From assembly GCF_019720895.1 (NCBI RefSeq), contig NZ_JAHKSH010000001.1, positions 248,001 to 312,000 of the forward strand: 64,000 nucleotides of DNA. The letters run 5' to 3'. Below are positions 1 through 64,000 of the stretch, in pieces. Made by a program: the position numbers and the translations under genes. The notes under the pieces were generated by a model. That model was not told where the DNA came from. It did no database searches and saw only the letters and a program-made list of their open reading frames with translations. Within the stretch, counting starts at the first letter, position 1; each line of letters starts with the position of its first letter. The DNA is from Microbacterium salitolerans. Lineage in GTDB: Bacteria; Actinomycetota; Actinomycetes; Actinomycetales; Microbacteriaceae.

Positions 1-2
1 TG

Positions 3-563
3 CGGGATCTGATCGCAGCGATGGACCCCATCCCGGTGATCCTGCAAGGGCCGCGGATGGAGGTTCTGGCGTGGAACCGCGCCGCAGCAATTTTGCTCTC
101 CGACTTCGCCGCCATGTCACCTTCGGATCGCAATATCGCCCGTTGGCTCTTCCTCGACTCCTCCACGCGCACGAAATACCCAGACTGGGAAGAAGTTGCC
201 GCGCCGACCGTCGCAGCGCTCCGCGCCGCGCGCGACCCCCGCCGTCCAGATGAGGCGTTGGAACGGCTCGTCGGCGAGCTGTCCGTCGCTTCGGAGGACT
301 TCGCCCGGTTCTGGGCCAACTACAGGCTGTTCAAGCACGGTCACGGCGCTAAGCGCATCTTCCACGAGACCGTAGGCACAATGACTCTCAACTACGAGAC
401 GCTCGATGTCCCCGACTCCGGCGGACAGTTCCTCTCCGTCTACACCGCCGACGTGGGATCGCCCTCGGCCGAGAAGCTACAGATCCTTCTGAGTTGGAAT
501 GAGCCCGCACCTATTGCGCAAGGACAGGAGGCCAGCGCTCCACGGGCCGTTGACGAGCGCTGA
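3..563 (+). CDS. XRE-family regulator, C-terminal MmyB-like ligand-binding domain (5' end outside window)
   Basis: Partial gene: the reading frame is already open at the window edge, and the internal ATG at 21 falls in the middle of a conserved domain. The visible residues match the MmyB-like domain that follows the helix-turn-helix in many actinobacterial XRE regulators: P-x-x-x-LQGPRMEVLAWNRAA, then RNIARWLFLD near the middle, YPDWEEVAAPTVAALR, and a C-terminal LNYETLDVPDSGGQFLSVYTA. This domain is known to bind small lipophilic ligands in the family. The DNA-binding part must lie upstream of base 1. The C-terminal 15-20 residues look non-conserved. The target is unknown; such genes often regulate an adjacent divergent oxidoreductase, which would lie off the window. 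Confidence 0.85.
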   Translation, partial: RDLIAAMDPIPVILQGPRMEVLAWNRAAAILLSDFAAMSPSDRNIARWLFLDSSTRTKYPDWEEVAAPTVAALRAARDPRRPDEALERLVGELSVASEDFARFWANYRLFKHGHGAKRIFHETVGTMTLNYETLDVPDSGGQFLSVYTADVGSPSAEKLQILLSWNEPAPIAQGQEASAPRAVDER

Positions 564-708
564 GTGGCATATGCCGTAAACGGTCGTCTACGGCGCGCAC
601 CTCGGCGCTGTTCGTCGATTGCGCGACACGCCGACTCGTAGTCGATCGAAACCCCCTGCCGAAACTGAAGCGCGCCGAAACTGATGCCATGCCGTTCTCG
701 GCCTGGGA

Positions 709-1227
709 GTGAACATCGGGTATGCCGCGTCTCGACACGTGAGCAGACCCCGGACGCACAAGACTCCGAGCTGCGCGAGGCCGGATGTTCGCGCATATTG
801 GTCGGCCACGAGGTCTCGAGCCGCATCGCTGATCGACCCACGTGGTTGAGGCGCCTCGACCACATGCGCCCTGGTGACACGCTCGTGATCCGCGCGCTCG
901 ACCGCATCGCCGGATCCGAGATGCTGGCGATTCAAACACTCCATGATCGGAGCGAACGGGGCATCGCCGTCAGCAGCCAGTCGCCGATGCGGCGTTGAAC
1001 GTAGCTCCATCGACACCCATAGGTCGCGCGATGCTGAGCATGATGGCGACCATCGTGCAGCTACGCGTCTGAATCCGAACGGGGCCGACGACGGTGCACG
1101 CCGCGCAAGAGGCCCCAGTTGCCCTCGACACCGCGGCATTGTCCGCTCACAAACTGACGCATGAGTCCGGAGCAATTCGTGGGACCGATGTCGCGAGAGG
1201 TCAGTCACTGAGGCATCGAGATGTAGC
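709..1227 (+). pseudogene. Degenerate serine recombinase (resolvase/invertase family), multiply frameshifted
   Basis: Remnant of a Tn3-resolvase/Hin-type serine recombinase. A GTG at 709 reads V-N-I-G-Y-A, then the frame slips by one base near 725 into RVSTREQTPDAQDSELREAGC, the family's N-terminal catalytic block with the active-site Ser. The same frame continues with SSRIADRP, GDTLVIRALDRIAG and RGIAV to a stop at 996. The next conserved block, STPIGRAMLSMMATIVQLRV, lies in another frame (1007-1069) and ends in a stop. The C-terminal helix-turn-helix remnant (PVALDTAALSAHKLTHESGA, 1112 onwards) follows, with a further slip near 1200. Read in sequence, the pieces rebuild a normal recombinase of about 170-180 residues, so this is decay rather than a set of small genes. 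An imperfect direct repeat (gccgaaactgaagc / gccgaaactgatgc) just upstream may be a relic of its target site. Confidence 0.88.
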
Positions 1228-1573
1228 GCGTGTCGCTCCCCGTGATCTCGAAGGCGTGGCGGGCACGCGGACGCACACTCAGAGCCAGCGCGAACAGGCC
1301 GCCTGGCGGAGTGACGACGTGGACAAAGAGCCCACCCGCACGCAGCGCACACCGGCTGAGGCAGAGGAACGTGCGGAACGTGGCGTCGAGACCCGCCGCG
1401 TCAGAAAGCGAACCCGGGGATGCGAACGCTGATCGGCAAACCGAGCCCAATTACCCTGAATCAGAACCTCGCCCTCGCGACCTGCCACGCGTTGCCGCCT
1501 GTTCCGAGGGCAATGCGTGCATCCGAAGCATCTGCGGAAGGCGCCCGTCGACACGAAACGGCCCGAGATATCC
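1228..1573. other. Intergenic region without a recognisable gene
   Basis: About 345 bases between the recombinase remnant and the DUF1801 gene. A minus-strand open frame at 1205-1450 contains a stretch (RAGGLFVHVVTPPGG) faintly like a class I methyltransferase, but it has no recognisable start and no flanking motifs. Given the decayed neighbour, the region is most simply read as remnant DNA. Confidence 0.4.
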
Positions 1574-2008
1574 ATGACCCCGAACACACCGCAGACTCCC
1601 GCAATGTCGCCCTCCGAGCTCCCGGTCGAGGCAGCTCTGGGCCGTGCGTCAGGGGGACGGCGGGCCGAAGCCGATGAGCTTCTCGCCTTGTTCGGTGACG
1701 TCACCCGTCAGCAGCCCACGGTGTGGGCGGGGCGCATCATCGGGTACGGCGAGTACGAATACCGCTACGACAGCGGCCGCACCGGGCGGGCTCCGGAGCT
1801 TGCCTTTGCGACGGGCGCACGGGAGCACACCCTGTACCTCGTGAACGACGCCTCCACGCGATGGCCGGACGTCTTCGATCGGCTCGGCAAGCATCGCGCC
1901 AGCAGGGCCTGCGTCTACCTCACCCGGCTCACCGGGGTGGATCGTGGAGCACTGCGTGAGCTGCTGGAGCTGTCGCTGGCCGAGACACGGAGGACTCAGG
2001 CCCCGTGA
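1574..2008 (+). CDS. DUF1801 (YdhG-like) domain protein
   Basis: Small cytoplasmic protein of about 144 residues. It carries the DUF1801 pattern: VTRQQPTVWAGRIIGYGEYEYRYDSGRTG, then LYLVND, LGKHRASRACVYLTRL and the terminal LRELLELSLAE. The RYDSGR and GKH segments are the most conserved parts of this fold, whose biochemical role is not established. The start is taken at the ATG at 1574. The frame stays open upstream to 1517, but that part is unlike the family, and a third ATG at 1604 is also possible. It stands alone, between decayed DNA and a gene on the other strand. Confidence 0.8.
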   Translation: MTPNTPQTPAMSPSELPVEAALGRASGGRRAEADELLALFGDVTRQQPTVWAGRIIGYGEYEYRYDSGRTGRAPELAFATGAREHTLYLVNDASTRWPDVFDRLGKHRASRACVYLTRLTGVDRGALRELLELSLAETRRTQAP

Positions 2009-2116
2009 CGCTGGTGCATCATCGTGACGAAGCGAGAGGGTGCACGTCAGCGGGATGATCGGCGAAGAGTCGTCCTCACGTCGTTCCGGCACCTCGCGTG
2101 CTTCGGGCGGTGCCGC

Positions 2117-2647
2117 TCACGCGGGAGTCACGGGGATCCAGTACCGACGGAACACCACACCTCGGCTGTCGGTGCGCATGTCGTCGAGCACCCCTCCTTG
2201 TCCGACGATAGTGCGCGCTGATGCCTCGTTGCCGTCCACGCAGCACACGAGCACGCGCGGGTACGCACGTTCACGGGCGAGTTCGATGGTCTGGCCGAGC
2301 GCCCAGTTCGCGAGGCCCCGCCGCCGCGCGGACGGGCGCACGCCGTAGCCGATGTGGCCGCCGAAGTTCTCGAGGTAGTCGGTGAGGTCATGCCGGAACG
2401 AGATCGCGCCGAGGTAGGTGTCGTCCTCCACGATCCATCGGTACGTGCAGGTGACGTGGCCCGGGGTGCGGGGCGTGTGCTCCTGTGCGTTGAGCGAATC
2501 GACCCAGCGCGCGAAGCCATCCGCGGGGAGGATGTCGTCTGCCGCGTCGTGCAGGCCGGTTCCGTCCTGCATCGCTCCCGCCCACTCGCTGTGGGAGTCG
2601 ATGAACGAGCCATGGAAACGCGCATCGGGCGCGACAAGACGGGGCAT
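2117..2647 (-). CDS. GNAT-family N-acetyltransferase
   Basis: A 176-residue acetyltransferase. Acetyl-CoA-binding motif A is visible as GYGVRPSARRRGLANWALG (Q/R-x-x-G-x-G/A pattern), preceded by the beta-strand YLGAISFRHDL. The C-terminal VCCVDGNEASARTIVGQGG is typical of small-molecule-acting GNATs. The substrate cannot be told from sequence. It lies downstream of the cytochrome b gene on the same strand, about 40 bases away, and could be read from the same transcript. No signal peptide or membrane segment is present. Confidence 0.85.
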   Translation of the reverse strand: MPRLVAPDARFHGSFIDSHSEWAGAMQDGTGLHDAADDILPADGFARWVDSLNAQEHTPRTPGHVTCTYRWIVEDDTYLGAISFRHDLTDYLENFGGHIGYGVRPSARRRGLANWALGQTIELARERAYPRVLVCCVDGNEASARTIVGQGGVLDDMRTDSRGVVFRRYWIPVTPA

Positions 2648-2687
2648 GCGGACACGATACGCGCGCCCCGCCTCACCGCGCGAAGCC

Positions 2688-3593
2688 CTACCGCTTCATC
2701 ATGCGGACGGACCCGGTCCAGGCGGCCGGCTTCGCGATCCAGTCGTCGCGGCGGGCAGCGCGCCATCCGATGACCATGAGCACGACGGTGGCGGCGAAGA
2801 TCCAGAATCCGGTCCAGCTCACCTCGTCGGTGCCGGCGTACATGTGCCCGAGGTTGCGCAGCGCGCCCGTCGCGAAGACGAGCCCGACGTGCGTGATCAC
2901 GAACGCGACGAAGAAGAGCATGGTGGGGAAGTGGATGCGCTTCGCCGTGTGCTCGGAGAACCACGACCACTTCTGCGGCCAGAAGGCGCTGAGGCGGTAC
3001 CCGGTGACGGCCGCGAGGGGTGCGGCGACGAACACGATCGCGCAGTAGCTCAGCTGCTGCAGGGCGTTGTAGTTCACCCAGCTGTCCTCGGTGGGCCAGT
3101 CGAGCGAGACGTACTGGACGAGCGTCGACAGGGCGTTCGGAAACACCTCCCAGCTCGTCGGCACGATGCGGACCCAGTGCCCGGAGGCGAACAGCAGCAC
3201 GACGAACACGAGGCCGTTCGCGAGCCACAGCACGTCGACGGCGAGGTGCCCCCACAGGGCGAGCGACATGCGGCGCTTCTTGACGCGGTTCGACGTCCAC
3301 AGTCCGCCCGCGCGCTTCTCGGTGCGCACGCGGATCCCCGTGCGGATGATCAGCACGAGGAAGAAGGCGTTGAGGAAGTGGGTCCACGAGACGAACGCGG
3401 GGATCCCCTCCGCGGTGTCCGCGGGGAGCGGCGCGGCACCCGGGAATCGCGTGACGAACGCCTCGAGCGGATCCGTCGAGAGCAGCCCGCGTACCACGAA
3501 CACCGTGCACCACGCGGCGAGGACGAGCGCGGCGACCCCGAACAGTCCCAGGAAGACCTGGATCCATGTGGGGCGGGGTCGCGTTTCTGTCAC
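2688..3593 (-). CDS. Cytochrome b/b6-domain membrane protein
   Basis: A 301-residue integral membrane protein of the diheme b-type cytochrome group that receives electrons from soluble partners. There is an N-terminal helix (residues about 11-33), then helices carrying histidines suited to heme ligation: SWTHFLNAF, LALWGHLAVDVLW, and a pair in the last conserved helix (RIHFPTMLFFVAFVITHVGLV). These resemble the Ni,Fe-hydrogenase/formate dehydrogenase cytochrome b fold. The start is a GTG at 3593. It is divergent from etfB and about half identical by eye to the cytochrome encoded after etfA, so the two are paralogues flanking the electron-transfer flavoprotein. The roughly 215-base gap between them should hold both promoters; I see no clear operator there. 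Confidence 0.8.
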   Translation of the reverse strand: MTETRPRPTWIQVFLGLFGVAALVLAAWCTVFVVRGLLSTDPLEAFVTRFPGAAPLPADTAEGIPAFVSWTHFLNAFFLVLIIRTGIRVRTEKRAGGLWTSNRVKKRRMSLALWGHLAVDVLWLANGLVFVVLLFASGHWVRIVPTSWEVFPNALSTLVQYVSLDWPTEDSWVNYNALQQLSYCAIVFVAAPLAAVTGYRLSAFWPQKWSWFSEHTAKRIHFPTMLFFVAFVITHVGLVFATGALRNLGHMYAGTDEVSWTGFWIFAATVVLMVIGWRAARRDDWIAKPAAWTGSVRMMKR

Positions 3594-3808
3594 TCGGACA
3601 TTCTTACCGGAGCGGTCGAGCGAACGGCGGGAACTGTGACCCGGTGTGACGCGTGTGCGCCACGGGCGGGTCCGGCCCGGGGTCGTCGCCCGCAGACATT
3701 TCGTCCGTTTCGGTTACGGATCGATCACCGAGGTGGCACGCTGGAGGTAGGGCGATTCGATGCCCGGCCACGTGTCGCAACGCCGCGACAGGGAGAGGAA
3801 GCTGATCG

Positions 3809-4600
3809 ATGCGGATCATCGTTCTGGTCAAGGAGGTCCCGGACACCTACGGCGCACGCACCCTGAACCTCGAGACGGGGCTCGCGGAGCGCGGGGCGTC
3901 CGAGCCCGTGCTCGACGAGATCGGCGAGCGCTCCGTCGAGCTGGCGCTCACGCTGGCGGCGGAGGTGGACGATGCCGAGGTCGCCGTGATGTCGATGTCG
4001 CCGGAGTCGGCGGTGACGCGGATCCGCAAGAGCCTCGCGATGGGCGCCGACCGTGCCGTGCACATCGCCGACGAGGGTCTCAGGGGGGCCGACCTCACGC
4101 TCACGGCCGAGGTGCTGGCCGCCGCGATCCGCCGCGAGGCCTTCGACCTCGTCGTCGCCGGCGACCAGTCGACCGATGGGGTGGGCGGCGTGATCCCGGC
4201 GATGCTCGCCGAGCACCTGGGTGCCCCGCATCTGACGAGCCTCGACGAGGTCGCCCTCACGGCGGACGAGGTGTCGGGCACGCGCACGACCGACGGCGGC
4301 TCGCTGGCGCTGTCCGCGCCTCTGCCCGCGGTGATCTCGATCACGGAGGCGCTCCCCGACGCGCGCTTCCCGAATGTGAAGGGCATCATGGCGGCCAAGA
4401 AGAAGCCCTTCGACACCTGGACGCTCGCAGACCTCGACATCGCCGCCGACGACCTGTCGGCGCCGCGCTCGATCATGACGGCGGTAGCAGAGCGGCCGCC
4501 GCGCGTCGCGGGCGTGAAGATCGTCGACGACGGCGACGGCGGCACGAAGCTCGCCGAGTACCTGACGTCGAACAAGCTGGTGCGAGGAGCGGGACGATGA
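3809..4600 (+). CDS. etfB: Electron transfer flavoprotein subunit beta
   Basis: The 263-residue beta subunit of the heterodimeric ETF, which carries electrons from flavin dehydrogenases to a membrane acceptor. Diagnostic features are the N-terminal [10 protein letters not shown], the AMP-binding region [24 protein letters not shown], and the signature block [21 protein letters not shown] near residue 190-210. The ATG at 3809 follows a purine-rich ribosome site (agggagaggaag). The stop overlaps the etfA start by four bases (ATGA), so the two are translationally coupled, as expected for a stoichiometric dimer. Confidence 0.95.
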
Positions 4601-5580
4601 GCGAGTTCGCGTCGGATTCCCTCCTGGTCCTCCTCGAGGTCTCGCCCGGGGGCGAGCTGTCCGCGAGCGCCGGGGAGCTGCTGTCGGGCGCCGCCGCTGT
4701 GGGCACGCCCGTCGGCCTGATCGTCGCCGCTCCCGGCGACGGGAGCGGCCTCGCGGAGCGCGCCGCGCAGCTCGGCGCCGCACGCACCGTCGTCGTCGAG
4801 AGCGACCGTGTCGCGTCCGAGCTCGTCGCTCCGGTGGTCGATGCGCTCGTCGCGGCCGCCGAGCTCGTCGACCCCGACGCCGTGCTCGCGGCCCACTCCG
4901 TCGACGGCCGCGACATCGCCGCGCGCTTCGCCGTGCGCGCGCGCCGGGCGGTCGCCGTCGACGCGGTCTCCCTCTCGCGTGACGACATGGGCGTCGTCGC
5001 CCATCACTCCGTGTACGGCGGGGCGTTCACGTCCGCGTCGTCATCGACCTTCGCCGCCCCCGTCATCACGGTGCGCCAGGGGGCCATCGACGTCACGGCC
5101 GCGCCGCAGCCCGTCGTCGTGGACCGGCTCGACCTCGCACCGTCCGAGCTCCGCGGTGCGACGATCGTCGATGTCCATCAGGTCGAGACGACGTCCGAGC
5201 GTCCCGACCTGCGCGGCGCGAAGGTCGTCGTGTCCGGCGGACGTGGGCTCGGATCCGCTGAGCAGTTCGCGCTCGTCGAGCAGCTCGCCGACCGTCTCGG
5301 CGCGGCCGTCGGCGCCTCGCGCGCCGCCGTCGACGCCGGGTACGTCCCGCACGCGCACCAGGTCGGGCAGACGGGCGTGCAGGTGTCGCCCGACCTGTAC
5401 ATCGCGCTCGGCATCTCCGGGGCGATCCAGCACCGCGCCGGCATGCAGACCGCGGGGACGATCGTCGCGATCAACAAGGACGGCGAGGCGCCCATCTTCG
5501 ACATCGCCGACTACGGCGTCGTGGGCGACGTCTTCCGGGTCGTGCCGCAGCTGCTCGAGGCGCTCGGGGAGCGCAGGTGA
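4597..5580 (+). CDS. etfA: Electron transfer flavoprotein subunit alpha
   Basis: A 327-residue alpha subunit that binds FAD and docks with EtfB. The C-terminal FAD domain is complete: [15 protein letters not shown], the [25 protein letters not shown] block, and the terminal [19 protein letters not shown]. The N-terminal domain is more divergent, as usual. It starts within the etfB stop and ends by overlapping the GTG start of the next cytochrome b gene (GTGA), so etfB-etfA-cytochrome form one coupled unit. This suggests the cytochrome is the electron partner of this ETF. Confidence 0.95.
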
Positions 5581-6965
5581 GGATCCGCCAGGGGCTGCCG
5601 CGCGTGCCGGGCGGGGATCCGTGGCCTCCGCTGCCGGGCGAAGCGGACGGGGAGGCTGCCGTCGTCGCGACGGACATCCCGCCGAAGGAGCACGCGACGG
5701 CCGCACCGGCGCAGCCTGTCGCGGCGGGTGCCGTGCCGAGAAGAGGGGCCGACGTCACCGCTGCGACGGCGACGTCCAGCCCGGACGCGGGCAGCGCGGC
5801 ATCGGGCGCATCCGCGGGGGCGCCGGCCGGGAGCGGGATCCCGCTGCGTCGCGGACTGCCGCGCGTGCCGGGCGGGGATCCCTGGCCGCTCGCAGAGTTC
5901 GCCCCCGCGGATGCGCCCCCGTCCGCGGAAGCCGCCCGCGTCGTGACGGACGCGCCCGTGTCCGATCCCGCCGCGAGTTCCGAAGCAGCTGTCGAGGCCG
6001 CACCGCTGCGCGGCCGGCAGGTCGTCTTCCCCGGCGCCGCGGCGCGCAACCGCGGCAACTGGACCGCGGAGGATCCCGTCCGCTGGCCGCGCGTGATCGG
6101 GGGTCTGCTGGGCGCCGCGGCACTCGTGATCCTCGGTGCGATCGCCGTGTTCGTCGTGCGCGGGATCCTCTCCACGACCGTCGGGCAGGGCTTCCTCGAG
6201 GCCTATCCCGGCGAGTATCCCCTGCCCGAGGGGACGGAGGCGGGATTCCCGCCCTGGGTGAGCTGGGCGCACTTCTTCAACGCGTTCCTGATCGTGCTGA
6301 TCATCCGCTCGGGCCTCCAGGTGCGCCACCAGGCGAAGCCTCCGGCGCACTGGTCTCCAAGGTGGCGACTCGACCGCAAGATCAGCATCACCCTGTGGTT
6401 CCATCAGTCGCTCGACGTCCTCTGGATCCTCAACGGCGTCGCCTTCGTCATCCTGCTGTTCCTCACCGGGCACTGGGCGCGCATCGTGCCCACCAGCTGG
6501 GACGTGTTCCCCAACGCCCTCTCGGCGGCCCTGCAGTACGTCTCGCTGGACTGGCCGGTCGAGAACGGCTGGGTGAACTACAACTCGCTGCAGCAGCTGA
6601 CGTACTTCGCGGTTGTGTTCCTCGCCGCGCCGCTGGCGGCGATCACGGGCGTGCGGATGAGCGGCATCTGGCCGCAGAAGGCGGCGGCGCTGAACCGCGT
6701 GTATCCGGTCGAGCTGGCGCGTGCGATCCACCTCCCGGTGATGTTCTTCTTCGTGGCGTTCATCATCGGGCACGTGGCGCTCGTGTTCGCCACCGGGGCA
6801 CTGCGGAACCTCAACCACATGTACGCGGGCCAGGACGTGGTGAACTGGGTGGGGTTCGGCGTCTTCGCGGTCTCGATCGCGGTGATCGTCATCGCGTGGA
6901 TTGCGGCTCGCCCGCTGGTCCTCGCGCCGATCGCCCGGCTCTTCGGGTCCGTGAGCTCGCGCTGA
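5577..6965 (+). CDS. Cytochrome b/b6-domain protein with duplicated N-terminal [12 protein letters not shown] motif
   Basis: A 462-residue protein with two parts. Residues 1 to about 170 are Ala/Pro/Gly-rich and soluble, and contain a 12-residue motif, [12 protein letters not shown], twice (around 6-17 and 93-104). The remainder is a membrane cytochrome b with heme-ligand-like histidines in [19 protein letters not shown] and [21 protein letters not shown], closely matching the divergent cytochrome at 2688-3593. The GTG start overlaps the etfA stop, so it is co-translated with the ETF. Known relatives pass electrons between a soluble flavoprotein and the quinone pool. The doubled motif is probably a peptide docking tag, which is an inference. 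The soluble extension is unusual for this fold. Confidence 0.8.
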
Positions 6966-7005
6966 GACCACGACCACGATCACGACCACGTAAGGAAGGC
7001 CGACG

Positions 7006-8451
7006 ATGACGTCTGTGTGGAACGAGAAGATCTTCTCCGATGGCTGGCGCGCGGGATCCGGGGATCCGATCGCCGTGGTGGCTCCCGGGTCCGGCACCCG
7101 GCTCGGGGCCGTCGGCGCTGCGACGCCCGACGACCTCGATCGCGCGGTCGCCTCGGCGACAGCGGCTCAGCGCGAGTGGGCCGCCGCGCCCTACGCGGCG
7201 CGCGCCGGCGTCATGCTGAAGGCGGCGCAGCTGCTCGAGCAGGATCCCGAGCGGCTCGCGGGCGTCCTCGTCCCCGAAGCCGGGTCCGGGCAGGGCAAGG
7301 CGGCCTTCGAGGTCGGCCTCGTCACGAGCGAGCTGCAGGAGGCCGCTGCCGTCGCGAGCCACCCCTACGGCGAGATGCTGCGCAGCGTGAAGAAGCGCAC
7401 GTCGATCGCCCGGCGTGTGCCGCTCGGCGTCGTCGGCGTGATCTCGCCGTTCAACTTCCCGGCGATCCTGTCGATGCGCTCCGTCGCGCCGGCGCTCGCG
7501 CTCGGCAACGCCGTGATCCTCAAGCCGGACCCCCGCACCTCCGTCTCGGGTGGGCTCGCGCTCGCGCAGCTCCTCGAGGAGGCAGGCCTTCCCGAGGGCG
7601 TCCTGCACGTCCTGCCCGGTGGCGGCGAGCTCGGCGGCGCGCTCGTCGCGCACCCGGGTGTTCCCTGCATCTCGTTCACCGGATCCACGGCCGCGGGCCG
7701 GAAGATCGGCGAGGCCGCCGCGCCGCTCCTCAAGCGCGTGCACCTCGAGCTCGGCGGCAACAACGCGCAGCTCGTGCTGCCCGACGCCGACGTCCGAGCC
7801 GCCGCGACGGTCGGCGCGTGGGGCTCTTTCCTCCACCAGGGCCAGATCTGCATGACGACGGGGCGGCACCTCGTGCCGCGCGCGCTCGCCGACGAGTACG
7901 CGGCGGCGCTCGCCGAGAAGGCCGCGGGCATCCCCGTCGGAGATCCGGCCGAGGGCGCGCCGCTCGGCCCGATCATCGACGAGCATCAGCTCGACCGCGT
8001 CGCGGGTGTCGTCGACAGGGCGATCGAGAGCGGCGCGACGCTGGCCGCGGGCGGCGGGCACGACGGGCTCTACTACCGCCCGACGGTGCTCACCGATGTC
8101 GCGACCGACAACCCGGCGTGGACCGAGGAGATCTTCGGCCCCGTCGCCCCGATCCACGTCTACGACGACGTCGACGAGGCGATCGACATCATCAACGCGA
8201 GTGAGTACGGGCTGTCGGTCTCGATCCTCACCTCGAACCCCTACGCGGCATACGAGCTGTGCGACCGGATCGAGTCGGGCGCCGTGCACATCAACGACGC
8301 GACGGTCGACGACGAGGCCGTCGTCCCCTTCGGCGGCGTGAAGGCGTCGGGCGTCGGCGGGCGCTTCGGCGGCCCGCAGGCCAGCATCGACACGTTCACC
8401 GAGACGCAGTGGATCACGATGCAGAGCCGGATCCAGCAGTACCCGTTCTGA
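7006..8451 (+). CDS. NAD(P)-dependent aldehyde dehydrogenase (benzaldehyde dehydrogenase-like)
   Basis: A 481-residue cytosolic member of the aldehyde dehydrogenase superfamily, oxidising an aldehyde to its acid. Visible elements are the SPFNFP cofactor-loop region near 150, the FTGSTAAGR nucleotide-binding segment, general base E248 in LELGGNN, catalytic C282 in GQICMTTGR, and EIFGPV near 375. The GQICM form and the SMRSVAPALALGNAVILKPDP stretch resemble benzaldehyde/vanillin-type enzymes, though the substrate is not proven. A good ribosome site (aaggaagg) precedes the ATG. It lies 40 bases after the cytochrome b gene behind a short (acc/acg)-rich stretch and may share that transcript. A terminator hairpin follows. 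Confidence 0.9.
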   Translation: MTSVWNEKIFSDGWRAGSGDPIAVVAPGSGTRLGAVGAATPDDLDRAVASATAAQREWAAAPYAARAGVMLKAAQLLEQDPERLAGVLVPEAGSGQGKAAFEVGLVTSELQEAAAVASHPYGEMLRSVKKRTSIARRVPLGVVGVISPFNFPAILSMRSVAPALALGNAVILKPDPRTSVSGGLALAQLLEEAGLPEGVLHVLPGGGELGGALVAHPGVPCISFTGSTAAGRKIGEAAAPLLKRVHLELGGNNAQLVLPDADVRAAATVGAWGSFLHQGQICMTTGRHLVPRALADEYAAALAEKAAGIPVGDPAEGAPLGPIIDEHQLDRVAGVVDRAIESGATLAAGGGHDGLYYRPTVLTDVATDNPAWTEEIFGPVAPIHVYDDVDEAIDIINASEYGLSVSILTSNPYAAYELCDRIESGAVHINDATVDDEAVVPFGGVKASGVGGRFGGPQASIDTFTETQWITMQSRIQQYPF

Positions 8452-8455
8452 CGGG

Positions 8456-8493
8456 GCGAGACCCCGCCCCGCGTGGACGGGTCGGGGTCTCGC
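8456..8493. terminator. Bidirectional terminator hairpin
   Basis: Perfect 11-bp inverted repeat (gcgagaccccg / cggggtctcgc) in the 52-base gap between two convergent genes, the aldehyde dehydrogenase and the surface protein. It could stop transcription from both sides. There is no strong U-tract, as is common in high-GC actinobacteria. Confidence 0.7.
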
Positions 8494-8503
8494 GCCGCGC
8501 GGC

Positions 8504-10519
8504 CTACGCGCGGCGGGTGCGGGCGACGAGGCCCGCGGCGACCAGTGCGGCGCCGAGGAGCGCGATGCCCCAGGCGGCCTCGCCGCCCGTCGCAGCGAGT
8601 TCGTCGTCCTCCGCGTCGTCGGGGGCCGGTGCGGGCTCGGGCGATGCCGAGGGTTCCTCGCTGGGCTCCTCCGTCGGGGCCTCAGTGGGCCCGGGCGTCG
8701 GCTCCGCCGTCGGGGCGGGCTCCGGCGTCGGGTCCGGGGTGGGCGTCGGCTCAGGGGTGGCGGTCGGCTCGGGGGTCGGCGCGGGCGTGGGCTCCGCGAC
8801 CGGTGCGCCGTCGAGCTCGTAGAGGGTGGTGGATCCCGTCACCTCGTTGCCGACGACGATCATCGGCACGCCCGAGGGCGACGCGTCGGCCGGGATGAAG
8901 TCGAGCCCCTCGGGACCCAGGTCGCCGACCTGGCTGACGAGTGCGGCGAGCTCCTCCGCGCTCGCGCCGCTCTCCTCGAGCGCCTCGTACTCGTCGCCGA
9001 GGTTCGTGTCGAACTCGCGGTTGCTGAGGAACTCGACATACGACGGCGCCGCGGGGTCGGTGATGTCGTACACGACGACGCCCGACAGGCGCTCGAACCC
9101 GATGAACGCGTACGTGCGGCCGTCGACCTCGCCGATGGTGAGATTCTCCGGCTCGACGCCCTTCGCGTCGCTGCGGTTCTCGAGCTCGTTGTTGTCGTGG
9201 CCCGAGTTGAAGACGAGGTCCGTCGACTCGCTGAGGCGCGCCGTCAGCTCCTCGAACTCCGAGCCCGAATCGAACACGCGCTCGCCGCTCGTCGTGTAGA
9301 TGGAGAACGAGCGCGCACCGTAGGCGTAGAGCTCGCTGTAGCAGCCCTGCTGCTCGTCGAAGCCCATCGCCGTCGAGACTTCGAGGCGGCCGAGCGCCGC
9401 GTCGTCCTCGTAGGCGGCGAGGTTCTCGCACAGCGGGCCCTGCGAGGCCGGCGCCTCCTCCGGATCCGCCAGGTCCTTCACGCGCGCCGGCTCGACGTAG
9501 TCGCCCCACTCGCGCGCATCGCCCTCGTTCGCGGTGACGAGGTACGTCTCGCCGCCCACCTCGTACGACTGGATCCCGTCGGGCATCGGCATGCCGTACA
9601 GGCCCGGGTAGGTGGCCAGGTTGATCTCGGGGGCGTCCTCCGGGTCGCGATCCGACGGATCCAGCGCCACCTCGCCCCAGTTCTGGAAGCCGAGGCCCCA
9701 CACGTCGGTGACCTCGGCGGTCGCGAGGTCGACCGTCGCGACGGCGTTCGCCTCCTGCAGGACGGCGTACGCCGTGCCGCCGACGACCGAGATGTACTCG
9801 GGCTCCCAGTTCGTCGACCGGGGGAGCTCCTCGTTCCGGATCGGACCGAACGCGTCGCGCACGCTGTCGTCGAGCTCGACGCCCTCGAACGCGTGGAAGT
9901 CCGCGATCCGCATGTCGTCCTGCGCGGGCGCGGCGACGCCTGCCGGAAGCGCGACGACGCCGATGGATCCCTCCGGGTCGCTCGAGAAGTCGTCGGCGGG
10001 CTCGCCCTCGTTCGCGACGACCGCGTACGCGCCGTCGGGCGAGAATGTGACCATGTCGGGCAGGGATCCCGCCTCGACGGTTCCGAGCACGGCCGGCTCG
10101 TCCGCGTTCGCATCGAAGAACAGCAGGGATCCGGGAGCCGTCTTGTCGTCGGCGTTCTCGAGCGCGACGACGCCGAGGCCGTCGTCGCGCACGGCGACCG
10201 AGTTCGCGACGCCGTCGCCCGCGATCCGGAACAGCTCGGTCATGGCCGTCGGATCGGACATGTCGAGCACCGACACGGATCCTGCGGCCGCGTTCACCGA
10301 GAACAGCCGGTCGCCGTGGGCCTGGACGATCTCGCTCGCGCCCTCGTCGTAGATCCCCGTCTCGAAGGTGCCGGTCACCGTCAGGTCGAACGGGGCGTCG
10401 TCGACGGCGTCGTAGATGGGGTCGATGTCGCCCGGCTGCGCCGCGAATGCGACGGCGGGCGAGAGGACGAGCGCGCAGGCGGCACCCGTCGCAGTGAGAA
10501 AGCGGGGGATTCGGGACAT
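8504..10519 (-). CDS. Secreted choice-of-anchor I family protein, LAATG sortase signal
   Basis: A 671-residue exported surface protein. It has a signal peptide (to about residue 27, ending AFAA), then a beta-propeller-like region with repeated segments (LFSVNAAAGSVSVLDM, PDMVTFSPDGAYAVVANEGEP, EGLDFIPADASPSGVPMIVVGNEVTGS) typical of the choice-of-anchor I domain. A Pro/Glu/Thr-rich spacer of about 65 residues spans the wall, followed by LAATG at 641-645, a hydrophobic helix and an ARTRRA tail. LAxTG is the class E sortase signal of actinobacteria, so the protein should be covalently wall-anchored. Family members often sit near phosphatases. Two GTTCAC direct repeats about 35 bases upstream suggest phosphate control. 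Confidence 0.85.
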   Translation of the reverse strand: MSRIPRFLTATGAACALVLSPAVAFAAQPGDIDPIYDAVDDAPFDLTVTGTFETGIYDEGASEIVQAHGDRLFSVNAAAGSVSVLDMSDPTAMTELFRIAGDGVANSVAVRDDGLGVVALENADDKTAPGSLLFFDANADEPAVLGTVEAGSLPDMVTFSPDGAYAVVANEGEPADDFSSDPEGSIGVVALPAGVAAPAQDDMRIADFHAFEGVELDDSVRDAFGPIRNEELPRSTNWEPEYISVVGGTAYAVLQEANAVATVDLATAEVTDVWGLGFQNWGEVALDPSDRDPEDAPEINLATYPGLYGMPMPDGIQSYEVGGETYLVTANEGDAREWGDYVEPARVKDLADPEEAPASQGPLCENLAAYEDDAALGRLEVSTAMGFDEQQGCYSELYAYGARSFSIYTTSGERVFDSGSEFEELTARLSESTDLVFNSGHDNNELENRSDAKGVEPENLTIGEVDGRTYAFIGFERLSGVVVYDITDPAAPSYVEFLSNREFDTNLGDEYEALEESGASAEELAALVSQVGDLGPEGLDFIPADASPSGVPMIVVGNEVTGSTTLYELDGAPVAEPTPAPTPEPTATPEPTPTPDPTPEPAPTAEPTPGPTEAPTEEPSEEPSASPEPAPAPDDAEDDELAATGGEAAWGIALLGAALVAAGLVARTRRA

Positions 10520-10553
10520 GCCCTCCGGTCTAGGGGGCGGAGGTGGTCTGCGG

Positions 10554-10575
10554 GTGAACTCAGCGTGAACTCGTG
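10554..10575 (-). promoter_or_regulatory. Putative PhoP (PHO) box upstream of the choice-of-anchor I gene
   Basis: Read on the minus strand, two GTTCAC units start 11 bases apart (plus-strand gtgaac at 10554-10559 and 10565-10570), 35 bases before the start codon. The actinobacterial PHO box is a pair of 11-bp direct repeats beginning G(G/T)TCAY. The same arrangement precedes the 5'-nucleotidase gene. Confidence 0.6.
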
Positions 10576-10691
10576 GGGCTGTGCCGTGCGACGGCTCTCT
10601 GTGGACCGCCCTCCTCGGCCGAGTGCGTGCGCAGGGCCGAGAGCACGGCGCTGCGGATCACACTTCACAGGATGACGAAGCACACGGTCGC

Positions 10692-11171
10692 TCACGCCGC
10701 GTCGTCGAGGAGAAGGAACTCGTCGGCGCCGAAGATGCGGGCGACGATGCGGTTTCCGGGGCTCAGGAGGTCCGCGACCTCGGCGCGGGACACGAGGCGC
10801 GGGTTCGTGACGAGGCGGACCTCGCCGTCGACTTCGAGCTCCGCCGATCCCGCAGCGCGGAGATTCTTCAGCCAGTCGGGCGATGACCCGTAGGGCAGCG
10901 TGACGATCCACCCCGAGGGGGTGCGCTGGGCGCCGATGGGCGTGCGGTACGGCGTGCCCGACCGGCGCCCGACGGTGCGGATCACCTGCGCCGTGGATCC
11001 GGGCTGCCCGGCCGTGCGCATGGCCGCGACGTTGAATCGGTCGCGACCGAGGTGCCGCACGAAGGTCACGCCCGGCTCCCACTTGGTGCGCAGGACCACG
11101 ATCAGCGCGAGGACGGGAAGCGCGACGACCACGGTGATCGTGCCCAGTGCGATGAGGATCCCGCGTCGCAT
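10692..11171 (-). CDS. Nitroreductase-family deazaflavin (F420)-dependent oxidoreductase
   Basis: A 159-residue protein of the small split-barrel group typified by mycobacterial Ddn. An N-terminal membrane helix (about 4-27) is followed by the conserved core: VIRTVGRRSGTPYRTPIG, GWIVTLPYGSSPDWLKNLRAAGSAELEVDG, and RIFGADEFLLL at the C terminus. The RSG-x-PYRTP and PDWxxNLRAA segments are the family's hallmark for deazaflavin binding. The natural substrate is unknown. The ATG at 11171 is preceded by aggggcgg. The presence of cofE 2.3 kb away is consistent with the host making F420. Confidence 0.85.
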   Translation of the reverse strand: MRRGILIALGTITVVVALPVLALIVVLRTKWEPGVTFVRHLGRDRFNVAAMRTAGQPGSTAQVIRTVGRRSGTPYRTPIGAQRTPSGWIVTLPYGSSPDWLKNLRAAGSAELEVDGEVRLVTNPRLVSRAEVADLLSPGNRIVARIFGADEFLLLDDAA

Positions 11172-11381
11172 TCCGCCCCTGACGTCGTATGCCGTACGCC
11201 GCAACGTAGCGCGGCGCCGCGCACTGGTCAACGGAGGGGTGGAAGATCCGAACTCCGTGAGGCGCTGACGATGCGCCGGCGCGCTGGCTCTTCTGTCCTG
11301 AATCGGGACAGTTCGGCGAATCGTCCGCGTCTCGGGGCGGATCCGCACCCCTGCGGCCCTCCCGAGGAGGCGAGCGGACAG

Positions 11382-11423
11382 CGCCGAGGCCCCACCCCGT
11401 CGACACGGGAGGGGGCCTCGGCG
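11382..11423 (-). terminator. Terminator hairpin after the 5'-nucleotidase gene
   Basis: 12-bp inverted repeat (cgccgaggcccc / ggggcctcggcg) with an 18-base loop, starting 8 bases past the stop codon of the minus-strand 5'-nucleotidase gene. Confidence 0.65.
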
Positions 11424-11431
11424 GGTGCGGG

Positions 11432-13369
11432 CTATGCCTTCTGGAGGCGACCGCGGAGCAGGAGGCCCGCGGCGATCAGCGCGGCGGCGGCGAGGCCGAG
11501 GCCCCACGGCAGCTCTCCGCCGGTGGCGGCGAGCTCGTCGTCGCCGGGCTCCTCGGTGGGAGCGGGCTCGGGCGAGGGCTCCTCCGTGGGCTCCGGCGTC
11601 GGCTCGGCGGTCGGCTGCTCGGTGGGCTCCGGCGTCGGCTCCTCGGTCGGCTCGGGCGTGGGCTCGGGTGCCGGCGCCTCGTAGACGACCGCACGGCCGA
11701 GGGGTGAGGGATCCACGACATCCTGCGTCGCGAAGAAGTCGACGGTGGCCTCGAGGTCGATGAGGCCCGTGTCGCGGTAGGGGGCGTTGTTGAAGGCCGT
11801 GAAGCCGTCGCCGCCGGACGCGACGAACGAGTTCGTCGTGACGGTGTACGTCTGGTCGAGGACGAGGTCCTCGCCGTTCAGCGTCATCGACATGATGTGC
11901 TCGCCCTGCGCGGCGTCCTCGACGTACTCGTAGGAGAAGCCCTCCGAGATGCCGAGGTGCAGCTTCTCGCGCTCGGCGCCGGGCTGCCACTGCTCCTCGA
12001 GCATCTGCTTGATGTCGGCGCCCGTCAGCTCGCTCGTGGTGAGCGTGTTGGCGAAGGGCTGCACGGCCGCGGCCTCCGCATACGTGACGACGCCGTCGCC
12101 CTCGCCGACATCGCTCGACGCGTAGAGCAGGTCGTCGCGGATGCCGCCGGGGTTCATGATCGCGATGTCGGCGGGCTCGCCGCCGTAGTTGGCGTACTCG
12201 GTCGTCGACCACAGGTAGATGTCGGCGATGGTGTTGCCGCCGGTCGACTCGACGCCGCGGTCATCCCCGGGGGTCTCCCCGCCGCGGAGGATGTCGTCGC
12301 TGATCGCGCCGACCGGCTCGTTGCCCTGCACCTCGGCGAAGGCGACGGCGTCGTCGACGACGGCCTGGATGTCCTCGGCGATCGGGAACGCGGGCGCGCC
12401 CTCCTCGTCGGCGAGCGGGACGAGGGATCCGCCGATCGAGAGCAGCTCGCTCGTCGCGGCGTCGACCTGGATGTCGAGCTTCGCGAGTGTGGAGCCGTAG
12501 TCGTTGCCCTGGAGGACGGGGCGACCGTCGATCTCGCACGGGTAGCCCTGGTGCGTGTGACCCGAGAAGATCGCGTCGACGGCGGGCGAGGCCTCGCGCA
12601 CCAGCGCACCGAAGTCGGTCTGCTCGTTCGCGATCTGGTCGCAGGTGGCCGCGTCGTCGCCGCTCGTCGCGGCTCCGGAGTGGCTGAGGACGACGGTGAC
12701 GTCGACCTGGTCGTCGATCGCCCCGGCGACGCGGTTCACGGCCTCGACCTGGTCACCGAAGTCGAGCATCTCGATGCCGGCCGGCGACACGAGCGTCTCG
12801 GTGTCGGCGGTGATCGTGCCGATGAAGCCGATCGTCACCCCGTCGACCTCGCGGATCGCGTACTCCTGCAGGGCAGGATCCGTCGTGCCCGCGTGGTAGA
12901 CGTTCGCGCCGAGCGCGAGGTCGTTGCCGTAGCCGTCGTACTCGGCGTTGAACTGCTGATAGAACGGGATCACGCGGTCGGTGAGATCCGCGAAGCCCTT
13001 GTCGAACTCGTGGTTCCCGACCACGCTGACGTCGAGGCCGCCGAGGGCGAGCGCCTCCATCGTCGGCTCGTCCTGCTGGATGAAGGACGTGAAGGTCGAG
13101 GCGCCGATGTTGTCGCCCGACGAGACGAACAGCGTGTTCGGGTTCTCCGACTCGAACTGGCGCACCGCGCCGACGAGGCCGGCGGCGCCGGCGAGCCCGC
13201 CATACGCATCGGCCTCGATGCGGCCGTGGAAGTCGTTGATCCCGAGGATCTGGATGTCTTTCGTGTCCTCGGCGGCGGCCGCCGTGGCCGCCTGAGGGAG
13301 GAGCAGCAGCGAGCCGGCGACCGCGAAGGCGGTGCCGGCGCCGAGGCCGCGCTTTAGTGATGAACGCAT
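11432..13369 (-). CDS. Secreted, wall-anchored 5'-nucleotidase/metallophosphoesterase
   Basis: A 645-residue exported enzyme releasing phosphate from nucleotides. It has a signal peptide (1 to about 33), then a calcineurin-like dimetal phosphatase domain with all metal-binding motifs (GINDFHG at 43-49, SSGDN, VVGNHEFDKG, VLSHSG, FSGHTHQGYPC). The 5'-nucleotidase C-terminal domain includes NPGGIRDDL and NSFVASGGDGF. A Pro/Glu/Thr spacer leads to LAATG at 613-617, a hydrophobic helix and a basic tail, so sortase anchoring is expected. The start is chosen at the ATG at 13369 because aaagga lies just upstream and a signal peptide follows directly; the frame extends further but without signal-peptide character. 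A PHO-box-like repeat lies about 100 bases upstream. Confidence 0.93.
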   Translation of the reverse strand: MRSSLKRGLGAGTAFAVAGSLLLLPQAATAAAAEDTKDIQILGINDFHGRIEADAYGGLAGAAGLVGAVRQFESENPNTLFVSSGDNIGASTFTSFIQQDEPTMEALALGGLDVSVVGNHEFDKGFADLTDRVIPFYQQFNAEYDGYGNDLALGANVYHAGTTDPALQEYAIREVDGVTIGFIGTITADTETLVSPAGIEMLDFGDQVEAVNRVAGAIDDQVDVTVVLSHSGAATSGDDAATCDQIANEQTDFGALVREASPAVDAIFSGHTHQGYPCEIDGRPVLQGNDYGSTLAKLDIQVDAATSELLSIGGSLVPLADEEGAPAFPIAEDIQAVVDDAVAFAEVQGNEPVGAISDDILRGGETPGDDRGVESTGGNTIADIYLWSTTEYANYGGEPADIAIMNPGGIRDDLLYASSDVGEGDGVVTYAEAAAVQPFANTLTTSELTGADIKQMLEEQWQPGAEREKLHLGISEGFSYEYVEDAAQGEHIMSMTLNGEDLVLDQTYTVTTNSFVASGGDGFTAFNNAPYRDTGLIDLEATVDFFATQDVVDPSPLGRAVVYEAPAPEPTPEPTEEPTPEPTEQPTAEPTPEPTEEPSPEPAPTEEPGDDELAATGGELPWGLGLAAAALIAAGLLLRGRLQKA

Positions 13370-13464
13370 GGAAGTCCTTTGCTGTGTGACTCGGGATCCG
13401 CCTCGCTCGGGTGGCGGGGCATACAGCTCAGTTCTATCGGCAGGAGGTTTCCCGGCACCAGACC

Positions 13465-13486
13465 TGTTCGTGAACGACGCGTGAAC
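13465..13486 (-). promoter_or_regulatory. Putative PhoP (PHO) box upstream of the 5'-nucleotidase gene
   Basis: Minus-strand GTTCAC units begin 11 bases apart (plus-strand gtgaac at 13470-13475 and 13481-13486), the same phasing as the site at 10554-10575. It sits between the end of cofE and the 5'-nucleotidase start, so it probably controls the nucleotidase only. Confidence 0.6.
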
Positions 13487-13496
13487 GCGGCGACGA

Positions 13497-14264
13497 TCAG
13501 CGGGCGGAGCGCCCCGCGTCGTACCCGTCGGCGAATGCTTCGTCGTAGCCCTTGCGGAACATGTCGGTCGGGCCGGTGCGGGGGATCGTGCGAGCACCCG
13601 GCAGATCGAGTGCACCGACGAGATCGCCGCGTCCGCGCACGACGGCGACCGGTCGGCCGGTCGCCTTGCCTTTCACGAGCTCGGCGGCGCTGCACAGCTC
13701 GTCGGCGACGCACGGGAGTGTGACCGAGAGCTCGCGGCCCGCGCTGTCGATGGATCCGCGCAGGTCCTCGAACACGTGCACGCCCGCGGCGCCGATGGCC
13801 TGGTCGACCTGGCCGTCCCGCCAGGCGCGACCGAGCGTGTCGCTGACGAGCACGCCGACGTCGACGCCGAATCGCGCCCGCAGGTCGCCGGCGAGCCGGC
13901 GGGCCGACGCATCCGGATCCTCGGGGAGCAGCAGGACGGTGCCCTCGGGGGTGTTCGACGCGTCGACGCCCGCCGCCGCCGAGACGATGCCGAGGCGGTT
14001 CTCGACGATGCGCGTGGTGCGGCCGGTCGCGGCGTTCGTGCGGCTCGCGACGAGCCGCACCGTCTCGCGGGTGATCGCGTCCTCGCGGTCGTCGGCGTGC
14101 AGGATGCGCCCCTCGGCCTTCGACATGATCTTGCTGGTCACGACGACGATGTCGCCGTCGAGGACGCCCCCGTCGCCGGCAGCGAGCGCGTCGCCGATGA
14201 GCGCAGACAGATCGGCGCCCGACGTGATCTCATCGATCCCGTCGGGCGCCCAGATCCTGATCAC
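13497..14264 (-). CDS. cofE: Coenzyme F420-0:L-glutamate ligase (CofE)
   Basis: A 255-residue GTP-dependent ligase that adds gamma-linked glutamates to F420-0. Family motifs are GDIVVVTSKIMSKAEGR, LVASRTNAATGRTTRIVENRLG, a long acidic loop with DASNTPEGTVLLLPEDPDASAR, and VGVLVSDTLGRAWRDGQVDQAIGAAG. This is the stand-alone archaeal/actinobacterial CofE form, not the longer FbiB with a fused FMN domain. The start is the GTG at 14264, which overlaps the stop of the preceding GNAT gene by four bases, so the two are translationally coupled. It supports an F420 economy together with the Ddn-like gene at 10692-11171. Confidence 0.9.
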   Translation of the reverse strand: MIRIWAPDGIDEITSGADLSALIGDALAAGDGGVLDGDIVVVTSKIMSKAEGRILHADDREDAITRETVRLVASRTNAATGRTTRIVENRLGIVSAAAGVDASNTPEGTVLLLPEDPDASARRLAGDLRARFGVDVGVLVSDTLGRAWRDGQVDQAIGAAGVHVFEDLRGSIDSAGRELSVTLPCVADELCSAAELVKGKATGRPVAVVRGRGDLVGALDLPGARTIPRTGPTDMFRKGYDEAFADGYDAGRSAR

Positions 14265-14767
14265 CGCGAGAAGCGGACTTCGGTGAGCGATTCGCCGAGG
14301 AACACCTCGTCGCGCTTCGCGCCGTCGAACGTGAAGCCGCGCTTCGTGTAGAACTGCTCGCCGCCGGGGTAGTTCTCGGCGATCCAGCCGTACAGGGGCT
14401 CGCCCTCGTCGACGACCGCGTCGAAGAGCTGGCGGCCGATGCCCTTGCGGTGCCACGTGTCGAGCAGGAACACGAAGTACAGCTCGCGCTCGGCGGGGGC
14501 GTCCTCATCGCGGGCGGGACCCGAGGCGGCGAAGCCGACGATCTCGCCGTCGACGAGGGCCGCGGCGTGCCGGTGCTCCGATCCGCGCGAACTGTAGTTG
14601 CTCCAGAGATCGGCCAGGCGCTTGGGCGACACTGCCTCGAGCGCGGCGGAGGAGATCATGCCGTCGTATGTCTCGTGCCAGACCTGAGCGTGAACGCGCC
14701 CCATGGCTTCGGCATCGACGTCGCGGATGGGGCGAACCAGCACGTCGAGCTGCGTATCGGTGGTCAT
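14261..14767 (-). CDS. GNAT-family N-acetyltransferase
   Basis: A 168-residue acetyltransferase starting MTTDTQLDVLVRPIRDVDAEAMGRVHAQVWHETYDGMI, a common N-terminal pattern in actinobacterial GNATs. The acetyl-CoA motif is FVFLLDTWHRKGIGRQLFDAV, and the C-terminal part has YGWIAENYPGGEQFYTKRGF. The substrate is unknown. It is the first gene of a coupled pair with cofE, a pairing that may be incidental. Confidence 0.87.
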   Translation of the reverse strand: MTTDTQLDVLVRPIRDVDAEAMGRVHAQVWHETYDGMISSAALEAVSPKRLADLWSNYSSRGSEHRHAAALVDGEIVGFAASGPARDEDAPAERELYFVFLLDTWHRKGIGRQLFDAVVDEGEPLYGWIAENYPGGEQFYTKRGFTFDGAKRDEVFLGESLTEVRFSR

Positions 14768-14933
14768 GGCGTGAGCCTATGACGCGCGCGCGTGAGACGC
14801 GAAATCCTGTTGACGATGCGCGGAGGATCCCCGTGTCACAATTGCCTCGGCGTGCTCGTGCGAAGGCGTTCAGTTGCTCCGCCGGGCCAAGTAGGACTGC
14901 GTCCGCCACCCGTTTCACGACGAGGAGCGTCAG

Positions 14934-15803
14934 ATGTCCCAGACCGCACAGGCCCCGATCGAGGCCCCCGAGCGCACGCAGCACCTGCGTCGCTACCTGA
15001 TGTGCCGTCCCGAGCACTTCACGGTGTCGTACTCCATCAACCCGTGGATGGAGCCAGCCAATCCCACCGACACCGCGCTCGCGGTGCGTCAGTGGCAGAA
15101 GCTCTACGACACGTACATCGAGCTCGGGCACACCATCGAGCTGATCGACCCGCAGCCGGGTCTCCCCGACATGGTCTACACCGCCAACGGCGGATTCCTC
15201 ATCGACGGCGTCGCCTACCCGCCGAAGTTCCGCTACGAGGAGCGCCAGGGTGAGGAGAGCTGGTTCACCCAGTGGTTCCGCGACCACGGCTACGAGGTGC
15301 GCGGCCCCGAATCCATGAACGAGGGCGAGGGCGACTTCCTTCTCGCCGGAGACGTGGTCCTCGCGGGACGCGGCTTCCGCTCGAGCGACGACAGCCACCG
15401 CGAGCTCGCGCGCATCTTCGACCGCGAGGTGATCTCGCTGACCCTGGTGGATCCCCGGTTCTACCACCTCGACACCGCGCTCAGCGTCCTGGATCCCGTC
15501 GTGGCCCCCGGCGAGACGCCCACGATCGCGTACCTGCCGGGCGCGTTCGATGACGACAGCCGGCGCATCCTCGAGGAGCGCTTCCCGCACGCGATCCGCG
15601 TCTCCGACGCCGACGGATCCGTCTTCGGGCTCAACTCCGCCAGCGACGGCAAGCACGTGTTCATCTCGCCGCGCGCGACCGGGTTCGAGCAGCAGCTGCG
15701 CGAGCGCGGCTACACGCCCGTCCTGATCGACCTGTCCGAGCTGCTGCTCGGCGGCGGCGGCATCAAGTGCTGCACCCTCGAGCTGCGCGGGGCCGAGCGA
15801 TGA
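14934..15803 (+). CDS. Amidinotransferase/DDAH-family arginine-type amidinohydrolase
   Basis: A 289-residue enzyme of the guanidino-group-modifying (pentein) fold. Features are MCRPEHFTV-x-Y-x-INPWM near the N terminus, the substrate-binding PDMVYTANGGFLIDG, NEGEGDFLLAGD, and the active-site end GGGGIKCCTLEL, with tandem C279-C280 of which one is the nucleophile. Family members release citrulline from methylated arginines (DDAH) or act on free arginine; some convert arginine to ornithine. Its stop overlaps the ornithine aminotransferase start (ATGA), which favours a role in turning arginine into ornithine or citrulline for catabolism. That inference rests on context. The ribosome site gaggag lies 6 bases before the ATG. 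Confidence 0.85.
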   Translation: MSQTAQAPIEAPERTQHLRRYLMCRPEHFTVSYSINPWMEPANPTDTALAVRQWQKLYDTYIELGHTIELIDPQPGLPDMVYTANGGFLIDGVAYPPKFRYEERQGEESWFTQWFRDHGYEVRGPESMNEGEGDFLLAGDVVLAGRGFRSSDDSHRELARIFDREVISLTLVDPRFYHLDTALSVLDPVVAPGETPTIAYLPGAFDDDSRRILEERFPHAIRVSDADGSVFGLNSASDGKHVFISPRATGFEQQLRERGYTPVLIDLSELLLGGGGIKCCTLELRGAER

Positions 15804-16981
15804 CCGGCGCCGAGCCGCACGTCGCCCGCAACTACGCGCCGCTCCCCGTCACGATCGCGTCCGCCGACGGCGCATGGGTGACCGACGCCGACGGGCGCCG
15901 CTACCTCGACATGCTCGCGGGATACTCTGCGCTCAACTTCGGGCACCGCAACCCCACGCTCGTGGGAGCGGCCAAGGATCAGCTCGACCGGGCCACGCTC
16001 ACGAGCCGCGCCTTCCGCAGCGACCAGCTCGAGCCGTTCGCCGCGGCGCTCGCCGAGCTCTGCAAGAAGGATCTCGTGCTCCCCATGAACACGGGCGCCG
16101 AGGCGGTCGAGACGGGCATCAAGGTCGCGCGCGCCTGGGGTTACCGCGTCAAGCGGATCCCCGAGAACCGCGCCAAGATCATCGTCGCCGCCGGCAACTT
16201 CCACGGCCGCACGACGACGATCGTGAGCTTCAGCGACGATGCCGACGCCCGCGACGACTTCGGACCGTTCATGCCCGGCTTCGTGACGGTGCCGTTCGGC
16301 GACGCCGACGCGCTCGCCGAGGCCATCGACGACGAGACGGCCGCCGTGATGATCGAGCCCATCCAGGGCGAGGCCGGCGTCGTGATCCCGCCCGAGGGAT
16401 ACCTGAAGCGCGTGCGCGAGATCACCCGCGAGCGCGGCGTGCTGTTCATCGCCGACGAGATCCAGTCGGGCCTCGGCCGCACGGGTGAGACGTTCGCCTG
16501 CGCGCGCGAGGGCGTCGTCCCCGACATGTACCTGCTGGGCAAGGCGCTCGGCGGAGGCATCGTCCCCGTCTCCGCGGTCGTCGCGAACGACGACGTGCTC
16601 GGCGTGATCCACCCGGGCGAGCACGGATCCACATTCGGCGGCAATCCGCTCGCGGCGGCCGTCGGCCACGCCGTCGTCGACATGCTCGCGACGGGGCACT
16701 GGCAGGAGCGGGCCCGCGCCCTGGGCGAGCATCTCGGCGAGAAGCTCGATGCGCTCGTCGGCGAGGGCGTCACGGCGGTGCGCATCGCCGGCCTCTGGGC
16801 GGGCATCGACATCGACCCGTCGGTCGGCACGGGGCGCGAGATCAGCGAGAAGCTCATGGCCCGGGGCGTGCTCGTCAAGGACACGCACGGCCAGACGATC
16901 CGCCTCGCCCCGCCCCTCACCATCCGAGCCACCGAGCTCGACTGGGCGGTCGAGCAGCTGGAGATCGTGCTGAAGAGCTGA
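15800..16981 (+). CDS. rocD: Ornithine--oxo-acid aminotransferase
   Basis: A 393-residue PLP enzyme converting ornithine plus 2-oxoglutarate to glutamate-5-semialdehyde. Class III aminotransferase motifs are DMLAGYSALNFGHRNP, LVLPMNTGAEAVETGIKVAR, the carboxylate-binding FHGRTTTIVSFS, LFIADEIQSGLGRTG, and the PLP lysine K248 in YLLGKALGGGIVPVSA. The HGSTFGGNPLAAAV block is diagnostic of ornithine aminotransferase. It is coupled to the upstream amidinohydrolase, forming an arginine-to-glutamate route. A strong terminator hairpin follows. Confidence 0.95.
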   Translation: MTGAEPHVARNYAPLPVTIASADGAWVTDADGRRYLDMLAGYSALNFGHRNPTLVGAAKDQLDRATLTSRAFRSDQLEPFAAALAELCKKDLVLPMNTGAEAVETGIKVARAWGYRVKRIPENRAKIIVAAGNFHGRTTTIVSFSDDADARDDFGPFMPGFVTVPFGDADALAEAIDDETAAVMIEPIQGEAGVVIPPEGYLKRVREITRERGVLFIADEIQSGLGRTGETFACAREGVVPDMYLLGKALGGGIVPVSAVVANDDVLGVIHPGEHGSTFGGNPLAAAVGHAVVDMLATGHWQERARALGEHLGEKLDALVGEGVTAVRIAGLWAGIDIDPSVGTGREISEKLMARGVLVKDTHGQTIRLAPPLTIRATELDWAVEQLEIVLKS

Positions 16982-16993
16982 CGCTCGCGGTGA

Positions 16994-17051
16994 GATCACG
17001 CGTCTGCGGCGCGGCCTGGGGATCCCCGGGCCGCGCCGCAGGTGCGTGATC
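16994..17051 (+). terminator. Two-part terminator hairpin after rocD
   Basis: Inner 12-bp arms (tgcggcgcggcc / ggccgcgccgca, 17005-17016 and 17029-17040) are nested in outer arms gatcacgc / gcgtgatc (16994-17001 and 17044-17051), 13 bases beyond the rocD stop. Confidence 0.75.
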
Positions 17052-17180
17052 GGGCGGCTTGAGGTCGTCAGCCCTCGGCCTCTCAGCTCCGCGAGTGCTC
17101 AGGTCCGCCGGCCCTCAGCCTCTCAACCCCTCAGCCCCTTGGCGCTTGATCCTTGGCGCCCTTGGTCTTTCGGGCCCTCA

Positions 17181-17241
17181 GACCGTGTCCCACAACACGC
17201 CGTCATCCGCGCCGCGTGAGGGCGTGTTGTGGGACACGGTC
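17181..17241. repeat. Dispersed long hairpin element, copy 1
   Basis: 25-bp inverted arms (17181-17205 and 17217-17241, one mismatch) around an 11-base loop tccgcgccgcg. The arms begin gaccgtgtcccacaacacgc. A near-identical element lies at 35386-35450, where the A-T pair inside the stem is replaced by G-C on both arms. About 120 bases to the left are made of irregular cctcag-like units, also present left of copy 2. It sits in the 424-base gap between rocD and the sugar ABC operon and touches neither gene. Confidence 0.85.
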
Positions 17242-17336
17242 GGTCAGGTGGCGGCGAAGTTGCGTTGCGGCGGCGAGAGCTCCCGAACGGATTCCTCTGA
17301 CGCAGCTGTTCCCCTGACGGCGCTCGCATGCTAATT

Positions 17337-17362
17337 TCGGTCAACCGGTTGCTAAGTTGACC
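17337..17362 (+). promoter_or_regulatory. Operator of the putative apiose regulon (copy upstream of the sugar ABC operon)
   Basis: Contains GGTCAACCGGTT, the 12-base core shared exactly (as reverse complement) with sites at 32724-32741 and 35051-35068. Here ggtcaa also pairs with ttgacc 12 bases downstream, giving a longer imperfect dyad. It sits about 45-70 bases before the first gene, over the likely promoter (ctaattt), which suggests repression. The likely binder is the GntR regulator at 32780, though the symmetric caaccggttg centre would also suit a LacI-type protein. Confidence 0.65.
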
Positions 17363-17405
17363 GGCGTGGTGCGCATCCACACAGTCTGCAAAGGAGCAGC
17401 CTCAT

Positions 17406-18044
17406 ATGTCACGACCCGCTCGCCGTCGAATTCGCCCGTGGATGGTCGGCGTCGTCGCACTCGTCGCCGTCGTCGGCATCGGGGCGGCTACGACGACCTA
17501 TCGTTCCATCAGCGACGTCGCCGGCGCGGCCGAGGAGGAGCGCTTCAGTCCTGCCGAGTACGCGGACGAGCGCTTCGAGACCGAGATCGTTCCGCAGATC
17601 GACGAAGACGCGGTCGACCTCGCGACGCTGCTGAGCGAACTCGACGACGGCGCGGATGAGTCGGAATTCGGCCATGCGCCGGGAGCCGGCAGCTCGTACA
17701 GCTTCGCCGTCACGCTGACAGGAACGGCGGGCGCGCCGGAGGGCACCGTGGTGCCGGTCACAGTCGAGGGCGTCGACGATGAGACGACCGTGCAGGTGCA
17801 GATCGGGCCCGCGCTCAACGGCACGGCGCTGCGCGACGTGACGGGCACGGTGTCGTTCAACGACTTCACGAACCAGCTCGAGTTCCAGGAAGTGGGCACG
17901 GAGTTCAACGACCGCGTGCGAGAGGGGATCCTCGCGGACGTGGCCGTGGAGGAGGGCGACACCGTCGAGGTGACGGGCGCCTTCACACGCGTGAACCCGG
18001 CGCTCGTGTCGATCGTCCCGATCGCGCTCGAGGTCGCGCCATGA
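17406..18044 (+). CDS. DUF2291 family periplasmic/exported protein of sugar ABC operons
   Basis: A 212-residue protein with one N-terminal membrane segment (about 12-30) and an extracytoplasmic domain. The DUF2291 pattern is visible in VTLTGTAGAPEGTVVPVTVEG, QIGPALNGTALRD, and the conserved FNDFTNQLEFQEVGTEFNDRVREG. The family is defined by genes lying in ribose/xylose-type ABC operons and has no proven activity; a helper of substrate capture has been proposed from context. Its stop overlaps the following ATPase start by four bases. It is the first gene behind the operator at 17337. Confidence 0.85.
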   Translation: MSRPARRRIRPWMVGVVALVAVVGIGAATTTYRSISDVAGAAEEERFSPAEYADERFETEIVPQIDEDAVDLATLLSELDDGADESEFGHAPGAGSSYSFAVTLTGTAGAPEGTVVPVTVEGVDDETTVQVQIGPALNGTALRDVTGTVSFNDFTNQLEFQEVGTEFNDRVREGILADVAVEEGDTVEVTGAFTRVNPALVSIVPIALEVAP

Positions 18045-19598
18045 GCGTCGCGGCAGTCTCGACGCAGAACGACGTCGTGATGACCGCGCGCGGCATCACG
18101 AAGACCTACGGGCCCACGCGCGCGCTCAAGGGCGTCGACTTCGACATCCGCGCCGGGAGCGTCACGGTGCTGTTCGGCGAGAACGGCGCGGGCAAGTCGA
18201 CTCTGATGAAGATCCTGTCCGGTGTCGAGCAGCCCACCAGCGGCACGCTCGAGCTGCGCGGAGCCCCGATCACGCTCGAGAACACGGTCGATGCGGCGGC
18301 CCGAGGGATCGCGATCATCCATCAGGAGCTGAGCCTCGCGCCGAACATGAACGTGCGCGACAACATCTTCCTGGGCCGGGAGCCCACGCGCGGCGGACTG
18401 TTCGTCGACGACGGGGCCGAGATGGAGAGGGCCCGCGACGTGCTCGCGCGCCTCGCGGAGGACATCGACCCGCTCACTCCGGTATCGGAGCTCCGCCTCG
18501 GTCAGCAGCAGGTGATCGAGATCGCACGTGCCCTCTCCGGAGATGCGCGCGTGCTCATCATGGACGAGCCGACCTCGGCGCTCAGCGCCAGCGAGGTCGA
18601 GGTCCTGTTCTCGCTCATCCGGGAGCTCACGGCCGCGGGTGTCGCCATCGTGTACATCTCGCATCATCTCGAGGAGGCGCTCGAGATCTGCGACTACGCC
18701 GTCGTGTTCCGCGACGGCGATCTCGTCGCAACGGGCGAACGGGAGCAGATCGATCTCGAGTGGATCATCTCGAACATGATCGGCAGGGACGCCGAGGATC
18801 TCGCACCGGATCTGCTCGACGAGTTCGGCGGCGTCGCGCTCTCTCTGCGTGGGGTGACGGTGGCGGATCCGTCGAATCCCTCGCGCCTCGCTGTCGACCG
18901 TCTCGACCTCGACGTGCACGAGGGGGAAGTCGTCTGCCTCTACGGCCTCATGGGAGCGGGGCGCACCGAACTGCTCGAGGCGCTGGCCGGTCGCACGCCG
19001 ATCCAGGCGGGCGACGTCGTCGCCCGCGACCGGAACCTGGGGAAGGAGACGGTGGGCGAACGCATCGCCGACGGGATCGTCCTCGTCCCCGAGGACCGCC
19101 AGCGCGACGGACTCGTGCAGAGCATGTCGGTCGGCGAGAACGCGTCGCTCGCGAACCTGCTGTCCTTCACGCGGCTGGGCTTCCTCCGCCGCGGCGAGGA
19201 GCAGCGCGAGATCGACAGGGGGATCTCGGACGTGCGCGTGAAGACATCCGGTCCCCGGGCGTCGATCACGTCGCTCTCCGGGGGAAATCAGCAGAAGGTC
19301 GTCATCGCGAAGGCGCTGATGACGACGCCCGACATCATTCTTCTCGACGAGCCATCTCGGGGGATCGATGTCGGAGCCAAGGCGGAGATCTTCGGCCTGA
19401 TGGCGCGGGAGGCACGGCGCGGGCTCGCGGTGCTGTTCGCGACCAGCGAGGTCGGCGAGGCGCTGCAGGTGGCCAACCGGGTCATCGTGATGTCGAAGGG
19501 GCGCGTCGTCGCCGAGTTCGACCCGAAGAACACGACACGTGAAGACCTGATGGTGGCCTCGGGTGAGGCGCCGGAGGACGAGGCGGCGGGGAGAGACC

Positions 19599-19606
<8 letters not shown>
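18041..19606 (+). CDS. Sugar ABC transporter ATP-binding protein (RbsA/XylG type, two ATPase domains)
   Basis: A 521-residue dual-ATPase subunit of a CUT2 importer. Domain 1 has Walker A GENGAGKST near residue 46, signature LRLGQQQVIEIARAL, and Walker B VLIMDEPTSAL. Domain 2 has the degenerate P-loop GLMGAGRTEL expected of RbsA-type proteins, the signature LSGGNQQKVVIAKAL, and IILLDEPSRGIDVGAK. CUT2 systems carry monosaccharides such as ribose, xylose and erythritol. It is coupled to DUF2291 and overlaps the permease start by 8 bases. The regulon context suggests a branched or small sugar such as D-apiose, but specificity cannot be read from the ATPase. Confidence 0.93.
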
Positions 19607-21717
<2,111 letters not shown>

Positions 21718-21723
21718 CGCGAT

Positions 21724-21753
21724 CGGCCCGGCGGACACAGGTCCGCCGGGCCG
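21724..21753 (+). terminator. Terminator/attenuator hairpin after the binding-protein gene
   Basis: 13-bp perfect stem (arms cggcccggcggac and gtccgccgggccg) with a 4-base loop, followed by ctttct. It starts 6 bases past the stop and 54 bases before the next gene, so it may stop most transcripts before the secreted hydrolase or protect the upstream message. Confidence 0.75.
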
Positions 21754-21806
21754 ACGCCTTTCTCGCGGGTCTCCGCGGGAACCCCCATCACAAAGGAGTG
21801 ATATCG

Positions 21807-23390
21807 ATGACGTCAGAGAACTCTTCTCGACGACGGACGGTCGCCACCGCAGTCGTCAGCGCCGCCTGTCTCGCCATTCCCCTTCTCGCGGCGGGCCCGG
21901 CCTCCGCATCCGCGCCGACGGCCCGCGCGCTGAACGCGCCCGCCGTCGCGGAGAAGCCGGGTGCGTCTGCGGATCCGCCGCGCACCGTGATCACGACCGA
22001 TCCCGAGCTCGACGACCTCAATTCGCTGCTGCGCATGCTGCTCTACAGCAACGAGATCGACATCGCGGGGCTCGTGTACTCGGCCAGCCAGCATCACTAT
22101 GAGGGCGACCCCGAGAAGGGCATCGAACCGCACCGCTGGCCGGAACCCGATGCGCGCTTTCATATCGACGACGCGGTCGACCAGTACGAGGAGGTCTACC
22201 CGAACCTCGTCGTGCATGACGCCGACTACCCGGCTCCGGAGGAGCTGCGGGAGCTGATCAGGTGGGGCAACGTCACCGACGTCGGCGACACGAGCGAGGA
22301 CACCGCAGGGTCCGATCACATCAAGCAGATCCTGCTCGATGATGAGCCGGGCCAGGTCTTCCTGCAGGCCTGGGGCGGAGCGAACACGATCGCCCGCGCT
22401 CTGAAGTCGATCCAGGAGGAGTACGAGGGCACCGCCGACTGGGAGCGGATCCACGACAAGGTCTCGCAGAAGGCGGTCCTGACGAGCTGGGGTCAGCAGG
22501 ACACGACCTTCGTCGACGAGATCAGGCCGAACTGGCCGGAGCTCGAGCATCGCGAGGTGTCGACCAGCATCTGGGGGTACAGCGCGCGCTCATCCGCGCT
22601 GCCGGAATGGCAGCAGTACCTCGAGCCCGAATGGACGAAGGCGAACGTCTCGGATGTCGGCCCGATCGGCGACGCGTACCGCGTCTGGGGCGACGGCAAG
22701 CAGATGGCCGCCGGCTTCGACGACGAGGACTACTTCGGGCTGTCCGGCTACACGGCGGACGAGCTGCGGGAGATGGGCTACCTCGTGTGGACTCCGCCGC
22801 AGCCGCCGGGCGCGTGGATCTCGGAGGGCGACTCGTCGAACTGGGCGCTGCTGCTGCAGAACGGACTCCGGAACTACGAGGATCCGTCGTGGGGCGGCTG
22901 GGGTGGTCGTCAGGAGCTGAATCCCGAGGATCCTCACCAGTGGCGCAACCGCGGGGTCGCTGACATCGGCCCAGATGGGGCGCCGCGCGACGACTACGCC
23001 GCCGGTCGCTGGTTCGAGGACTTCCAGCACGATTTCGCCGCACGACTGCAGTGGTCCGTGACTCCCGAGTTCGACCAGGCGGATCATCCCCCCGTCGCCC
23101 GCGTCGCGGGGCCGCTCGATCGGGGCGCGGTGCCCGGGCAGCGGGTCGCGCTGAACGGCTTCGCGAGCGACCCCGACGGCGACGACGTCGCGCGGACGTG
23201 GTGGCAGTACGTCGAGGCCGGCACGTACGAGGGCGAGGTCGAGCTGGAGGAGGCGGACGCCGGCAGGATCTCGTTCACCGTTCCGGAGGATGCGGAGTCC
23301 GGCGAGACGATCCACCTCATCCTCGAGGCCTCCGACGGCGGTGAGCTCGATCTGAAGCACTGGCAGCGCGTCGTGATCACCGTGCGGTGA
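21807..23390 (+). CDS. Secreted Sde182/DUF1593-type nucleoside-hydrolase-like protein
   Basis: A 527-residue exported protein. The N terminus has SSRRRT before a hydrophobic stretch ending SASA, possibly a Tat-like signal, and the start at 21807 follows aaaggag. The mature protein opens with RTVITTDPELDDLNSLLRMLLY, the Ca-binding motif of the nucleoside hydrolase fold in its Sde182/DUF1593 form. Other parts are DHIKQILLDDEPGQVFLQAWGGANTIARAL, SSNWALLLQNGLRNYEDPSWGGWGGR, and a C-terminal beta-sandwich (about 440-527) with FASDPDGDDVARTWWQY. Named relatives bind or act on plant polysaccharides. It ends the ABC operon, and two further nucleoside-hydrolase-fold genes face it. I infer a glycosidase releasing a furanose outside the cell. 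Confidence 0.8.
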   Translation: MTSENSSRRRTVATAVVSAACLAIPLLAAGPASASAPTARALNAPAVAEKPGASADPPRTVITTDPELDDLNSLLRMLLYSNEIDIAGLVYSASQHHYEGDPEKGIEPHRWPEPDARFHIDDAVDQYEEVYPNLVVHDADYPAPEELRELIRWGNVTDVGDTSEDTAGSDHIKQILLDDEPGQVFLQAWGGANTIARALKSIQEEYEGTADWERIHDKVSQKAVLTSWGQQDTTFVDEIRPNWPELEHREVSTSIWGYSARSSALPEWQQYLEPEWTKANVSDVGPIGDAYRVWGDGKQMAAGFDDEDYFGLSGYTADELREMGYLVWTPPQPPGAWISEGDSSNWALLLQNGLRNYEDPSWGGWGGRQELNPEDPHQWRNRGVADIGPDGAPRDDYAAGRWFEDFQHDFAARLQWSVTPEFDQADHPPVARVAGPLDRGAVPGQRVALNGFASDPDGDDVARTWWQYVEAGTYEGEVELEEADAGRISFTVPEDAESGETIHLILEASDGGELDLKHWQRVVITVR

Positions 23391-23422
23391 CGTCGCGTTG
23401 AGGCAGCACCGCCGCCGCGGCA

Positions 23423-23451
23423 CGCGGGCCCTCGGAGCCCGAGGGCCCGCG
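23423..23451. terminator. Bidirectional terminator between convergent operons
   Basis: 13-bp perfect stem (cgcgggccctcgg / ccgagggcccgcg) with a 3-base loop in the 72-base gap between the secreted hydrolase gene (plus strand) and the end of the minus-strand catabolic operon. Confidence 0.8.
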
Positions 23452-23462
23452 GGCCGCCGTGC

Positions 23463-24509
23463 TTACTCGACGCGTGCGGCCCAGCTCTCGAACTCCGCCA
23501 GCTTGAGGAAGAGGTCTTCGAACATCAGGCGGGTGTCGACGCGCGTGTACACGCGCATCGGGCGCGCGTCCGGAGACGGCAGATACGCCCCGCCGTCTGA
23601 GATGGCAGGCGTCGAGCGCACGACGAGTGCGCTCGACGACGAGTCCGGCTCGAAGGTCGACTGCAGAGACGACAGGAGCACGAGGGGCGAGTCCCCCAGC
23701 GCGTAGGTCTCGGCCGGGCCGATGAAGCCCGCGACGGCGCGGAGCACCGCCGCGATCTCGTCGTACATGTACCGCCCCAGCGGCCCGGTCGCGGCCATGC
23801 GGATCCGCAGCTCGGCACCCGACACGAGGTACTGGCGATAGATGTTGCGCGGGACCTGCCAGATCGGGATATCGGAGTCGCCGAACACGACCTGCGCGGC
23901 GGCGACGTCGATGAGCAGGTTGTACTCGACCGGCATCGCGTTCGGCGGCGGCGAGGCGAGATCCGCGTGCTCGCCGCCGCCGATCCAGATGAGCGTCATG
24001 CGTTCGGCGATCCGCGGCTCCACGAGGAGAGCGGACGCGAGATCTGTCAGCCCTCCGCCCGCCAGATAGAACAGCGGCGAGTCGTCGTCGCGCATCGCCT
24101 CGGCCACGATCGCGTCGACGGCGGGCGACAGGGCGGGGGTGGTGCGGTCGCGAAGACCGACCTTGCTCCCGCGCCGGATGACGTCCGTCGAGTCCAGGCC
24201 CATGCGGGAGAACAGGTCGCGCACGATGCGCTCGGCGTTCTGCGCCGTGTGACCCGAGGGGTCGAACTGGTCTCCGGGCGAGAGGTGAGATGCCACGACC
24301 AGCCGCGTCTCGACGTTCGTCGTCAGAAGCTGGTGCACGAGCTGCGGCAGGTCGTCCGGATCCCCGGAGAAGTCGTTGTCGACGATCGCGCGGGCGCGAC
24401 GTCCCGGGACGGGAGGGAGCTCCTGCCATGGCGCCTCGCCGAGCCGCCATTTGGCGCGTGGCGGAGGCCTCGAACGGGGGGGGGCGGAGTGCGGCGGAAC
24501 CCGCGTCAC
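23463..24509 (-). CDS. Nucleoside-hydrolase-fold protein, last gene of the catabolic operon
   Basis: A 348-residue cytoplasmic protein. The nucleoside hydrolase fold is recognised from ARAIVDNDFSGDPDDLPQLVHQLL (divergent form of the N-terminal Asp cluster), LFYLAGGGLTDLASALLVEP, MTLIWIGGGEHADL, and VEYNLLIDVAAAQVVFGDSDIPIWQVP, matching the LTNVA, WMGG and FN-D-A-A segments of the family. Classical enzymes split N-glycosidic bonds of ribonucleosides with a DxDxxxDD calcium site; here the site reads DNDFSGDPDD. The GTG at 24509 overlaps the upstream gene's stop by four bases. The first 40 residues are Pro/Arg-rich and include a run of nine G in the DNA (24476-24484), so the true N terminus is uncertain. 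Substrate is inferred from context only (apiosides). Confidence 0.75.
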   Translation of the reverse strand: MTRVPPHSAPPRSRPPPRAKWRLGEAPWQELPPVPGRRARAIVDNDFSGDPDDLPQLVHQLLTTNVETRLVVASHLSPGDQFDPSGHTAQNAERIVRDLFSRMGLDSTDVIRRGSKVGLRDRTTPALSPAVDAIVAEAMRDDDSPLFYLAGGGLTDLASALLVEPRIAERMTLIWIGGGEHADLASPPPNAMPVEYNLLIDVAAAQVVFGDSDIPIWQVPRNIYRQYLVSGAELRIRMAATGPLGRYMYDEIAAVLRAVAGFIGPAETYALGDSPLVLLSSLQSTFEPDSSSSALVVRSTPAISDGGAYLPSPDARPMRVYTRVDTRLMFEDLFLKLAEFESWAARVE

Positions 24510-25420
24510 ACGCCGGGATCCTCCGTTCGAGCCGGCCGCTGTGCCGCGTCGAACGCCCGCAGCTTTGCGAACATGTCCTCCATCAGCCAGCGCGTGTCGA
24601 TCGACTCGCACACCGGGATCTCTCGACGCCCGGGCTCGGGCTCCCGCATCGAGCCGTCTGCGTCGAAGAACGGAGCCGGGCAGGAACGCCACGTCGCGCC
24701 GCGCGGGTTCATGATGACGCCGATCGCGGGACTGTCGCCGAGTGAGCGGAAGTCCATCATGAGCCGGGTCCCCCGCGCATTGAACTCGATCACCTGCTGC
24801 GTGAGATATGCGCCGAGTTCCCCGAGCGGCGAGACCTTCTGCCGCAGCTCCTCGTGGCCGACCGACACCATCGCGTAGACCGACATCGGGATCTGCCAGA
24901 CGGGGATCCGCGAATCCATCACGATGTTCGCCGCGACGATGTCGTTCGACAGGTTGAACTCCGGGGCGTGCCCCGGGATGAGGTCGTCGTGCGGTGGGCC
25001 GCCGATCCACACGACGACGACGTCGCGATCCTGGATCTCGGGATCCTCCAGGATCGCCGACGCCATATCGGTGAGCGGGCCGAGGAAGGGGATGTAGAGC
25101 GTTCCCTCGTCTTTCTTCGACTCCTCGATGATCAGTGCGGAGCCCGCAGAGGGCACGGGCGCCACCGGATCCGGCAGGGCGTGGGTCGCGCCGTCGGCGA
25201 CGACGTACTCGCCCTCGCGCCCCATCAGGCGCAGGAGGAGATCCACCTCCTCGCGCGATGCTCGGAGGCTGTCGCTCCTCTTCCCGGTCCCGAAGTGCGC
25301 CGGAACGATTCCGCGGATGTCCAGCGTCGGCGAGAGCAGAGCATGGACGATGGCGAACTGGTCGTCCGCCTCGTTCTTGGCGTCCGTGTTGATGATGACG
25401 CGGCGGGGAGCGGCGAGCAT
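24506..25420 (-). CDS. Nucleoside-hydrolase-fold protein
   Basis: A 304-residue cytoplasmic protein beginning RRVIINTDAKNEADDQFAIVHALLSP. The DAKNEADDQ form of the metal-site motif is typical of the Sde182-related branch rather than classical IunH (DxDPGxDD). Other landmarks are VDLLLRLMG, GPLTDMASAILED, VVVVWIGGPPHDDL and EFNLSNDIVAANIVMDSRIPVWQIP. It is clearly related to its downstream neighbour and to the secreted protein at 21807-23390, giving three members of one fold in one regulon. Activity is unknown; hydrolysis of a furanoside after import is the simplest reading. The gene follows the lactonase by 34 bases and has gaaagga before its ATG. Confidence 0.78.
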   Translation of the reverse strand: MLAAPRRVIINTDAKNEADDQFAIVHALLSPTLDIRGIVPAHFGTGKRSDSLRASREEVDLLLRLMGREGEYVVADGATHALPDPVAPVPSAGSALIIEESKKDEGTLYIPFLGPLTDMASAILEDPEIQDRDVVVVWIGGPPHDDLIPGHAPEFNLSNDIVAANIVMDSRIPVWQIPMSVYAMVSVGHEELRQKVSPLGELGAYLTQQVIEFNARGTRLMMDFRSLGDSPAIGVIMNPRGATWRSCPAPFFDADGSMREPEPGRREIPVCESIDTRWLMEDMFAKLRAFDAAQRPARTEDPGV

Positions 25421-25454
25421 GGGATGTCCTTTCGTGGGAGGGGGATCGTGAGGA

Positions 25455-27185
25455 TCAGCGCGAGACGGCGTGCCAGCCGTGCGGCGGCAGTCCGACCCGC
25501 TCGGTCGCGTCGAGGTTCGCGACGAGCATCGCGTCGTCCGAGCGGATCGCCCAAACCTTCCCGTCGGGTGTGTGGGCTGTCGCGATCGGACAGCCGGCGA
25601 GGCCGGCGAGCGCGTGGATCGCCGCGGCGACGGGGAGGTCGTCGCCCTCCGCTGTGCGCACGCCGCGCGGGCCCCACTCCTCGAAGAACGAGATCGATGC
25701 GACGCCGGGCACGGCGAGGGCGGCGGCGCTCGCGATGGTCCACGCCGCGAGCTCCGGCTCGGCCTGGCGCGGGTCGTCGGCGTCGAGCAGCGCGGGGCCG
25801 TACCCTTCGGACAGATCGTCGACGTCGGGACGCGGCGGCGCGGTCGTCGCGACGTTGTTCACGTGTGTGCGGAGCGAGACCGGGCCGACATGCACGGGCC
25901 TGCCGTTCGCGATCCGCCCGGCCTGTGCGGCGACGAGCCGCTGCATCGCGACGGCCTCCTCGAGCTGGCGCGTCTCGCGCGTGTGGAACAGGGGCGTCGT
26001 ACTGAACGCGAAGCCGTCGACGTCAGAGGGGATCCGGTGCTGCTCGCGGTTCACCTCGGTGAAGTGCGAGCGCGCACCGCCGAGGACGGGCACGTCCAAG
26101 CCCGCGTTCTCGAGGGCGTTCCGCAGGATCCGCACGGCCCCGGCGTCGGAGACGTGCTGCGCCTCGTGGCCCGCGGGCTGAAACGCGGTGATCCGGGCGA
26201 TGGCGTGCGGCGCGAGCGCGCGCACGGCGTCCGCGGCGCGCGCAGGAGCGTCGTCCTCGGGCAGGACCAGGCGCACGTCGAGGGGGAGTCCGCTCGCGGC
26301 GGCGCGTGCGAGGGCCGCGGGCCAGCCGCCCCAGCCGAGGTCGAGCTCGACGAGCAGCTCGGACCCGATCGGATCGAGCACAGGCGGCGCGCCCGGCGCC
26401 GTCGAGGCGCCGACCGAGACGGCGGGCATCACGCCGGAATCGACGAACGTCAGGGCGTCGAGCGTCTGGACATTCGTCGAGAAGGGGGAGGATCCGCCAG
26501 AATCGTCAGCGTCTCGCGCGATCGCCAGCGTCTCGGCGCGCGCGCCGCCCGCCGGATCCACCGACACCGTCACGCTCTGCCGCACGACAGAACCCGCCGC
26601 GAGCTCGTACGGGAACGGCAGCGCGAGCGGCCGGCTGTAGGTCTTGAACGAGGCGTCGGTCCAGTTGCGCTGGTCCTCCATCTCGAAGGTGTCGCCGTCG
26701 AACTCCAGGCGCACGTCGCTCCAGGCGAGCCCCGCGATGTCGAACGCGGGCTGATGCGGGGCGATGTCGGCGGGGAAGGCGGTGCGCTCGGCCGATCCGT
26801 CGGAGTGGCGGATCTCGAGGGGATCCCCTGCGAGAGACGGTGGTTGCAGCACGACGAGTCCGGTGCGGTTCGTGAGGAACGCGCGGGCGGTCGTCGCCTC
26901 GAGTGACACGGTCAGCTCAGGGCCGCGTGCAGTGATCGTCAGCGCCGTGTGCAGATCGGCGCCGAAGGAGGACGACGACAGGGCGATGCGGGCGTCGGCC
27001 TCGCCGACCTCGACGCCGTCCACCGCCCACTCCGCGGTGGCCCAGTCGCGGTCGCGCGCGACGGCGCGCACGGAGCGCAGCACGGTCCGTCCGCGGAACC
27101 GGATGTCGGCGACATCGTCGTCGAGCAGCTCGAACGCCCACTCGCCGAGTGCGATCGTCCGCACGGCCTCCTGGATCCAGGTCAT
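25455..27185 (-). CDS. apnL: D-apionolactonase-like protein (ApnL family)
   Basis: A 576-residue protein matching the three-part ApnL architecture: an N-terminal beta domain with DIRFRGRTVLRSVRAVARDRDWAT and the signature EMEDQRNWTDASFKTYSRPLALPFPY (around 195-220), a central TIM-barrel region (LLVELDLGWGGW, ARITAFQPAGHEAQHVSD, PVLGGARSHFTEVNRE), and a C-terminal small domain (VWAIRSDDAMLVANLDATERV). ApnL is known to open D-apionolactone to D-apionate. Assignment is from remembered family motifs and length (about 570-600) plus the neighbouring ApnO- and OiaX-like genes. It is preceded by a 165-base gap after the SDR gene in which I see no gene, so a secondary promoter or processing site is possible there. 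Confidence 0.75.
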   Translation of the reverse strand: MTWIQEAVRTIALGEWAFELLDDDVADIRFRGRTVLRSVRAVARDRDWATAEWAVDGVEVGEADARIALSSSSFGADLHTALTITARGPELTVSLEATTARAFLTNRTGLVVLQPPSLAGDPLEIRHSDGSAERTAFPADIAPHQPAFDIAGLAWSDVRLEFDGDTFEMEDQRNWTDASFKTYSRPLALPFPYELAAGSVVRQSVTVSVDPAGGARAETLAIARDADDSGGSSPFSTNVQTLDALTFVDSGVMPAVSVGASTAPGAPPVLDPIGSELLVELDLGWGGWPAALARAAASGLPLDVRLVLPEDDAPARAADAVRALAPHAIARITAFQPAGHEAQHVSDAGAVRILRNALENAGLDVPVLGGARSHFTEVNREQHRIPSDVDGFAFSTTPLFHTRETRQLEEAVAMQRLVAAQAGRIANGRPVHVGPVSLRTHVNNVATTAPPRPDVDDLSEGYGPALLDADDPRQAEPELAAWTIASAAALAVPGVASISFFEEWGPRGVRTAEGDDLPVAAAIHALAGLAGCPIATAHTPDGKVWAIRSDDAMLVANLDATERVGLPPHGWHAVSR

Positions 27186-27350
27186 CGTCTGCGGCCCTTT
27201 CGCGCGCAGGAGGACGGCGCCTTCCGGTGCGGCGGGTGGAACCGACCCGTGCGCAGGCGCGAGTACGGCGATGCGTCCTGCGCCGCGCGGAACGGAGACC
27301 CGGACCGGCTCGGAACGGAAGAACTGCCGTACTCGTGCATCTGCGCCTCG

Positions 27351-28106
27351 TTACAGCGTCGTCATGCCGCCGTCGACCGGGAACAGCGCGCCCGTCGCGA
27401 AGGCGCCGTCGTCGCTGGCGAGGAACAGCATGATTCCCTCGACGTCGGCGGGTGCGCCGGCGCGCCCCAGCGGGATGCGGCCCACGATCGCGGCGCGCGC
27501 CTCGGGATCGTCGCTGATCGTCGTCACGAGCGACGTCTCGGTGTATGCCGGGACGACGGTGTTGACGCGGATCCCGTCGTCGGCGTACGCGGCGGCGACG
27601 GTGCGCGCGAGCCCGTGGATTCCCGCCTTGGATGCGCTGTACGCCGTGAAATCGCTGCCCTCGCCGTTCACGCCCGTGGGGCTGCCGGTGAGGATGATGG
27701 ATCCGCCGCCGCGCTCCCGCATCGTGCGCACCGCGTGCTTGACGGTGAGGAACGTGCCCGTGAGGTTGACGTCGATCGTCTTCCGCCACACGTCGAGGTC
27801 GAGGTCGGCGGCCTTCGCATCCTGTCCGAACAGCTGCACGCCGGCGTTGGCGACGACGACGTCGGGCGCCCAGCCGTCGTCGGCGAGCGACGTGAAGGCC
27901 GCGGACACCTGATCTTCCTGCGCGATGTCGACGGCGACGGCGCGGGCCGTCTCGCCGATCCCCGCGGCCGCACGCTGCGCGGCGTCGGCGTCGCGGTCGG
28001 CGATGACGACGCGCGCGCCCTCCGCGGCGAATCGGGTCGCGACGGCGAGCCCGATGCCCGTCGCGGATCCCGTGACGAGGGCGGTCTTCCCGGTGAGGCG
28101 TGCCAT
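27351..28106 (-). CDS. SDR-family oxidoreductase, candidate D-apiose dehydrogenase
   Basis: A 251-residue classical short-chain dehydrogenase: nucleotide site TGSATGIG (13-20), D-rich cofactor segment VIADRDADAA suggesting NAD preference, NAG at 87-89, and catalytic S142, Y156 and K160 (YSASK). The C-terminal ATGALFPVDGG is normal. In characterised apiose pathways the first step (apiose to apionolactone) is done by a Gfo/Idh/MocA-type enzyme, and none is present here. An SDR directly before the lactonase gene is therefore a plausible replacement. It could instead be a tetritol or uronate-type dehydrogenase. Confidence 0.85.
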   Translation of the reverse strand: MARLTGKTALVTGSATGIGLAVATRFAAEGARVVIADRDADAAQRAAAGIGETARAVAVDIAQEDQVSAAFTSLADDGWAPDVVVANAGVQLFGQDAKAADLDLDVWRKTIDVNLTGTFLTVKHAVRTMRERGGGSIILTGSPTGVNGEGSDFTAYSASKAGIHGLARTVAAAYADDGIRVNTVVPAYTETSLVTTISDDPEARAAIVGRIPLGRAGAPADVEGIMLFLASDDGAFATGALFPVDGGMTTL

Positions 28107-28113
28107 CGGATCC

Positions 28114-28968
28114 CTATCGTTCGATCGTGTCGAGGTGCAGCATGCGCGCGAGGTTCTTGTCGAGCTCGTCGTCGCGGAAGACCTTCTTCCAGTCGTCCTT
28201 GACGATGCTCTCGCGACCGTAGTCCATCGCGATGAGGCAGGCGTCGCTGAACGGGTTGTCGCCGTTGAGGCTGTTCGCGAGGGCGACCTGCGTGTGTCCG
28301 AGGAGGATCGCACGGGCGGCGGGCTCGGGGACGCCCATGGTCTCGACGGCCTCGTGGAGGGACTCCTTGAGGAGCGCGCCGATCATGCAGGCGATCGTCT
28401 CGACGAGCGTCGGCTCGAGCTGGGCGAGCTGCTTCACCGTGACCCAGTGCACGTCGATGACGGGCGCGTAGATGTCGCGGACGACGCGCTCGACGAGCTG
28501 CTGCGTCGAAGGCTCGTCCGACTCGACGGCCGCGATGACGTCCTGCGGGGCGGCGATCCCGCCGAAGGTGTCCGCCCACTCCTCGGGCGTCTGGCGCTGC
28601 AGGAACACCGAGGGATGGCACGGGTGCGCGACCGCCTGGACGACGTCGTCGCGCGTCGTGAGGAGCCCCGCGTAGGCGGCGGCCGGATCCAGCGTGAGCA
28701 CGACCGTGCCCGGCTGCAGGCGCGGCACGATGTCGGCCGTCACGGAGGCGAGCGCGAGGTCGGGAACGGCGAGGATGACGATCTCGGCGTCGGCGATCGC
28801 GGCGGATGCGTCGACGGGCTCGTGCCCGGCCGCGCGCAGGCGCTCCTGCCCGGCCGGGGCCCCCTCGACGTGCGCGACGGCGTGATCGGTCTTCGCGAGA
28901 TTGTTCGTGATCCGCGTGCCCATCTTGCCGCCGGCGCCGAACAGGGCGATGCGGTAGGTGTCAGTCAT
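28114..28968 (-). CDS. apnO: D-apionate oxidoisomerase-like protein (ApnO family)
   Basis: A 284-residue NAD-linked enzyme with a Rossmann start IALFGAGGKMGTRITNNL (GAGGKMG at 11-17), DAEIVILAVPDLALASV, and TVVLTLDPAAAYAGLL, then a helical C-terminal domain of the 6-phosphogluconate-dehydrogenase-related type (PCHPSVFLQRQTPEEWADTFGG, TLVETIACMIGALLKESLHEAVETMGVPEPAARA). ApnO is known to oxidise and rearrange D-apionate to 3-oxo-isoapionate. The assignment rests on domain type and on co-occurrence with the OiaX-like gene, whose stop it overlaps by one base (TGATG). Other members of this fold act on beta-hydroxy acids, which is the alternative. Confidence 0.75.
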   Translation of the reverse strand: MTDTYRIALFGAGGKMGTRITNNLAKTDHAVAHVEGAPAGQERLRAAGHEPVDASAAIADAEIVILAVPDLALASVTADIVPRLQPGTVVLTLDPAAAYAGLLTTRDDVVQAVAHPCHPSVFLQRQTPEEWADTFGGIAAPQDVIAAVESDEPSTQQLVERVVRDIYAPVIDVHWVTVKQLAQLEPTLVETIACMIGALLKESLHEAVETMGVPEPAARAILLGHTQVALANSLNGDNPFSDACLIAMDYGRESIVKDDWKKVFRDDELDKNLARMLHLDTIER

Positions 28969-29762
28969 CAGGGGGTCCTCCTCAGGTGATTCAGGCTGCG
29001 TCGGGTCCATTCCCGCTCGCGGTCGATCGTGGCGCGCTCGTCGCTCTGCCACGGAAGCCAGTGCTCGACGATCTCGTTGATGCCGCGGCCGCGCGGATCC
29101 ACGGTGTCGAGCAGGTGCGCGTAGTCGTGCAGGCCGTCGCCCATCGGGGCGCCCGAATAGGTGAAGCCCACCCAGCCCGGTTCGCGCGCGAAGGCGAAGT
29201 CCTTGACGTGCACGTTCTTCACGAGCGGCGCGGCGGTCTCGACGCAGTCGCGCGGATTCTCGAGGCGGGCGACGACATTGGCCGGGTCGAGGCAGATGCC
29301 GAGGGCGTCGGATCCGACCTGCTCGACGAGCGTCACGAGGTCGCGCGTCGCGACCTGTTCGTAGGTCTCGAGGGCGAGGTCGACGCCGGCCGCCTCGTAG
29401 GACGGCACCGCCTGCGTGACCCAGTGGCGCGCGTCCGCGAGGGAGGGGGATCCGGCCGCGCCGCGGAGCATGCTGCGCACGAGGCGCGCGTCGAAGATCT
29501 CGGCGATGCGGAGGAATCGGGCGAGATGATCCGGTTCGAGGCCCTTCGTGCCGATCTCGATCTCGAGGCCGAGCTCGCGTGCGGCGCGTGCGGCGTCGTG
29601 CAGTTCGGCATCGGTCATCGACTCGAGCGGGGCGAAGTCGCAGATCTGGAACAGACCGACGTCGAGGTCGCGTGTGGTTTCGAGCGCTCCGATGAGGGAG
29701 AGCGGACGGCTCGCGCGGTCCGACATCTCCCAGAAGAAGGCGTAGGTTCCGAGCCCGATCAC
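28968..29762 (-). CDS. oiaX: 3-oxo-isoapionate decarboxylase-like TIM-barrel protein (OiaX family)
   Basis: A 264-residue xylose-isomerase-like TIM barrel: GLGTYAFFWEMSDRASRPLSL at the N terminus, FQICDFAPLESM, IEIGTKGLEPDHLARFL, VDLALETYEQVATRDLVTLVEQVGSD, GICLDPANV and VKNVHVKDFAFAREPGWVGFTYSGAPMGDG, with metal-binding Glu, Asp and His in the usual strand ends. OiaX decarboxylates 3-oxo-isoapionate to L-erythrulose in the reported D-apionate pathway. The substrate fits the downstream and upstream genes in this operon (ApnO; erythrulose kinase and isomerases). It overlaps the TIM-type isomerase by four bases. An ordinary hydroxypyruvate-isomerase-like activity is the alternative. Confidence 0.72.
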   Translation of the reverse strand: MIGLGTYAFFWEMSDRASRPLSLIGALETTRDLDVGLFQICDFAPLESMTDAELHDAARAARELGLEIEIGTKGLEPDHLARFLRIAEIFDARLVRSMLRGAAGSPSLADARHWVTQAVPSYEAAGVDLALETYEQVATRDLVTLVEQVGSDALGICLDPANVVARLENPRDCVETAAPLVKNVHVKDFAFAREPGWVGFTYSGAPMGDGLHDYAHLLDTVDPRGRGINEIVEHWLPWQSDERATIDREREWTRRSLNHLRRTP

Positions 29763-30511
29763 GACCGGGTCTCCGCGAGCGCGGCCGCCTCGTCGAGCAC
29801 GGCGGTCAGGCGGTCGGGATCATGGGCGAGACGGCCGAGGAACAGCCCGTCGGCATCGCCGTCGAGAGCGTCCAGCAGCCCTGGCCCTGCCGACCCGCCG
29901 TAGATGACGGTGTCGTCGGACCGGCGTCGTCCGAGCGCCTCGCGAAGGGCACGGCAGACGGTGCGGATGTGGGCGGGCGGGGCGGGTTCGGGGGCGCCGA
30001 TCGCCCAGACGGGCTCGTACGCCACGATGACCGTTCCCTCAGCGTCGCCCAGGCTCCGAGCGAGCTGTGCGAGCGTTTCGCGGGCAGCATCCGCCGGATC
30101 CATCCGCTCGGTCTCGCCGACGCACAGCACCGGCGTGAGTCCGTTCCGCAGGGCGGCCGCGACCTTCTCGGCGACGACATCGTCGGTCTCGCCGAACATC
30201 GCCCGCCGCTCGGCGTGGCCGATCTCGGCCAGCGAGGCGCCGATCTCTGCGAGCTCGGATGGGCTCACCTCGCCCGTGAACGCCCCCGCGTCATGGGTGG
30301 CGACGTCCTGCGCCCCGACGAGGATCGGCGTCTCGGCGAACGCCGCGATCGCGGCGGGGATCTGCAGGAAAGTGGGGATCACGAAGAACCGCACGGCGCC
30401 GGACGCCACCGCCTCGTGGGCGCGCACGCGCTCCGCGACGACGTCGAACCACGCGGTCGCCTCGGCGTGCCCGAAGTACATCTTCAGGCTGACCCCCACG
30501 GTGACGGGCAT
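29759..30511 (-). CDS. lerI: Triosephosphate-isomerase-like protein, probable L-erythrulose-1-phosphate isomerase (LerI)
   Basis: A 250-residue TIM-family enzyme with the catalytic triad in place: K10 (SLKMYF), H99 (EIGHAERR) and E166 (VAYEPVWAIG), plus phosphate loop YGGSAGPG. The canonical GNWKMN of glycolytic TIM is replaced by GVSLKMYF, losing the usual Asn before the Lys. That departure is expected of paralogues working on a four-carbon phosphate. LerI of the tetritol pathway interconverts L-erythrulose-1-P and D-erythrulose-4-P. Start and stop each overlap neighbours (TGATG and ATGA), so it is tightly coupled within the operon. Confidence 0.82.
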   Translation of the reverse strand: MPVTVGVSLKMYFGHAEATAWFDVVAERVRAHEAVASGAVRFFVIPTFLQIPAAIAAFAETPILVGAQDVATHDAGAFTGEVSPSELAEIGASLAEIGHAERRAMFGETDDVVAEKVAAALRNGLTPVLCVGETERMDPADAARETLAQLARSLGDAEGTVIVAYEPVWAIGAPEPAPPAHIRTVCRALREALGRRRSDDTVIYGGSAGPGLLDALDGDADGLFLGRLAHDPDRLTAVLDEAAALAETRS

Positions 30512-30981
30512 CAGCAGGATCCCGTGGCCTCGTACTCGCCGATGACCGCGACCTTCGCGGCAGACGCCGACGCGGGGTCGAACCGGTAGGTCACCCACTC
30601 GCGGACGAGGCGACGCGCGAGCTCGATGCCGATCACGCGCTGTCCCATCGTGAGCACCTGGGCGTCGTTCGAGAGCACGCCCCGCTCGACCGAGAAGCTG
30701 TCGTGGGCTGTGACGGCGCGGATCCCGGCGACCTTGTTCGCGGAGATGGCGACGCCGAGCCCGGTTCCGCACACGAGCAGCGCCCGATCCGCTTCGCCGC
30801 GCGCCACCCGCTCGGCGGCCTCGATCGCGATGGTCGGGTACGGCGTGTGCCCGTCGGCGCCGACGCCCACGTCCGTGACGTCGGCGACGCCGTCGTTCGC
30901 CTCGAGATCCTGCTTGAGGATCTCCTTGTAGTCGAAGCCGGCGTCATCGGATCCGATGACGATGCGCAGAGCGTCGGTCAT
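30511..30981 (-). CDS. derI: RpiB-family isomerase, probable D-erythrulose-4-phosphate isomerase (DerI)
   Basis: A 156-residue sugar-phosphate isomerase of the RpiB/LacAB fold. The active-site cysteine C71 is in [20 protein letters not shown], with [38 protein letters not shown] and the C-terminal [11 protein letters not shown]. The N-terminal motif reads [10 protein letters not shown] where ribose enzymes have SDHAG, so one conserved His is Asp. The DerI branch acts on D-erythrulose-4-P, giving D-erythrose-4-P for the pentose phosphate pathway. The ATG at 30981 is preceded by a good gagga ribosome site and lies 2 bases after the kinase stop. Confidence 0.82.
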
Positions 30982-30983
30982 GA

Positions 30984-32711
30984 TCAGTCCTCCTGGTGAG
31001 CGAACAGGTCGGCGAGGGCCTCGGCGATGAGCGCGAGGGAGTGCGCGCCGGGGTCGGGGGTGCCGAGGGCCTTCTCGTGATGCGTGCGGGCGCGCCCCAT
31101 GCGCGGGAGCATGTCGGCCGTGGCGGATGCGGCATCCGTGGCCGCCGTCGCGGACGCGCGCAGCGCCACCGGGAGGCCGTCGCCGCGTGCGACGGCGGTC
31201 GAAAGGCTGTCGGCGAGGGGGACGAGCGCGTCGACGAGCGTCTTGTCGCCCGGCTGCGCCTTGCCGTATGCCATGACGGCGGTCGACGCGGCAGCGACGC
31301 CCTCGGCGACGGCGTCGGGCGAGGGGGTTCCGGCGTCGCCGAGTCGCTCCGCGATCGCGGTGAGGATCACGCCCCACAGGGCCCCCGACGTTCCTCCGGC
31401 GCGATCGGACCAGGCGTCCGCGGAGCGGAGCAGAGTCGTCTCCGCGCCGGCGCCGGCGGCGTGCGCCTCCCGCGCCGCCTCGACGGCGGCGCGGACGCCG
31501 CGCTGCATGCCGATTCCGTGGTCGCCGTCGCCGGCGACCTGGTCGAGTCGGCCGAGTTCGTCGACGTGCGCGTCGATGGTGCGCGTCGCGCACTCGACCG
31601 CCGCCATCACGTGATCCGCCGCGGCGCGGGAGGCCGTGTCGCCCCGGGTGATCGTCTCAGCGGAGTCGAGGGCCGCGTCGTCGTCGATGTGCGGGCGTCG
31701 GGTGGGCTGCCCCCGTCGATACGCGGGGGTGTCGACGGGGTGCGCCCACAGTTCCGCGAGGTCGTCGTCGAGCCAGAGGAGGGTGAGGGACGTGCCCGCC
31801 ATGTCGAAGCTCGTGCAGAACTCGCCGACGTGCGGATCCACGATCTCGAGTCCCGCGTCCGCGAGCCGGCGCGCGATCCGCCGGTACACGACGAACATCT
31901 CCTCGTGCTTCAGAGAGCCGAGCCCGTTGAGGATCGGGACGACGCGCGCGCCGCGAGGATCCGGAACGTCGTCGGGACGCTCGTCGAGGAGCCGGTCGAC
32001 GAGCATGTCCGCGAGCCCGTCGGCCGTGGGGATGTCCTCGATCGCGAGGCCGGGCTCGCCGTGGATGCCGAGGCCGACGGCCATGCGTCCCTCGGGGACC
32101 TCGAAGAGCGGCGCGTCGGCGCCTGGCAGCGTGCAGCCCGAGAATGCGACGCCGAACGAGCGAGTGCGATCGTTCGCGCGGCGGGCGGCGGCCGCGACAT
32201 CGGCGAGCACGCGCCCGTCCTCGGCGGCGGCGGCGGCGATCCGGAAGATCGCGAGGTCTCCCGCGACGCCACGGCGCGTGGCGCGGTCTGCCGCGGGGGC
32301 GCTCGACACGTCGTCGGTGACGGCGACCGTCTCGCAGGGGATCCCTGCGGCGCGGAGCCGCTCCTGGGCCGCGTCGAAGTTGAGGACGTCGCCCGCGTAG
32401 TTGCCGTAGCTGAACAGCACTCCGGCGCCGGCCTCCGCCGCCTTCGCGACCGAGACGACCTGCTGCGTCGACGGCGAGGCGAAGAGATTGCCCATCGCGG
32501 CGCCGTGCGCGAGGCCCGTGCCGACCAGCCCGCCGAACGCGGGATAGTGGCCGGATCCGCCGCCGATGACGATGGCGACCTCTCCGTCGGGCGTCCGGGT
32601 CCTGCGTGCGACCCCGCCGGTGACGTGGCGCACGTGCTGGCCGTGGGCGGCGACGAAGCCGTCGATCATCTCGTCGGCGAAGTCCGCTGGGTCATTCCAG
32701 AGGCGGGTCAT
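30984..32711 (-). CDS. lerK: Dihydroxyacetone-kinase-family kinase, probable L-erythrulose kinase (LerK)
   Basis: A 575-residue ATP-dependent ketose kinase with fused DhaK and DhaL domains. DhaK (1 to about 335) has [18 protein letters not shown] and the substrate-linking H217 in [16 protein letters not shown]. DhaL (about 375-575) has the ADP/Mg site [38 protein letters not shown], and [18 protein letters not shown]. Dihydroxyacetone itself is possible, but the TIM- and RpiB-type isomerases next to it match the L-erythrulose branch, where a DAK-family enzyme makes L-erythrulose-1-P. It is the first gene of the nine-gene operon; the regulon operator lies 13-30 bases before its ATG, chosen at 32711. 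Confidence 0.85.
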
Positions 32712-32723
32712 GCCTCTGATTCT

Positions 32724-32741
32724 GACAAACCGGTTGACCAA
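32724..32741 (-). promoter_or_regulatory. Operator of the putative apiose regulon (lerK/gntR divergent region)
   Basis: Sequence gacaaaccggttgaccaa, identical over 18 bases to the site at 35051-35068 and sharing the reverse-complement core GGTCAACCGGTT with 17337-17354. It lies in the 68-base space between the divergent lerK and gntR genes, so it can govern both, including autoregulation of the regulator. Confidence 0.7.
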
Positions 32742-32779
32742 TTGCAAGCATGCCGAGCCGCCCGGGATACCTTGTGTGT

Positions 32780-33514
32780 ATGAACTCCGCTGTCGACGGC
32801 TCTGAGGCCATCACTGACGCGCTCGGCTCGCTCCCCAGCGGATCCCCTGTGAGCGAGGTCGCGCGACGCCTCCTCGATCTCTTCACCGGCGGATCCATCG
32901 CCCCCGGCACGCGCCTCCCTGCGGAACGCCATCTCGCATCGTCTCTCGGCGTCGGGCGGTCGGCTGTGCGCGAGGCGCTCGCCGCACTCGAGATCCTCGG
33001 CATCGTCGACGTCCGCCCGGGATCCGGCACGTACCTCCGCGGCGAGGCGAGCGCGCTTCTGCCGCAGACGCTTCGGTGGGGCCTGCTGATCGGCGAGCGC
33101 AACAGCGAGGAGCTGATCGAGCTGCGGTCCGGGCTCGAGATCTACGTCGCCCGGCTCGCCGCGACGCGGGCGACGGATGACGCGCGGGCCGAGCTCAGTC
33201 GGCAGCTGGACGCGATGCGCGGCGCGGGCGATGACCTGGCCGCCTTCGCGCGCGCCGACTTCGACTTCCACCTGGCGCTCGCGGACGCCGCGCACAACCA
33301 GACGCTGCGCGACCTTCTCCACGTGGTGCGCTCTCTCCTTCAGGTCTATGCCGACCGCGCCGTCCACTCGCAGGATGATGCCGATCGTGCGCTCGCCGAG
33401 CACGAGGCCGTCGCGCGCGCGCTGGATGCCCACGACGCCGACGGTGCGGCATCGGCGATGGCCGTCCACATGACGACGGCCGCCGAACGCCTGCGACGCC
33501 TGCTCGTCGACTGA
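32780..33514 (+). CDS. GntR-family (FadR subfamily) transcriptional regulator
   Basis: A 244-residue regulator. The winged helix-turn-helix covers about 23-85 (PGTRLPAERHLASSLGVGRSAVREALAALEILGIVDVRPGSGTYL), and the all-helical FCD effector domain follows with metal/ligand histidines in FDFHLALADAAHN, LAEHEAVARAL and MAVHM. FCD regulators commonly sense sugar acids, so D-apionate or a phosphorylated intermediate could be the inducer. The start is taken at the ATG at 32780; the frame is open back to 32750, but that would place coding sequence almost on the operator. It is divergent from lerK and convergent with the GntP gene, at the centre of the three operons that carry the shared site. Confidence 0.87.
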   Translation: MNSAVDGSEAITDALGSLPSGSPVSEVARRLLDLFTGGSIAPGTRLPAERHLASSLGVGRSAVREALAALEILGIVDVRPGSGTYLRGEASALLPQTLRWGLLIGERNSEELIELRSGLEIYVARLAATRATDDARAELSRQLDAMRGAGDDLAAFARADFDFHLALADAAHNQTLRDLLHVVRSLLQVYADRAVHSQDDADRALAEHEAVARALDAHDADGAASAMAVHMTTAAERLRRLLVD

Positions 33515-33575
33515 GCGGCGCGCCGGCGGCGTGGCGACGGGATTCGGTCGTCACGCCGCCGGCGCGTGACGCGGA

Positions 33576-34997
33576 TCAGGCGATCGCGCCGTACGCGAAC
33601 CAGGCGATCAGGATCGCCGCCATGCCGACGAAGCCCGCGACGGTGCACATCACGGTCCAGGTCTTGAGGCCGCCCGCGACGGACAGGCCGAGGAACTTGG
33701 TCATGATCCAGAAGCCCGAGTCGTTGATGTGCGACAGGGCGACGGATCCCATCGCGATCGCGAGCACGACCAGCGCGACCTGGAAGTCGCTGTAGCCGCC
33801 GGTGGCGACGGCGGACTGCACGACGCCCGCGGCGGTGAGCGTCGCGACGGTGCCGGATCCCTGCGCGACCTTGAACACGAGCGCGACGAGGAACGCGAGC
33901 AGGACGATCGGCACGCCCCACGACGTCAGGGTGCCGGAGACGGCCTCGCCGATGCCCGACTCGGTGAGGACCCGCGCGAACACGCCGCCCGCGCCTGTGA
34001 CGAACACGACGATTGCGGCGGGGGCGAGCGCGGCGTCCATGAGGTCGCTCATGTCCTGACGCCCCCAGCCGTGTCGGATGCCGAGGATGTACATCGCGAG
34101 GATCGCGGCGACGAGGAGCGCGAAGCCGGGAGCGCCGATGAACGACAGCACGTTGGCGACGGGCGATCCCTCTGCGGTGAACATGCCGCCGACCGTGCCG
34201 ACCGCGATCATGATGATCGGCAGGAGGATCAGCGCGATGACCGTGCGCGCGCGAGGCTGCGTGATCGTCCGCGTGGTGGTCGTGCGATCGCTCGCGTTGC
34301 GCGTGCTCTCGACGGCCTGGAGGTCGACGGCGCCGGCCTCCTCGTACTTCGCGGCGGCCTCCGGCTCCATCCGGAACGCCGTGGTCGCCATGATCCGCTT
34401 GTTGACGAACCAGATCACGAATCCCATCGGGACGATGAGGACCAGGCCGAGGATCGTCACGAGGCCCATCACGTCCGCGCCGAGCAGTGTCGTGGAGCCG
34501 ACGATGCCGGGGTGGGGAGGCACCGAATTGTGGATGAACACCATGAACACGGCGACGGGGGCGCCGATGGCGATGGGGCTCTTGTGCCCCGCGGCCTTCG
34601 CGAAGCTGAAGATGATCGGGACCAGGATGATGAACGCGACATCGAAGAAGATCGGCACCGCGACGAGGCCCGATGCGAGCAGCAGTGCGGGGCCCAGACG
34701 CTTCTTTCCGAGCTTCCGCGCGGCCATGTTGGCGACGATCTCGGCGCCGCCCGTCTTCTCGATGATGCCGCCGAGCATGGCTCCGAGCCCGACGAGCAGG
34801 GCTACGGTGCCGAGCGTGCTGCCCATCCCGTCGATGACGGTCGGGATCACCTCCTCGATCGGGATCTGCGCGGCGATCGCTGTCAGCACCGCGACGGTGA
34901 GCAGGGCGAGATAGGCGGGCCACTTCAGTCGCATGACGAGGAACAGCAGGACGGCAATCGACGCGATCGCGATGATCATCAGAACAGCGGGTGACAT
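33576..34997 (-). CDS. GntP-family sugar-acid permease
   Basis: A 473-residue membrane transporter with 12 or more helices. GntP hallmarks are GMGSTLGTVALLVGLGAMLGGIIEKTGGAE, PIFFDVAFIILVPIIF, FIHNSVPPHPGIVGSTTLLGADV, AAIVVFVTGAGGVFARVLTESGIG, KVAQGSGTVATLTAAGVV and ALSHINDSGFWIMTKFLGLS. The family imports gluconate and related aldonates. A site identical to the lerK operator is found about 55-70 bases upstream of its start, so it belongs to the same regulon and is a good candidate D-apionate (or other branched aldonate) importer, complementing the ABC system for the free sugar. Confidence 0.9.
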   Translation of the reverse strand: MSPAVLMIIAIASIAVLLFLVMRLKWPAYLALLTVAVLTAIAAQIPIEEVIPTVIDGMGSTLGTVALLVGLGAMLGGIIEKTGGAEIVANMAARKLGKKRLGPALLLASGLVAVPIFFDVAFIILVPIIFSFAKAAGHKSPIAIGAPVAVFMVFIHNSVPPHPGIVGSTTLLGADVMGLVTILGLVLIVPMGFVIWFVNKRIMATTAFRMEPEAAAKYEEAGAVDLQAVESTRNASDRTTTTRTITQPRARTVIALILLPIIMIAVGTVGGMFTAEGSPVANVLSFIGAPGFALLVAAILAMYILGIRHGWGRQDMSDLMDAALAPAAIVVFVTGAGGVFARVLTESGIGEAVSGTLTSWGVPIVLLAFLVALVFKVAQGSGTVATLTAAGVVQSAVATGGYSDFQVALVVLAIAMGSVALSHINDSGFWIMTKFLGLSVAGGLKTWTVMCTVAGFVGMAAILIAWFAYGAIA

Positions 34998-35050
34998 GTG
35001 CGGCGGCGCTCCTTTGCATCTGCGCGGCGCAGCGATGCGTCACGCTCACA

Positions 35051-35068
35051 GACAAACCGGTTGACCAA
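35051..35068 (-). promoter_or_regulatory. Operator of the putative apiose regulon (upstream of the GntP gene)
   Basis: Exact 18-base match (gacaaaccggttgaccaa) to the lerK/gntR site, on the promoter side of the minus-strand GntP gene. Confidence 0.7.
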
Positions 35069-35189
35069 AGTAGCACGCGCGTGTTCGTGCTCCAGACCGC
35101 GTCGGCGACGCGCGGCCCCGCACTGTGAACGTGCGGCGGGAGGGATCCGTCAGCGCGAGGCGCCGAGAGGGTGCGCTCTGTGTGGGGGT

Positions 35190-35249
35190 GGAGGTCTGCG
35201 CTCGGAAGACGCATCTCCGCCGTTCGTGTCTGCAGCTGTGCGCATCTCC
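35190..35249. repeat. 60-bp dispersed element, diverged copy C
   Basis: Begins ggaggtctgcgctcggaaga and ends gcgcatctcc exactly 50 bases after the first decamer starts, the same pitch as the copies at 42359 and 45503. The arms are less perfect than in those copies. It lies in the non-coding stretch of about 450 bases between the GntP and LacI genes, which also holds an operator and the second long hairpin; no gene was seen there. Confidence 0.6.
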
Positions 35250-35385
35250 GTCGGCGCGCGGGATCCGTCCCCTGATGTGCGGGAGGAGGGATCCGTCGCG
35301 CATTCGGGTGGGGATCGCTGGCGCGTGCCCTCCGGCGCTCGGCCCGCAGACCCTCCGGCGCTCGACCCTCAGGTCCTCAGGCCCT

Positions 35386-35450
35386 CAGACCGTGTCCCAC
35401 GACACGCCGTCATCCGCTCCGAGTGACGGCGTGTCGTGGGACACGGTCTG
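35386..35450. repeat. Dispersed long hairpin element, copy 2 (abuts lacI-type gene stop)
   Basis: Perfect 27-bp inverted arms (35386-35412 and 35424-35450) around an 11-base loop tccgctccgag. It matches the element at 17181-17241, except for a changed base pair in the stem (A-T there, G-C here, on both arms) and a few loop bases. The right arm ends exactly where the stop codon of the minus-strand LacI-type gene begins, so here it can serve as its terminator. About 50 bases of ccctcag-like units precede it, as at copy 1. Confidence 0.88.
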
Positions 35451-36473
35451 TCAGCTGGAGGCGCGCACGACGAGTGACGGCTGCATTGTCACGGTGCGGT
35501 GGGTGTGCTCGTCCGGGGCGAGGATCTCTTCGAGCAGCAGGGCGGCGGCCGTGAGGCCCATGTCGTGGCCGGGCTGGGCGACCGACGTGATGGGCACGGC
35601 CGTGTCGTGTGCGAAGTGGTTGTTGTCGTGGCCGACGACCGCGATGTCTTCGGGCACGCGGATCCCCGCCACCTGCAGCGAGTGGATCGCGCCCGCGGCG
35701 AGTGCGTCGGCGGCGGCGACGAGGCCGTTGGGGCGGTGGTGCGGGCTGCGTGCGGCGAGTTCGTCGCCGAGCGCCGTGCCCCCACGAACCGTGATGCGCT
35801 CCGTCTCCACGACCTCGAGCGAGACGCCGGGCGACTCGGCGACCGCGCGCTCGGCCCCGCGGAGTCGGCTGGCGACGGCGTGAAGCGAGAAGGGCCCGCC
35901 GGAGAACATCAGCCGCGTGCGTCCTTGCGCGATGAGGTGCTGGGCGGCGATGTAGCCGCCGTGCTCGTCGTCGGCCTGCACGCCGCAGGTGTCGTCGCCG
36001 CCGGGCCAGTTGACGAGCACGAGGGGCATGCCGCGCTCGCGCGCGGCATCTGCGGCGTCGAGCGGCGCGTCGAGGGGGGCGAGGATCACGCCGCCGAGCT
36101 GCGTTTCCTCGAAGAGCTCCAGGTGGGCCGTCTGCTTCTGGAAGTCGACGTCGCTGTTGGCGAGGACGAGCCGCTTGCCCTGCTCGTCGAGGCCCGCCTC
36201 GATGCCGCGCTCGATGTCGAGGAAGAAGGAGTTGCCGAGGTCGACCACGACGAACCCGACCGTGTCGCTGCGCCCGGCCGCGAGCATACGGGCGGCGCCG
36301 TTGCGCACGAACCCGAGCTCGGCGATGGCCTCCTCGACGCGCTCGCGCGTGGCGTCGCTGACGACGCTCGGGTTGTTCAGGACGTTCGAGACGGTCCCGA
36401 GGGAGACTCCGGCGTGGACGGCGACGTCTTTCATCGCCGGGCGTCCTCGTCCGGCGGCTGGTGTGGGTGTCAT
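35451..36473 (-). CDS. LacI-family transcriptional regulator of the rhamnoside ABC operon
   Basis: A 340-residue repressor. The helix-turn-helix is near residues 14-35 (MKDVAVHAGVSLGTVSNVLNNPSVVS), followed by hinge LGFVRNGAARMLAAGRS and a periplasmic-binding-type sensor domain (GFVVVDLGNSFFLDIERGIE, GVILAPLD, DDEHGGYIAAQHLIAQG, VPEDIAVVGHDNNHFA). The ATG at 36473 is preferred; the frame stays open to 36527 across the operator region. It is divergent from the sugar ABC operon, and two TTGAAGCG-type operators lie between them. The inducer is probably an oligosaccharide or rhamnoside. Confidence 0.9.
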   Translation of the reverse strand: MTPTPAAGRGRPAMKDVAVHAGVSLGTVSNVLNNPSVVSDATRERVEEAIAELGFVRNGAARMLAAGRSDTVGFVVVDLGNSFFLDIERGIEAGLDEQGKRLVLANSDVDFQKQTAHLELFEETQLGGVILAPLDAPLDAADAARERGMPLVLVNWPGGDDTCGVQADDEHGGYIAAQHLIAQGRTRLMFSGGPFSLHAVASRLRGAERAVAESPGVSLEVVETERITVRGGTALGDELAARSPHHRPNGLVAAADALAAGAIHSLQVAGIRVPEDIAVVGHDNNHFAHDTAVPITSVAQPGHDMGLTAAALLLEEILAPDEHTHRTVTMQPSLVVRASS

Positions 36474-36513
36474 GTCGCTTCCATTCTCGTCGCTTCTCCG
36501 GCGTCTCTTGCAA

Positions 36514-36549
36514 TTGAAGCGGTTCAAGCATACCGTTGAAGCGCTTCAA
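36514..36549. promoter_or_regulatory. Tandem LacI-type operators
   Basis: TTGAAGCGGTTCAA (36514-36527) and the perfect palindrome TTGAAGCGCTTCAA (36536-36549), centred 22 bases apart (about two helical turns) in the gap between the divergent LacI gene and the ABC binding-protein gene. The central CG is typical of LacI-family sites. Confidence 0.85.
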
Positions 36550-36585
36550 GCCCGTGCGGACTGGACCGCGAATCGAGGAGGATTC

Positions 36586-37878
36586 ATGAAGCCCACCAAG
36601 AAGACCATCACCCGGACGGCGATGACCGCTGTCGCCGGGGCATCCGCCCTCGCTCTCACCGCCTGCGGTGGAGGAGGAGGCGGAGCCTCGAGCGCCGATG
36701 CGTTCAGCGTGCTCGTCAACGTCGAGAACACGGAGGTCGTCGCCGTGCTCGAGACGCTCGCCGACGGCGCCTGCTCCGCCGAGGCCGAGGCGATGCCGCT
36801 CGAGATCGAGACGACCCCGCAGACCAACCTCGACCAGCAGCTCCAGCTGCTGGCAGGTCAGGGCGCTCTCCCCGTGCTGTTCTCCGCGGGCAACGCGCCC
36901 TCGCTGACGGCCGAGCTCGCCGACTCGGGGCACGTCGCCGACTTCGACGAGGTCCTCGGCGACCTCGGGATCGCCGACCAGATCGAGCCGGCGGCCGTCT
37001 CGACGATCGAGTCGCTCTACGGCGGGTTCCGCGCCCTCCCGTTCGAGTACAACGTCGAGGGCATCTGGTACAACAAGCAGATCTTCGCCGAGAACGGCAT
37101 CGACGAGCCCCAGACGTTCGACGACATGGTCGCCGCCGCCGACACGCTCAGCGCCGCCAGCGTGCAGCCGTTCTCCGCGAGCGGCGAGCAGGGATGGCCG
37201 CTCACCCGACTCATCTCGAGCTACATCTTCCGCGACCTCGGCCCCGATGCGCTCCAGAAGGTGGCCGACGGCGACGCGAGCCTCACGGATCCCGAGTACG
37301 TGGCGGCCGCCCAGGCGATCGCCGACCTCGGTGAAGAGGGCTGGTTCGGCCAGGGGGTCGGATCCATCGACATGGCGACCAGCGAGAACCAGTTCCTCAA
37401 CGGATCCGCCGCGATGTTCTACATGGGCAGCTGGTTCCTGAGCGGTCTCAACGACCCCGAGATGAACCAGATCGGCGCCGAGAACGTCGGCTTCATGCCG
37501 TTCCCCGCCGTCGAGGGCGGCGCAGGCGACCGCTCGCAGCTCGCGGCCAACGTCGGCCTGCCGCTGACGATGAACGCGAACCTCGTCAACGACGACACGA
37601 CGCCGTGGCTCGAGTGCATCGTCGAGAACTACGGATCCACGGCCCTCGCGCAGGAGAACCGCGTGTCCGGATTCGCCCTGAACGAGGAGGTCGACGACGT
37701 CCCCGAGCTCACGGCCATGGTCCAGGACCAGGTCGCGAATACCGAGACCACGGTGCTCTGGTTCGAGGCGCTGCTCTCGGCCGAGGCGACCACGACCGCG
37801 CAGCGCAACGCCGCCCCGCTCGTGACCGGAAGCATCTCCGCCGAAGAGTTCATGCAGAAGGTCCAGAGCGACCGGTAA
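36586..37878 (+). CDS. Oligosaccharide ABC transporter substrate-binding lipoprotein (CUT1)
   Basis: A 430-residue binding protein with an N-terminal signal and lipobox LTAC (lipidated C27), followed by a Gly-rich linker. Family 1 solute-binding features are TNLDQQLQLLAGQGALPVLFSAGN, LPFEYNVEGIWYNKQIFAENGIDEPQTFDD, QPFSASGEQGWPLTR, FLNGSAAMFYMGSWFLSGL and GFMPFPAVEGG. The start at 36586 is fixed by an excellent ribosome site (gaggagga). CUT1 systems import di- and oligosaccharides. The intracellular GH78 enzyme in this operon suggests a rhamnose-containing ligand. No ATPase gene is in the operon, so a shared MsiK-type ATPase is likely. Confidence 0.9.
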   Translation: MKPTKKTITRTAMTAVAGASALALTACGGGGGGASSADAFSVLVNVENTEVVAVLETLADGACSAEAEAMPLEIETTPQTNLDQQLQLLAGQGALPVLFSAGNAPSLTAELADSGHVADFDEVLGDLGIADQIEPAAVSTIESLYGGFRALPFEYNVEGIWYNKQIFAENGIDEPQTFDDMVAAADTLSAASVQPFSASGEQGWPLTRLISSYIFRDLGPDALQKVADGDASLTDPEYVAAAQAIADLGEEGWFGQGVGSIDMATSENQFLNGSAAMFYMGSWFLSGLNDPEMNQIGAENVGFMPFPAVEGGAGDRSQLAANVGLPLTMNANLVNDDTTPWLECIVENYGSTALAQENRVSGFALNEEVDDVPELTAMVQDQVANTETTVLWFEALLSAEATTTAQRNAAPLVTGSISAEEFMQKVQSDR

Positions 37879-37884
37879 CCCCTC

Positions 37885-37918
37885 CGCGGGCGGCGGCGCC
37901 TCGCCGTCGTCGCCCGCG
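37885..37918 (+). terminator. Hairpin after the binding-protein gene
   Basis: 14-base arms (cgcgggcggcggcg / cgtcgtcgcccgcg) pair fully if G-U is allowed, 7 bases after the stop. It is probably an mRNA stabiliser or partial terminator that favours the binding protein over the permeases. Confidence 0.55.
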
Positions 37919-37936
37919 CTCGCAGGAGATCCCCCT

Positions 37937-38830
37937 ATGAAGAACGTTCTCGGAGATCGTCGCGCCGCGTTCACGCTGCTGGCGCCCGCGCTCATCATCT
38001 ACTCCGTCGTCATGCTGCTCCCGGTGGTGTGGTCGCTCGGATACACGCTGTTCGAAGGCAACGCGATCAGCGGCTTCCAGTTCGTCGGAGTCGACAACTT
38101 CGTGCGGATCCTCGGCGATCAGGAGGCGCACCAGGCGCTGCTGTTCACGCTCAAGTACGCCGTCGTGGTGACGGTCGGCCAGGTCGTCGTCGGGTATCTG
38201 CTCTCGCTGCTGTACGTCTTCGGCCTGAAGAGGGCGTCGGGCCTCGTCCGCACGCTCGTGTTCTTCCCGATCGTCATGCCGACCGTGGCCGTCGCGCTGC
38301 TCTTCCAGCAGCTCTTCGCGATCGCGCCGACCGACGGCGTCGTGAACTCCGTCCTCGCCGGCTTCGGCGGCGTCCCCGTCGACTGGTTCGGCGACGGCGG
38401 CAGCGCGTTCATCGTCATCGCGATCATGGACATCTGGCGCTCGATGGGCTTCTACGGCGTGCTGCTCTACGCGGGCCTCGTCGACATCCCCGAGGACGTC
38501 CTCGAGTCGGCCAGGATCGACGGCGCGAGCGGGTGGCGTCTCGTGAAGCACATCGTCCTGCCGCTGTCGTTCCCCGTCCTGATCTCGTCGCTCATCTTCT
38601 CGATCAACGGCACGCTCAAGGTGTTCGACAGCATCATGGCGCTCACGGGAGGCGGTCCGGGAACCTCGACGAGCCCCCTCACGATCTCCGTCTTCGACCA
38701 CGCCTTCACCTACGGCGAGTACGGCTACGGATCCACCCTGGCGATGCTGCTCACGATCATCTGCCTCATCGTCACCCTCTTCATCTTCCGCGCCTCGCGC
38801 CGCGACCTCACGAAGGAGCGCGTCCGATGA
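37937..38830 (+). CDS. Sugar ABC transporter permease (MalF type)
   Basis: A 297-residue permease with six predicted helices. The EAA loop reads YAGLVDIPEDVLESARIDGASGWRLVKHIVLPLSFPVL, contacting the ATPase. The N-terminal FTLLAPALIIYSVVMLLPVVWSLGYTLFEG is typical of CUT1 permeases. Its last codons overlap the next permease start (ATGA). Confidence 0.93.
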   Translation: MKNVLGDRRAAFTLLAPALIIYSVVMLLPVVWSLGYTLFEGNAISGFQFVGVDNFVRILGDQEAHQALLFTLKYAVVVTVGQVVVGYLLSLLYVFGLKRASGLVRTLVFFPIVMPTVAVALLFQQLFAIAPTDGVVNSVLAGFGGVPVDWFGDGGSAFIVIAIMDIWRSMGFYGVLLYAGLVDIPEDVLESARIDGASGWRLVKHIVLPLSFPVLISSLIFSINGTLKVFDSIMALTGGGPGTSTSPLTISVFDHAFTYGEYGYGSTLAMLLTIICLIVTLFIFRASRRDLTKERVR

Positions 38831-39735
38831 GTCTCACGCAGTCCACCCGGGTCCTCAGCACAGACGGATCCCGTCGGGACAGGGTCCGCGTTCCGCGCCG
38901 CCGCTCACGCGTGCGTCTGCGCCGCCTGCCGCTGTGGATCGCCGTCACGGGTCTGCTCGTCGTCGTGGGATATCCGCTGATCTGGCTGTTCCTCGGATCG
39001 TTCAAGACGCAGCGCGAGTTCCTCGAGGAGCCCACGTGGGCGCTTCCGCAGCAGTGGAGCTTCGAGAACTACGCCACGGCCTGGCAGACAGCCGACCTCG
39101 GCACGTCGCTGCTCAACAGCGCCATCACGGTGCTGCCGGCGCTCGCCTGCATGCTGCTGTTCGGCACGGCCGCGGCCTTCGCGCTCGAGGTGCTCGTGTG
39201 GAAGGGGCGGAGCGGAGTGCTCCTGATCTTCCTCGCGGGGATCATGGTGCCGACGCAGATGATCCTGCTCCCGCTGTTCAGCGCGTACTTCCAGATCGGG
39301 CTCACGGGCACGCTCTGGCCGCTCTTCCTGACGTATACCGCGACGGGCATGCCGCTCACGGTGTTCCTCATGGCGACGTACTTCCGCGCGATCCCGCGCG
39401 AGGTGTTCGAGGCGGCGACGCTCGACGGCGCGTCGATCTACCGGCAGTTCTTCTCGATCGCCCTGCCGATGATGCGCAACGGCCTGTTCACGGTCGGCCT
39501 CGTGCAGTTCTTCTTCTTCTGGAACGACCTGCTGATCGCCCTCACGTTCGCGAACACGGGCAACCTGCGCACGCTGCAGGTCGGCCTGCTCAACTTCAAC
39601 GGCAACTTCGGCACCACCCAGTACGGTCCGCTCTTCGCGGCCGTCAGCATCAACGTGTTCGCGCTGCTGATCATCTACCTCGTGCTCAATCAGAGCATCC
39701 AGAAGGGCCTCACGGCGGGAGCCGTGAAGGGATGA
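38827..39735 (+). CDS. Sugar ABC transporter permease (MalG type)
   Basis: A 302-residue second CUT1 permease. A basic N-terminal extension (RRDRVRVPRRRSRVRLRR) precedes helix 1. The coupling loop reads ATYFRAIPREVFEAATLDGASIYRQFFSIALPMMRNGLF, and NDLLIALTFANTGNLRTLQVGLLNFNGNFGTQ-like sequence near the C terminus is typical of MalG relatives. It is coupled to the upstream permease and followed after 23 bases by the GH78 gene. Confidence 0.93.
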   Translation: MSLTQSTRVLSTDGSRRDRVRVPRRRSRVRLRRLPLWIAVTGLLVVVGYPLIWLFLGSFKTQREFLEEPTWALPQQWSFENYATAWQTADLGTSLLNSAITVLPALACMLLFGTAAAFALEVLVWKGRSGVLLIFLAGIMVPTQMILLPLFSAYFQIGLTGTLWPLFLTYTATGMPLTVFLMATYFRAIPREVFEAATLDGASIYRQFFSIALPMMRNGLFTVGLVQFFFFWNDLLIALTFANTGNLRTLQVGLLNFNGNFGTTQYGPLFAAVSINVFALLIIYLVLNQSIQKGLTAGAVKG

Positions 39736-39758
39736 CGGCGCGACAGAAGGGATCCCCC

Positions 39759-42323
39759 ATGCGCGTCTCCGCGCCCCGCTTCGAGCACCTCGAGCATGCG
39801 CTCGGCATCGGCTCCGCGACGCCGCGACTCTCCTGGCGCATCGACGCCGAGCCCGGCTGGCGCCAATCGGGCTGGCAGGTCGAGGCCACGCGGGGCGACG
39901 TCGTCGAGGTCGTGGAGGGTTCCGGGCCGGATCAGGTCCTCGTCGACTGGCCGTTCGCGCCGCTCGCCTCGCGTGAGCGCGCGGCCGTGCGCATCCGGGT
40001 GCGCGGCGACGGGGGTGCGTGGTCGGGCTGGGGCGACAGCTCGACCGTCGAGGCGGGCCTGCTGTCGACGCACGACTGGCAGGCGAAGCCCGTCGGCGCC
40101 GGCTGGCAGGAGGAGCTCGACACCGAGCGCCGCCCCGCGCTCGTGCGCCGCGCGTTCTCGCTGCCCGCCGACGCCGTGCGCGCGCGCCTCTACGTGACGG
40201 CTCACGGGCTCGCCGAAGTCGAGATCAACGGGCGCCGCGTCGGCGACCACGAGCTCACGCCCGGCTGGACGAGCTACGACGAGCGCCTCGTCTACTGGAC
40301 CTTCGACGTCACGGATCACCTGGACACCGGCGGGAACGTCATCGGCGCCTGGCTCGCGGACGGCTGGTACCGCGGACGGCTCGGGTTCAACGGCGGGTAC
40401 CGCGACCTGTACGGAACGGATCAGGCGCTCCTCGCGCAGCTCGAGGTCGAGCTGACAGACGGATCCGTCGTCACGATCGCGACGGACGAAGGATGGGTGG
40501 CTACGCCGAGCCCGATCCACCTCACGAGCCTGTACGACGGCGAGAAGCACGACGCGCGCGACGAGATCGCGGGATGGTCGGCGCCCGGTGCTCCTGGCGG
40601 CGAATGGACGCCGGTCGCGGTCGGGCATCGGGACCCGGCGACGCTCGTCGCCCCGACGCTGCCGCCCGTGCGCGTGACGGAAGAGCTCGAGCCCGTGTCC
40701 GTCGAGCCCACGGGCGACGGCGGCTTCCTTCTCGACTTCGGTCAGAACCTCGTCGGGCGCCTGCGGGTCCGAGCCGACGGCGCGGCGGGACACCGCATCG
40801 AGCTGCGGCACGCCGAGGTGCTCGAGCGCGGAGCGCTCGGAACGCGTCCGCTCCGCGTGGCCGATGCCCATGACGTGCTGACGCTCGACGGATCCGGCCC
40901 GCGCGAGTGGGAGCCGCGCTTCACCTTCCACGGCTTCCGCTACGCGACCGTGCACGGCGTGGACGAGATCAGGCCCGGCGACGTCGTCGCGCGCGTGATG
41001 CACACCGACATGCGCCGCACCGGGCGATTCCGGTCGTCGAACGCCGAGCTCGATCGTCTCCACGAGAACGTCGTGTGGGGCATGCGGGGCAACTTCGTGA
41101 GCATTCCGACCGACTGCCCGCAGCGCGACGAGCGGCTCGGGTGGACGGGTGACATCCAGGTGTTCGCGCCGACGGCGTCGTACCTCTACGACTGCGCGGG
41201 CTTCCTCGAGAGCTGGCTTCGCGATGTCGCCGTCGAGCAGCTCGACGACGGCACGGTGCCGTGGTTCGTGCCGGTCATCCCCGGCGGGTCCACCTGGGAG
41301 CCGATCGAGACCGGTGCCGTGTGGGGCGACGTCGCCGTGCTCACGCCGCTGACCGTGCACGAGCGCTTCGGCGATGCCCGGATCCTCGCGGCCCAGTACG
41401 ACAGTGCGCGAGCCTGGGTCGAGCGTATGATCCGCGAGGCGGGAGCCTCCCGCCTGTGGCGCTCCGGGCACCAGCTCGGGGACTGGCTGGATCCGGCGGC
41501 GCCTCCCGAGGATCCGGCCGCGGGCCTCACCGACCGCTATCTGGTCGCCCAGGCGCACTTCGCGCATTCCACGCGGCGCATGGCCGAGATCGCGACCCTC
41601 ATCGGACGCGCGGCAGAGGCGGAGCGCTACGCGCGGATCGCGGCGCAGGCGCGCGATGCATTCCGCGCAGAGTATGTGCGTCCGAACGGCCGCCTGACGA
41701 GCGACGCGCAGACGGCGTACGCCCTGGCGATCCGCTTCGGCCTCCTCTCGGCCGACGAGACGCGAGCCGCGGGCGCCCGCCTGGCCGAGCTCGTGCGCGA
41801 CGCCGGCAACCGCATCGCGACCGGATTCGCAGGCACGCCCGTCATCTCCGACGCCCTCACCGAGACGGGCCATCTCGACACCGCCTACGACCTGCTGCTC
41901 GAGACCGAGTGCCCGTCCTGGCTCTACACGGTGCGCCAGGGCGGCACGACGATCTGGGAGCGCTGGGACTCGATGCTGCCCGACGGCACGATCAACCCCG
42001 GTGAGATGACCTCGTTCAATCACTACGCCCTCGGATCCGTGGCCGACTGGATGCACCGCGTGATCGGCGGTCTCTCGCCCGCGGCTCCGGGGTACCGGCG
42101 CGTGCTCTGGGCGCCTCAGCCCGGCGGATCCCTCGACCACGCCGAGGTCGTCTTCGACTCGCCCTACGGGCGGATCGAGGGATCCTGGCGTCGCGTGCCC
42201 GAGGGAGTCGCGTACCGCCTGTCGATCCCGACCGGCGTCGACGCCGAGGTGCGTCTGCCGGGCGTCGCAGAGGTGACCGTGCTCGAGCCGGGGAGCGTGT
42301 TCGAGCGGGTCGTCGCCGACTGA
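39759..42323 (+). CDS. Cytoplasmic GH78 alpha-L-rhamnosidase
   Basis: An 854-residue glycoside hydrolase releasing terminal alpha-L-rhamnose. Domain order: an N-terminal beta-sandwich (EHALGIGSATPRLSWRI), a carbohydrate-binding-type domain (RLYVTAHGLAEVEINGRRVGDHELTPGWTSYDERLVYWTFDVT), then the (alpha/alpha)6 catalytic barrel with the family signature SIPTDCPQRDERLGWTGD around 450-467, and a C-terminal beta domain. No signal peptide is seen, so it acts on imported oligosaccharides. The start at 39759 has a gaaggg ribosome site 7 bases upstream; an ATG at 39732 overlapping the permease stop is the alternative and would add nine residues. It is the last gene of the LacI-controlled operon. Confidence 0.93.
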   Translation: MRVSAPRFEHLEHALGIGSATPRLSWRIDAEPGWRQSGWQVEATRGDVVEVVEGSGPDQVLVDWPFAPLASRERAAVRIRVRGDGGAWSGWGDSSTVEAGLLSTHDWQAKPVGAGWQEELDTERRPALVRRAFSLPADAVRARLYVTAHGLAEVEINGRRVGDHELTPGWTSYDERLVYWTFDVTDHLDTGGNVIGAWLADGWYRGRLGFNGGYRDLYGTDQALLAQLEVELTDGSVVTIATDEGWVATPSPIHLTSLYDGEKHDARDEIAGWSAPGAPGGEWTPVAVGHRDPATLVAPTLPPVRVTEELEPVSVEPTGDGGFLLDFGQNLVGRLRVRADGAAGHRIELRHAEVLERGALGTRPLRVADAHDVLTLDGSGPREWEPRFTFHGFRYATVHGVDEIRPGDVVARVMHTDMRRTGRFRSSNAELDRLHENVVWGMRGNFVSIPTDCPQRDERLGWTGDIQVFAPTASYLYDCAGFLESWLRDVAVEQLDDGTVPWFVPVIPGGSTWEPIETGAVWGDVAVLTPLTVHERFGDARILAAQYDSARAWVERMIREAGASRLWRSGHQLGDWLDPAAPPEDPAAGLTDRYLVAQAHFAHSTRRMAEIATLIGRAAEAERYARIAAQARDAFRAEYVRPNGRLTSDAQTAYALAIRFGLLSADETRAAGARLAELVRDAGNRIATGFAGTPVISDALTETGHLDTAYDLLLETECPSWLYTVRQGGTTIWERWDSMLPDGTINPGEMTSFNHYALGSVADWMHRVIGGLSPAAPGYRRVLWAPQPGGSLDHAEVVFDSPYGRIEGSWRRVPEGVAYRLSIPTGVDAEVRLPGVAEVTVLEPGSVFERVVAD

Positions 42324-42358
42324 GGGCGGGTTCGGGCGGGAAGGCTGCGCACTCGGTC

Positions 42359-42418
42359 GGAGATCTGCGCTCCGGCGGCCGATCTCGCCCGATTTCGTCC
42401 GACGGAGTGCAGATCTCC
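42359..42418. repeat. 60-bp dispersed element, copy A
   Basis: Bounded by ggagatctgc (42359-42368) and its reverse complement gcagatctcc (42409-42418), 50 bases apart start to start. Similarity to copy B continues about 20 bases to the right (gatgttgtgcagggtccgtc). A small hairpin gcgggc-N6-gcccgc at 42446-42463 follows, between the convergent GH78 and TetR genes, and may terminate both. Confidence 0.8.
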
Positions 42419-42465
42419 GATGTTGTGCAGGGTCCGTCCGCCCGTGCGGGCCCGGGAGCCCGCCC

Positions 42466-43041
42466 TCACCCCGCCCGCAGCGCGTCGACGAGCGCCGCGA
42501 TCTCGCGGCCCATGTCGATGGACGGATCCAGCAGCCACTGCGTCTGCAGGCCGTCGGCGGCGGCGATCACGACCGACGCCATGCGGTCGGCGTCGAAGTC
42601 GCTCCGCAGGGAGCCGTCGGCCTGGCCGCGCCGGAGGGCGTCGGTCGTGAAGCGCCGCAGGTTCTCGAAGCGTTCGACGAAGTAGTCGTGTGCGGCGTGG
42701 GAGGGATCCGCCGCCTCGACGGAGAGCTGCGTATAGAGGTGCACGAGCCCCGGCACCTCGCGGTTGCGCGCGATGATGCGCACGAACCCCTCGAGCATGT
42801 CGGCCGGGTCGTCGTCCTCGCCGCCCTGCGCGAGCTCGTCGCGCTTGCGGAGCACGGCGGTGAACAGCTCGTCCTTGCTGTCGAAGTAGTGCAGCAGGCC
42901 GGCCTGGCTGAGGCCAACGGCGTCGGCGATCTCGCGCACCGAGGCTCCCCGGTAGCCGTGGCGGGCGATGACGTCGAGCGCCACCTGCAGGATCTCCTCG
43001 CGCTTGGCGATGCCCTTCGCATACGCGCCCCGTCGTGCCAT
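42466..43041 (-). CDS. TetR-family transcriptional regulator
   Basis: A 191-residue regulator. The N-terminal helix-turn-helix is RREEILQVALDVIARHGYRGASVREIADAVGLSQAGLLHYFDSKDELF-like (about 12-60), with a ligand-binding helical domain including VRIIARNREVPGLVHLYTQLSVEAADPSHAAHDYFVERFE. It is divergent from the GH3 gene at 43132 and probably represses it. The protein is closely similar to the C-terminal TetR part of the GH3 fusion at 55922-58390, including the rare QAGLLHxF and EVPGLVHLY segments. Confidence 0.9.
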   Translation of the reverse strand: MARRGAYAKGIAKREEILQVALDVIARHGYRGASVREIADAVGLSQAGLLHYFDSKDELFTAVLRKRDELAQGGEDDDPADMLEGFVRIIARNREVPGLVHLYTQLSVEAADPSHAAHDYFVERFENLRRFTTDALRRGQADGSLRSDFDADRMASVVIAAADGLQTQWLLDPSIDMGREIAALVDALRAG

Positions 43042-43131
43042 GCCTCGAGTGTAAAGCCGAATCGCACTTGTCTTTCAAACCCAAGCGTCATACGGTTTTC
43101 TTCGACGGCACACCCGACCCGATGGAGAGTC

Positions 43132-45399
43132 ATGACCGACAAGACGTTCCCCGACGTGGCAGATCTGACGCTCGAAGAGAAGGCGGCGCTCACGAGCGGC
43201 CTCGACTTCTGGCACCTCAAGAGCATCGACCGGCACGGCGTGCCGAGCATCATGGTCACCGACGGCCCGCACGGCCTCCGCAAGCAGGCGGGGGAGAGCG
43301 ACCACCTGGGCCTCAACGCCTCGGTGCCGGCGACCTGCTTCCCGCCGGCGGTCGCGCTCGGATCCTCGTGGGATCCGTCCCTTGCCGCACGCGTCGGCGA
43401 CGCCATCGGCCGCGAAGCCGCGATCGAGGACGTCGCGGTCGTGCTCGGCCCGGGCGTGAACATCAAGCGGTCGCCCCTGTGCGGCCGCAACTTCGAGTAC
43501 TTCTCCGAGGATCCGATCCACGCGTCCGACATGGGATCCGGCATCGTGCGCGGGATCCAGAAGAACGGCGTCGGCACCTCGCTCAAGCACTTCGCGGCGA
43601 ACAACCAGGAGTCCGACCGCATGCGGGTCTCGAGCGACATCGACCCGCGTCCGCTGCGCGAGATCTACCTGCGTGCCTTCCAGGGCGTCGTCGGGGACGA
43701 GCAGCCGTGGACGGTGATGTGCTCGTACAACCGGGTCAACGGCGTGTACGCGTCCGAGGATCCCTTCCTCCTCACGCAGGTCCTGCGGGATGAATGGGGC
43801 TTCGACGGGCTCGTCGTCAGCGACTGGGGTGCGTCGAACGTGCGCGCCGAGGGCGTGAAGGCGGGCATGGACCTCGAGATGCCGTCGTCGGGCGGCGTCA
43901 CCGACCGCCAGCTCGTCGACGCCGTGAAGAGCGGCACGCTCGATGAGGCCGATCTCGACCGCGTCGCGCAGCGCGTGCTCGACCTCATTCGGAAGTCGGG
44001 TCAGCGGCCCGCGGTCGAGGGCGGATTCGACGTCGATGCGCACCACGCGCTCGCCCGCGAGGCCGCAGCGCGCTCGATCGTGCTGCTCAAGAACGAGGGC
44101 GACATCCTGCCGCTCGCGCCGACGCAGAAGATCGCGGTCGTCGGCGAGTTCGCAGCGAAGCCGCGCTTCCAGGGCGGGGGCTCGAGCCACATCAACCCGA
44201 CGCGGGTCGATGCGGCGCTCGACGCGATCCGCGCGGCCGCGAGCGACGTCGTCTATGCGCCCGGATACGTCGTCCCCGAGCCCCCCGAGGGCATCGGCAT
44301 GAGCGAGAAGAAGGCGCCGAAGCCCGAGCAGAGCGTGCTCGACCGACTGCGTGCGGAGGCAGTCGAAGCGGCCGCCGGATCCGACGTCGCCGTCGTCTTC
44401 CTCGGGCTGCCCGACGAGGACGAGTCGGAGGGCTTCGACCGCACGCACATCGAACTCCCCGCCGAGCAGCTCGCCGTGCTCGACGCCGTGGCCGCCGTCA
44501 ACGAGAACGTCGTCGTCGTGCTGTCGAACGGCGGCGTCGTGGCGCTGCCCTTCGCGGACCGCGTGCCCGCGATCCTCGAGACCTGGCTGCTCGGCCAGGC
44601 GGGCGGATCCGCGACGGCCGACGTGCTCTTCGGATCCGTGAACCCGTCGGGTCGGCTCAGCGAGACGATGCCGCTGCGCCTGCAGGACAGCCCCGCCTAC
44701 ACGTCGTTCCCCGGCGAGAGCCAGCACGTGCGCTACGGCGAGGGACTGTACGTCGGGTACCGCTGGTACGACGCCCGCGAGATGGATGTCGCATTCCCCT
44801 TCGGATACGGCCTCTCGTACACGACGTTCTCCTACGGCGCCCCGGTCGCGGTGGCCGACGCCGACGGCATCCGCGTGACGGTCGATGTGACGAACACCGG
44901 ATCCGCTGCAGGCCGCGAGGTCGTGCAGGCGTACGTCTCCGTGCCGGAGACGTCCGTCGAGCGCCCGCCGCGTGAGCTGAAGGCGTTCCAGAGCGTCGAG
45001 ATCCCGGCCGGGGAGACCGTGCCGGTCGAGCTGCGGATCCGCCGTCGCGACCTCGCCTACTGGGAGATCCGCACGGACGAGTGGATCGTCGAGGACGCCG
45101 CGTACCGGGTCGAGGTCGGATCCTCCAGCCGAGACCTCCACGGATCCGTGGACGTCGACGTCGCGGGCGACGCGTTCGTGGTGCCGCTGCACGCGACCTC
45201 ATCCGTGGCAGAGGCGGTCGCGCATCCCGTCGCCGGTCCCGCGGCGCGCGAGGCGCTGGAGGGGACGACCTTCTCGGAGATCTTCTCGCTCGACGAGGTC
45301 GCCGCGAACCCCATGGCGCGCTCGATGCCGCTGAACCGCCTCGTCAGCTTCGGCGTCGGAGCGGACGTCGTCGACCGGATCCTCGCCGCCGGCGCATAG
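43132..45399 (+). CDS. GH3 beta-glucosidase-type glycoside hydrolase
   Basis: A 755-residue family 3 enzyme removing terminal beta-linked sugars. The catalytic domain has MVTDGPHGLRKQ, GPGVNIKRSPLCGRNFEYFSEDP, TSLKHFAANNQESDR and nucleophile D231 in GLVVSDWGAS. The second alpha/beta domain (about 300-520) has SIVLLKNEGDILPL and the FN3-like C-terminal domain VDVTNTGSAAGREVVQAYVS. The tail of about 75 residues is common in actinobacterial members. No signal peptide, so it is cytoplasmic. The start at 43132 has ggagag upstream. It is divergent from TetR, and an MFS sugar porter follows after a 348-base gap that holds a terminator and a repeat copy. Confidence 0.93.
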   Translation: MTDKTFPDVADLTLEEKAALTSGLDFWHLKSIDRHGVPSIMVTDGPHGLRKQAGESDHLGLNASVPATCFPPAVALGSSWDPSLAARVGDAIGREAAIEDVAVVLGPGVNIKRSPLCGRNFEYFSEDPIHASDMGSGIVRGIQKNGVGTSLKHFAANNQESDRMRVSSDIDPRPLREIYLRAFQGVVGDEQPWTVMCSYNRVNGVYASEDPFLLTQVLRDEWGFDGLVVSDWGASNVRAEGVKAGMDLEMPSSGGVTDRQLVDAVKSGTLDEADLDRVAQRVLDLIRKSGQRPAVEGGFDVDAHHALAREAAARSIVLLKNEGDILPLAPTQKIAVVGEFAAKPRFQGGGSSHINPTRVDAALDAIRAAASDVVYAPGYVVPEPPEGIGMSEKKAPKPEQSVLDRLRAEAVEAAAGSDVAVVFLGLPDEDESEGFDRTHIELPAEQLAVLDAVAAVNENVVVVLSNGGVVALPFADRVPAILETWLLGQAGGSATADVLFGSVNPSGRLSETMPLRLQDSPAYTSFPGESQHVRYGEGLYVGYRWYDAREMDVAFPFGYGLSYTTFSYGAPVAVADADGIRVTVDVTNTGSAAGREVVQAYVSVPETSVERPPRELKAFQSVEIPAGETVPVELRIRRRDLAYWEIRTDEWIVEDAAYRVEVGSSSRDLHGSVDVDVAGDAFVVPLHATSSVAEAVAHPVAGPAAREALEGTTFSEIFSLDEVAANPMARSMPLNRLVSFGVGADVVDRILAAGA

Positions 45400-45416
45400 T
45401 CACTCGCGCCGACTCC

Positions 45417-45453
45417 GCCCCGTCGCGCCGTTCTTCGGAACGCGCGGCGGGGC
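45417..45453 (+). terminator. Terminator hairpin with TTCG loop after the GH3 gene
   Basis: Arms gccccgtcgcgccgttc and gaacgcgcggcggggc close on a ttcg tetraloop with one bulge, 18 bases beyond the stop. Confidence 0.75.
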
Positions 45454-45502
45454 GTCGTCGTGTGCGAAGCCGCATCCCGGAGCGACTCGCGTCCGTTCGC
45501 GC

Positions 45503-45562
45503 GGAGATCTGCGTTCCAGAGGAGATCTGGCCGCGTTTTCGTCCGATGCTGTGCAGATCTCC
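45503..45562. repeat. 60-bp dispersed element, copy B
   Basis: Same terminal decamers as copy A (ggagatctgc at 45503, gcagatctcc at 45553) at the same 50-base pitch, with an internal ttcgtccga block also shared and similarity continuing to about 45582 (ctgttgtgcgcggtcc). It lies between the GH3 and MFS genes. The rest of this gap (45400-45747) holds only the terminator above and, presumably, the MFS promoter. Confidence 0.8.
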
Positions 45563-45747
45563 GCTGTTGTGCGCGGTCCATCTGGCCGAGTGCGCGCCCG
45601 GGCGGATCCCCGCAGGTGGAATTCCCAGCCGCCGTCGCCTAAAGTTGCGCGACGGCGCGTGAATCGTTTCATATCGCATTCGATTCGGAGCCGGCAGAGC
45701 CGCCCCGCGCACGATATTCGGATTTCAAGGAAGAGACGAACAACCAC

Positions 45748-47043
45748 ATGGTACGCATCGGTGCGAAGAGCACGACGGGGTGGAAAGCCACCATCGCCGT
45801 CGCGATGTCGAATTACATCGAGGCCGGATCGATCATCGCGATCGCCACGAGCCTCACGTTCTGGCAGGACGCGTTCGGCTTCGACAACGCGTTCGCGGGA
45901 CTGCTCGCCGCGCTGAGCGCGAATGCGTTCGGCGCCGCGATCGGCGCGATCATCGGCGGCCCGCTGTGCGACCGCTACGGTCGCAAGTTCATCTACACGT
46001 ACGACCTGATCCTCTACATGATCGGCGTGCTGCTCGCGGTGTTCGCGATGGGCCCCGGCATGCTGATGATCGCGTTCATCCTGACGGGCATCGCGGTCGG
46101 CGCGGGCGTCCCCGCGTCGTGGACGTACATCGCGGAGGAGGCGCCGAGCGATCGTCGCGCCGCGCACGTCGGCACAGCGCAGCTCGCCTGGTCGGTCGGC
46201 CCGGCCATCGGATTCCTGCTCGCCGCGCTCCTCGAGCCGATGGAGCTCATGGGATCGCGCCTCATCTTCGCCCACCTCTTCGTCGTCGCGTTCATCACCT
46301 GGTGGGTGCGCCGCGGCCTCTCGGAGTCGAAGAGCTGGAAGAACACGCAGGCGCTGCGCACGAAGCAGGGCGACAAGGCGGCGGCCGGTCGCGGCTTCAA
46401 GGCGCTCCTGGGGCGCAAGCAGAACATCCTCGCGCTGCTGTTCCTCATCGGCGTCTACGCGTTCTGGAACACCGTCGCGGGTCAGGCCGGCATCTTCATG
46501 CCGCGCGTGTACGACGCGTCGGGCTTCACGGACGTGCAGCAGCAGTTCCTCCTGCAGTCGTTCCTCTGGGGGATGACCGTGGTCGGAACGTTCGTCTTCA
46601 TGAGCCTCGGCGACCGCATGTCGCGCCGCCTGCTGTTCTTCATCGGCGCCGTCATGGGCATCGCCGGCTGGGTCGTGCTCGTCTACATGCCGGTCTCGCC
46701 CGTGTCGCTGTTCGGCTTCGCGATCCTCTGGGGCTTCGCCTCGGGAATCGGCGCGCAGGCGTTCTACGGACTCTGGACGGCCGAGCTGTTCGCGACGCAG
46801 TACCGCGCGTCGGCGCAGGGCTTCCTGTTCTTCGTCGCCCGCATCATGGTCGGAATCCTCAGCTACGGCTTCCCGGTCTGGCTCGTCACCCTCGGCCTGC
46901 ACACGCTCGGAGCGATCCTCATCGGGATCCTCGCGGTGTCGCTCGTCGTCGGCACGATCTGGGCGCCGAACACCCGCGGCAAGTCGCTCGAGGAGATCGA
47001 GGACGAGCGCTACGGCAAGGTCAAGGACGACGCGTTGGCCTGA
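45748..47043 (+). CDS. MFS sugar porter
   Basis: A 431-residue major facilitator with 12 predicted helices. Sugar-porter motifs are GGPLCDRYGRKF between helices 2 and 3, GIAVGAGVPASWTYIAEEAPSDRRAAHVG after helix 4, and the corresponding SLGDRMSRRLLFF in the second half. The C terminus has PNTRGKSLEEIEDERYG, matching the conserved PETKGxSLEEI end of the family. It probably imports the glucose or glucoside linked to the neighbouring GH3 enzyme. Whether TetR controls it is unknown, since a terminator separates the two genes. Confidence 0.9.
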   Translation: MVRIGAKSTTGWKATIAVAMSNYIEAGSIIAIATSLTFWQDAFGFDNAFAGLLAALSANAFGAAIGAIIGGPLCDRYGRKFIYTYDLILYMIGVLLAVFAMGPGMLMIAFILTGIAVGAGVPASWTYIAEEAPSDRRAAHVGTAQLAWSVGPAIGFLLAALLEPMELMGSRLIFAHLFVVAFITWWVRRGLSESKSWKNTQALRTKQGDKAAAGRGFKALLGRKQNILALLFLIGVYAFWNTVAGQAGIFMPRVYDASGFTDVQQQFLLQSFLWGMTVVGTFVFMSLGDRMSRRLLFFIGAVMGIAGWVVLVYMPVSPVSLFGFAILWGFASGIGAQAFYGLWTAELFATQYRASAQGFLFFVARIMVGILSYGFPVWLVTLGLHTLGAILIGILAVSLVVGTIWAPNTRGKSLEEIEDERYGKVKDDALA

Positions 47044-47056
47044 CCCCTCCTCGGTG

Positions 47057-47090
47057 CAGCGCCCCGTCGGCTTCGGCCGGCGGGGCGCTG
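47057..47090 (+). terminator. Terminator hairpin with TTCG loop after the MFS gene
   Basis: 15-base arms (cagcgccccgtcggc / gccggcggggcgctg) with one G-T pair around ttcg, 14 bases past the stop. The rest of the gap to 47307 shows no gene. Confidence 0.78.
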
Positions 47091-47307
47091 TCGCGCATGT
47101 CCGCTGCGCGATGCCTCCTCCCAGGGCCGCAGTCCCCCGGCGGCTGCTGTGCGACCCGCCTCCCGCCAAAGCCGATGCCAGAGGCCGCGGGAGAAGGCAT
47201 CGCACCGCTCGGCGGTCGCCGCCGGCAGATGCATCGGGAGTGCGGCGGATCCGTCGGAATCGCCAGCGCGTCGACGCATCGTCAGCGGTTCAGAGCGGAT
47301 CCGCCCC

Positions 47308-49047
47308 TCACACCTCCGCGAGGTCGCGGTCGAGCGCGCGGAACTGGGCGGCGCCGATGCCCGCGCGCCCCGCGATCGTCAGCAGGCTGGCCGTCGGCGG
47401 GAGGCCGACGAGGTCGACGTCGACGAGGTCCGGCGCATGGCGCCGGACGACCTCGCGCATCCGGGCGTCGTCGAGCAGGCGCGCGAGTGGGGTCTGCATG
47501 CGCTCGGGGGCCGCCAGCTCGCTGAGGCGCGGCAGAGGATCCGTGCGGGCGAGCACGCGATCACGGTGCACGCGCGCGAGCAGGTGCTCCGGCCCGACGG
47601 CTCCCTGCGCCGGAAGACCGAGCCGTGCGAACTGGCTCGCGGGTGCGTCGTTCGCGCGCATCGCCTCGACGAGCAGCTGCGCCATCCGCAGCTCGGCTTC
47701 GTCATCGAGGAGTGGATCCACCTGGTCGGGATCCTGCGTCAGGTCGAACAGCTCCGTGCCGTGCCGCCACGAGCTCATCCAGGCCGGGCGCACGGGGATC
47801 CGCATGGTGCGGAGGCCCTTCGTGAAGGAGAACGGCTCGGCCGGCTCCCACGCGCCGAGCTCACTGGGTGCGAAGCGCGACCGCATGTGCGTGGGCATGA
47901 GAGTGAAGTCCTCGAGCGGTGCGTTGTCGGGAGCGACGGCGGAGCGCATGTAGACGTAGCGCCCGTCCGTGATGTTGACGTGGTCGCCGTGCTTGCCGAA
48001 CAGGGCGGCAGGCGGCCCGGCGGCTCTCGCGGACGAGAGCGCCATCCCCTCCATATCGGACGTCGGCTCCAGGCCGAAGAAGTCGAGCAGCGTGACGGGG
48101 ATGTCGACTGTGCGGGCGAGGCGCTCGTCGCGCGCGTCGCGGCGCCCGGTGCGCGGATCCCAGAGGTACATGGGCAGGTGGACGAGCTCGTTGTACCAGG
48201 GCTGGAAGGACTTCGCCCACCATCCGCGCTCGCCCAGCATGTATCCGTGATCGGTGTTGACGATCAGCATCGTGTCGTCCCAGAGCCCGTGTTCGTCCAT
48301 CGCGTCGAGCACGCGCCCGACCGAGTGATCGCACATCTCGAGCAGGGCGCGGTACTCCTCGCGCGCCAGCGCGACCGCGTCGTCGTCCTCGACGACGCGT
48401 CGGTACGGCGGCCAGTCTGCGACGGACTCGCCCGCGAGACCGCGCTTCTCGCGGAAGCGCTCCGCGGCGAAGAACGGCTCGTGGGGGTCGAACAGCTCGA
48501 GCTGCAGCATCCAGCGGTCGGCGTCGGCGTTCGTCTCGATGAACTCGAGCCCGGCGTCGACCGTGCGGGTCTGGGAATGGTCGGCCTCTGTCGCCATGTA
48601 GGCGCGGTTGACCTCGTCCTGCGCGTGCATGCGGTGGAGCACGTTCTCTCCGGGGTCGACGTGACCCACGACCCCCTTCCACGGGTCGCCCTCCTGTCCG
48701 CGGAAGAACTCCCACGTGCTGTAGCGCGTGTGGTAGGTCGCGCCTCCGTCCTCCCAGTAGTGCTGGTGGTCCGAGGCGAGGTGGGTGTGGATCCCCGCCT
48801 GCCCCAGCATCTCGGGCACGGAGTCGTCGAACGGCTCGAGCGGACCCCAGCTGCGGTGGAGGAAGTTGTGGCGCCCCGTGTGCATCTCGCGACGGGCGGG
48901 CATGCACGGCATGGATCCCGCGAAGAAGTTCTCGAACGCGACGGATCGCTCGGCGAGCCGGGAGAAGTTCGGCAGGTCCGCCAGCTCGTCGTACGGCGGC
49001 ACCATGCGCCGATTGAGGCTGTCGAACATCAGGATGATGGCGCGCAT
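47308..49047 (-). CDS. Sulfatase (type I, formylglycine-dependent), cytoplasmic
   Basis: A 579-residue sulfatase. Metal-binding start AIILMFDSLNRRM; formylglycine motif C48-M-P-A-R52 in GSMPCMPARREMHTGRHN; central HVDPGENV and LFDPHEPFFAAE; second metal site LIVNTDHGYMLGERGWWAK; and a C-terminal domain. It lacks a signal peptide, so it should act inside the cell on imported sulfated oligosaccharides. Its ATG overlaps the stop of the upstream sulfatase gene by one base (TGATG), so the two are co-translated. Maturation would need the formylglycine-generating enzyme encoded at 62522. Sugar specificity cannot be read from sequence. Confidence 0.9.
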   Translation of the reverse strand: MRAIILMFDSLNRRMVPPYDELADLPNFSRLAERSVAFENFFAGSMPCMPARREMHTGRHNFLHRSWGPLEPFDDSVPEMLGQAGIHTHLASDHQHYWEDGGATYHTRYSTWEFFRGQEGDPWKGVVGHVDPGENVLHRMHAQDEVNRAYMATEADHSQTRTVDAGLEFIETNADADRWMLQLELFDPHEPFFAAERFREKRGLAGESVADWPPYRRVVEDDDAVALAREEYRALLEMCDHSVGRVLDAMDEHGLWDDTMLIVNTDHGYMLGERGWWAKSFQPWYNELVHLPMYLWDPRTGRRDARDERLARTVDIPVTLLDFFGLEPTSDMEGMALSSARAAGPPAALFGKHGDHVNITDGRYVYMRSAVAPDNAPLEDFTLMPTHMRSRFAPSELGAWEPAEPFSFTKGLRTMRIPVRPAWMSSWRHGTELFDLTQDPDQVDPLLDDEAELRMAQLLVEAMRANDAPASQFARLGLPAQGAVGPEHLLARVHRDRVLARTDPLPRLSELAAPERMQTPLARLLDDARMREVVRRHAPDLVDVDLVGLPPTASLLTIAGRAGIGAAQFRALDRDLAEV

Positions 49048-50693
49048 CAGCGATTCTCCTCTGCGAGAGCGAGGTGGATCTCCTCGCTGGGGGCATAGCC
49101 GAGCCGCCACGCACCGACCCAGATGTCGGATCCCTCCGGCGGCGAGAACGGCGCGGTGTACAGGTTCCAGTGCCGGCCGTCCTGCCGCGGCGAGCCGCTC
49201 TGCTCCTCGATGTTCGTGCGCTCCCGCACCGCGCCGGGCGGCGTGGCGGTCCACCCGATCGAGGCTCCGGGTGTCGTGCACGTCACCGTCACGGCACCGC
49301 CCGTCGTGTGGACCTCGGGGGACGCCGTGGCGCGCGGGCTGCCGCCCGGTCGCCAGCGCTCGAGAAGCGCGACCTCGGAGTCGACGCCGAGATCACCGTG
49401 GGTGTCGCGCCATTCGTCGAGGGCGCGACGCAGTCGATCCCGCACGTCGCGATAGGCGGGCTCGCCGATGAGATTCGTCGTCTCGTGGGGATCCGTCTGA
49501 ATGTCGTAGAGCTCCTCCGGGGGACGCGGCACGGCGACGATCGAGCGCTGAAGGTCTGTCAGAACGGAGGGCACTTCGCCGAGCGAGAGCCGCTGACCCT
49601 CCTCGTGCACGAGCCGGCGCAGCTCCGCCCACGTGTCGAGGTGATCGGGGTAGTAGTTGTACTGCATGCCCGAGCGATCCGGGTGCAGATTGAGGGTGTA
49701 CCGGAATCGCGCGTCGCGCACGGTCCGCACGGCATCCTCCTGCGCGTCCATGCGGTCGCGCGCCCCGAATGCGTACGGCGCGGCGGGGAGGCCTGCTCCA
49801 GCGGAGTCGAACAGGGGCGTGCCGTGCATGTGCTCGGGCACCTCGAGCCCGGCGGCGGCGAGCATGGTCGGCGCGAGATCCATGGTCTGCACGACCTCGT
49901 CGCGAGCCGTCCCGGCGGGGATCCGTCCAGGCCAGCGTGCGATGAGCGGCACCCGCAGCCCCGCTTCGTTCGCCCAGCGCTTCGCCCGCGGGAAGCTCGC
50001 GCCGTGATCGCTCCAGAAGACGACGAGCGTGTCCTCGGTGAGTCCGTCCTCCTCGAGCTCGTCGAGGATCCGTCCGACCCAGGCATCCATTGCGGTGATG
50101 AGGTCGTAGTAGCGGGCCCAGGCCGTGCGGAACGGCTCGGTGTCGGGGTGGTACGGCGGGAAGCTCGTCTGGGCGGGATCCACGCGCTCGTCGTCGGCGA
50201 GGTCTGCCGTCTCGGCGGCGTACGGACCGTCTCCGTAGATCCGGGACTCGTGCGTGATCAGGCTGTGGAACGACGCGAAGAACGGAGCGCCGTCCGGCCG
50301 GTTGCGCCAGTGAGCGTTCGGCGAGCAGTCGTCGAACGCGGTCGGGGGCGTCTCGACCTGGAAGTCGGTGAACCAGTTGTTCGACGTGTAGTAGCCGGCC
50401 GCACGGAAGGTCTCGCTCACGAGACCGACCTCCTCCGGCGGGACCGCCTTGGTGCGCATGTGCATCGTGCCGATCGAGATCGGGTAGCACCCCGTCATGA
50501 TCGCGGAGCGCGCGGGCGCGCACACGGGCGCGGCGGCGAAGGCCTGATCGAAGCGCACTCCCGCGTGGGCGAGCGCGTCGATGCGCGGGGTGGAGGGCTG
50601 GTCGGCGTCGGGCCACAGGCCCTCGTAGGCCCCCAGATGCGGATTGATGTCGTGGGTCGAGATCCACACGATGTTCGGCGACGTCGTCGTCAT
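49047..50693 (-). CDS. Sulfatase (type I, formylglycine-dependent), cytoplasmic
   Basis: A 548-residue sulfatase beginning NIVWISTHDINPHLGAYEG, a divergent form of the metal-site DD motif, with formylglycine motif C58-A-P-A-R62 in APVCAPARSAIMTGCYP. Downstream landmarks are FFASFHSLITHESR, VVFWSDHGASFPRAKRWANEAG (metal/substrate site), GLRVPLIARWPGRIP and the ELYDIQTDPHETTNLIGEPAYRDV end typical of S1 sulfatases. No signal peptide. The ATG at 50693 is chosen because the conserved domain begins six residues later. It is first of a two-sulfatase minus-strand operon, divergent from the peptide/oligosaccharide ABC operon with an operator-like dyad between them. Confidence 0.92.
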   Translation of the reverse strand: MTTTSPNIVWISTHDINPHLGAYEGLWPDADQPSTPRIDALAHAGVRFDQAFAAAPVCAPARSAIMTGCYPISIGTMHMRTKAVPPEEVGLVSETFRAAGYYTSNNWFTDFQVETPPTAFDDCSPNAHWRNRPDGAPFFASFHSLITHESRIYGDGPYAAETADLADDERVDPAQTSFPPYHPDTEPFRTAWARYYDLITAMDAWVGRILDELEEDGLTEDTLVVFWSDHGASFPRAKRWANEAGLRVPLIARWPGRIPAGTARDEVVQTMDLAPTMLAAAGLEVPEHMHGTPLFDSAGAGLPAAPYAFGARDRMDAQEDAVRTVRDARFRYTLNLHPDRSGMQYNYYPDHLDTWAELRRLVHEEGQRLSLGEVPSVLTDLQRSIVAVPRPPEELYDIQTDPHETTNLIGEPAYRDVRDRLRRALDEWRDTHGDLGVDSEVALLERWRPGGSPRATASPEVHTTGGAVTVTCTTPGASIGWTATPPGAVRERTNIEEQSGSPRQDGRHWNLYTAPFSPPEGSDIWVGAWRLGYAPSEEIHLALAEENR

Positions 50694-50728
50694 GTGCGCC
50701 AGTATCCTCTCTGCCTCATTGCAAAACC

Positions 50729-50745
50729 ACTGAACAGCGTTTAGT
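50729..50745. promoter_or_regulatory. Candidate operator between divergent sulfatase and ABC operons
   Basis: Imperfect palindrome ACTGAACAGCGTTTAGT (7-base arms, one mismatch) in the 116-base divergent gap. It resembles a half of the TTCAAACGATTGAAC dyad at 58407 only weakly, so which regulator binds is open. Confidence 0.4.
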
Positions 50746-50809
50746 CTTTCACGCATCCGGTGGCGATGCAGCCCCGACCGGCCTCCACACAACGACGTCA
50801 GGAGACGCC

Positions 50810-52354
50810 ATGCGCAGAACCCGAATCATGTCCATGGCCGCGGCGACCGCCGCCGCGGCACTCACGCTGACCGCCTGCGGGGGGAGCAGCGGAGACGACG
50901 GCGGCGGCACCAGCGCCGACGGCACGGCGCCGCTGCTCTCGCTCGGCGCCCTCCTCGAACCCACGAGCTGGGATCCGGCGCAGGCGAACGAGGGGCACCT
51001 GGCTCCCATCTACCAGTCGCTGTACGACACGCTCATCAAGCGCGAGCCCGATGGGGAGCTCAGCCCGATGCTCGCGACGGAATGGTCGTGGAGCGACGAC
51101 GAGCTCGCACTCACCCTCGAGCTGCGCGACGACGTGACGTTCAGCGACGGCGTGGCGTTCGACGCCGAGGCCGTCGTGGCGAACATCGAGCACTTCCAGC
51201 AGGCGAACGGCCCCATGCTCGGCAACCTCAGCGCCGTCGAGAGCGCGGAGGCCGTCGACACGCACACGGTCGTCCTCCACCTCGCGTCTCCGGATCCCGA
51301 TCTGCCGGACAGCCTCGCGAACGCGGGCGGCTACATGGCGAGTCCCGACGCCCTCGCGGCCGGGACGATCGAGACGGAGCCCGCCGGCTCCGGCCCCTAC
51401 ACGTACGACCAGGACGGGTCCGTCGCGGGGTCGACCATCAGCTTCACGCGGACCGAGGCCTACTGGGGCGAGGATCTGCCGTACGACGAGGTCGAGTTCC
51501 AGATCCTCACGGATGAGACGGCTCGCCTCAACGCGCTGACGTCGGGACAGGTGAACTTCACGGCGCTCAACCGCGCCGCGTCGGCGCTGCAGGCGACGGG
51601 CGCCGGGCTCAACATGGAAGAGGACTTCACCGTCAACTGGGCGGGCATCCTCTTCTTCGACCGCGACGGCGCGATCCAGCCGGAGTTCGAGGACCCGCGT
51701 GTCCGTGAGGCGCTCGCGCTGGCGATCGACCGCCAGGCTCTCGTCGACGTCGGCTGGGAGGGGCTCGGCGAGACGACCTCGCAGGTGTACGGCCCGGACT
51801 CGAACGCGTACGACGAGGAGCTCGAGTCGGCCTATGAGTACGACCCGGAGCGCGCCGAGGAGCTGCTCGCCGAAGCCGGCGCCGGCGACATGACGATCAC
51901 GTTCCCCACGACGGCCGTCTTCGAACCCGTCCTCTACGACGCGATCTTCCAGAACTGGGAGGACATCGGCGTCACGGTGAAGACCGAGCAGTGGGGGCCG
52001 GGCGAGGCGATTCCGTCGATGATGCGCGGCGAGTACGCGGCCTCGTTCTTCACGCTCGCCCAGCGCTCCGACTGGGGCACCGTCAAGTTCCTCCTCGCGG
52101 AGGACGCCTCCTGGAACCCACTGGGATCGACGGACCCGGAGCTCCAGGACCTCATCGACGCCTACCCTGCCGCGTCGGAGGAGGAGCGTCCGCAGGTCGC
52201 GCGCGACATCAACACGTGGATCGTCGAGAACGACTGGTTCGCACCGATCGCCCGACCCGGCACGTTCAACCTGTGGGACGACACGGTCGACGTCGAGGTG
52301 CAGACGCGCCAGGCCGTGCCCTCGATCTACAACTTCGCGCCCGCCGGCAGCTGA
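50810..52354 (+). CDS. ABC transporter substrate-binding lipoprotein, family 5 (peptide/oligosaccharide type)
   Basis: A 514-residue lipoprotein (lipobox LTAC, C23). The SBP family 5 pattern is seen in LLEPTSWDPAQANEGHLAPIYQSLYDTLIKREPDGELSPMLATEWSW, LRDDVTFSDGVAFDAEAVVANIEH, VREALALAIDRQALVD and ELLAEAGAGDMTITFPT. Family 5 proteins usually bind peptides or nickel, but in several bacteria they bind oligosaccharides. Lying among sulfatases and GH3 genes, this one more likely carries a sulfated oligosaccharide; that is inference from context. The ribosome site caggag precedes the ATG. Confidence 0.92.
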   Translation: MRRTRIMSMAAATAAAALTLTACGGSSGDDGGGTSADGTAPLLSLGALLEPTSWDPAQANEGHLAPIYQSLYDTLIKREPDGELSPMLATEWSWSDDELALTLELRDDVTFSDGVAFDAEAVVANIEHFQQANGPMLGNLSAVESAEAVDTHTVVLHLASPDPDLPDSLANAGGYMASPDALAAGTIETEPAGSGPYTYDQDGSVAGSTISFTRTEAYWGEDLPYDEVEFQILTDETARLNALTSGQVNFTALNRAASALQATGAGLNMEEDFTVNWAGILFFDRDGAIQPEFEDPRVREALALAIDRQALVDVGWEGLGETTSQVYGPDSNAYDEELESAYEYDPERAEELLAEAGAGDMTITFPTTAVFEPVLYDAIFQNWEDIGVTVKTEQWGPGEAIPSMMRGEYAASFFTLAQRSDWGTVKFLLAEDASWNPLGSTDPELQDLIDAYPAASEEERPQVARDINTWIVENDWFAPIARPGTFNLWDDTVDVEVQTRQAVPSIYNFAPAGS

Positions 52355-52358
52355 CCTG

Positions 52359-52390
52359 CGTGGGGTCGCCGCGTCGCCGGCGACCCCACG
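52359..52390 (+). terminator. Hairpin after the binding-protein gene
   Basis: 13-bp perfect stem (cgtggggtcgccg / cggcgaccccacg), 6-base loop, 5 bases past the stop. It is placed as in other operons here, where the binding protein is made in excess of the permeases. Confidence 0.7.
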
Positions 52391-52405
52391 TGACGGAGAG
52401 ATCCC

Positions 52406-53344
52406 ATGCGCTTTCTCGTGAAACGACTCGCGTCGGCGGTCTCGCTCCTGTTCGGGGCGACGCTGATCGTGTTCCTCCTCCTGTCGCCGGCATTCGACGA
52501 CATCGCCTTCAACGTGCTGGGCGAGAACGCCACACCCGCGCAGGCGGCCGAGCTCAACGCCGAGCTGGGGCTCGACCAGCCGCTGATCGTGCAGTACCTG
52601 CACTGGCTCGTGGGCGCACTCACCGGCGACCTCGGCGACTCGCTGTTCAGCACCGAGTCGGTGGCCGCGGCGCTCTCCGTGCGGATGCCCGTCACGGTCG
52701 CGCTCGTGATCCTCGTGACGGTCCTCAGCGGGGTGCTCGGGTTCGCGATCGGCATCGCGGCCGCGGTGAAGCGCGGGTGGCTGGACCGTGCGCTGCAGTT
52801 CATCGCGACGCTCGGCGATGCGCTTCCCGCGTTCATCATCGCGCTCTTCCTCGTGACGCTGCTCGCCATCCAGCTCGGGATCCTGCCCGCTACGGGATAC
52901 ACGGCGTTCGCCGACGACCCGGGGGCGTGGGCACGCAGCATCACGATGCCGGTGATCGCGCTCACCGTCGTCGCCGTCGCGGGCATCGCCCAGCAGGTGC
53001 GCAGCTCGATGATCGCGACGCTCCGGCAGGACTACGTGCGCACGCTGCGCAGTCGCGGTCTGTCGGAGAGGCGCGTGGTGCTCGGGCATGTGCTGCGGAA
53101 CGCATCGACGACCGGCCTGACGTCGCTCGCGGTGCAGGTCGTGGGGATCCTCGGCGGTGCCGTCGTCATCGAGCAGATCTTCGCGCTGCCTGGGCTGGGA
53201 AGCCTGGCGGTGCAGGCATCCGGTCGTGCGGACATCCAGGTCGTGCTCGGCACGGTGACCGCGTACGTCGTCATCGTCGTGATCGTCAATCTGCTGGTCG
53301 ACCTCGCCGTCGCCTGGCTGAATCCCAAGGTGCGTCTCTCATGA
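52406..53344 (+). CDS. ABC transporter permease (DppB type)
   Basis: A 312-residue permease. It starts MRFLVKRLASAVSLLFGATLIVFLLL as usual for DppB and carries AELNAELGLDQPLIVQYLHWLVGALTGDLGDSLFS, the coupling loop RQDYVRTLRSRGLSERRVVLGHVLRNASTTGLTSLAVQ, and VVIEQIFALPGLGSLAVQA. Its stop overlaps the next gene's ATG. Confidence 0.93.
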   Translation: MRFLVKRLASAVSLLFGATLIVFLLLSPAFDDIAFNVLGENATPAQAAELNAELGLDQPLIVQYLHWLVGALTGDLGDSLFSTESVAAALSVRMPVTVALVILVTVLSGVLGFAIGIAAAVKRGWLDRALQFIATLGDALPAFIIALFLVTLLAIQLGILPATGYTAFADDPGAWARSITMPVIALTVVAVAGIAQQVRSSMIATLRQDYVRTLRSRGLSERRVVLGHVLRNASTTGLTSLAVQVVGILGGAVVIEQIFALPGLGSLAVQASGRADIQVVLGTVTAYVVIVVIVNLLVDLAVAWLNPKVRLS

Positions 53345-55092
53345 GCCAGACAACGACACTCGTCACGGCCGCGCGCTCGCAGCGCGGAGGCGTGTTCCGC
53401 CGGTTCCTCCGCAACCCCCTCGGCGTCGCCTCGGCGATCGTGCTCCTGTTCCTGGTGCTCGCCGCGCTCGCCGCCCCGTTCCTCTCGCTGCCCGACCCCG
53501 GCGTCGCGAACCTGCGCGAGGCGCTCGAGGGGTCGAGCGACGTCCACCTGCTCGGCACCGACTCCTCGGGGCGCGATGTGCTGAGCCGCCTCCTGTGGGG
53601 CGCGCAGATCAATCTCGCCGGGGCGGCGCTCGCGCTCGTCGTCGCGGTGGCCGTGGGGCTGCCGACAGGACTGATCGCCGGCTACTACGGCGGCTGGTTC
53701 GACAGCGTCGCGAACTGGTTCACGAACCTGAACATGGCTCTCCCGGGCATCGTCGTCCTGCTCGCGGTGCGCGCCGTCGTCGGCCCGTCGGTGTGGACGT
53801 CGATGGCCGTCTTCGGCGTGCTCCTCTCGCCGTCCGTCTTCCGCATCGTCCGGGCGGCGGTCCAGTCGGTCCGCGGCGAGCTGTACGTCGACGCCGCGCG
53901 CGTCTCGGGGCTCGGTGACGCGCGCATCATCGGCCGTCACGTGCTCACGGTCGTCCGCGCGCCGGTCATCATCCAGACGGCGCGCCTCGCGAGCATCGCG
54001 ATCGCGATCCAGGCGGGACTCGAGTTCCTGGGGCTCTCCGACGCCTCGGTCCCGTCGTGGGGAAGCATGCTGAACGAGGGATTCCGGCGCATCTTCGTCA
54101 ATCCGTCGCTGGTGTTCTGGCCGAGCCTCGCGATCGGCCTCACGACGATGGCCCTCATCCTTCTCGGCAACGCCATGCGCGATGCCCTCGAAGACCGCGG
54201 ATCCGGTGCCGCCACGCGCGTCGGGCGCACCGAGCGCGTCGATGCGCCCGCCGAAGGGCGCTCGCCGCTGCTGTCGGTGCGCGACCTCGAGGTCAGCTAC
54301 GGCGTCGGCGACGAGCAGAAGACCGTCGTCCACCAGGTGAGCCTGGATGTCGCGCCCGGGGAGGTGCTCGGTCTCGTCGGCGAATCCGGATCCGGGAAGT
54401 CGCAGACCGCGTTCTCGGTGCTGGGACTTCTGCCCGAGGGCGGGTGGGTGTCGCGCGGGTCCCTCCTGTTCGAGGGTCGTGAGCTCACGGAGCTCGCTCC
54501 GGGGCAGCGCCGTCGGCTGCGGGGCGACGGCATCGCATACGTGCCCCAGGAGCCGCTGAGCAACCTCGACCCGTCCTACCGCATCGGCGCCCAGCTCACG
54601 GAGCCCCTGCGTGCGGCGCGGGGCATGTCGCGCCAGGCCGCGCGCGAGCGGGCTCTCGAGCTCCTCGCCCGCGTCGGCATCCCCGACCCCGAGGCGACCT
54701 TCCGGTCCTACCCCCACGAGATCTCCGGAGGGATGGCGCAGCGCGTCCTCATCGCCGGCGCCGTGGCGGGCGAGCCCAAGCTCCTGATCGCCGATGAGCC
54801 CACCACGGCGCTCGACGTGACGGTGCAGGCGGAGGTGCTCGACCTGCTCCGCGACCTCCGCAGGGAGTCGGGCATGGGCGTGCTGCTCGTGACGCACAAC
54901 TTCGGCGTCGTCGCCGACGTCTGCGATCGCGTCGCGGTCATGCAGGCGGGCCGAATCGTCGAGACCGGCGACGTCGAGGACATCCTCGAGCGCCCCCGTG
55001 AGGACTACACCCGAACGCTGCTCGACTCGATGCTCGAGGCCGGCGGCGACGTGCGCGTCTACCAGGACGCCGCGGAAGGAGGAGCGTCATGA
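53341..55092 (+). CDS. Fused ABC permease (DppC type) and ATP-binding protein (DppD type)
   Basis: A 583-residue single chain. Residues 1 to about 290 are a DppC permease (NPLGVASAIVLLFLVLAALAAP, LLGTDSSGRDVLSRLLWGAQ, coupling loop ELYVDAARVSGLGDARIIGRHVLTVV, GSMLNEGFRRIF). After a short linker rich in charged residues, residues about 308-583 are a DppD ATPase: Walker A GESGSGKSQ near 346, PQEPLSNLDPSYRIG, signature EISGGMAQRVLIAGAV, Walker B LLIADEPTTALDVT. Permease-ATPase fusions of this kind occur in actinobacterial peptide systems but are less common than separate subunits. It is coupled at both ends to its neighbours. Confidence 0.92.
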   Translation: MSQTTTLVTAARSQRGGVFRRFLRNPLGVASAIVLLFLVLAALAAPFLSLPDPGVANLREALEGSSDVHLLGTDSSGRDVLSRLLWGAQINLAGAALALVVAVAVGLPTGLIAGYYGGWFDSVANWFTNLNMALPGIVVLLAVRAVVGPSVWTSMAVFGVLLSPSVFRIVRAAVQSVRGELYVDAARVSGLGDARIIGRHVLTVVRAPVIIQTARLASIAIAIQAGLEFLGLSDASVPSWGSMLNEGFRRIFVNPSLVFWPSLAIGLTTMALILLGNAMRDALEDRGSGAATRVGRTERVDAPAEGRSPLLSVRDLEVSYGVGDEQKTVVHQVSLDVAPGEVLGLVGESGSGKSQTAFSVLGLLPEGGWVSRGSLLFEGRELTELAPGQRRRLRGDGIAYVPQEPLSNLDPSYRIGAQLTEPLRAARGMSRQAARERALELLARVGIPDPEATFRSYPHEISGGMAQRVLIAGAVAGEPKLLIADEPTTALDVTVQAEVLDLLRDLRRESGMGVLLVTHNFGVVADVCDRVAVMQAGRIVETGDVEDILERPREDYTRTLLDSMLEAGGDVRVYQDAAEGGAS

Positions 55093-55925
55093 CCGCGTCG
55101 ACACCCCTGCTGCGCATCGAGGATCTCGAGGTCGTCTACAAGGGCAGGGGAGGCACGAGGTTCCAGGCGCTCAACGGCGTCTCGCTCGACATCCGCCCGG
55201 GAGAGACCGTCGGCCTCGTCGGCGAATCGGGGTCGGGGAAGACGACGATCGGCCGCGCGGTCCTCGGCCTCGCGCCGATCAGCGCCGGCCGCGTCGAGTT
55301 CGACGGGCGCGACATCACGCACGCGTCGACCCGCGACAGGCGCTCTCTCGCGCAGGACATCCAGGTCGTGTTCCAGGATCCCTACTCGTCCCTGAACCCG
55401 TCGATGACCGTCGCCGACATCCTCGCCGAGCCGCTCCTCATCCAGGGGTGGTCGCGCCACGATGCCTATGCCCGCGTGCGCGACCTCCTGGATCGCGTGC
55501 AGCTGCCATCGGACGCGTCGTCGCGCCTGCCGCGTGAGTTCTCGGGTGGGCAGCGTCAGCGCGTCGCCATCGCACGGGCGATCGCCTTGGATCCGAGGCT
55601 CATCATCTGCGACGAGCCGGTGTCCGCTCTCGACCTCACCACGCAGGCCCGCGTGCTCGAGCTGCTCGTCGAGCTGCAGGAGTCGACGGGAGCGGCGTAC
55701 CTGTTCGTCTCGCACGACCTCGGCGTCGTGCGACACATCAGTCATCGGGTCACGGTGCTCTACCGGGGTGACATCGTAGAACAGGGCGAGGTCGACCAGG
55801 TCACGGCCCATCCCGAGCATCCCTACACGCAGAAGCTGTTCATGTCGGCGCCGGTGGCCGATGTCGCGCAGCAGAGGGAGCGTCGCGAGCGTCGCCGTCT
55901 GCTGGCGGCGGGAGGAGAGAAATGA
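55089..55925 (+). CDS. ABC transporter ATP-binding protein (DppF type)
   Basis: A 278-residue ATPase with Walker A GESGSGKTT, Q-loop VVFQDPYSSLNPSMTVADILAEPLL, signature EFSGGQRQRVAIARAIALDP and Walker B LIICDEPVSALDLT. It ends with the oligopeptide-type tail HPEHPYTQKLFMSAP, somewhat short for the family (usually about 300-330). It starts within the fusion gene's stop and ends within the start of the GH3-TetR gene (ATGA), tying that unusual protein into the transporter operon. Confidence 0.93.
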   Translation: MTASTPLLRIEDLEVVYKGRGGTRFQALNGVSLDIRPGETVGLVGESGSGKTTIGRAVLGLAPISAGRVEFDGRDITHASTRDRRSLAQDIQVVFQDPYSSLNPSMTVADILAEPLLIQGWSRHDAYARVRDLLDRVQLPSDASSRLPREFSGGQRQRVAIARAIALDPRLIICDEPVSALDLTTQARVLELLVELQESTGAAYLFVSHDLGVVRHISHRVTVLYRGDIVEQGEVDQVTAHPEHPYTQKLFMSAPVADVAQQRERRERRRLLAAGGEK

Positions 55926-58390
55926 ACATGACGACACGGGCGGCCGATTCTGCGGTGGCGGAGCACGCGGACGGCACGAGCTACCGCGATCTCAACGGCA
56001 ACGGGGTCATGGATCCGTATGAGGATCCGAGGCGCTCCGTGGATGAGCGCGTCGACGACCTCGTCCCGCGACTGAGTCTTCGGGAGAAGGCTGGCCTGAT
56101 GGTCCAGTCCGTCGTCCCCGTGACGGCCGACGGCACCGTGGACGGACCGCCGATCGTCGAGCGACAGCTGACCGCGCGCCACCTCGTCGAGGAGCGACTC
56201 GTGACGCACCTCAACGTGCACAGCATCCCCGAGCCGCGGGTCATGGCGCGGTGGGTCAACGAGGTCCAGCGGCTCGCCGCGCTCGGGCCCCACGGGATCC
56301 CCGTGACCATCTCGACGGATCCGCGGCACTCGTTCACCGAGAACTTCGGCGCCTCGTTCTCTTCTGATCATCTCTCGGCGTGGCCGGAACCGCTCGGTCT
56401 CGGGGCTCTCGCCGACGAGACAGCCGTGCGCGAGTTCGCCGACATCGCCCGCCGCGAGTATCTCGCCCTCGGGATCCGCATGGCGCTGCATCCGACGCTC
56501 GACGTCGCGACGGAGCCGCGCTGGCCTCGGCAGTACAGCACCTTCGGCCAGAACGCAGAGCTCGTCGGGCGTCTCGGACTCGCCTATCTGGACGGCTTCG
56601 AGAACGGGCAGGGCGTCACGCCCGACGGGATCGCGTGCATGGCGAAGCACTTCCCCGGCGGCGGGCCGCAGCGGGGCGGCGAGGATCCGCACTTCCCGTA
56701 CGGGCGGGAGCAGGACTATCCGGGCGGCATGTTCGAGTACCACCTCGAGCCCTTCCGTCGCGTGATCGAGCGCGGCGTTCCGGCGATCATGCCGTCCTAC
56801 GGCGTGCCGGTCGGCCTCGAGCTCGGCGGCGAGCCGGTCGAGGAGGTCGGCTTCGGCTACAACCGTCAGATGATCACGGGGCTCCTCCGCGAGGAGCTCG
56901 GCTTCGACGGCGTCATCTGCACCGACTGGGGTCTCGTGACGGAGTCGCGAATCCTCGACAAGACCCTTCCGCCGCGCGCATGGGGAGTCGAGCACCTCGA
57001 CGAGGAGGCGCGCGTGCGCCGGATCATCGAGGCAGGATGCGATCAGCTCGGCGGCGAGGACCGTCCCGACCTCATCGTGTCGCTCGTCGAGTCGGGCCGG
57101 ATCGACGAGTCGACGATCGACCGCTCCGTGCGTCGTCTTCTTCGCGTCAAGTTCGAGCTCGGCCTGTTCGACGACCCCTACGTCGACGAAGACGCAGCGG
57201 CCCGCGAGGTCGGCACGAAGGAGTTCGTCGAGGCCGGGCATCGCGCGCAGGCGCGCTCGATGGTCGTGCTCTCGGCCGGTCGCCGGTCGGCCTCGACGCT
57301 GCCGCTCGCGAAGGGCATCGCCGTGTACTCGGACGAGGTGAGCGACGAGGCCCTGGTCGAGGCCGGGTTCCGCGCCGCAGCCGCCCCGGAGGACGCCGAT
57401 GCGATCGTCGTGCGCACCGAGGCCCCCTACGAGCCGCGGGACACATACATGCTCGAGGCCAGCTTCCACGCCGGATCCCTCGAGTTCTCGCCCGAGTTCG
57501 AGCATCGGCTCCGGGCATACCGCGCGCTCGCACCCGTGGTCCTCGCGGTGCGACTCGATCGCCCGGCGATCCTCGAGCCGCTCATCCCGCATGTCTCTGC
57601 CGCCGTCGCCGAGTTCGGCGCATCCGATCGTGCGCTTCTCGAGGTCCTGACGGGGCAGTCGCGCGCAGAGGGCTCGCTGCCGTTCGACGTCCCGCGGTCG
57701 ATGTCGGCGATCGAGGTCTCTCGACCCGACGTCCCGGGCGACACTGTCCGCCCGCTGCTGGTCGAAGGCCAGGCGAGCGCGGCGGTCGCCCGGCGCGCGG
57801 GGCGGCGCGTGTACTCCCAGGGGCGTGAGAGCCGCGAGCTGATCCTCGAGACCGCGCTCGCCGTGATCGAGCGGAAGGGCTACAGCGCGACCTCGCTGCG
57901 CGACATCGCGGCCGAGGTCGGGATGACGCAAGCCGGCCTGCTCCACCATTTCGGGACGAAGGAGAATCTCCTCGTCGAGGTGCTGCAGCAGCGCGACATC
58001 GTGGATCGGCGCGACCTCGCCCTCATGCCGGGCGACGAGCCCATGACGATCCGAACGGCCCGTCACAACGTCGAGGTGCCGGGTCTCGTGCACCTCTATG
58101 TGAGTCTCGAGGCCGCCGCGGCGGATCAGGATCACCCCGCCAACGAGTTCTTCCGAGAGCGCGAGCGCGACGTCATCGCCGCCGTGCGTCGCGACGTCGA
58201 GGCGCGGCAGCGCACGGGGAGATTCCGCGCCGACGTGGATCCGGCCATGGTCGCCCGCGTCCTCCTGGCCGTGTCCGACGGGCTGCAGGCGCAGTGGGAG
58301 ATCAATCGCGACGCGGTGGACCTTCCGGGGACGATCGAGTGGCTCTGGCACGAGCTCGCGGGCGACGCGGCGGACACGGCCGCCGACTGA
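55922..58390 (+). CDS. GH3 glycoside hydrolase fused to a TetR-type DNA-binding regulator
   Basis: An 822-residue single reading frame joining an enzyme to a repressor. Residues 1 to about 610 are GH3: the N-terminal extension YRDLNGNGVMDPYEDP, SLREKAGLMVQS, TDPRHSFTENFG, the substrate region CMAKHFPGGGPQRGGEDPHFPYGR, nucleophile D335 in GVICTDWGLV, and a second domain ending in LPFDVPRSMSAIEVSRPDVPGDTVRPL, where free-standing homologues would finish with an FRFGHGL-type end. From about 620 a complete TetR protein follows: RRVYSQGRESRELILETALAVIERKGYSATSLRDIAAEVGMTQAGLLHHFGTKENLL, then EVPGLVHLYVSLEAAAADQDHPANEFFRERERDV. No frameshift signature is seen at the junction. It is co-translated with the ABC ATPase. 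A strong dyad lies 17 bases past its stop, a likely target of its own TetR part. An internal GTG near 57809 could make free TetR. Confidence 0.88.
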   Translation: MNMTTRAADSAVAEHADGTSYRDLNGNGVMDPYEDPRRSVDERVDDLVPRLSLREKAGLMVQSVVPVTADGTVDGPPIVERQLTARHLVEERLVTHLNVHSIPEPRVMARWVNEVQRLAALGPHGIPVTISTDPRHSFTENFGASFSSDHLSAWPEPLGLGALADETAVREFADIARREYLALGIRMALHPTLDVATEPRWPRQYSTFGQNAELVGRLGLAYLDGFENGQGVTPDGIACMAKHFPGGGPQRGGEDPHFPYGREQDYPGGMFEYHLEPFRRVIERGVPAIMPSYGVPVGLELGGEPVEEVGFGYNRQMITGLLREELGFDGVICTDWGLVTESRILDKTLPPRAWGVEHLDEEARVRRIIEAGCDQLGGEDRPDLIVSLVESGRIDESTIDRSVRRLLRVKFELGLFDDPYVDEDAAAREVGTKEFVEAGHRAQARSMVVLSAGRRSASTLPLAKGIAVYSDEVSDEALVEAGFRAAAAPEDADAIVVRTEAPYEPRDTYMLEASFHAGSLEFSPEFEHRLRAYRALAPVVLAVRLDRPAILEPLIPHVSAAVAEFGASDRALLEVLTGQSRAEGSLPFDVPRSMSAIEVSRPDVPGDTVRPLLVEGQASAAVARRAGRRVYSQGRESRELILETALAVIERKGYSATSLRDIAAEVGMTQAGLLHHFGTKENLLVEVLQQRDIVDRRDLALMPGDEPMTIRTARHNVEVPGLVHLYVSLEAAAADQDHPANEFFRERERDVIAAVRRDVEARQRTGRFRADVDPAMVARVLLAVSDGLQAQWEINRDAVDLPGTIEWLWHELAGDAADTAAD

Positions 58391-58406
58391 TCGCGATCAC
58401 TCGGAA

Positions 58407-58443
58407 GTTCAATCGTTTGAATGTTTGTTTCAAACGATTGAAC
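58407..58443. promoter_or_regulatory. Strong operator-like palindrome upstream of the GPH symporter gene
   Basis: 15-base perfect arms gttcaatcgtttgaa (58407-58421) and ttcaaacgattgaac (58429-58443) with a 7-base AT-rich spacer, in the 111-base gap between the GH3-TetR stop and the GPH start. Each arm is itself a partial dyad (ttcaaa/tttgaa). This suits binding by two TetR dimers or by the LacI protein encoded next door. It is the most AT-rich stretch nearby and probably covers the promoter of the GPH-lacI-sulfatase-FGE operon. Confidence 0.8.
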
Positions 58444-58501
58444 TCCGTAGCGTGACGTCCACGCCGCGACGCCGCGGCCGACTCACGCTCAAGGAGGACC
58501 C

Positions 58502-59932
58502 GTGACTCGCACACCGGAGACCAGCCTGACCACGGCGCTCACGACCGCGCGCCCGTTCGGTTGGCGCGACCGCGTCGGCTACCTGTTCGGCGACCTCGGG
58601 AACGACTTCCTCTTCCTGCTCGCCTCGTCGTACCTGATGATCTACTTCACCGACGTCGCCGGCCTCCAGGCAGGTCACGTCGGGCTGCTGTTCCTCCTGA
58701 CGCGTCTGCTCGACGCGTTCACCGACGTCGGATGGGGGCGCTTCCTCGACTCCCACCGTCCGTCGAAGAACGGCCGCTTCCGCCCGTGGATCCTGCGGGC
58801 CGCTGTGCCGCTCGCGATCATGAGCGCGCTGATGTACGCGCCATTCGTCGCCGACTGGGCGTACGGAGCGAAGCTGACGTACGCGGTCGTCACCTACGTG
58901 CTGTGGGGATCCGTCTTCTACACGATGGTCAACATCTCGTACGGATCCCTGGCCTCCGTCATCACACCGGACCCCGGCCAGCGATCGTCGCTGTCGGTGT
59001 TCCGCGGCGTGGGCGCCAACGTCGCGGGCATCTTCGTCGCGCTCGTGCCGCCGCTCATCATCTACGGCACGGTCGACGGCGTCTCGACCGTGCTCCCCGG
59101 CGCGTTCTTCGGCATCGGGATCGCGTTCGGGGCGGCCGCGATCGTCTACTACGTGATCTGCTACCGACTCACCAGCGAGCGCGTGAAGGCGCCGCCCCGC
59201 GAGCGGGCGAGCTTCCCGCAGCTGCTCCGCTCGCTCGTGACGAATCGCGCGCTCCTCGGGCTCATGGTGTCGAACCTGATCCTCATGCTGGCGGGCCTGC
59301 TCGTGAACGCGATGGCGGCCTATCTCTGGCTCAACTACTTCAACAACGGCGCCCTGTCCGGGCCCGCGCAGCTGGCGAGCTTCGTGCCCGGGCTCCTGCT
59401 CGCCCCGTTCGCCGCCGCTCTGGCCCGAAAGATCGGCAAGCGCGAGTTCATCGCCGGCATGCTCGTCCTCAGCGCGGCCGTCTTCTTCCTCATGTTCGTG
59501 CTCCACGTCACGTCGCCGTGGGCGTTCATCGTGCTGTCGGTCGTCGCCGGGTTCGGCGTCGGGACGTACAACCTGCTGGTGTGGGCCGTGATCGCCGACG
59601 TCGTCGACTTCGAGGAGGTCCGCACGGGGGAGCGCGACGACGGCACGGTGTATGCGATCAACACGTGGGCGCGGAAGCTGGGCTTCGCCATCGCGGGCGG
59701 TGCGGGCGGCATCGCGCTGGGCCTCGTCGGCTACCAGGAGGGCGGCGTGCAGCAGACGGCAGAGACGATCGACGGCATATACACGATCTCGACGCTCGTG
59801 CCGGCCGTGCTCTATGGGGTCGCGGCGATCCTGCTGCTCACCTGGTATCCGCTGAGCCGTCGCCGCGTCGCCGAGAACGTCGAGGTGCTCGCGGCGCGTC
59901 ACGCGGCGCAGACCGGATCCGCGCAGGACTGA
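58502..59932 (+). CDS. GPH-family glycoside:cation symporter (MelB-like)
   Basis: A 476-residue transporter with 12 predicted helices. GPH features are RDRVGYLFGDLGNDFLFLLASSYLMIYFTDVAG at helix 1, LTRLLDAFTDVGWGRFLDSHRPSKNGRFRPWIL (the conserved cation-site Asp and R-x-K-x-GRFRPW region), GSLASVITPDPGQRSSLSVFRG, and VWAVIADVVDFEEVRTGERDDGTVYAINTWARKLG in the second half. Family members import oligosaccharides or glycosides with Na+ or H+. The ribosome site aaggagg lies just before a GTG start at 58502. It is first in an operon with LacI, sulfatase and FGE. Confidence 0.92.
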   Translation: MTRTPETSLTTALTTARPFGWRDRVGYLFGDLGNDFLFLLASSYLMIYFTDVAGLQAGHVGLLFLLTRLLDAFTDVGWGRFLDSHRPSKNGRFRPWILRAAVPLAIMSALMYAPFVADWAYGAKLTYAVVTYVLWGSVFYTMVNISYGSLASVITPDPGQRSSLSVFRGVGANVAGIFVALVPPLIIYGTVDGVSTVLPGAFFGIGIAFGAAAIVYYVICYRLTSERVKAPPRERASFPQLLRSLVTNRALLGLMVSNLILMLAGLLVNAMAAYLWLNYFNNGALSGPAQLASFVPGLLLAPFAAALARKIGKREFIAGMLVLSAAVFFLMFVLHVTSPWAFIVLSVVAGFGVGTYNLLVWAVIADVVDFEEVRTGERDDGTVYAINTWARKLGFAIAGGAGGIALGLVGYQEGGVQQTAETIDGIYTISTLVPAVLYGVAAILLLTWYPLSRRRVAENVEVLAARHAAQTGSAQD

Positions 59933-59935
59933 TCC

Positions 59936-60967
59936 ATGAACCGTCCCACCCTCCGCGATGTCGCCGAACGCGCCGGCGTCTCCGTCTCGGCGGTGTCCTA
60001 CGCCCTGAACGAGAACAGCGACTTCCCGCTCGCCGAGCGCACGCGCGCGCGGATCCGCCGCATCGCCCGCGAGATCGGCTATGTGCCGAACTCCCTCGCC
60101 CGGTCGCTGCGTCAGCGCGCCGCGCGACTGATCGGCGTCATCCTCGACAAGCCGCTCACCTACCCGCGCTATGCGGCGATCGCCGAAGGACTGAGCGAGG
60201 GCGTCGCGGACGAGGGATATCAGCTCATGTTCCTCGCGACGCGCGACCACCAGGCGGGAGTCGACGCGGTGCGCGGCGGGCAGCTCGACGGGCTCGTCTT
60301 CGTCGGCCACGACGACCACGCGGTGCCCGACGACCTCGCGCGCGCCGTCGCAGAGCACGAGATCCCCTTCGGTGCGATCGACTGCGGCCACGCCGTGGGC
60401 GACGTGCCCTACTCGACCGTCGACTTCGACTACGCGCACGGCGTGCACCTGGTGATCGAGCACCTCGTCGCAGAGGGGGTGCAGACGGTGCACTACGTGC
60501 GCCCCGAGATCGTCTCGCACGCCGAGCGCGTGCGCGAGCAGGCGATGTTCCACGAGCTCGCGGCGCGACCGGACGTCGCGATCCATGTCCTCCAGACAGC
60601 GATCACGTCCGAATCGCTCGCCGAGATCGAGAGCTCGCGCGAAGACACGGGCTACCGCCGGGATCTGGCCCGCCGGGTCGACGCGCTGCTCGAGAAGAGC
60701 CGCACGGCACCCGCCGACACGGCCTTCGTGTGCTCGTGGGGAGCCGACGTCGAGACCGTGTTCGCGACCGCGCGCTCCCGCGATCCGCAGTACCGCGTCG
60801 TCGGGCTGGCGGCCGGCGCCCTGGACCCTGCCCAGTGGGACGGCCTCAGCAGCGCCGACCTGCCGCTCGTCGAGGGCGGGCGCGTCTGCGCCCGACTCGT
60901 CGTCGCGACCGCACGCGACGGATCCGCCCCCGACCATCTCCTGCTCGCCCCGACGCTCGTCGGCTGA
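59936..60967 (+). CDS. LacI-family transcriptional regulator
   Basis: A 343-residue repressor with helix-turn-helix TLRDVAERAGVSVSAVSYALNENSDFPLAERTRARIRRIAREIGYVPNSLARSLR at 5-58 and a sensor domain (LIGVILDKPLTYPRYAAIAEGLSEGVADEGYQLMFLAT, DGLVFVGHDDHAVP, STVDFDYAHGVHLVIEHLVAEG). It follows the GPH gene by 3 bases. The palindrome at 58407 is a candidate site for it or for the TetR half of the upstream fusion. The inducer is presumably a desulfated or sulfated sugar handled by this locus. Confidence 0.9.
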   Translation: MNRPTLRDVAERAGVSVSAVSYALNENSDFPLAERTRARIRRIAREIGYVPNSLARSLRQRAARLIGVILDKPLTYPRYAAIAEGLSEGVADEGYQLMFLATRDHQAGVDAVRGGQLDGLVFVGHDDHAVPDDLARAVAEHEIPFGAIDCGHAVGDVPYSTVDFDYAHGVHLVIEHLVAEGVQTVHYVRPEIVSHAERVREQAMFHELAARPDVAIHVLQTAITSESLAEIESSREDTGYRRDLARRVDALLEKSRTAPADTAFVCSWGADVETVFATARSRDPQYRVVGLAAGALDPAQWDGLSSADLPLVEGGRVCARLVVATARDGSAPDHLLLAPTLVG

Positions 60968-60997
60968 GCACGGCCCCCGAAGGAACGAGGAGTCACG

Positions 60998-62503
60998 TTG
61001 ACCCGCCCCAACATCATCTTCATCATGTCGGACGACCATGCCGCCCACGCCATCTCGGCGTACGGCAGCCGCGTCAACCACACGCCGCACCTCGATCGGA
61101 TCGCCGATCAGGGCATGCGCATGGACGCCGTGTTCTGCACGAACTCCATCTGCAGCCCCTCGCGGGCATCGATCCTCACGGGCACGTACAGTCACGTCAA
61201 CGGCGTCTCGTCTATCTGGACCGAGATGGACTACCGCGTGCCGACGTTCATCGACGCGCTCCGCGGCACGGGCTACAAGACGGGCATGTTCGGCAAGTGG
61301 CATCTCGGCGAGCACGGCGTCTCGCAGCCGCGCGGCTTCGACGCGTGGAAGATCTTCCCCGGGCAGGGCGACTACGTCGACCCCGAGATGATCGACGAGC
61401 AGGGGAGCCACACGGTGCCGGGGTACGCGACCGACATCGTCACCGACCTGACGCTCGACTGGATCGACGAGGTTGGCGACGCCCCGTTCGTCGCGATGGT
61501 GCATCACAAGGCCCCGCACCGCCCGTGGATCCCCGACGAGAAGCACAAGCACCTCTACGCCGACGGATCCATCCCCGAGCCCGAGACGTTCTTCGACGAC
61601 TACGCGACGCGCAGCAGGGCCGTGCAGAACGTGCACATGACGCTCGCCGACGACATGGGCGCCGACGACCTCAAGCAGGAGGTTCCCGCGCACCTGCGCG
61701 GCGAGGAGAACCGCGAGGCGCGGATGCGCTGGAAGTACCAGATCTACATGCGCGACTACCTGCAGACCGTGCAGTCGATCGACGACAACGTCGGGCGCCT
61801 GCTCGATCACCTCGACGCGCGCGGCCTCGCCGAGAATACGCTCGTCGTCTACACCTCCGACCAGGGCTTCTTCCTCGGCGACCACGGCTGGTTCGACAAG
61901 CGGCTGATGTTCGACCAGTCGCTGCAGATGCCGATGCTCATGCGGTGGCCCGCGGAGATCGCGGCCGGGTCGCGGTGCGAGGGCATCATCACCAACGTCG
62001 ACTTCGCGGCGACGTTCCTCGACATCGCGGGGCTGGACCCCGCGGAGGCGCTGCCGACGTCGCAGGGGCGCAGCTTCCGCCCGCTGCTGCGCGGCGAGGA
62101 GGTCGCCGACTGGCCCGACGCCGCGTACTACCGCTACTGGGAGCACGACGACCCCATTCACGGCGCCCCCGCCCACTACGGGATCCGCACGGCCGACCAC
62201 AAGCTCATCTACTACTACGGCGCGGGGCTCGGCGTGCCCGGAGCGTCGGACGCCGTGTTCGAGCCCGAATGGGAGCTGTACGACCTGAAGGCCGACCCGA
62301 CCGAGGTGCGCAATGTCGCCGACGACCCGGCGTACGCGGGTGTCCGTGCGGATCTCGAGAAGAAGCTGGCCGCGTACCAGGAGCGCTACGACGACGAGCC
62401 CTATCGCGGCGACGAGACCCCGCGCCCCGAGTGGGGTCCGTACGACGCCGAGCTCTTCGCCCGTGTCGAGGCGTACGTCGCGAAGATCCGGCAGACGAGC
62501 TGA
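60998..62503 (+). CDS. Sulfatase (type I, formylglycine-dependent), cytoplasmic
   Basis: A 501-residue sulfatase with all hallmarks: NIIFIMSDDHAAHAISAYG metal site, formylglycine motif C52-S-P-S-R56 in SICSPSRASILTGTYSH, FGKWHLGEHG, VAMVHHKAPHRPW, YTSDQGFFLGDHGWFDKRLMFDQS and the ELYDLKADPTEVRNVADDPAY end. Of the three sulfatases here it is the closest to the classical S1 consensus. No signal peptide is seen. The start is a TTG at 60998 with gaggag 8 bases upstream, a rare but supported choice because the conserved domain begins at residue 3. FGE follows directly. Confidence 0.92.
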   Translation: MTRPNIIFIMSDDHAAHAISAYGSRVNHTPHLDRIADQGMRMDAVFCTNSICSPSRASILTGTYSHVNGVSSIWTEMDYRVPTFIDALRGTGYKTGMFGKWHLGEHGVSQPRGFDAWKIFPGQGDYVDPEMIDEQGSHTVPGYATDIVTDLTLDWIDEVGDAPFVAMVHHKAPHRPWIPDEKHKHLYADGSIPEPETFFDDYATRSRAVQNVHMTLADDMGADDLKQEVPAHLRGEENREARMRWKYQIYMRDYLQTVQSIDDNVGRLLDHLDARGLAENTLVVYTSDQGFFLGDHGWFDKRLMFDQSLQMPMLMRWPAEIAAGSRCEGIITNVDFAATFLDIAGLDPAEALPTSQGRSFRPLLRGEEVADWPDAAYYRYWEHDDPIHGAPAHYGIRTADHKLIYYYGAGLGVPGASDAVFEPEWELYDLKADPTEVRNVADDPAYAGVRADLEKKLAAYQERYDDEPYRGDETPRPEWGPYDAELFARVEAYVAKIRQTS

Positions 62504-62521
62504 TCTGCCAGAGTGGCCCCC

Positions 62522-63481
62522 ATGGGAACTGAGAGCTGCACGTGCGGATGCGGCGGGCCGTCGCGCGACTCGCTGCTGCAGGTCGGCCGGCCGCCGGCCG
62601 CGCCGCAGAGCAGGAGCGAGCCCGGGGGCCACACGATCGAGCAGGCCCGCGTGCCCGCGGGATCCTTCCTCATGGGAGATCAGTCGGGTGACCGCAACCC
62701 GGGCGATGGCGAGCTTCCCGTACACGAGGTGCGCCTCGACGCGTTCTCGATCGACGCGACGACCGTCACGAACGATGCCTTCGCGGCGTTCGTCGACGCG
62801 ACGGGATATCGCACGGAAGCCGAGACGTTCGAGTTCTCCGCCGTGTTCCACCTCGCGCTGACGGCGCCCGACGAGGACGTGCTCGGCGTGCCACCGCAGA
62901 CGCCCTGGTGGCGCGGCGTCCGCGGTGCCGACTGGCGCCGCCCGGGCGGCGCCGGATCCTCGATCGACGGCCTGGGCGACCACCCCGTCGTGCATGTCAG
63001 CTGGAACGACGCCGTCGCCTACTGCGAGTGGGCGGGGCGCCGCCTCCCGACCGAGGCCGAGTGGGAGTATGCGGCCCGCGGCGGGATCGCGGGGGCGAAG
63101 TACCCGTGGGGCGACGCGGAGGTCGACGCGGGCGGCTGGCGCGCGAACATCTTCCAGGGATCCTTCCCTCGCGAGAACACGCTCGAGGACGGATTCCTCA
63201 CCACCGCACCCGTGCGCACGTTCGAGCCCAACGGGTACGGCCTGTGGCAGCCCGTCGGCAACGTGTGGGAGTGGTGTGCGGACTGGTTCGACCCGCGCAC
63301 CTACGCGGCGTCACCCGCCGAGAACCCGACGGGCCCCGAGCGCGGCGGGGCGCGGATCCTCCGTGGGGGCAGCTACCTCTGCCACATCTCGTACTGCAAC
63401 CGCTACCGCAACGCGGCCCGCTCGCAGAACACCCCCGACTCCTCGATGGGCAACGCCGGCTTCCGCACCGTCGCGCGGTAG
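62522..63481 (+). CDS. Formylglycine-generating enzyme (SUMF1/FGE family)
   Basis: A 319-residue enzyme that oxidises the CxPxR cysteine of sulfatases to formylglycine, using oxygen and copper. It has the FGE fold markers VPAGSFLMGDQSGDRNPGDGELPVHEVRL, TNDAFAAFVDATGYRTEAE, HPVVHVSWNDAVAYCEWAGRRLPTEAEWEYAARGG, GNVWEWCADWF and the active-site pair C287 and C292 in RGGSYLCHISYCNRYRNAARSQNTPDS. Both cysteines of the copper site are present, so it should be active. The N terminus has an extra CTCGCGG cluster. A GTG at 62513 is an alternative start. It is encoded right after a sulfatase and can serve all three in the locus. Confidence 0.95.
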   Translation: MGTESCTCGCGGPSRDSLLQVGRPPAAPQSRSEPGGHTIEQARVPAGSFLMGDQSGDRNPGDGELPVHEVRLDAFSIDATTVTNDAFAAFVDATGYRTEAETFEFSAVFHLALTAPDEDVLGVPPQTPWWRGVRGADWRRPGGAGSSIDGLGDHPVVHVSWNDAVAYCEWAGRRLPTEAEWEYAARGGIAGAKYPWGDAEVDAGGWRANIFQGSFPRENTLEDGFLTTAPVRTFEPNGYGLWQPVGNVWEWCADWFDPRTYAASPAENPTGPERGGARILRGGSYLCHISYCNRYRNAARSQNTPDSSMGNAGFRTVAR

Positions 63482-63506
63482 GCGCGCGGGGCGGGGACCC
63501 GCCGCG

Positions 63507-63887
63507 TCAGCCGTCGCGTCGCTGTTCGGCGAGGTGGGCGCGCGCGGCATTCCCGCCGACGCGTGCTCCATGCAGGACGAATGCCAGCATGATGACGGCG
63601 CCGACGAGCGCGCCCACAGCGATGACGGCGATCGGCACCGGAACGAGGGCGAACAGCCCCGCGGCGAGGGCGGCGATCCCGGCACGCTGGTTGTCGCGCT
63701 TCGCCCGGACGTGCGCGATGCGCCACGTCTCTTCGCTGTCCATCACGACGGGAGTGCGGATCCCCGCGAACGGGTTGCGCTTCAGCCGTCCCGACGCGGT
63801 GGCACTCGCCATCCAGAGGATGAGCAGCCCCGATCCCGTCATGCAGAGGAAGATGCTGGCGCGGCCGAGCAGGTCTTCCGTCGTCAT
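63507..63887 (-). CDS. SdpI-family membrane protein
   Basis: A 126-residue protein with an N-terminal helix (about 8-28), the conserved central motif GRLKRNPFAGIRTPVVMDSEETWRIAHVRA, and two further helices. The NPxxGIRTPxxxxSxExWxxAH core is the SdpI/YhfL hallmark. SdpI itself is an immunity protein against the SdpC killing toxin in Bacillus; most actinobacterial members have unknown roles. It is convergent with FGE, and the link to the sulfatase locus is probably accidental. Confidence 0.85.
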   Translation of the reverse strand: MTTEDLLGRASIFLCMTGSGLLILWMASATASGRLKRNPFAGIRTPVVMDSEETWRIAHVRAKRDNQRAGIAALAAGLFALVPVPIAVIAVGALVGAVIMLAFVLHGARVGGNAARAHLAEQRRDG

Positions 63888-63962
63888 GTGTCGAGGATAT
63901 GGGGTGTCTGGGTGCGGATCCGGTATTCGGCCCGCTGCGCCGGATCGGGCGCGCGTTCGGGA

Positions 63963-64000
63963 GGAGATCTGCGTTCGGGAGGACCTTATCGGCGGTGTTC
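63963..64000. repeat. 60-bp dispersed element, copy D (cut by window end)
   Basis: Starts ggagatctgcgttcgg, matching the left side of copies A and B. The matching right decamer would fall near 64013, beyond the window. Confidence 0.6.

Follow-up and report, generated by a model that had tools for sequence, protein, structure and literature searches.

Can a glycosidase and the repressor that appears to switch its operon be one and the same protein? The question is raised by a gene of Microbacterium salitolerans, which we analysed within a 64,000-nucleotide stretch of the genome (the window). An uninterrupted ATG frame of 822 codons at 55922..58390 on the forward strand, whose first four bases, ATGA (55922-55925), are shared with the upstream ATPase gene, joins a GH3 glycosidase to a TetR-type regulator. 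The original prediction had reported this frame, and we found it as described; the computed mass of its product is 90.3 kDa, not the 88 kDa given there. The cell thus probably makes a single protein out of the enzyme and the regulator that seems to switch its operon. Taken whole, the best explanation, to which we assign a probability of about 0.7, is that the fusion is a bona fide bifunctional protein comprising an apparently intact GH3 glycosidase and an intact TetR repressor.

The model of the whole fusion (mean pLDDT 85.3) has two folded parts and a disordered linker. Profiles, alignment and model delimit an apparently complete two-domain GH3 part at residues 16-617 (55967..57772, forward strand), in which Pfam detects Glyco_hydro_3 at residues 89-409 (136.6 bits, cut-off 27) and Glyco_hydro_3_C at residues 484-599 below its cut-off (23.2 bits versus 31). 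The enzyme had been thought to lack its normal C-terminal end. This idea has to be abandoned, as the tail ‘RPLLVEGQAS’ aligns without offset to the ends of homologues that are not fused, ‘DPLFAFGHGL’ being one example, and the modelled GH3 part matches the solved GH3 structure 9ul7 (601 aa) along its full length (TMt 0.94). At 187 positions, 41 unfused GH3s show at most one exception, and 164 of these are unchanged in all eight fused copies from the genus. D335 (in ICTDWG), which we take to be the nucleophile, as well as K242 and H243, presumably the conserved Lys-His pair, are near-invariant in the 41 unfused proteins and kept in all eight fused ones.

A flexible, arginine-rich linker of about 15 residues follows (placed at residues 618-634, 57773..57823, forward strand; pLDDT under 50 at 625-633), and then a complete, all-helical TetR part at residues 635-813 (57824..58360, forward strand). 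Here, Pfam places TetR_N at residues 641-687 (57842-57982, forward strand) with 56.1 bits against a cut-off of 24, and TetR_C_6 at residues 732-804 below its cut-off; in a scan of the fusion protein against NCBIfam, no family reached its cut-off. Modelled alone, the TetR part has 10 helices and a pLDDT of 90.6, in keeping with the helical fold and ligand-binding core of the family. All 50 PDB matches listed by a fold search with this part are transcriptional regulators, most of them named as TetR family; those ranked highest are of TetR type (TMq 0.42-0.73, with E values around 1e-5 to 1e-4), and GusR (6ayh) is among those listed. The presence of a full TetR regulator, as originally proposed, is thus borne out by the profile and the model. 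Its DNA-recognition part is little changed.

A search for the same fusion in related genomes, which had been suggested as a check, found it in a single frame in eight of 367 genus genomes, the seven others being 77-69% identical, and in one further named copy, the MAG DXDC01000170.1 of Candidatus Agrococcus pullicola; the named occurrences from the GTDB contig scan are a lower bound (at least 594 stretches; best 80 of 125 relatives). No full-length fusion beyond the eight was listed among 198 relatives, 398 family genomes (to E 1e-150) and 297 order genomes (to E 1e-200), samples that overlap and of which the latter two were drawn evenly rather than exhaustively. In two genomes, G061 and G108, GH3 and tetR share a frame with a TAG between them; these are two genes and were rejected as fusions.

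Five sister genomes have GH3 and tetR as two genes with an 8-nt overlap; a natural pair occurs, for instance, in M. oleivorans (G270). The anchor distance across the junction is 90 nt in seven of the eight fused copies (84 in G082) versus 91 nt in four of the five split pairs (97 in G015), and the junction frame is 0 in the fused and +1 in the split copies throughout all 13; therefore, a net shift of −1 joined the genes. Most simply, GH3 and a neighbouring tetR would have become one gene by a one-base shift in this small set of Microbacterium-type bacteria. In a GH3 tree of 49 rows, the eight fused rows group together (SH-aLRT 86) and adjoin the five overlapping pairs (SH-aLRT 99), all within a tetR-associated clade of 16 (SH-aLRT 100), with 1 as the fewest changes. 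The TetR tree has long branches and little resolution. A combined tree places all nine fused copies in one group at a weak 58/42, and a topology with G082 among the unfused pairs passes the AU test (p-AU 0.46). As the placement of G082 is weakly supported, the fusion may have arisen once or twice, with G082 as a possible second event, or the split pairs may be re-split fusions. Mean pN/pS values over the 28 pairs of the eight fused copies are 0.27 and 0.43 for the N- and C-terminal GH3 regions, 0.43 for the linker, 0.15 for the DNA-binding part of TetR and 0.35 for its C-terminal part, which point to purifying selection on every part of the fusion.

What would the TetR half bind? A 17-bp palindrome, ACTGAAYNNNRTTYAGT, spans the promoter of the fusion's operon, 5.2 kb upstream of the fusion gene. 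The genome's only exact match to ACTGAAYNNNRTTYAGT is the proposed operator, ACTGAACAGCGTTTAGT at 50729..50745 on the forward strand, which is located between and over the boxes of a putative promoter, TTGCAA-N17-TAGTCT (50719..50747, forward strand). The motif was first spotted by eye in the window, and a palindrome scan of that region did not report it. With fixed ends that were partly imposed by the search pattern, it occurs in 15 of the 16 genomes with the fusion or the pair versus two of 351 others (Fisher p 1.3e-23); of these two sites, one is internal to an ORF and the other touches the start of an ORF. The remaining genome, G079, carries ACTGATTCTGATTTAGC in the interval that separates tetR from the SBP gene, while G096 has the site twice, before the SBP gene and before a sulfatase-like gene. 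The palindrome thus tracks the TetR, fused or not, and the copy at 50729-50745 is likely the operator of the TetR half. The original prediction had pointed instead to a dyad at 58407-58443, which we delimit as TTCAATCGTTTGAA-N7-TTCAAACGATTGAA at 58408..58442. That dyad is present in two of the 16 loci, both with MFS-lacI genes, and in G043, the fusion-bearing Microbacterium suaedae, it is 3.1 kb away from the fusion; it is probably a LacI-type operator for the regulator at 59936-60967 and not the fusion's own, for which the site at the operon promoter is the better candidate.

The operon starts with a solute-binding protein gene (SBP_bac_5, 50810..52354) and continues with an ABC permease (BPD_transp_1, 52406..53344), a permease fused to an ATPase (53341..55092) and an ATPase (55089..55925), all on the forward strand. 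A divergent sulfatase gene occupies 49047..50693 on the reverse strand if its start is taken at ATG 50693; its frame is open from TTG 50792, a start that would place the candidate operator inside the gene. In some relatives, the operon runs on into gentisate-type ring-cleavage genes. These are not adjacent in G000, G334 and G364; a search for a ring-cleavage homologue in G000 found none, an empty answer that proves nothing. In G096, a remnant of about 25 codons of a ring-cleavage gene is left, in G440 the cupin homology switches frame, and the cupin scores 257 against a curated cut-off of 442 for gentisate dioxygenase. The idea of an aromatic inducer is therefore weak for the species of the window.

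We infer that the fusion is an autorepressor attached to a glycosidase whose operon imports glycosides. As a dimer with two GH3 enzymes attached, the TetR half would bind its palindrome and shut down its own operon, comprising the ABC importer, GH3-TetR and, in some species, the ring-cleavage genes; the divergent sulfatase would probably be repressed as well. The importer would take up a beta-glycoside, possibly sulfated and aromatic, and binding of this glycoside, or of the aglycone freed by GH3, to the TetR half would lift repression. The fusion would set enzyme and repressor at 1:1 and keep the regulator at the point where substrate and product levels peak. A further step, which we regard as rather doubtful, is a self-sensing hydrolase: the GH3 half might feed product to, or remove substrate from, the tethered TetR in cis, and turnover would then set repression of the import-and-degradation operon, yielding a one-chain GusR/GusA-type circuit from a one-base fusion whose two-gene forerunner is extant in sister species.

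Several other explanations have to be weighed against a bifunctional protein. One base missing relative to the gene pair would give the same picture if a sequencing or assembly error masked a stop or frameshift. This is in practice refuted, since the identical in-frame junction occurs in nine assemblies with diverged codons, and pN/pS is low across the linker; the full-length, stop-free recurrence in nine genomes upholds the earlier view that no simple sequencing frameshift is involved. That view also held that a GH3/tetR gene pair may have fused, which agrees with our results, although the source is not the proposed pair of the free tetR at 42466-43041 and its GH3 at 43 kb but the overlapping GH3-tetR pair that still exists in sister species. 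It is hardly credible that the fusion derived from the 42466 pair and acts at the dyad 58407-58443. The dyad does adjoin the fusion gene in the window, but it goes with MFS-lacI; the supposed close likeness of the two TetRs amounts to an identity of only 39-41%, while closer unfused relatives reach 56-58%, and the GH3 beside the free TetR differs in kind: it has an Fn3-like domain, and its alignment with the fused GH3 is confined to residues 117-339, with 26% identity. Sensors derived from enzymes are known in general, and the GH3 part could have turned from an enzyme into a glycoside-sensing domain for TetR. We consider this very unlikely because the presumed catalytic and substrate residues are intact in all eight fused copies and no close paralogue has taken over, the next-best GH3 of the genome sharing only 32% identity.

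The chances are about even that the tether is neutral, i.e., that a one-base slip fused the genes and the halves work as their separate ancestors did, with no effect beyond 1:1 production. This would agree with the disordered and poorly conserved linker (three of 16 positions invariant), with the candidate operator shared by the five unfused sister pairs and with the little-altered recognition part of TetR. It is opposed by the maintenance of the frame and of a near-constant linker length in nine diverged genomes, and by the absence of re-splitting among the eight firmly grouping fused copies. Such neutrality would contradict little of the best explanation. Alternatively, the DNA may be fused and the cell may still yield free TetR by internal initiation, with GTG 57809 as one candidate start, or through proteolytic cleavage in the disordered, arginine-rich linker. 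In the window, the TetR part begins shortly after GTG 57809, and at least one GTG is found within about 25 codons before this part in five of the eight fused genes and in L099, so that internal initiation is possible there. However, these positions are not common to all fused copies; G440 and G096 are without an in-frame ATG, GTG or TTG from the GH3 body to the Met beside the recognition helix, and the sole candidate start of G082, a GTG inside TetR helix 1, would cut the DNA-binding domain. We judge free TetR to be unlikely.

A bifunctional GH3-TetR protein would be of interest beyond this locus. The overlapping genes and the single gene form a natural before-and-after pair whose junctions differ by a net one base, and the candidate operator occurs once, or hardly more often, per genome; this makes it testable whether welding an enzyme to its repressor alters regulation or is neutral. 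For engineering, the fusion would offer a glycoside sensor that already consists of a single chain. Among the papers listed by our searches of open-licence PMC literature, none describes a GH3-TetR or other TetR-enzyme fusion in its title or abstract opening. Of the solved structures, the one nearest to the GH3 half, and matched over its full length, is 9ul7, a GH3 beta-glucosidase of Clavibacter michiganensis (PMC13021860) that has no TetR part. The second closest, the GH3 enzyme SN243 (PDB 7qe1 and others), shares about 27% identity, has about 740 residues and no regulator, and is reported to prefer pNP-beta-glucuronide and to be weak on pNP-Glc and pNP-Xyl (PMC9730296). GusR, a repressor of TetR type, governs an operon for a glycosidase and a transporter, with glucuronides as inducers (PMC9881133). 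The enterobacterial GusR/GusA system, where GusA is a beta-glucuronidase, thus resembles ours in having a TetR-type repressor over a glycosidase-transporter operon; it consists of two separate proteins and has a glucuronide substrate, whereas the system in the window is one chain. GusA also belongs to a different hydrolase family from GH3. The predicted organization fits a trigger-enzyme architecture. PutA and BirA are such trigger enzymes or enzyme-regulator fusions, in which one chain serves catalysis and control of its own operon; they combine other enzyme and DNA-binding families, whereas here the regulatory part is a TetR, and the gene fusion that attached it can be traced.

The GH3–TetR fusion gene of the window (locus G000; 55922-58390, forward strand) is open over all 822 codons, as the original prediction stated, and a search among relatives, proposed there as a check, recovered the same fusion. 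Full-length, stop-free matches spanning both parts were found in 8 of 367 genomes of the genus (G000, G043, G223, G334, G364, G440, G096 and G082), the seven other proteins being 77–69% identical to that of the window, and a scan of genome contigs yielded at least one further copy, L099, whose frame spans both parts, in a Candidatus Agrococcus pullicola MAG. Mean pN/pS over the 28 pairs of the eight fused genes lies below 0.45 in every part and is lowest (0.15) in the DNA-binding part. With the frame shared by these genomes and pN/pS low throughout, the fusion is real, conserved and under selection, and the recurrence of the stop-free frame bears out the view that it is not a sequencing frameshift. 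In Pfam, Glyco_hydro_3 (residues 89-409) and TetR_N (641-687) score well over their cut-offs, Glyco_hydro_3_C (484-599) and TetR_C_6 (732-804) score under theirs, and an NCBIfam scan of the protein gave no family at cut-off.

By alignment and model alike, the GH3 part appears complete, so that the proposed loss of its normal C-terminal end was not upheld. Tails of unfused homologues end, for example, in ...DPLFAFGHGLGL (locus L016) plus a few variable residues, and the fused proteins stay in register with them (...DTVRPLFVAGQPSAPV in Microbacterium suaedae, G043), the Arg-rich linker starting only after that. The AlphaFold2 model (35 sequences, mean pLDDT 85.3) contains both GH3 domains and the TetR helices; residues 625-633 are disordered, and short GH3 loops such as 134-147 and 200-204 are also of low confidence. 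Foldseek matched the GH3 part over its whole length to the solved GH3 9ul7 (601 aa, TMt 0.94, 53% identity). Across 41 unfused homologues, 187 GH3 positions show no more than a single exception, and 23 of these differ in at least one of the eight fused copies; D335, K242 and H243 do not vary in any.

Modelled on its own, the TetR half reached a pLDDT of 90.6, and the 50 PDB matches listed were all transcriptional regulators, mostly named as TetR family and including GusR, with moderate scores (TMq 0.42–0.73). The free TetR at 42466-43041, previously regarded as a close relative whose GH3/tetR pair may have given rise to the fusion, was rejected as parent: it is only 39–41% identical to the TetR half, and the GH3 beside it has an Fn3-like domain and resembles the fused GH3 only remotely. 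Nearer are the TetRs of five sister genomes (56–58%; G373, G421, G015, G232 and M. oleivorans P10, G270), in which the same two proteins come from two genes that share 8 nt (ATGCGTGA), with tetR in the +1 frame, and these support the broader idea that a GH3/tetR pair fused. Other arrangements are overlaps of TGATG (G314) and ATGA (G238) and, in G079, a tetR heading the operon.

The conserved anchors DVPG (GH3) and QGRES (TetR) are 90 nt apart in seven of the eight fused genes and in L099 (84 in G082) versus 91 nt in four of the five pairs (97 in G015); the junctions thus differ by a net shift of -1 nt, mostly without other length change. The GH3 tree (49 rows) unites the fused rows (SH-aLRT 86) with the five pairs as sister (99), within a clade of 16 tetR-associated genes (100), and needs one change of state, as does the poorly resolved TetR tree. 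A single fusion event is thus the simplest reading of these sequences. There may instead have been two fusions, or one fusion and one re-split: in the combined tree (17 rows), eight fused rows including L099 and without G082 group at 100/99, all nine fused rows together reach only 58/42, and the test does not reject a placement of G082 beside the pairs (p-AU 0.46). Also in the genus, L039 (G061) and L038 (G108) represent a second GH3-tetR pair, more distantly related, in which tetR shares the GH3 frame and comes a few codons beyond a single TAG; only that stop codon separates it from being another fusion. Unfused GH3 relatives also often abut or overlap a downstream gene (L014, L015, L018, L020, L023, L024, L028), whose start, read from the DNA, is LacI-regulator-like (RRPTVYDVA); GH3-regulator overlap therefore recurs with another regulator family.

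A 17-bp palindrome, ACTGAACAGCGTTTAGT (50729-50745), upstream of the operon's first gene, is the candidate operator; it was first spotted by eye, a palindrome scan with 8-nt arms not having reported it. Of the 16 loci that carry the fusion or the pair, 15 have this form, placed ahead of either the operon's first gene or GH3 itself. Taken from the window's own sequence, the motif owes its fixed ends in part to the search pattern, ACTGAAYNNNRTTYAGT, which matches 17 of 367 genomes: those 15 and 2 of 351 others (G227, G351; Fisher p 1.3e-23), where one match lies within an ORF and one at an ORF start. Thirteen of the 15 have a single match, in G238 one site matches on both strands, and G096 has matches at two places; in the sole miss, G079, ACTGATTCTGATTTAGC stands between tetR and SBP. 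A TAGTNT -10-like box overlaps the right arm in 14 of 15 aligned sites, usually with a TTGC-type -35-like box ahead of the left arm. The site precedes the ABC operon in G000, G043, G223, G334, G364, G440, G096 and G314, the fusion gene directly in G082, and the unfused GH3-tetR directly in the five pairs and G238, and so follows the TetR through three gene settings. In the window, a sulfatase gene also runs divergently, its ATG at 50693 being 35 nt from the site; the frame of this gene is open from TTG 50792. In G096, another sulfatase-like gene, at 27% to SulfB, stands between the divergent sulfatase and SBP, and each flanking gap has one copy of the site. At 42466-45399, tetR is divergent from its GH3 neighbour, which is of another kind and bears the Fn3-like domain. 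The operator pattern matches exactly only once in the genome, and not here, so the free TetR probably uses another site.

The double quasi-palindrome TTCAATCGTTTGAA-N7-TTCAAACGATTGAA (58408-58442), earlier nominated as the fusion's operator (58407-58443), probably does not have that role. It occurs in 2 of the 16 loci, G000 and G043, each time before an MFS-lacI-sulfatase group, and in G043 other genes spanning 3.1 kb separate it from the fusion; TTCAANCGNTTGAA with at most one mismatch has this single match in the genome. Its central CG with AA/TT flanks is in keeping with LacI-family operators, and the gene at 59936-60967 encodes a LacI regulator. Together with the genes at 58502-63481 (MFS sugar transporter, LacI regulator, and, at 60998-63481 downstream of the fusion, sulfatase and FGE-type sulfatase activator), the dyad likely forms a LacI-controlled sulfated-glycoside operon.

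The fusion gene directly follows an ABC importer (SBP_bac_5 binding protein, permease, permease-ATPase, ATPase) in seven of eight fused loci and, as far as visible, in L099; six of the seven have a sulfatase divergent from SBP, and in the window fusion and ATPase genes overlap by ATGA. In G043, G223, G440 and G082, a gentisate-dioxygenase-like cupin, whose score does not reach the curated gentisate dioxygenase cut-off, lies 8-21 nt after the fusion, followed by FAA hydrolase, mycothiol-type maleylpyruvate isomerase and flavin reductase (for these genes, the family assignments come from the G223 copies). In G440 (L071) the cupin homology shifts to another frame, so this copy is broken or contains a sequencing slip; in L099 the contig ends after the cupin. 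A remnant of about 25 cupin codons directly after the fusion in G096 (L042, about 10567-10650) suggests loss of the downstream pathway. No cupin adjoins the fusion in G000, G334 or G364, and a search of the rest of the G000 genome, not conclusive for absence, found none. We infer an operon for a beta-glycoside, possibly sulfated and aromatic, which the importer would take up and the fusion's GH3 would cleave; the TetR half would repress its own operon until that glycoside or its aglycone lifts the repression.

Whether a free TetR could be started internally differs among the genes. In-frame ATG, GTG and TTG codons are absent from G440 and G096 over the stretch from the GH3 body to the Met beside the TetR recognition helix, and the only one in G082 is a GTG within TetR helix 1; a full free TetR therefore could not, judging by common start codons, be initiated in these three. 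In the other five fused genes, as in L099, one or more GTG codons occur in the roughly 25 codons ahead of the TetR part (57809 in the window).

Enzyme-regulator fusions such as PutA and BirA are already known. A bold reading would be that turnover and repression are coupled in cis within the GH3–TetR chain. Among the open-licence PMC papers listed by literature searches, none showed a GH3–TetR fusion. The best precedent for the role envisaged for the TetR half is GusR, a repressor of TetR type that controls an operon of glycosidase and transporter genes and is glucuronide-induced (PMC9881133).
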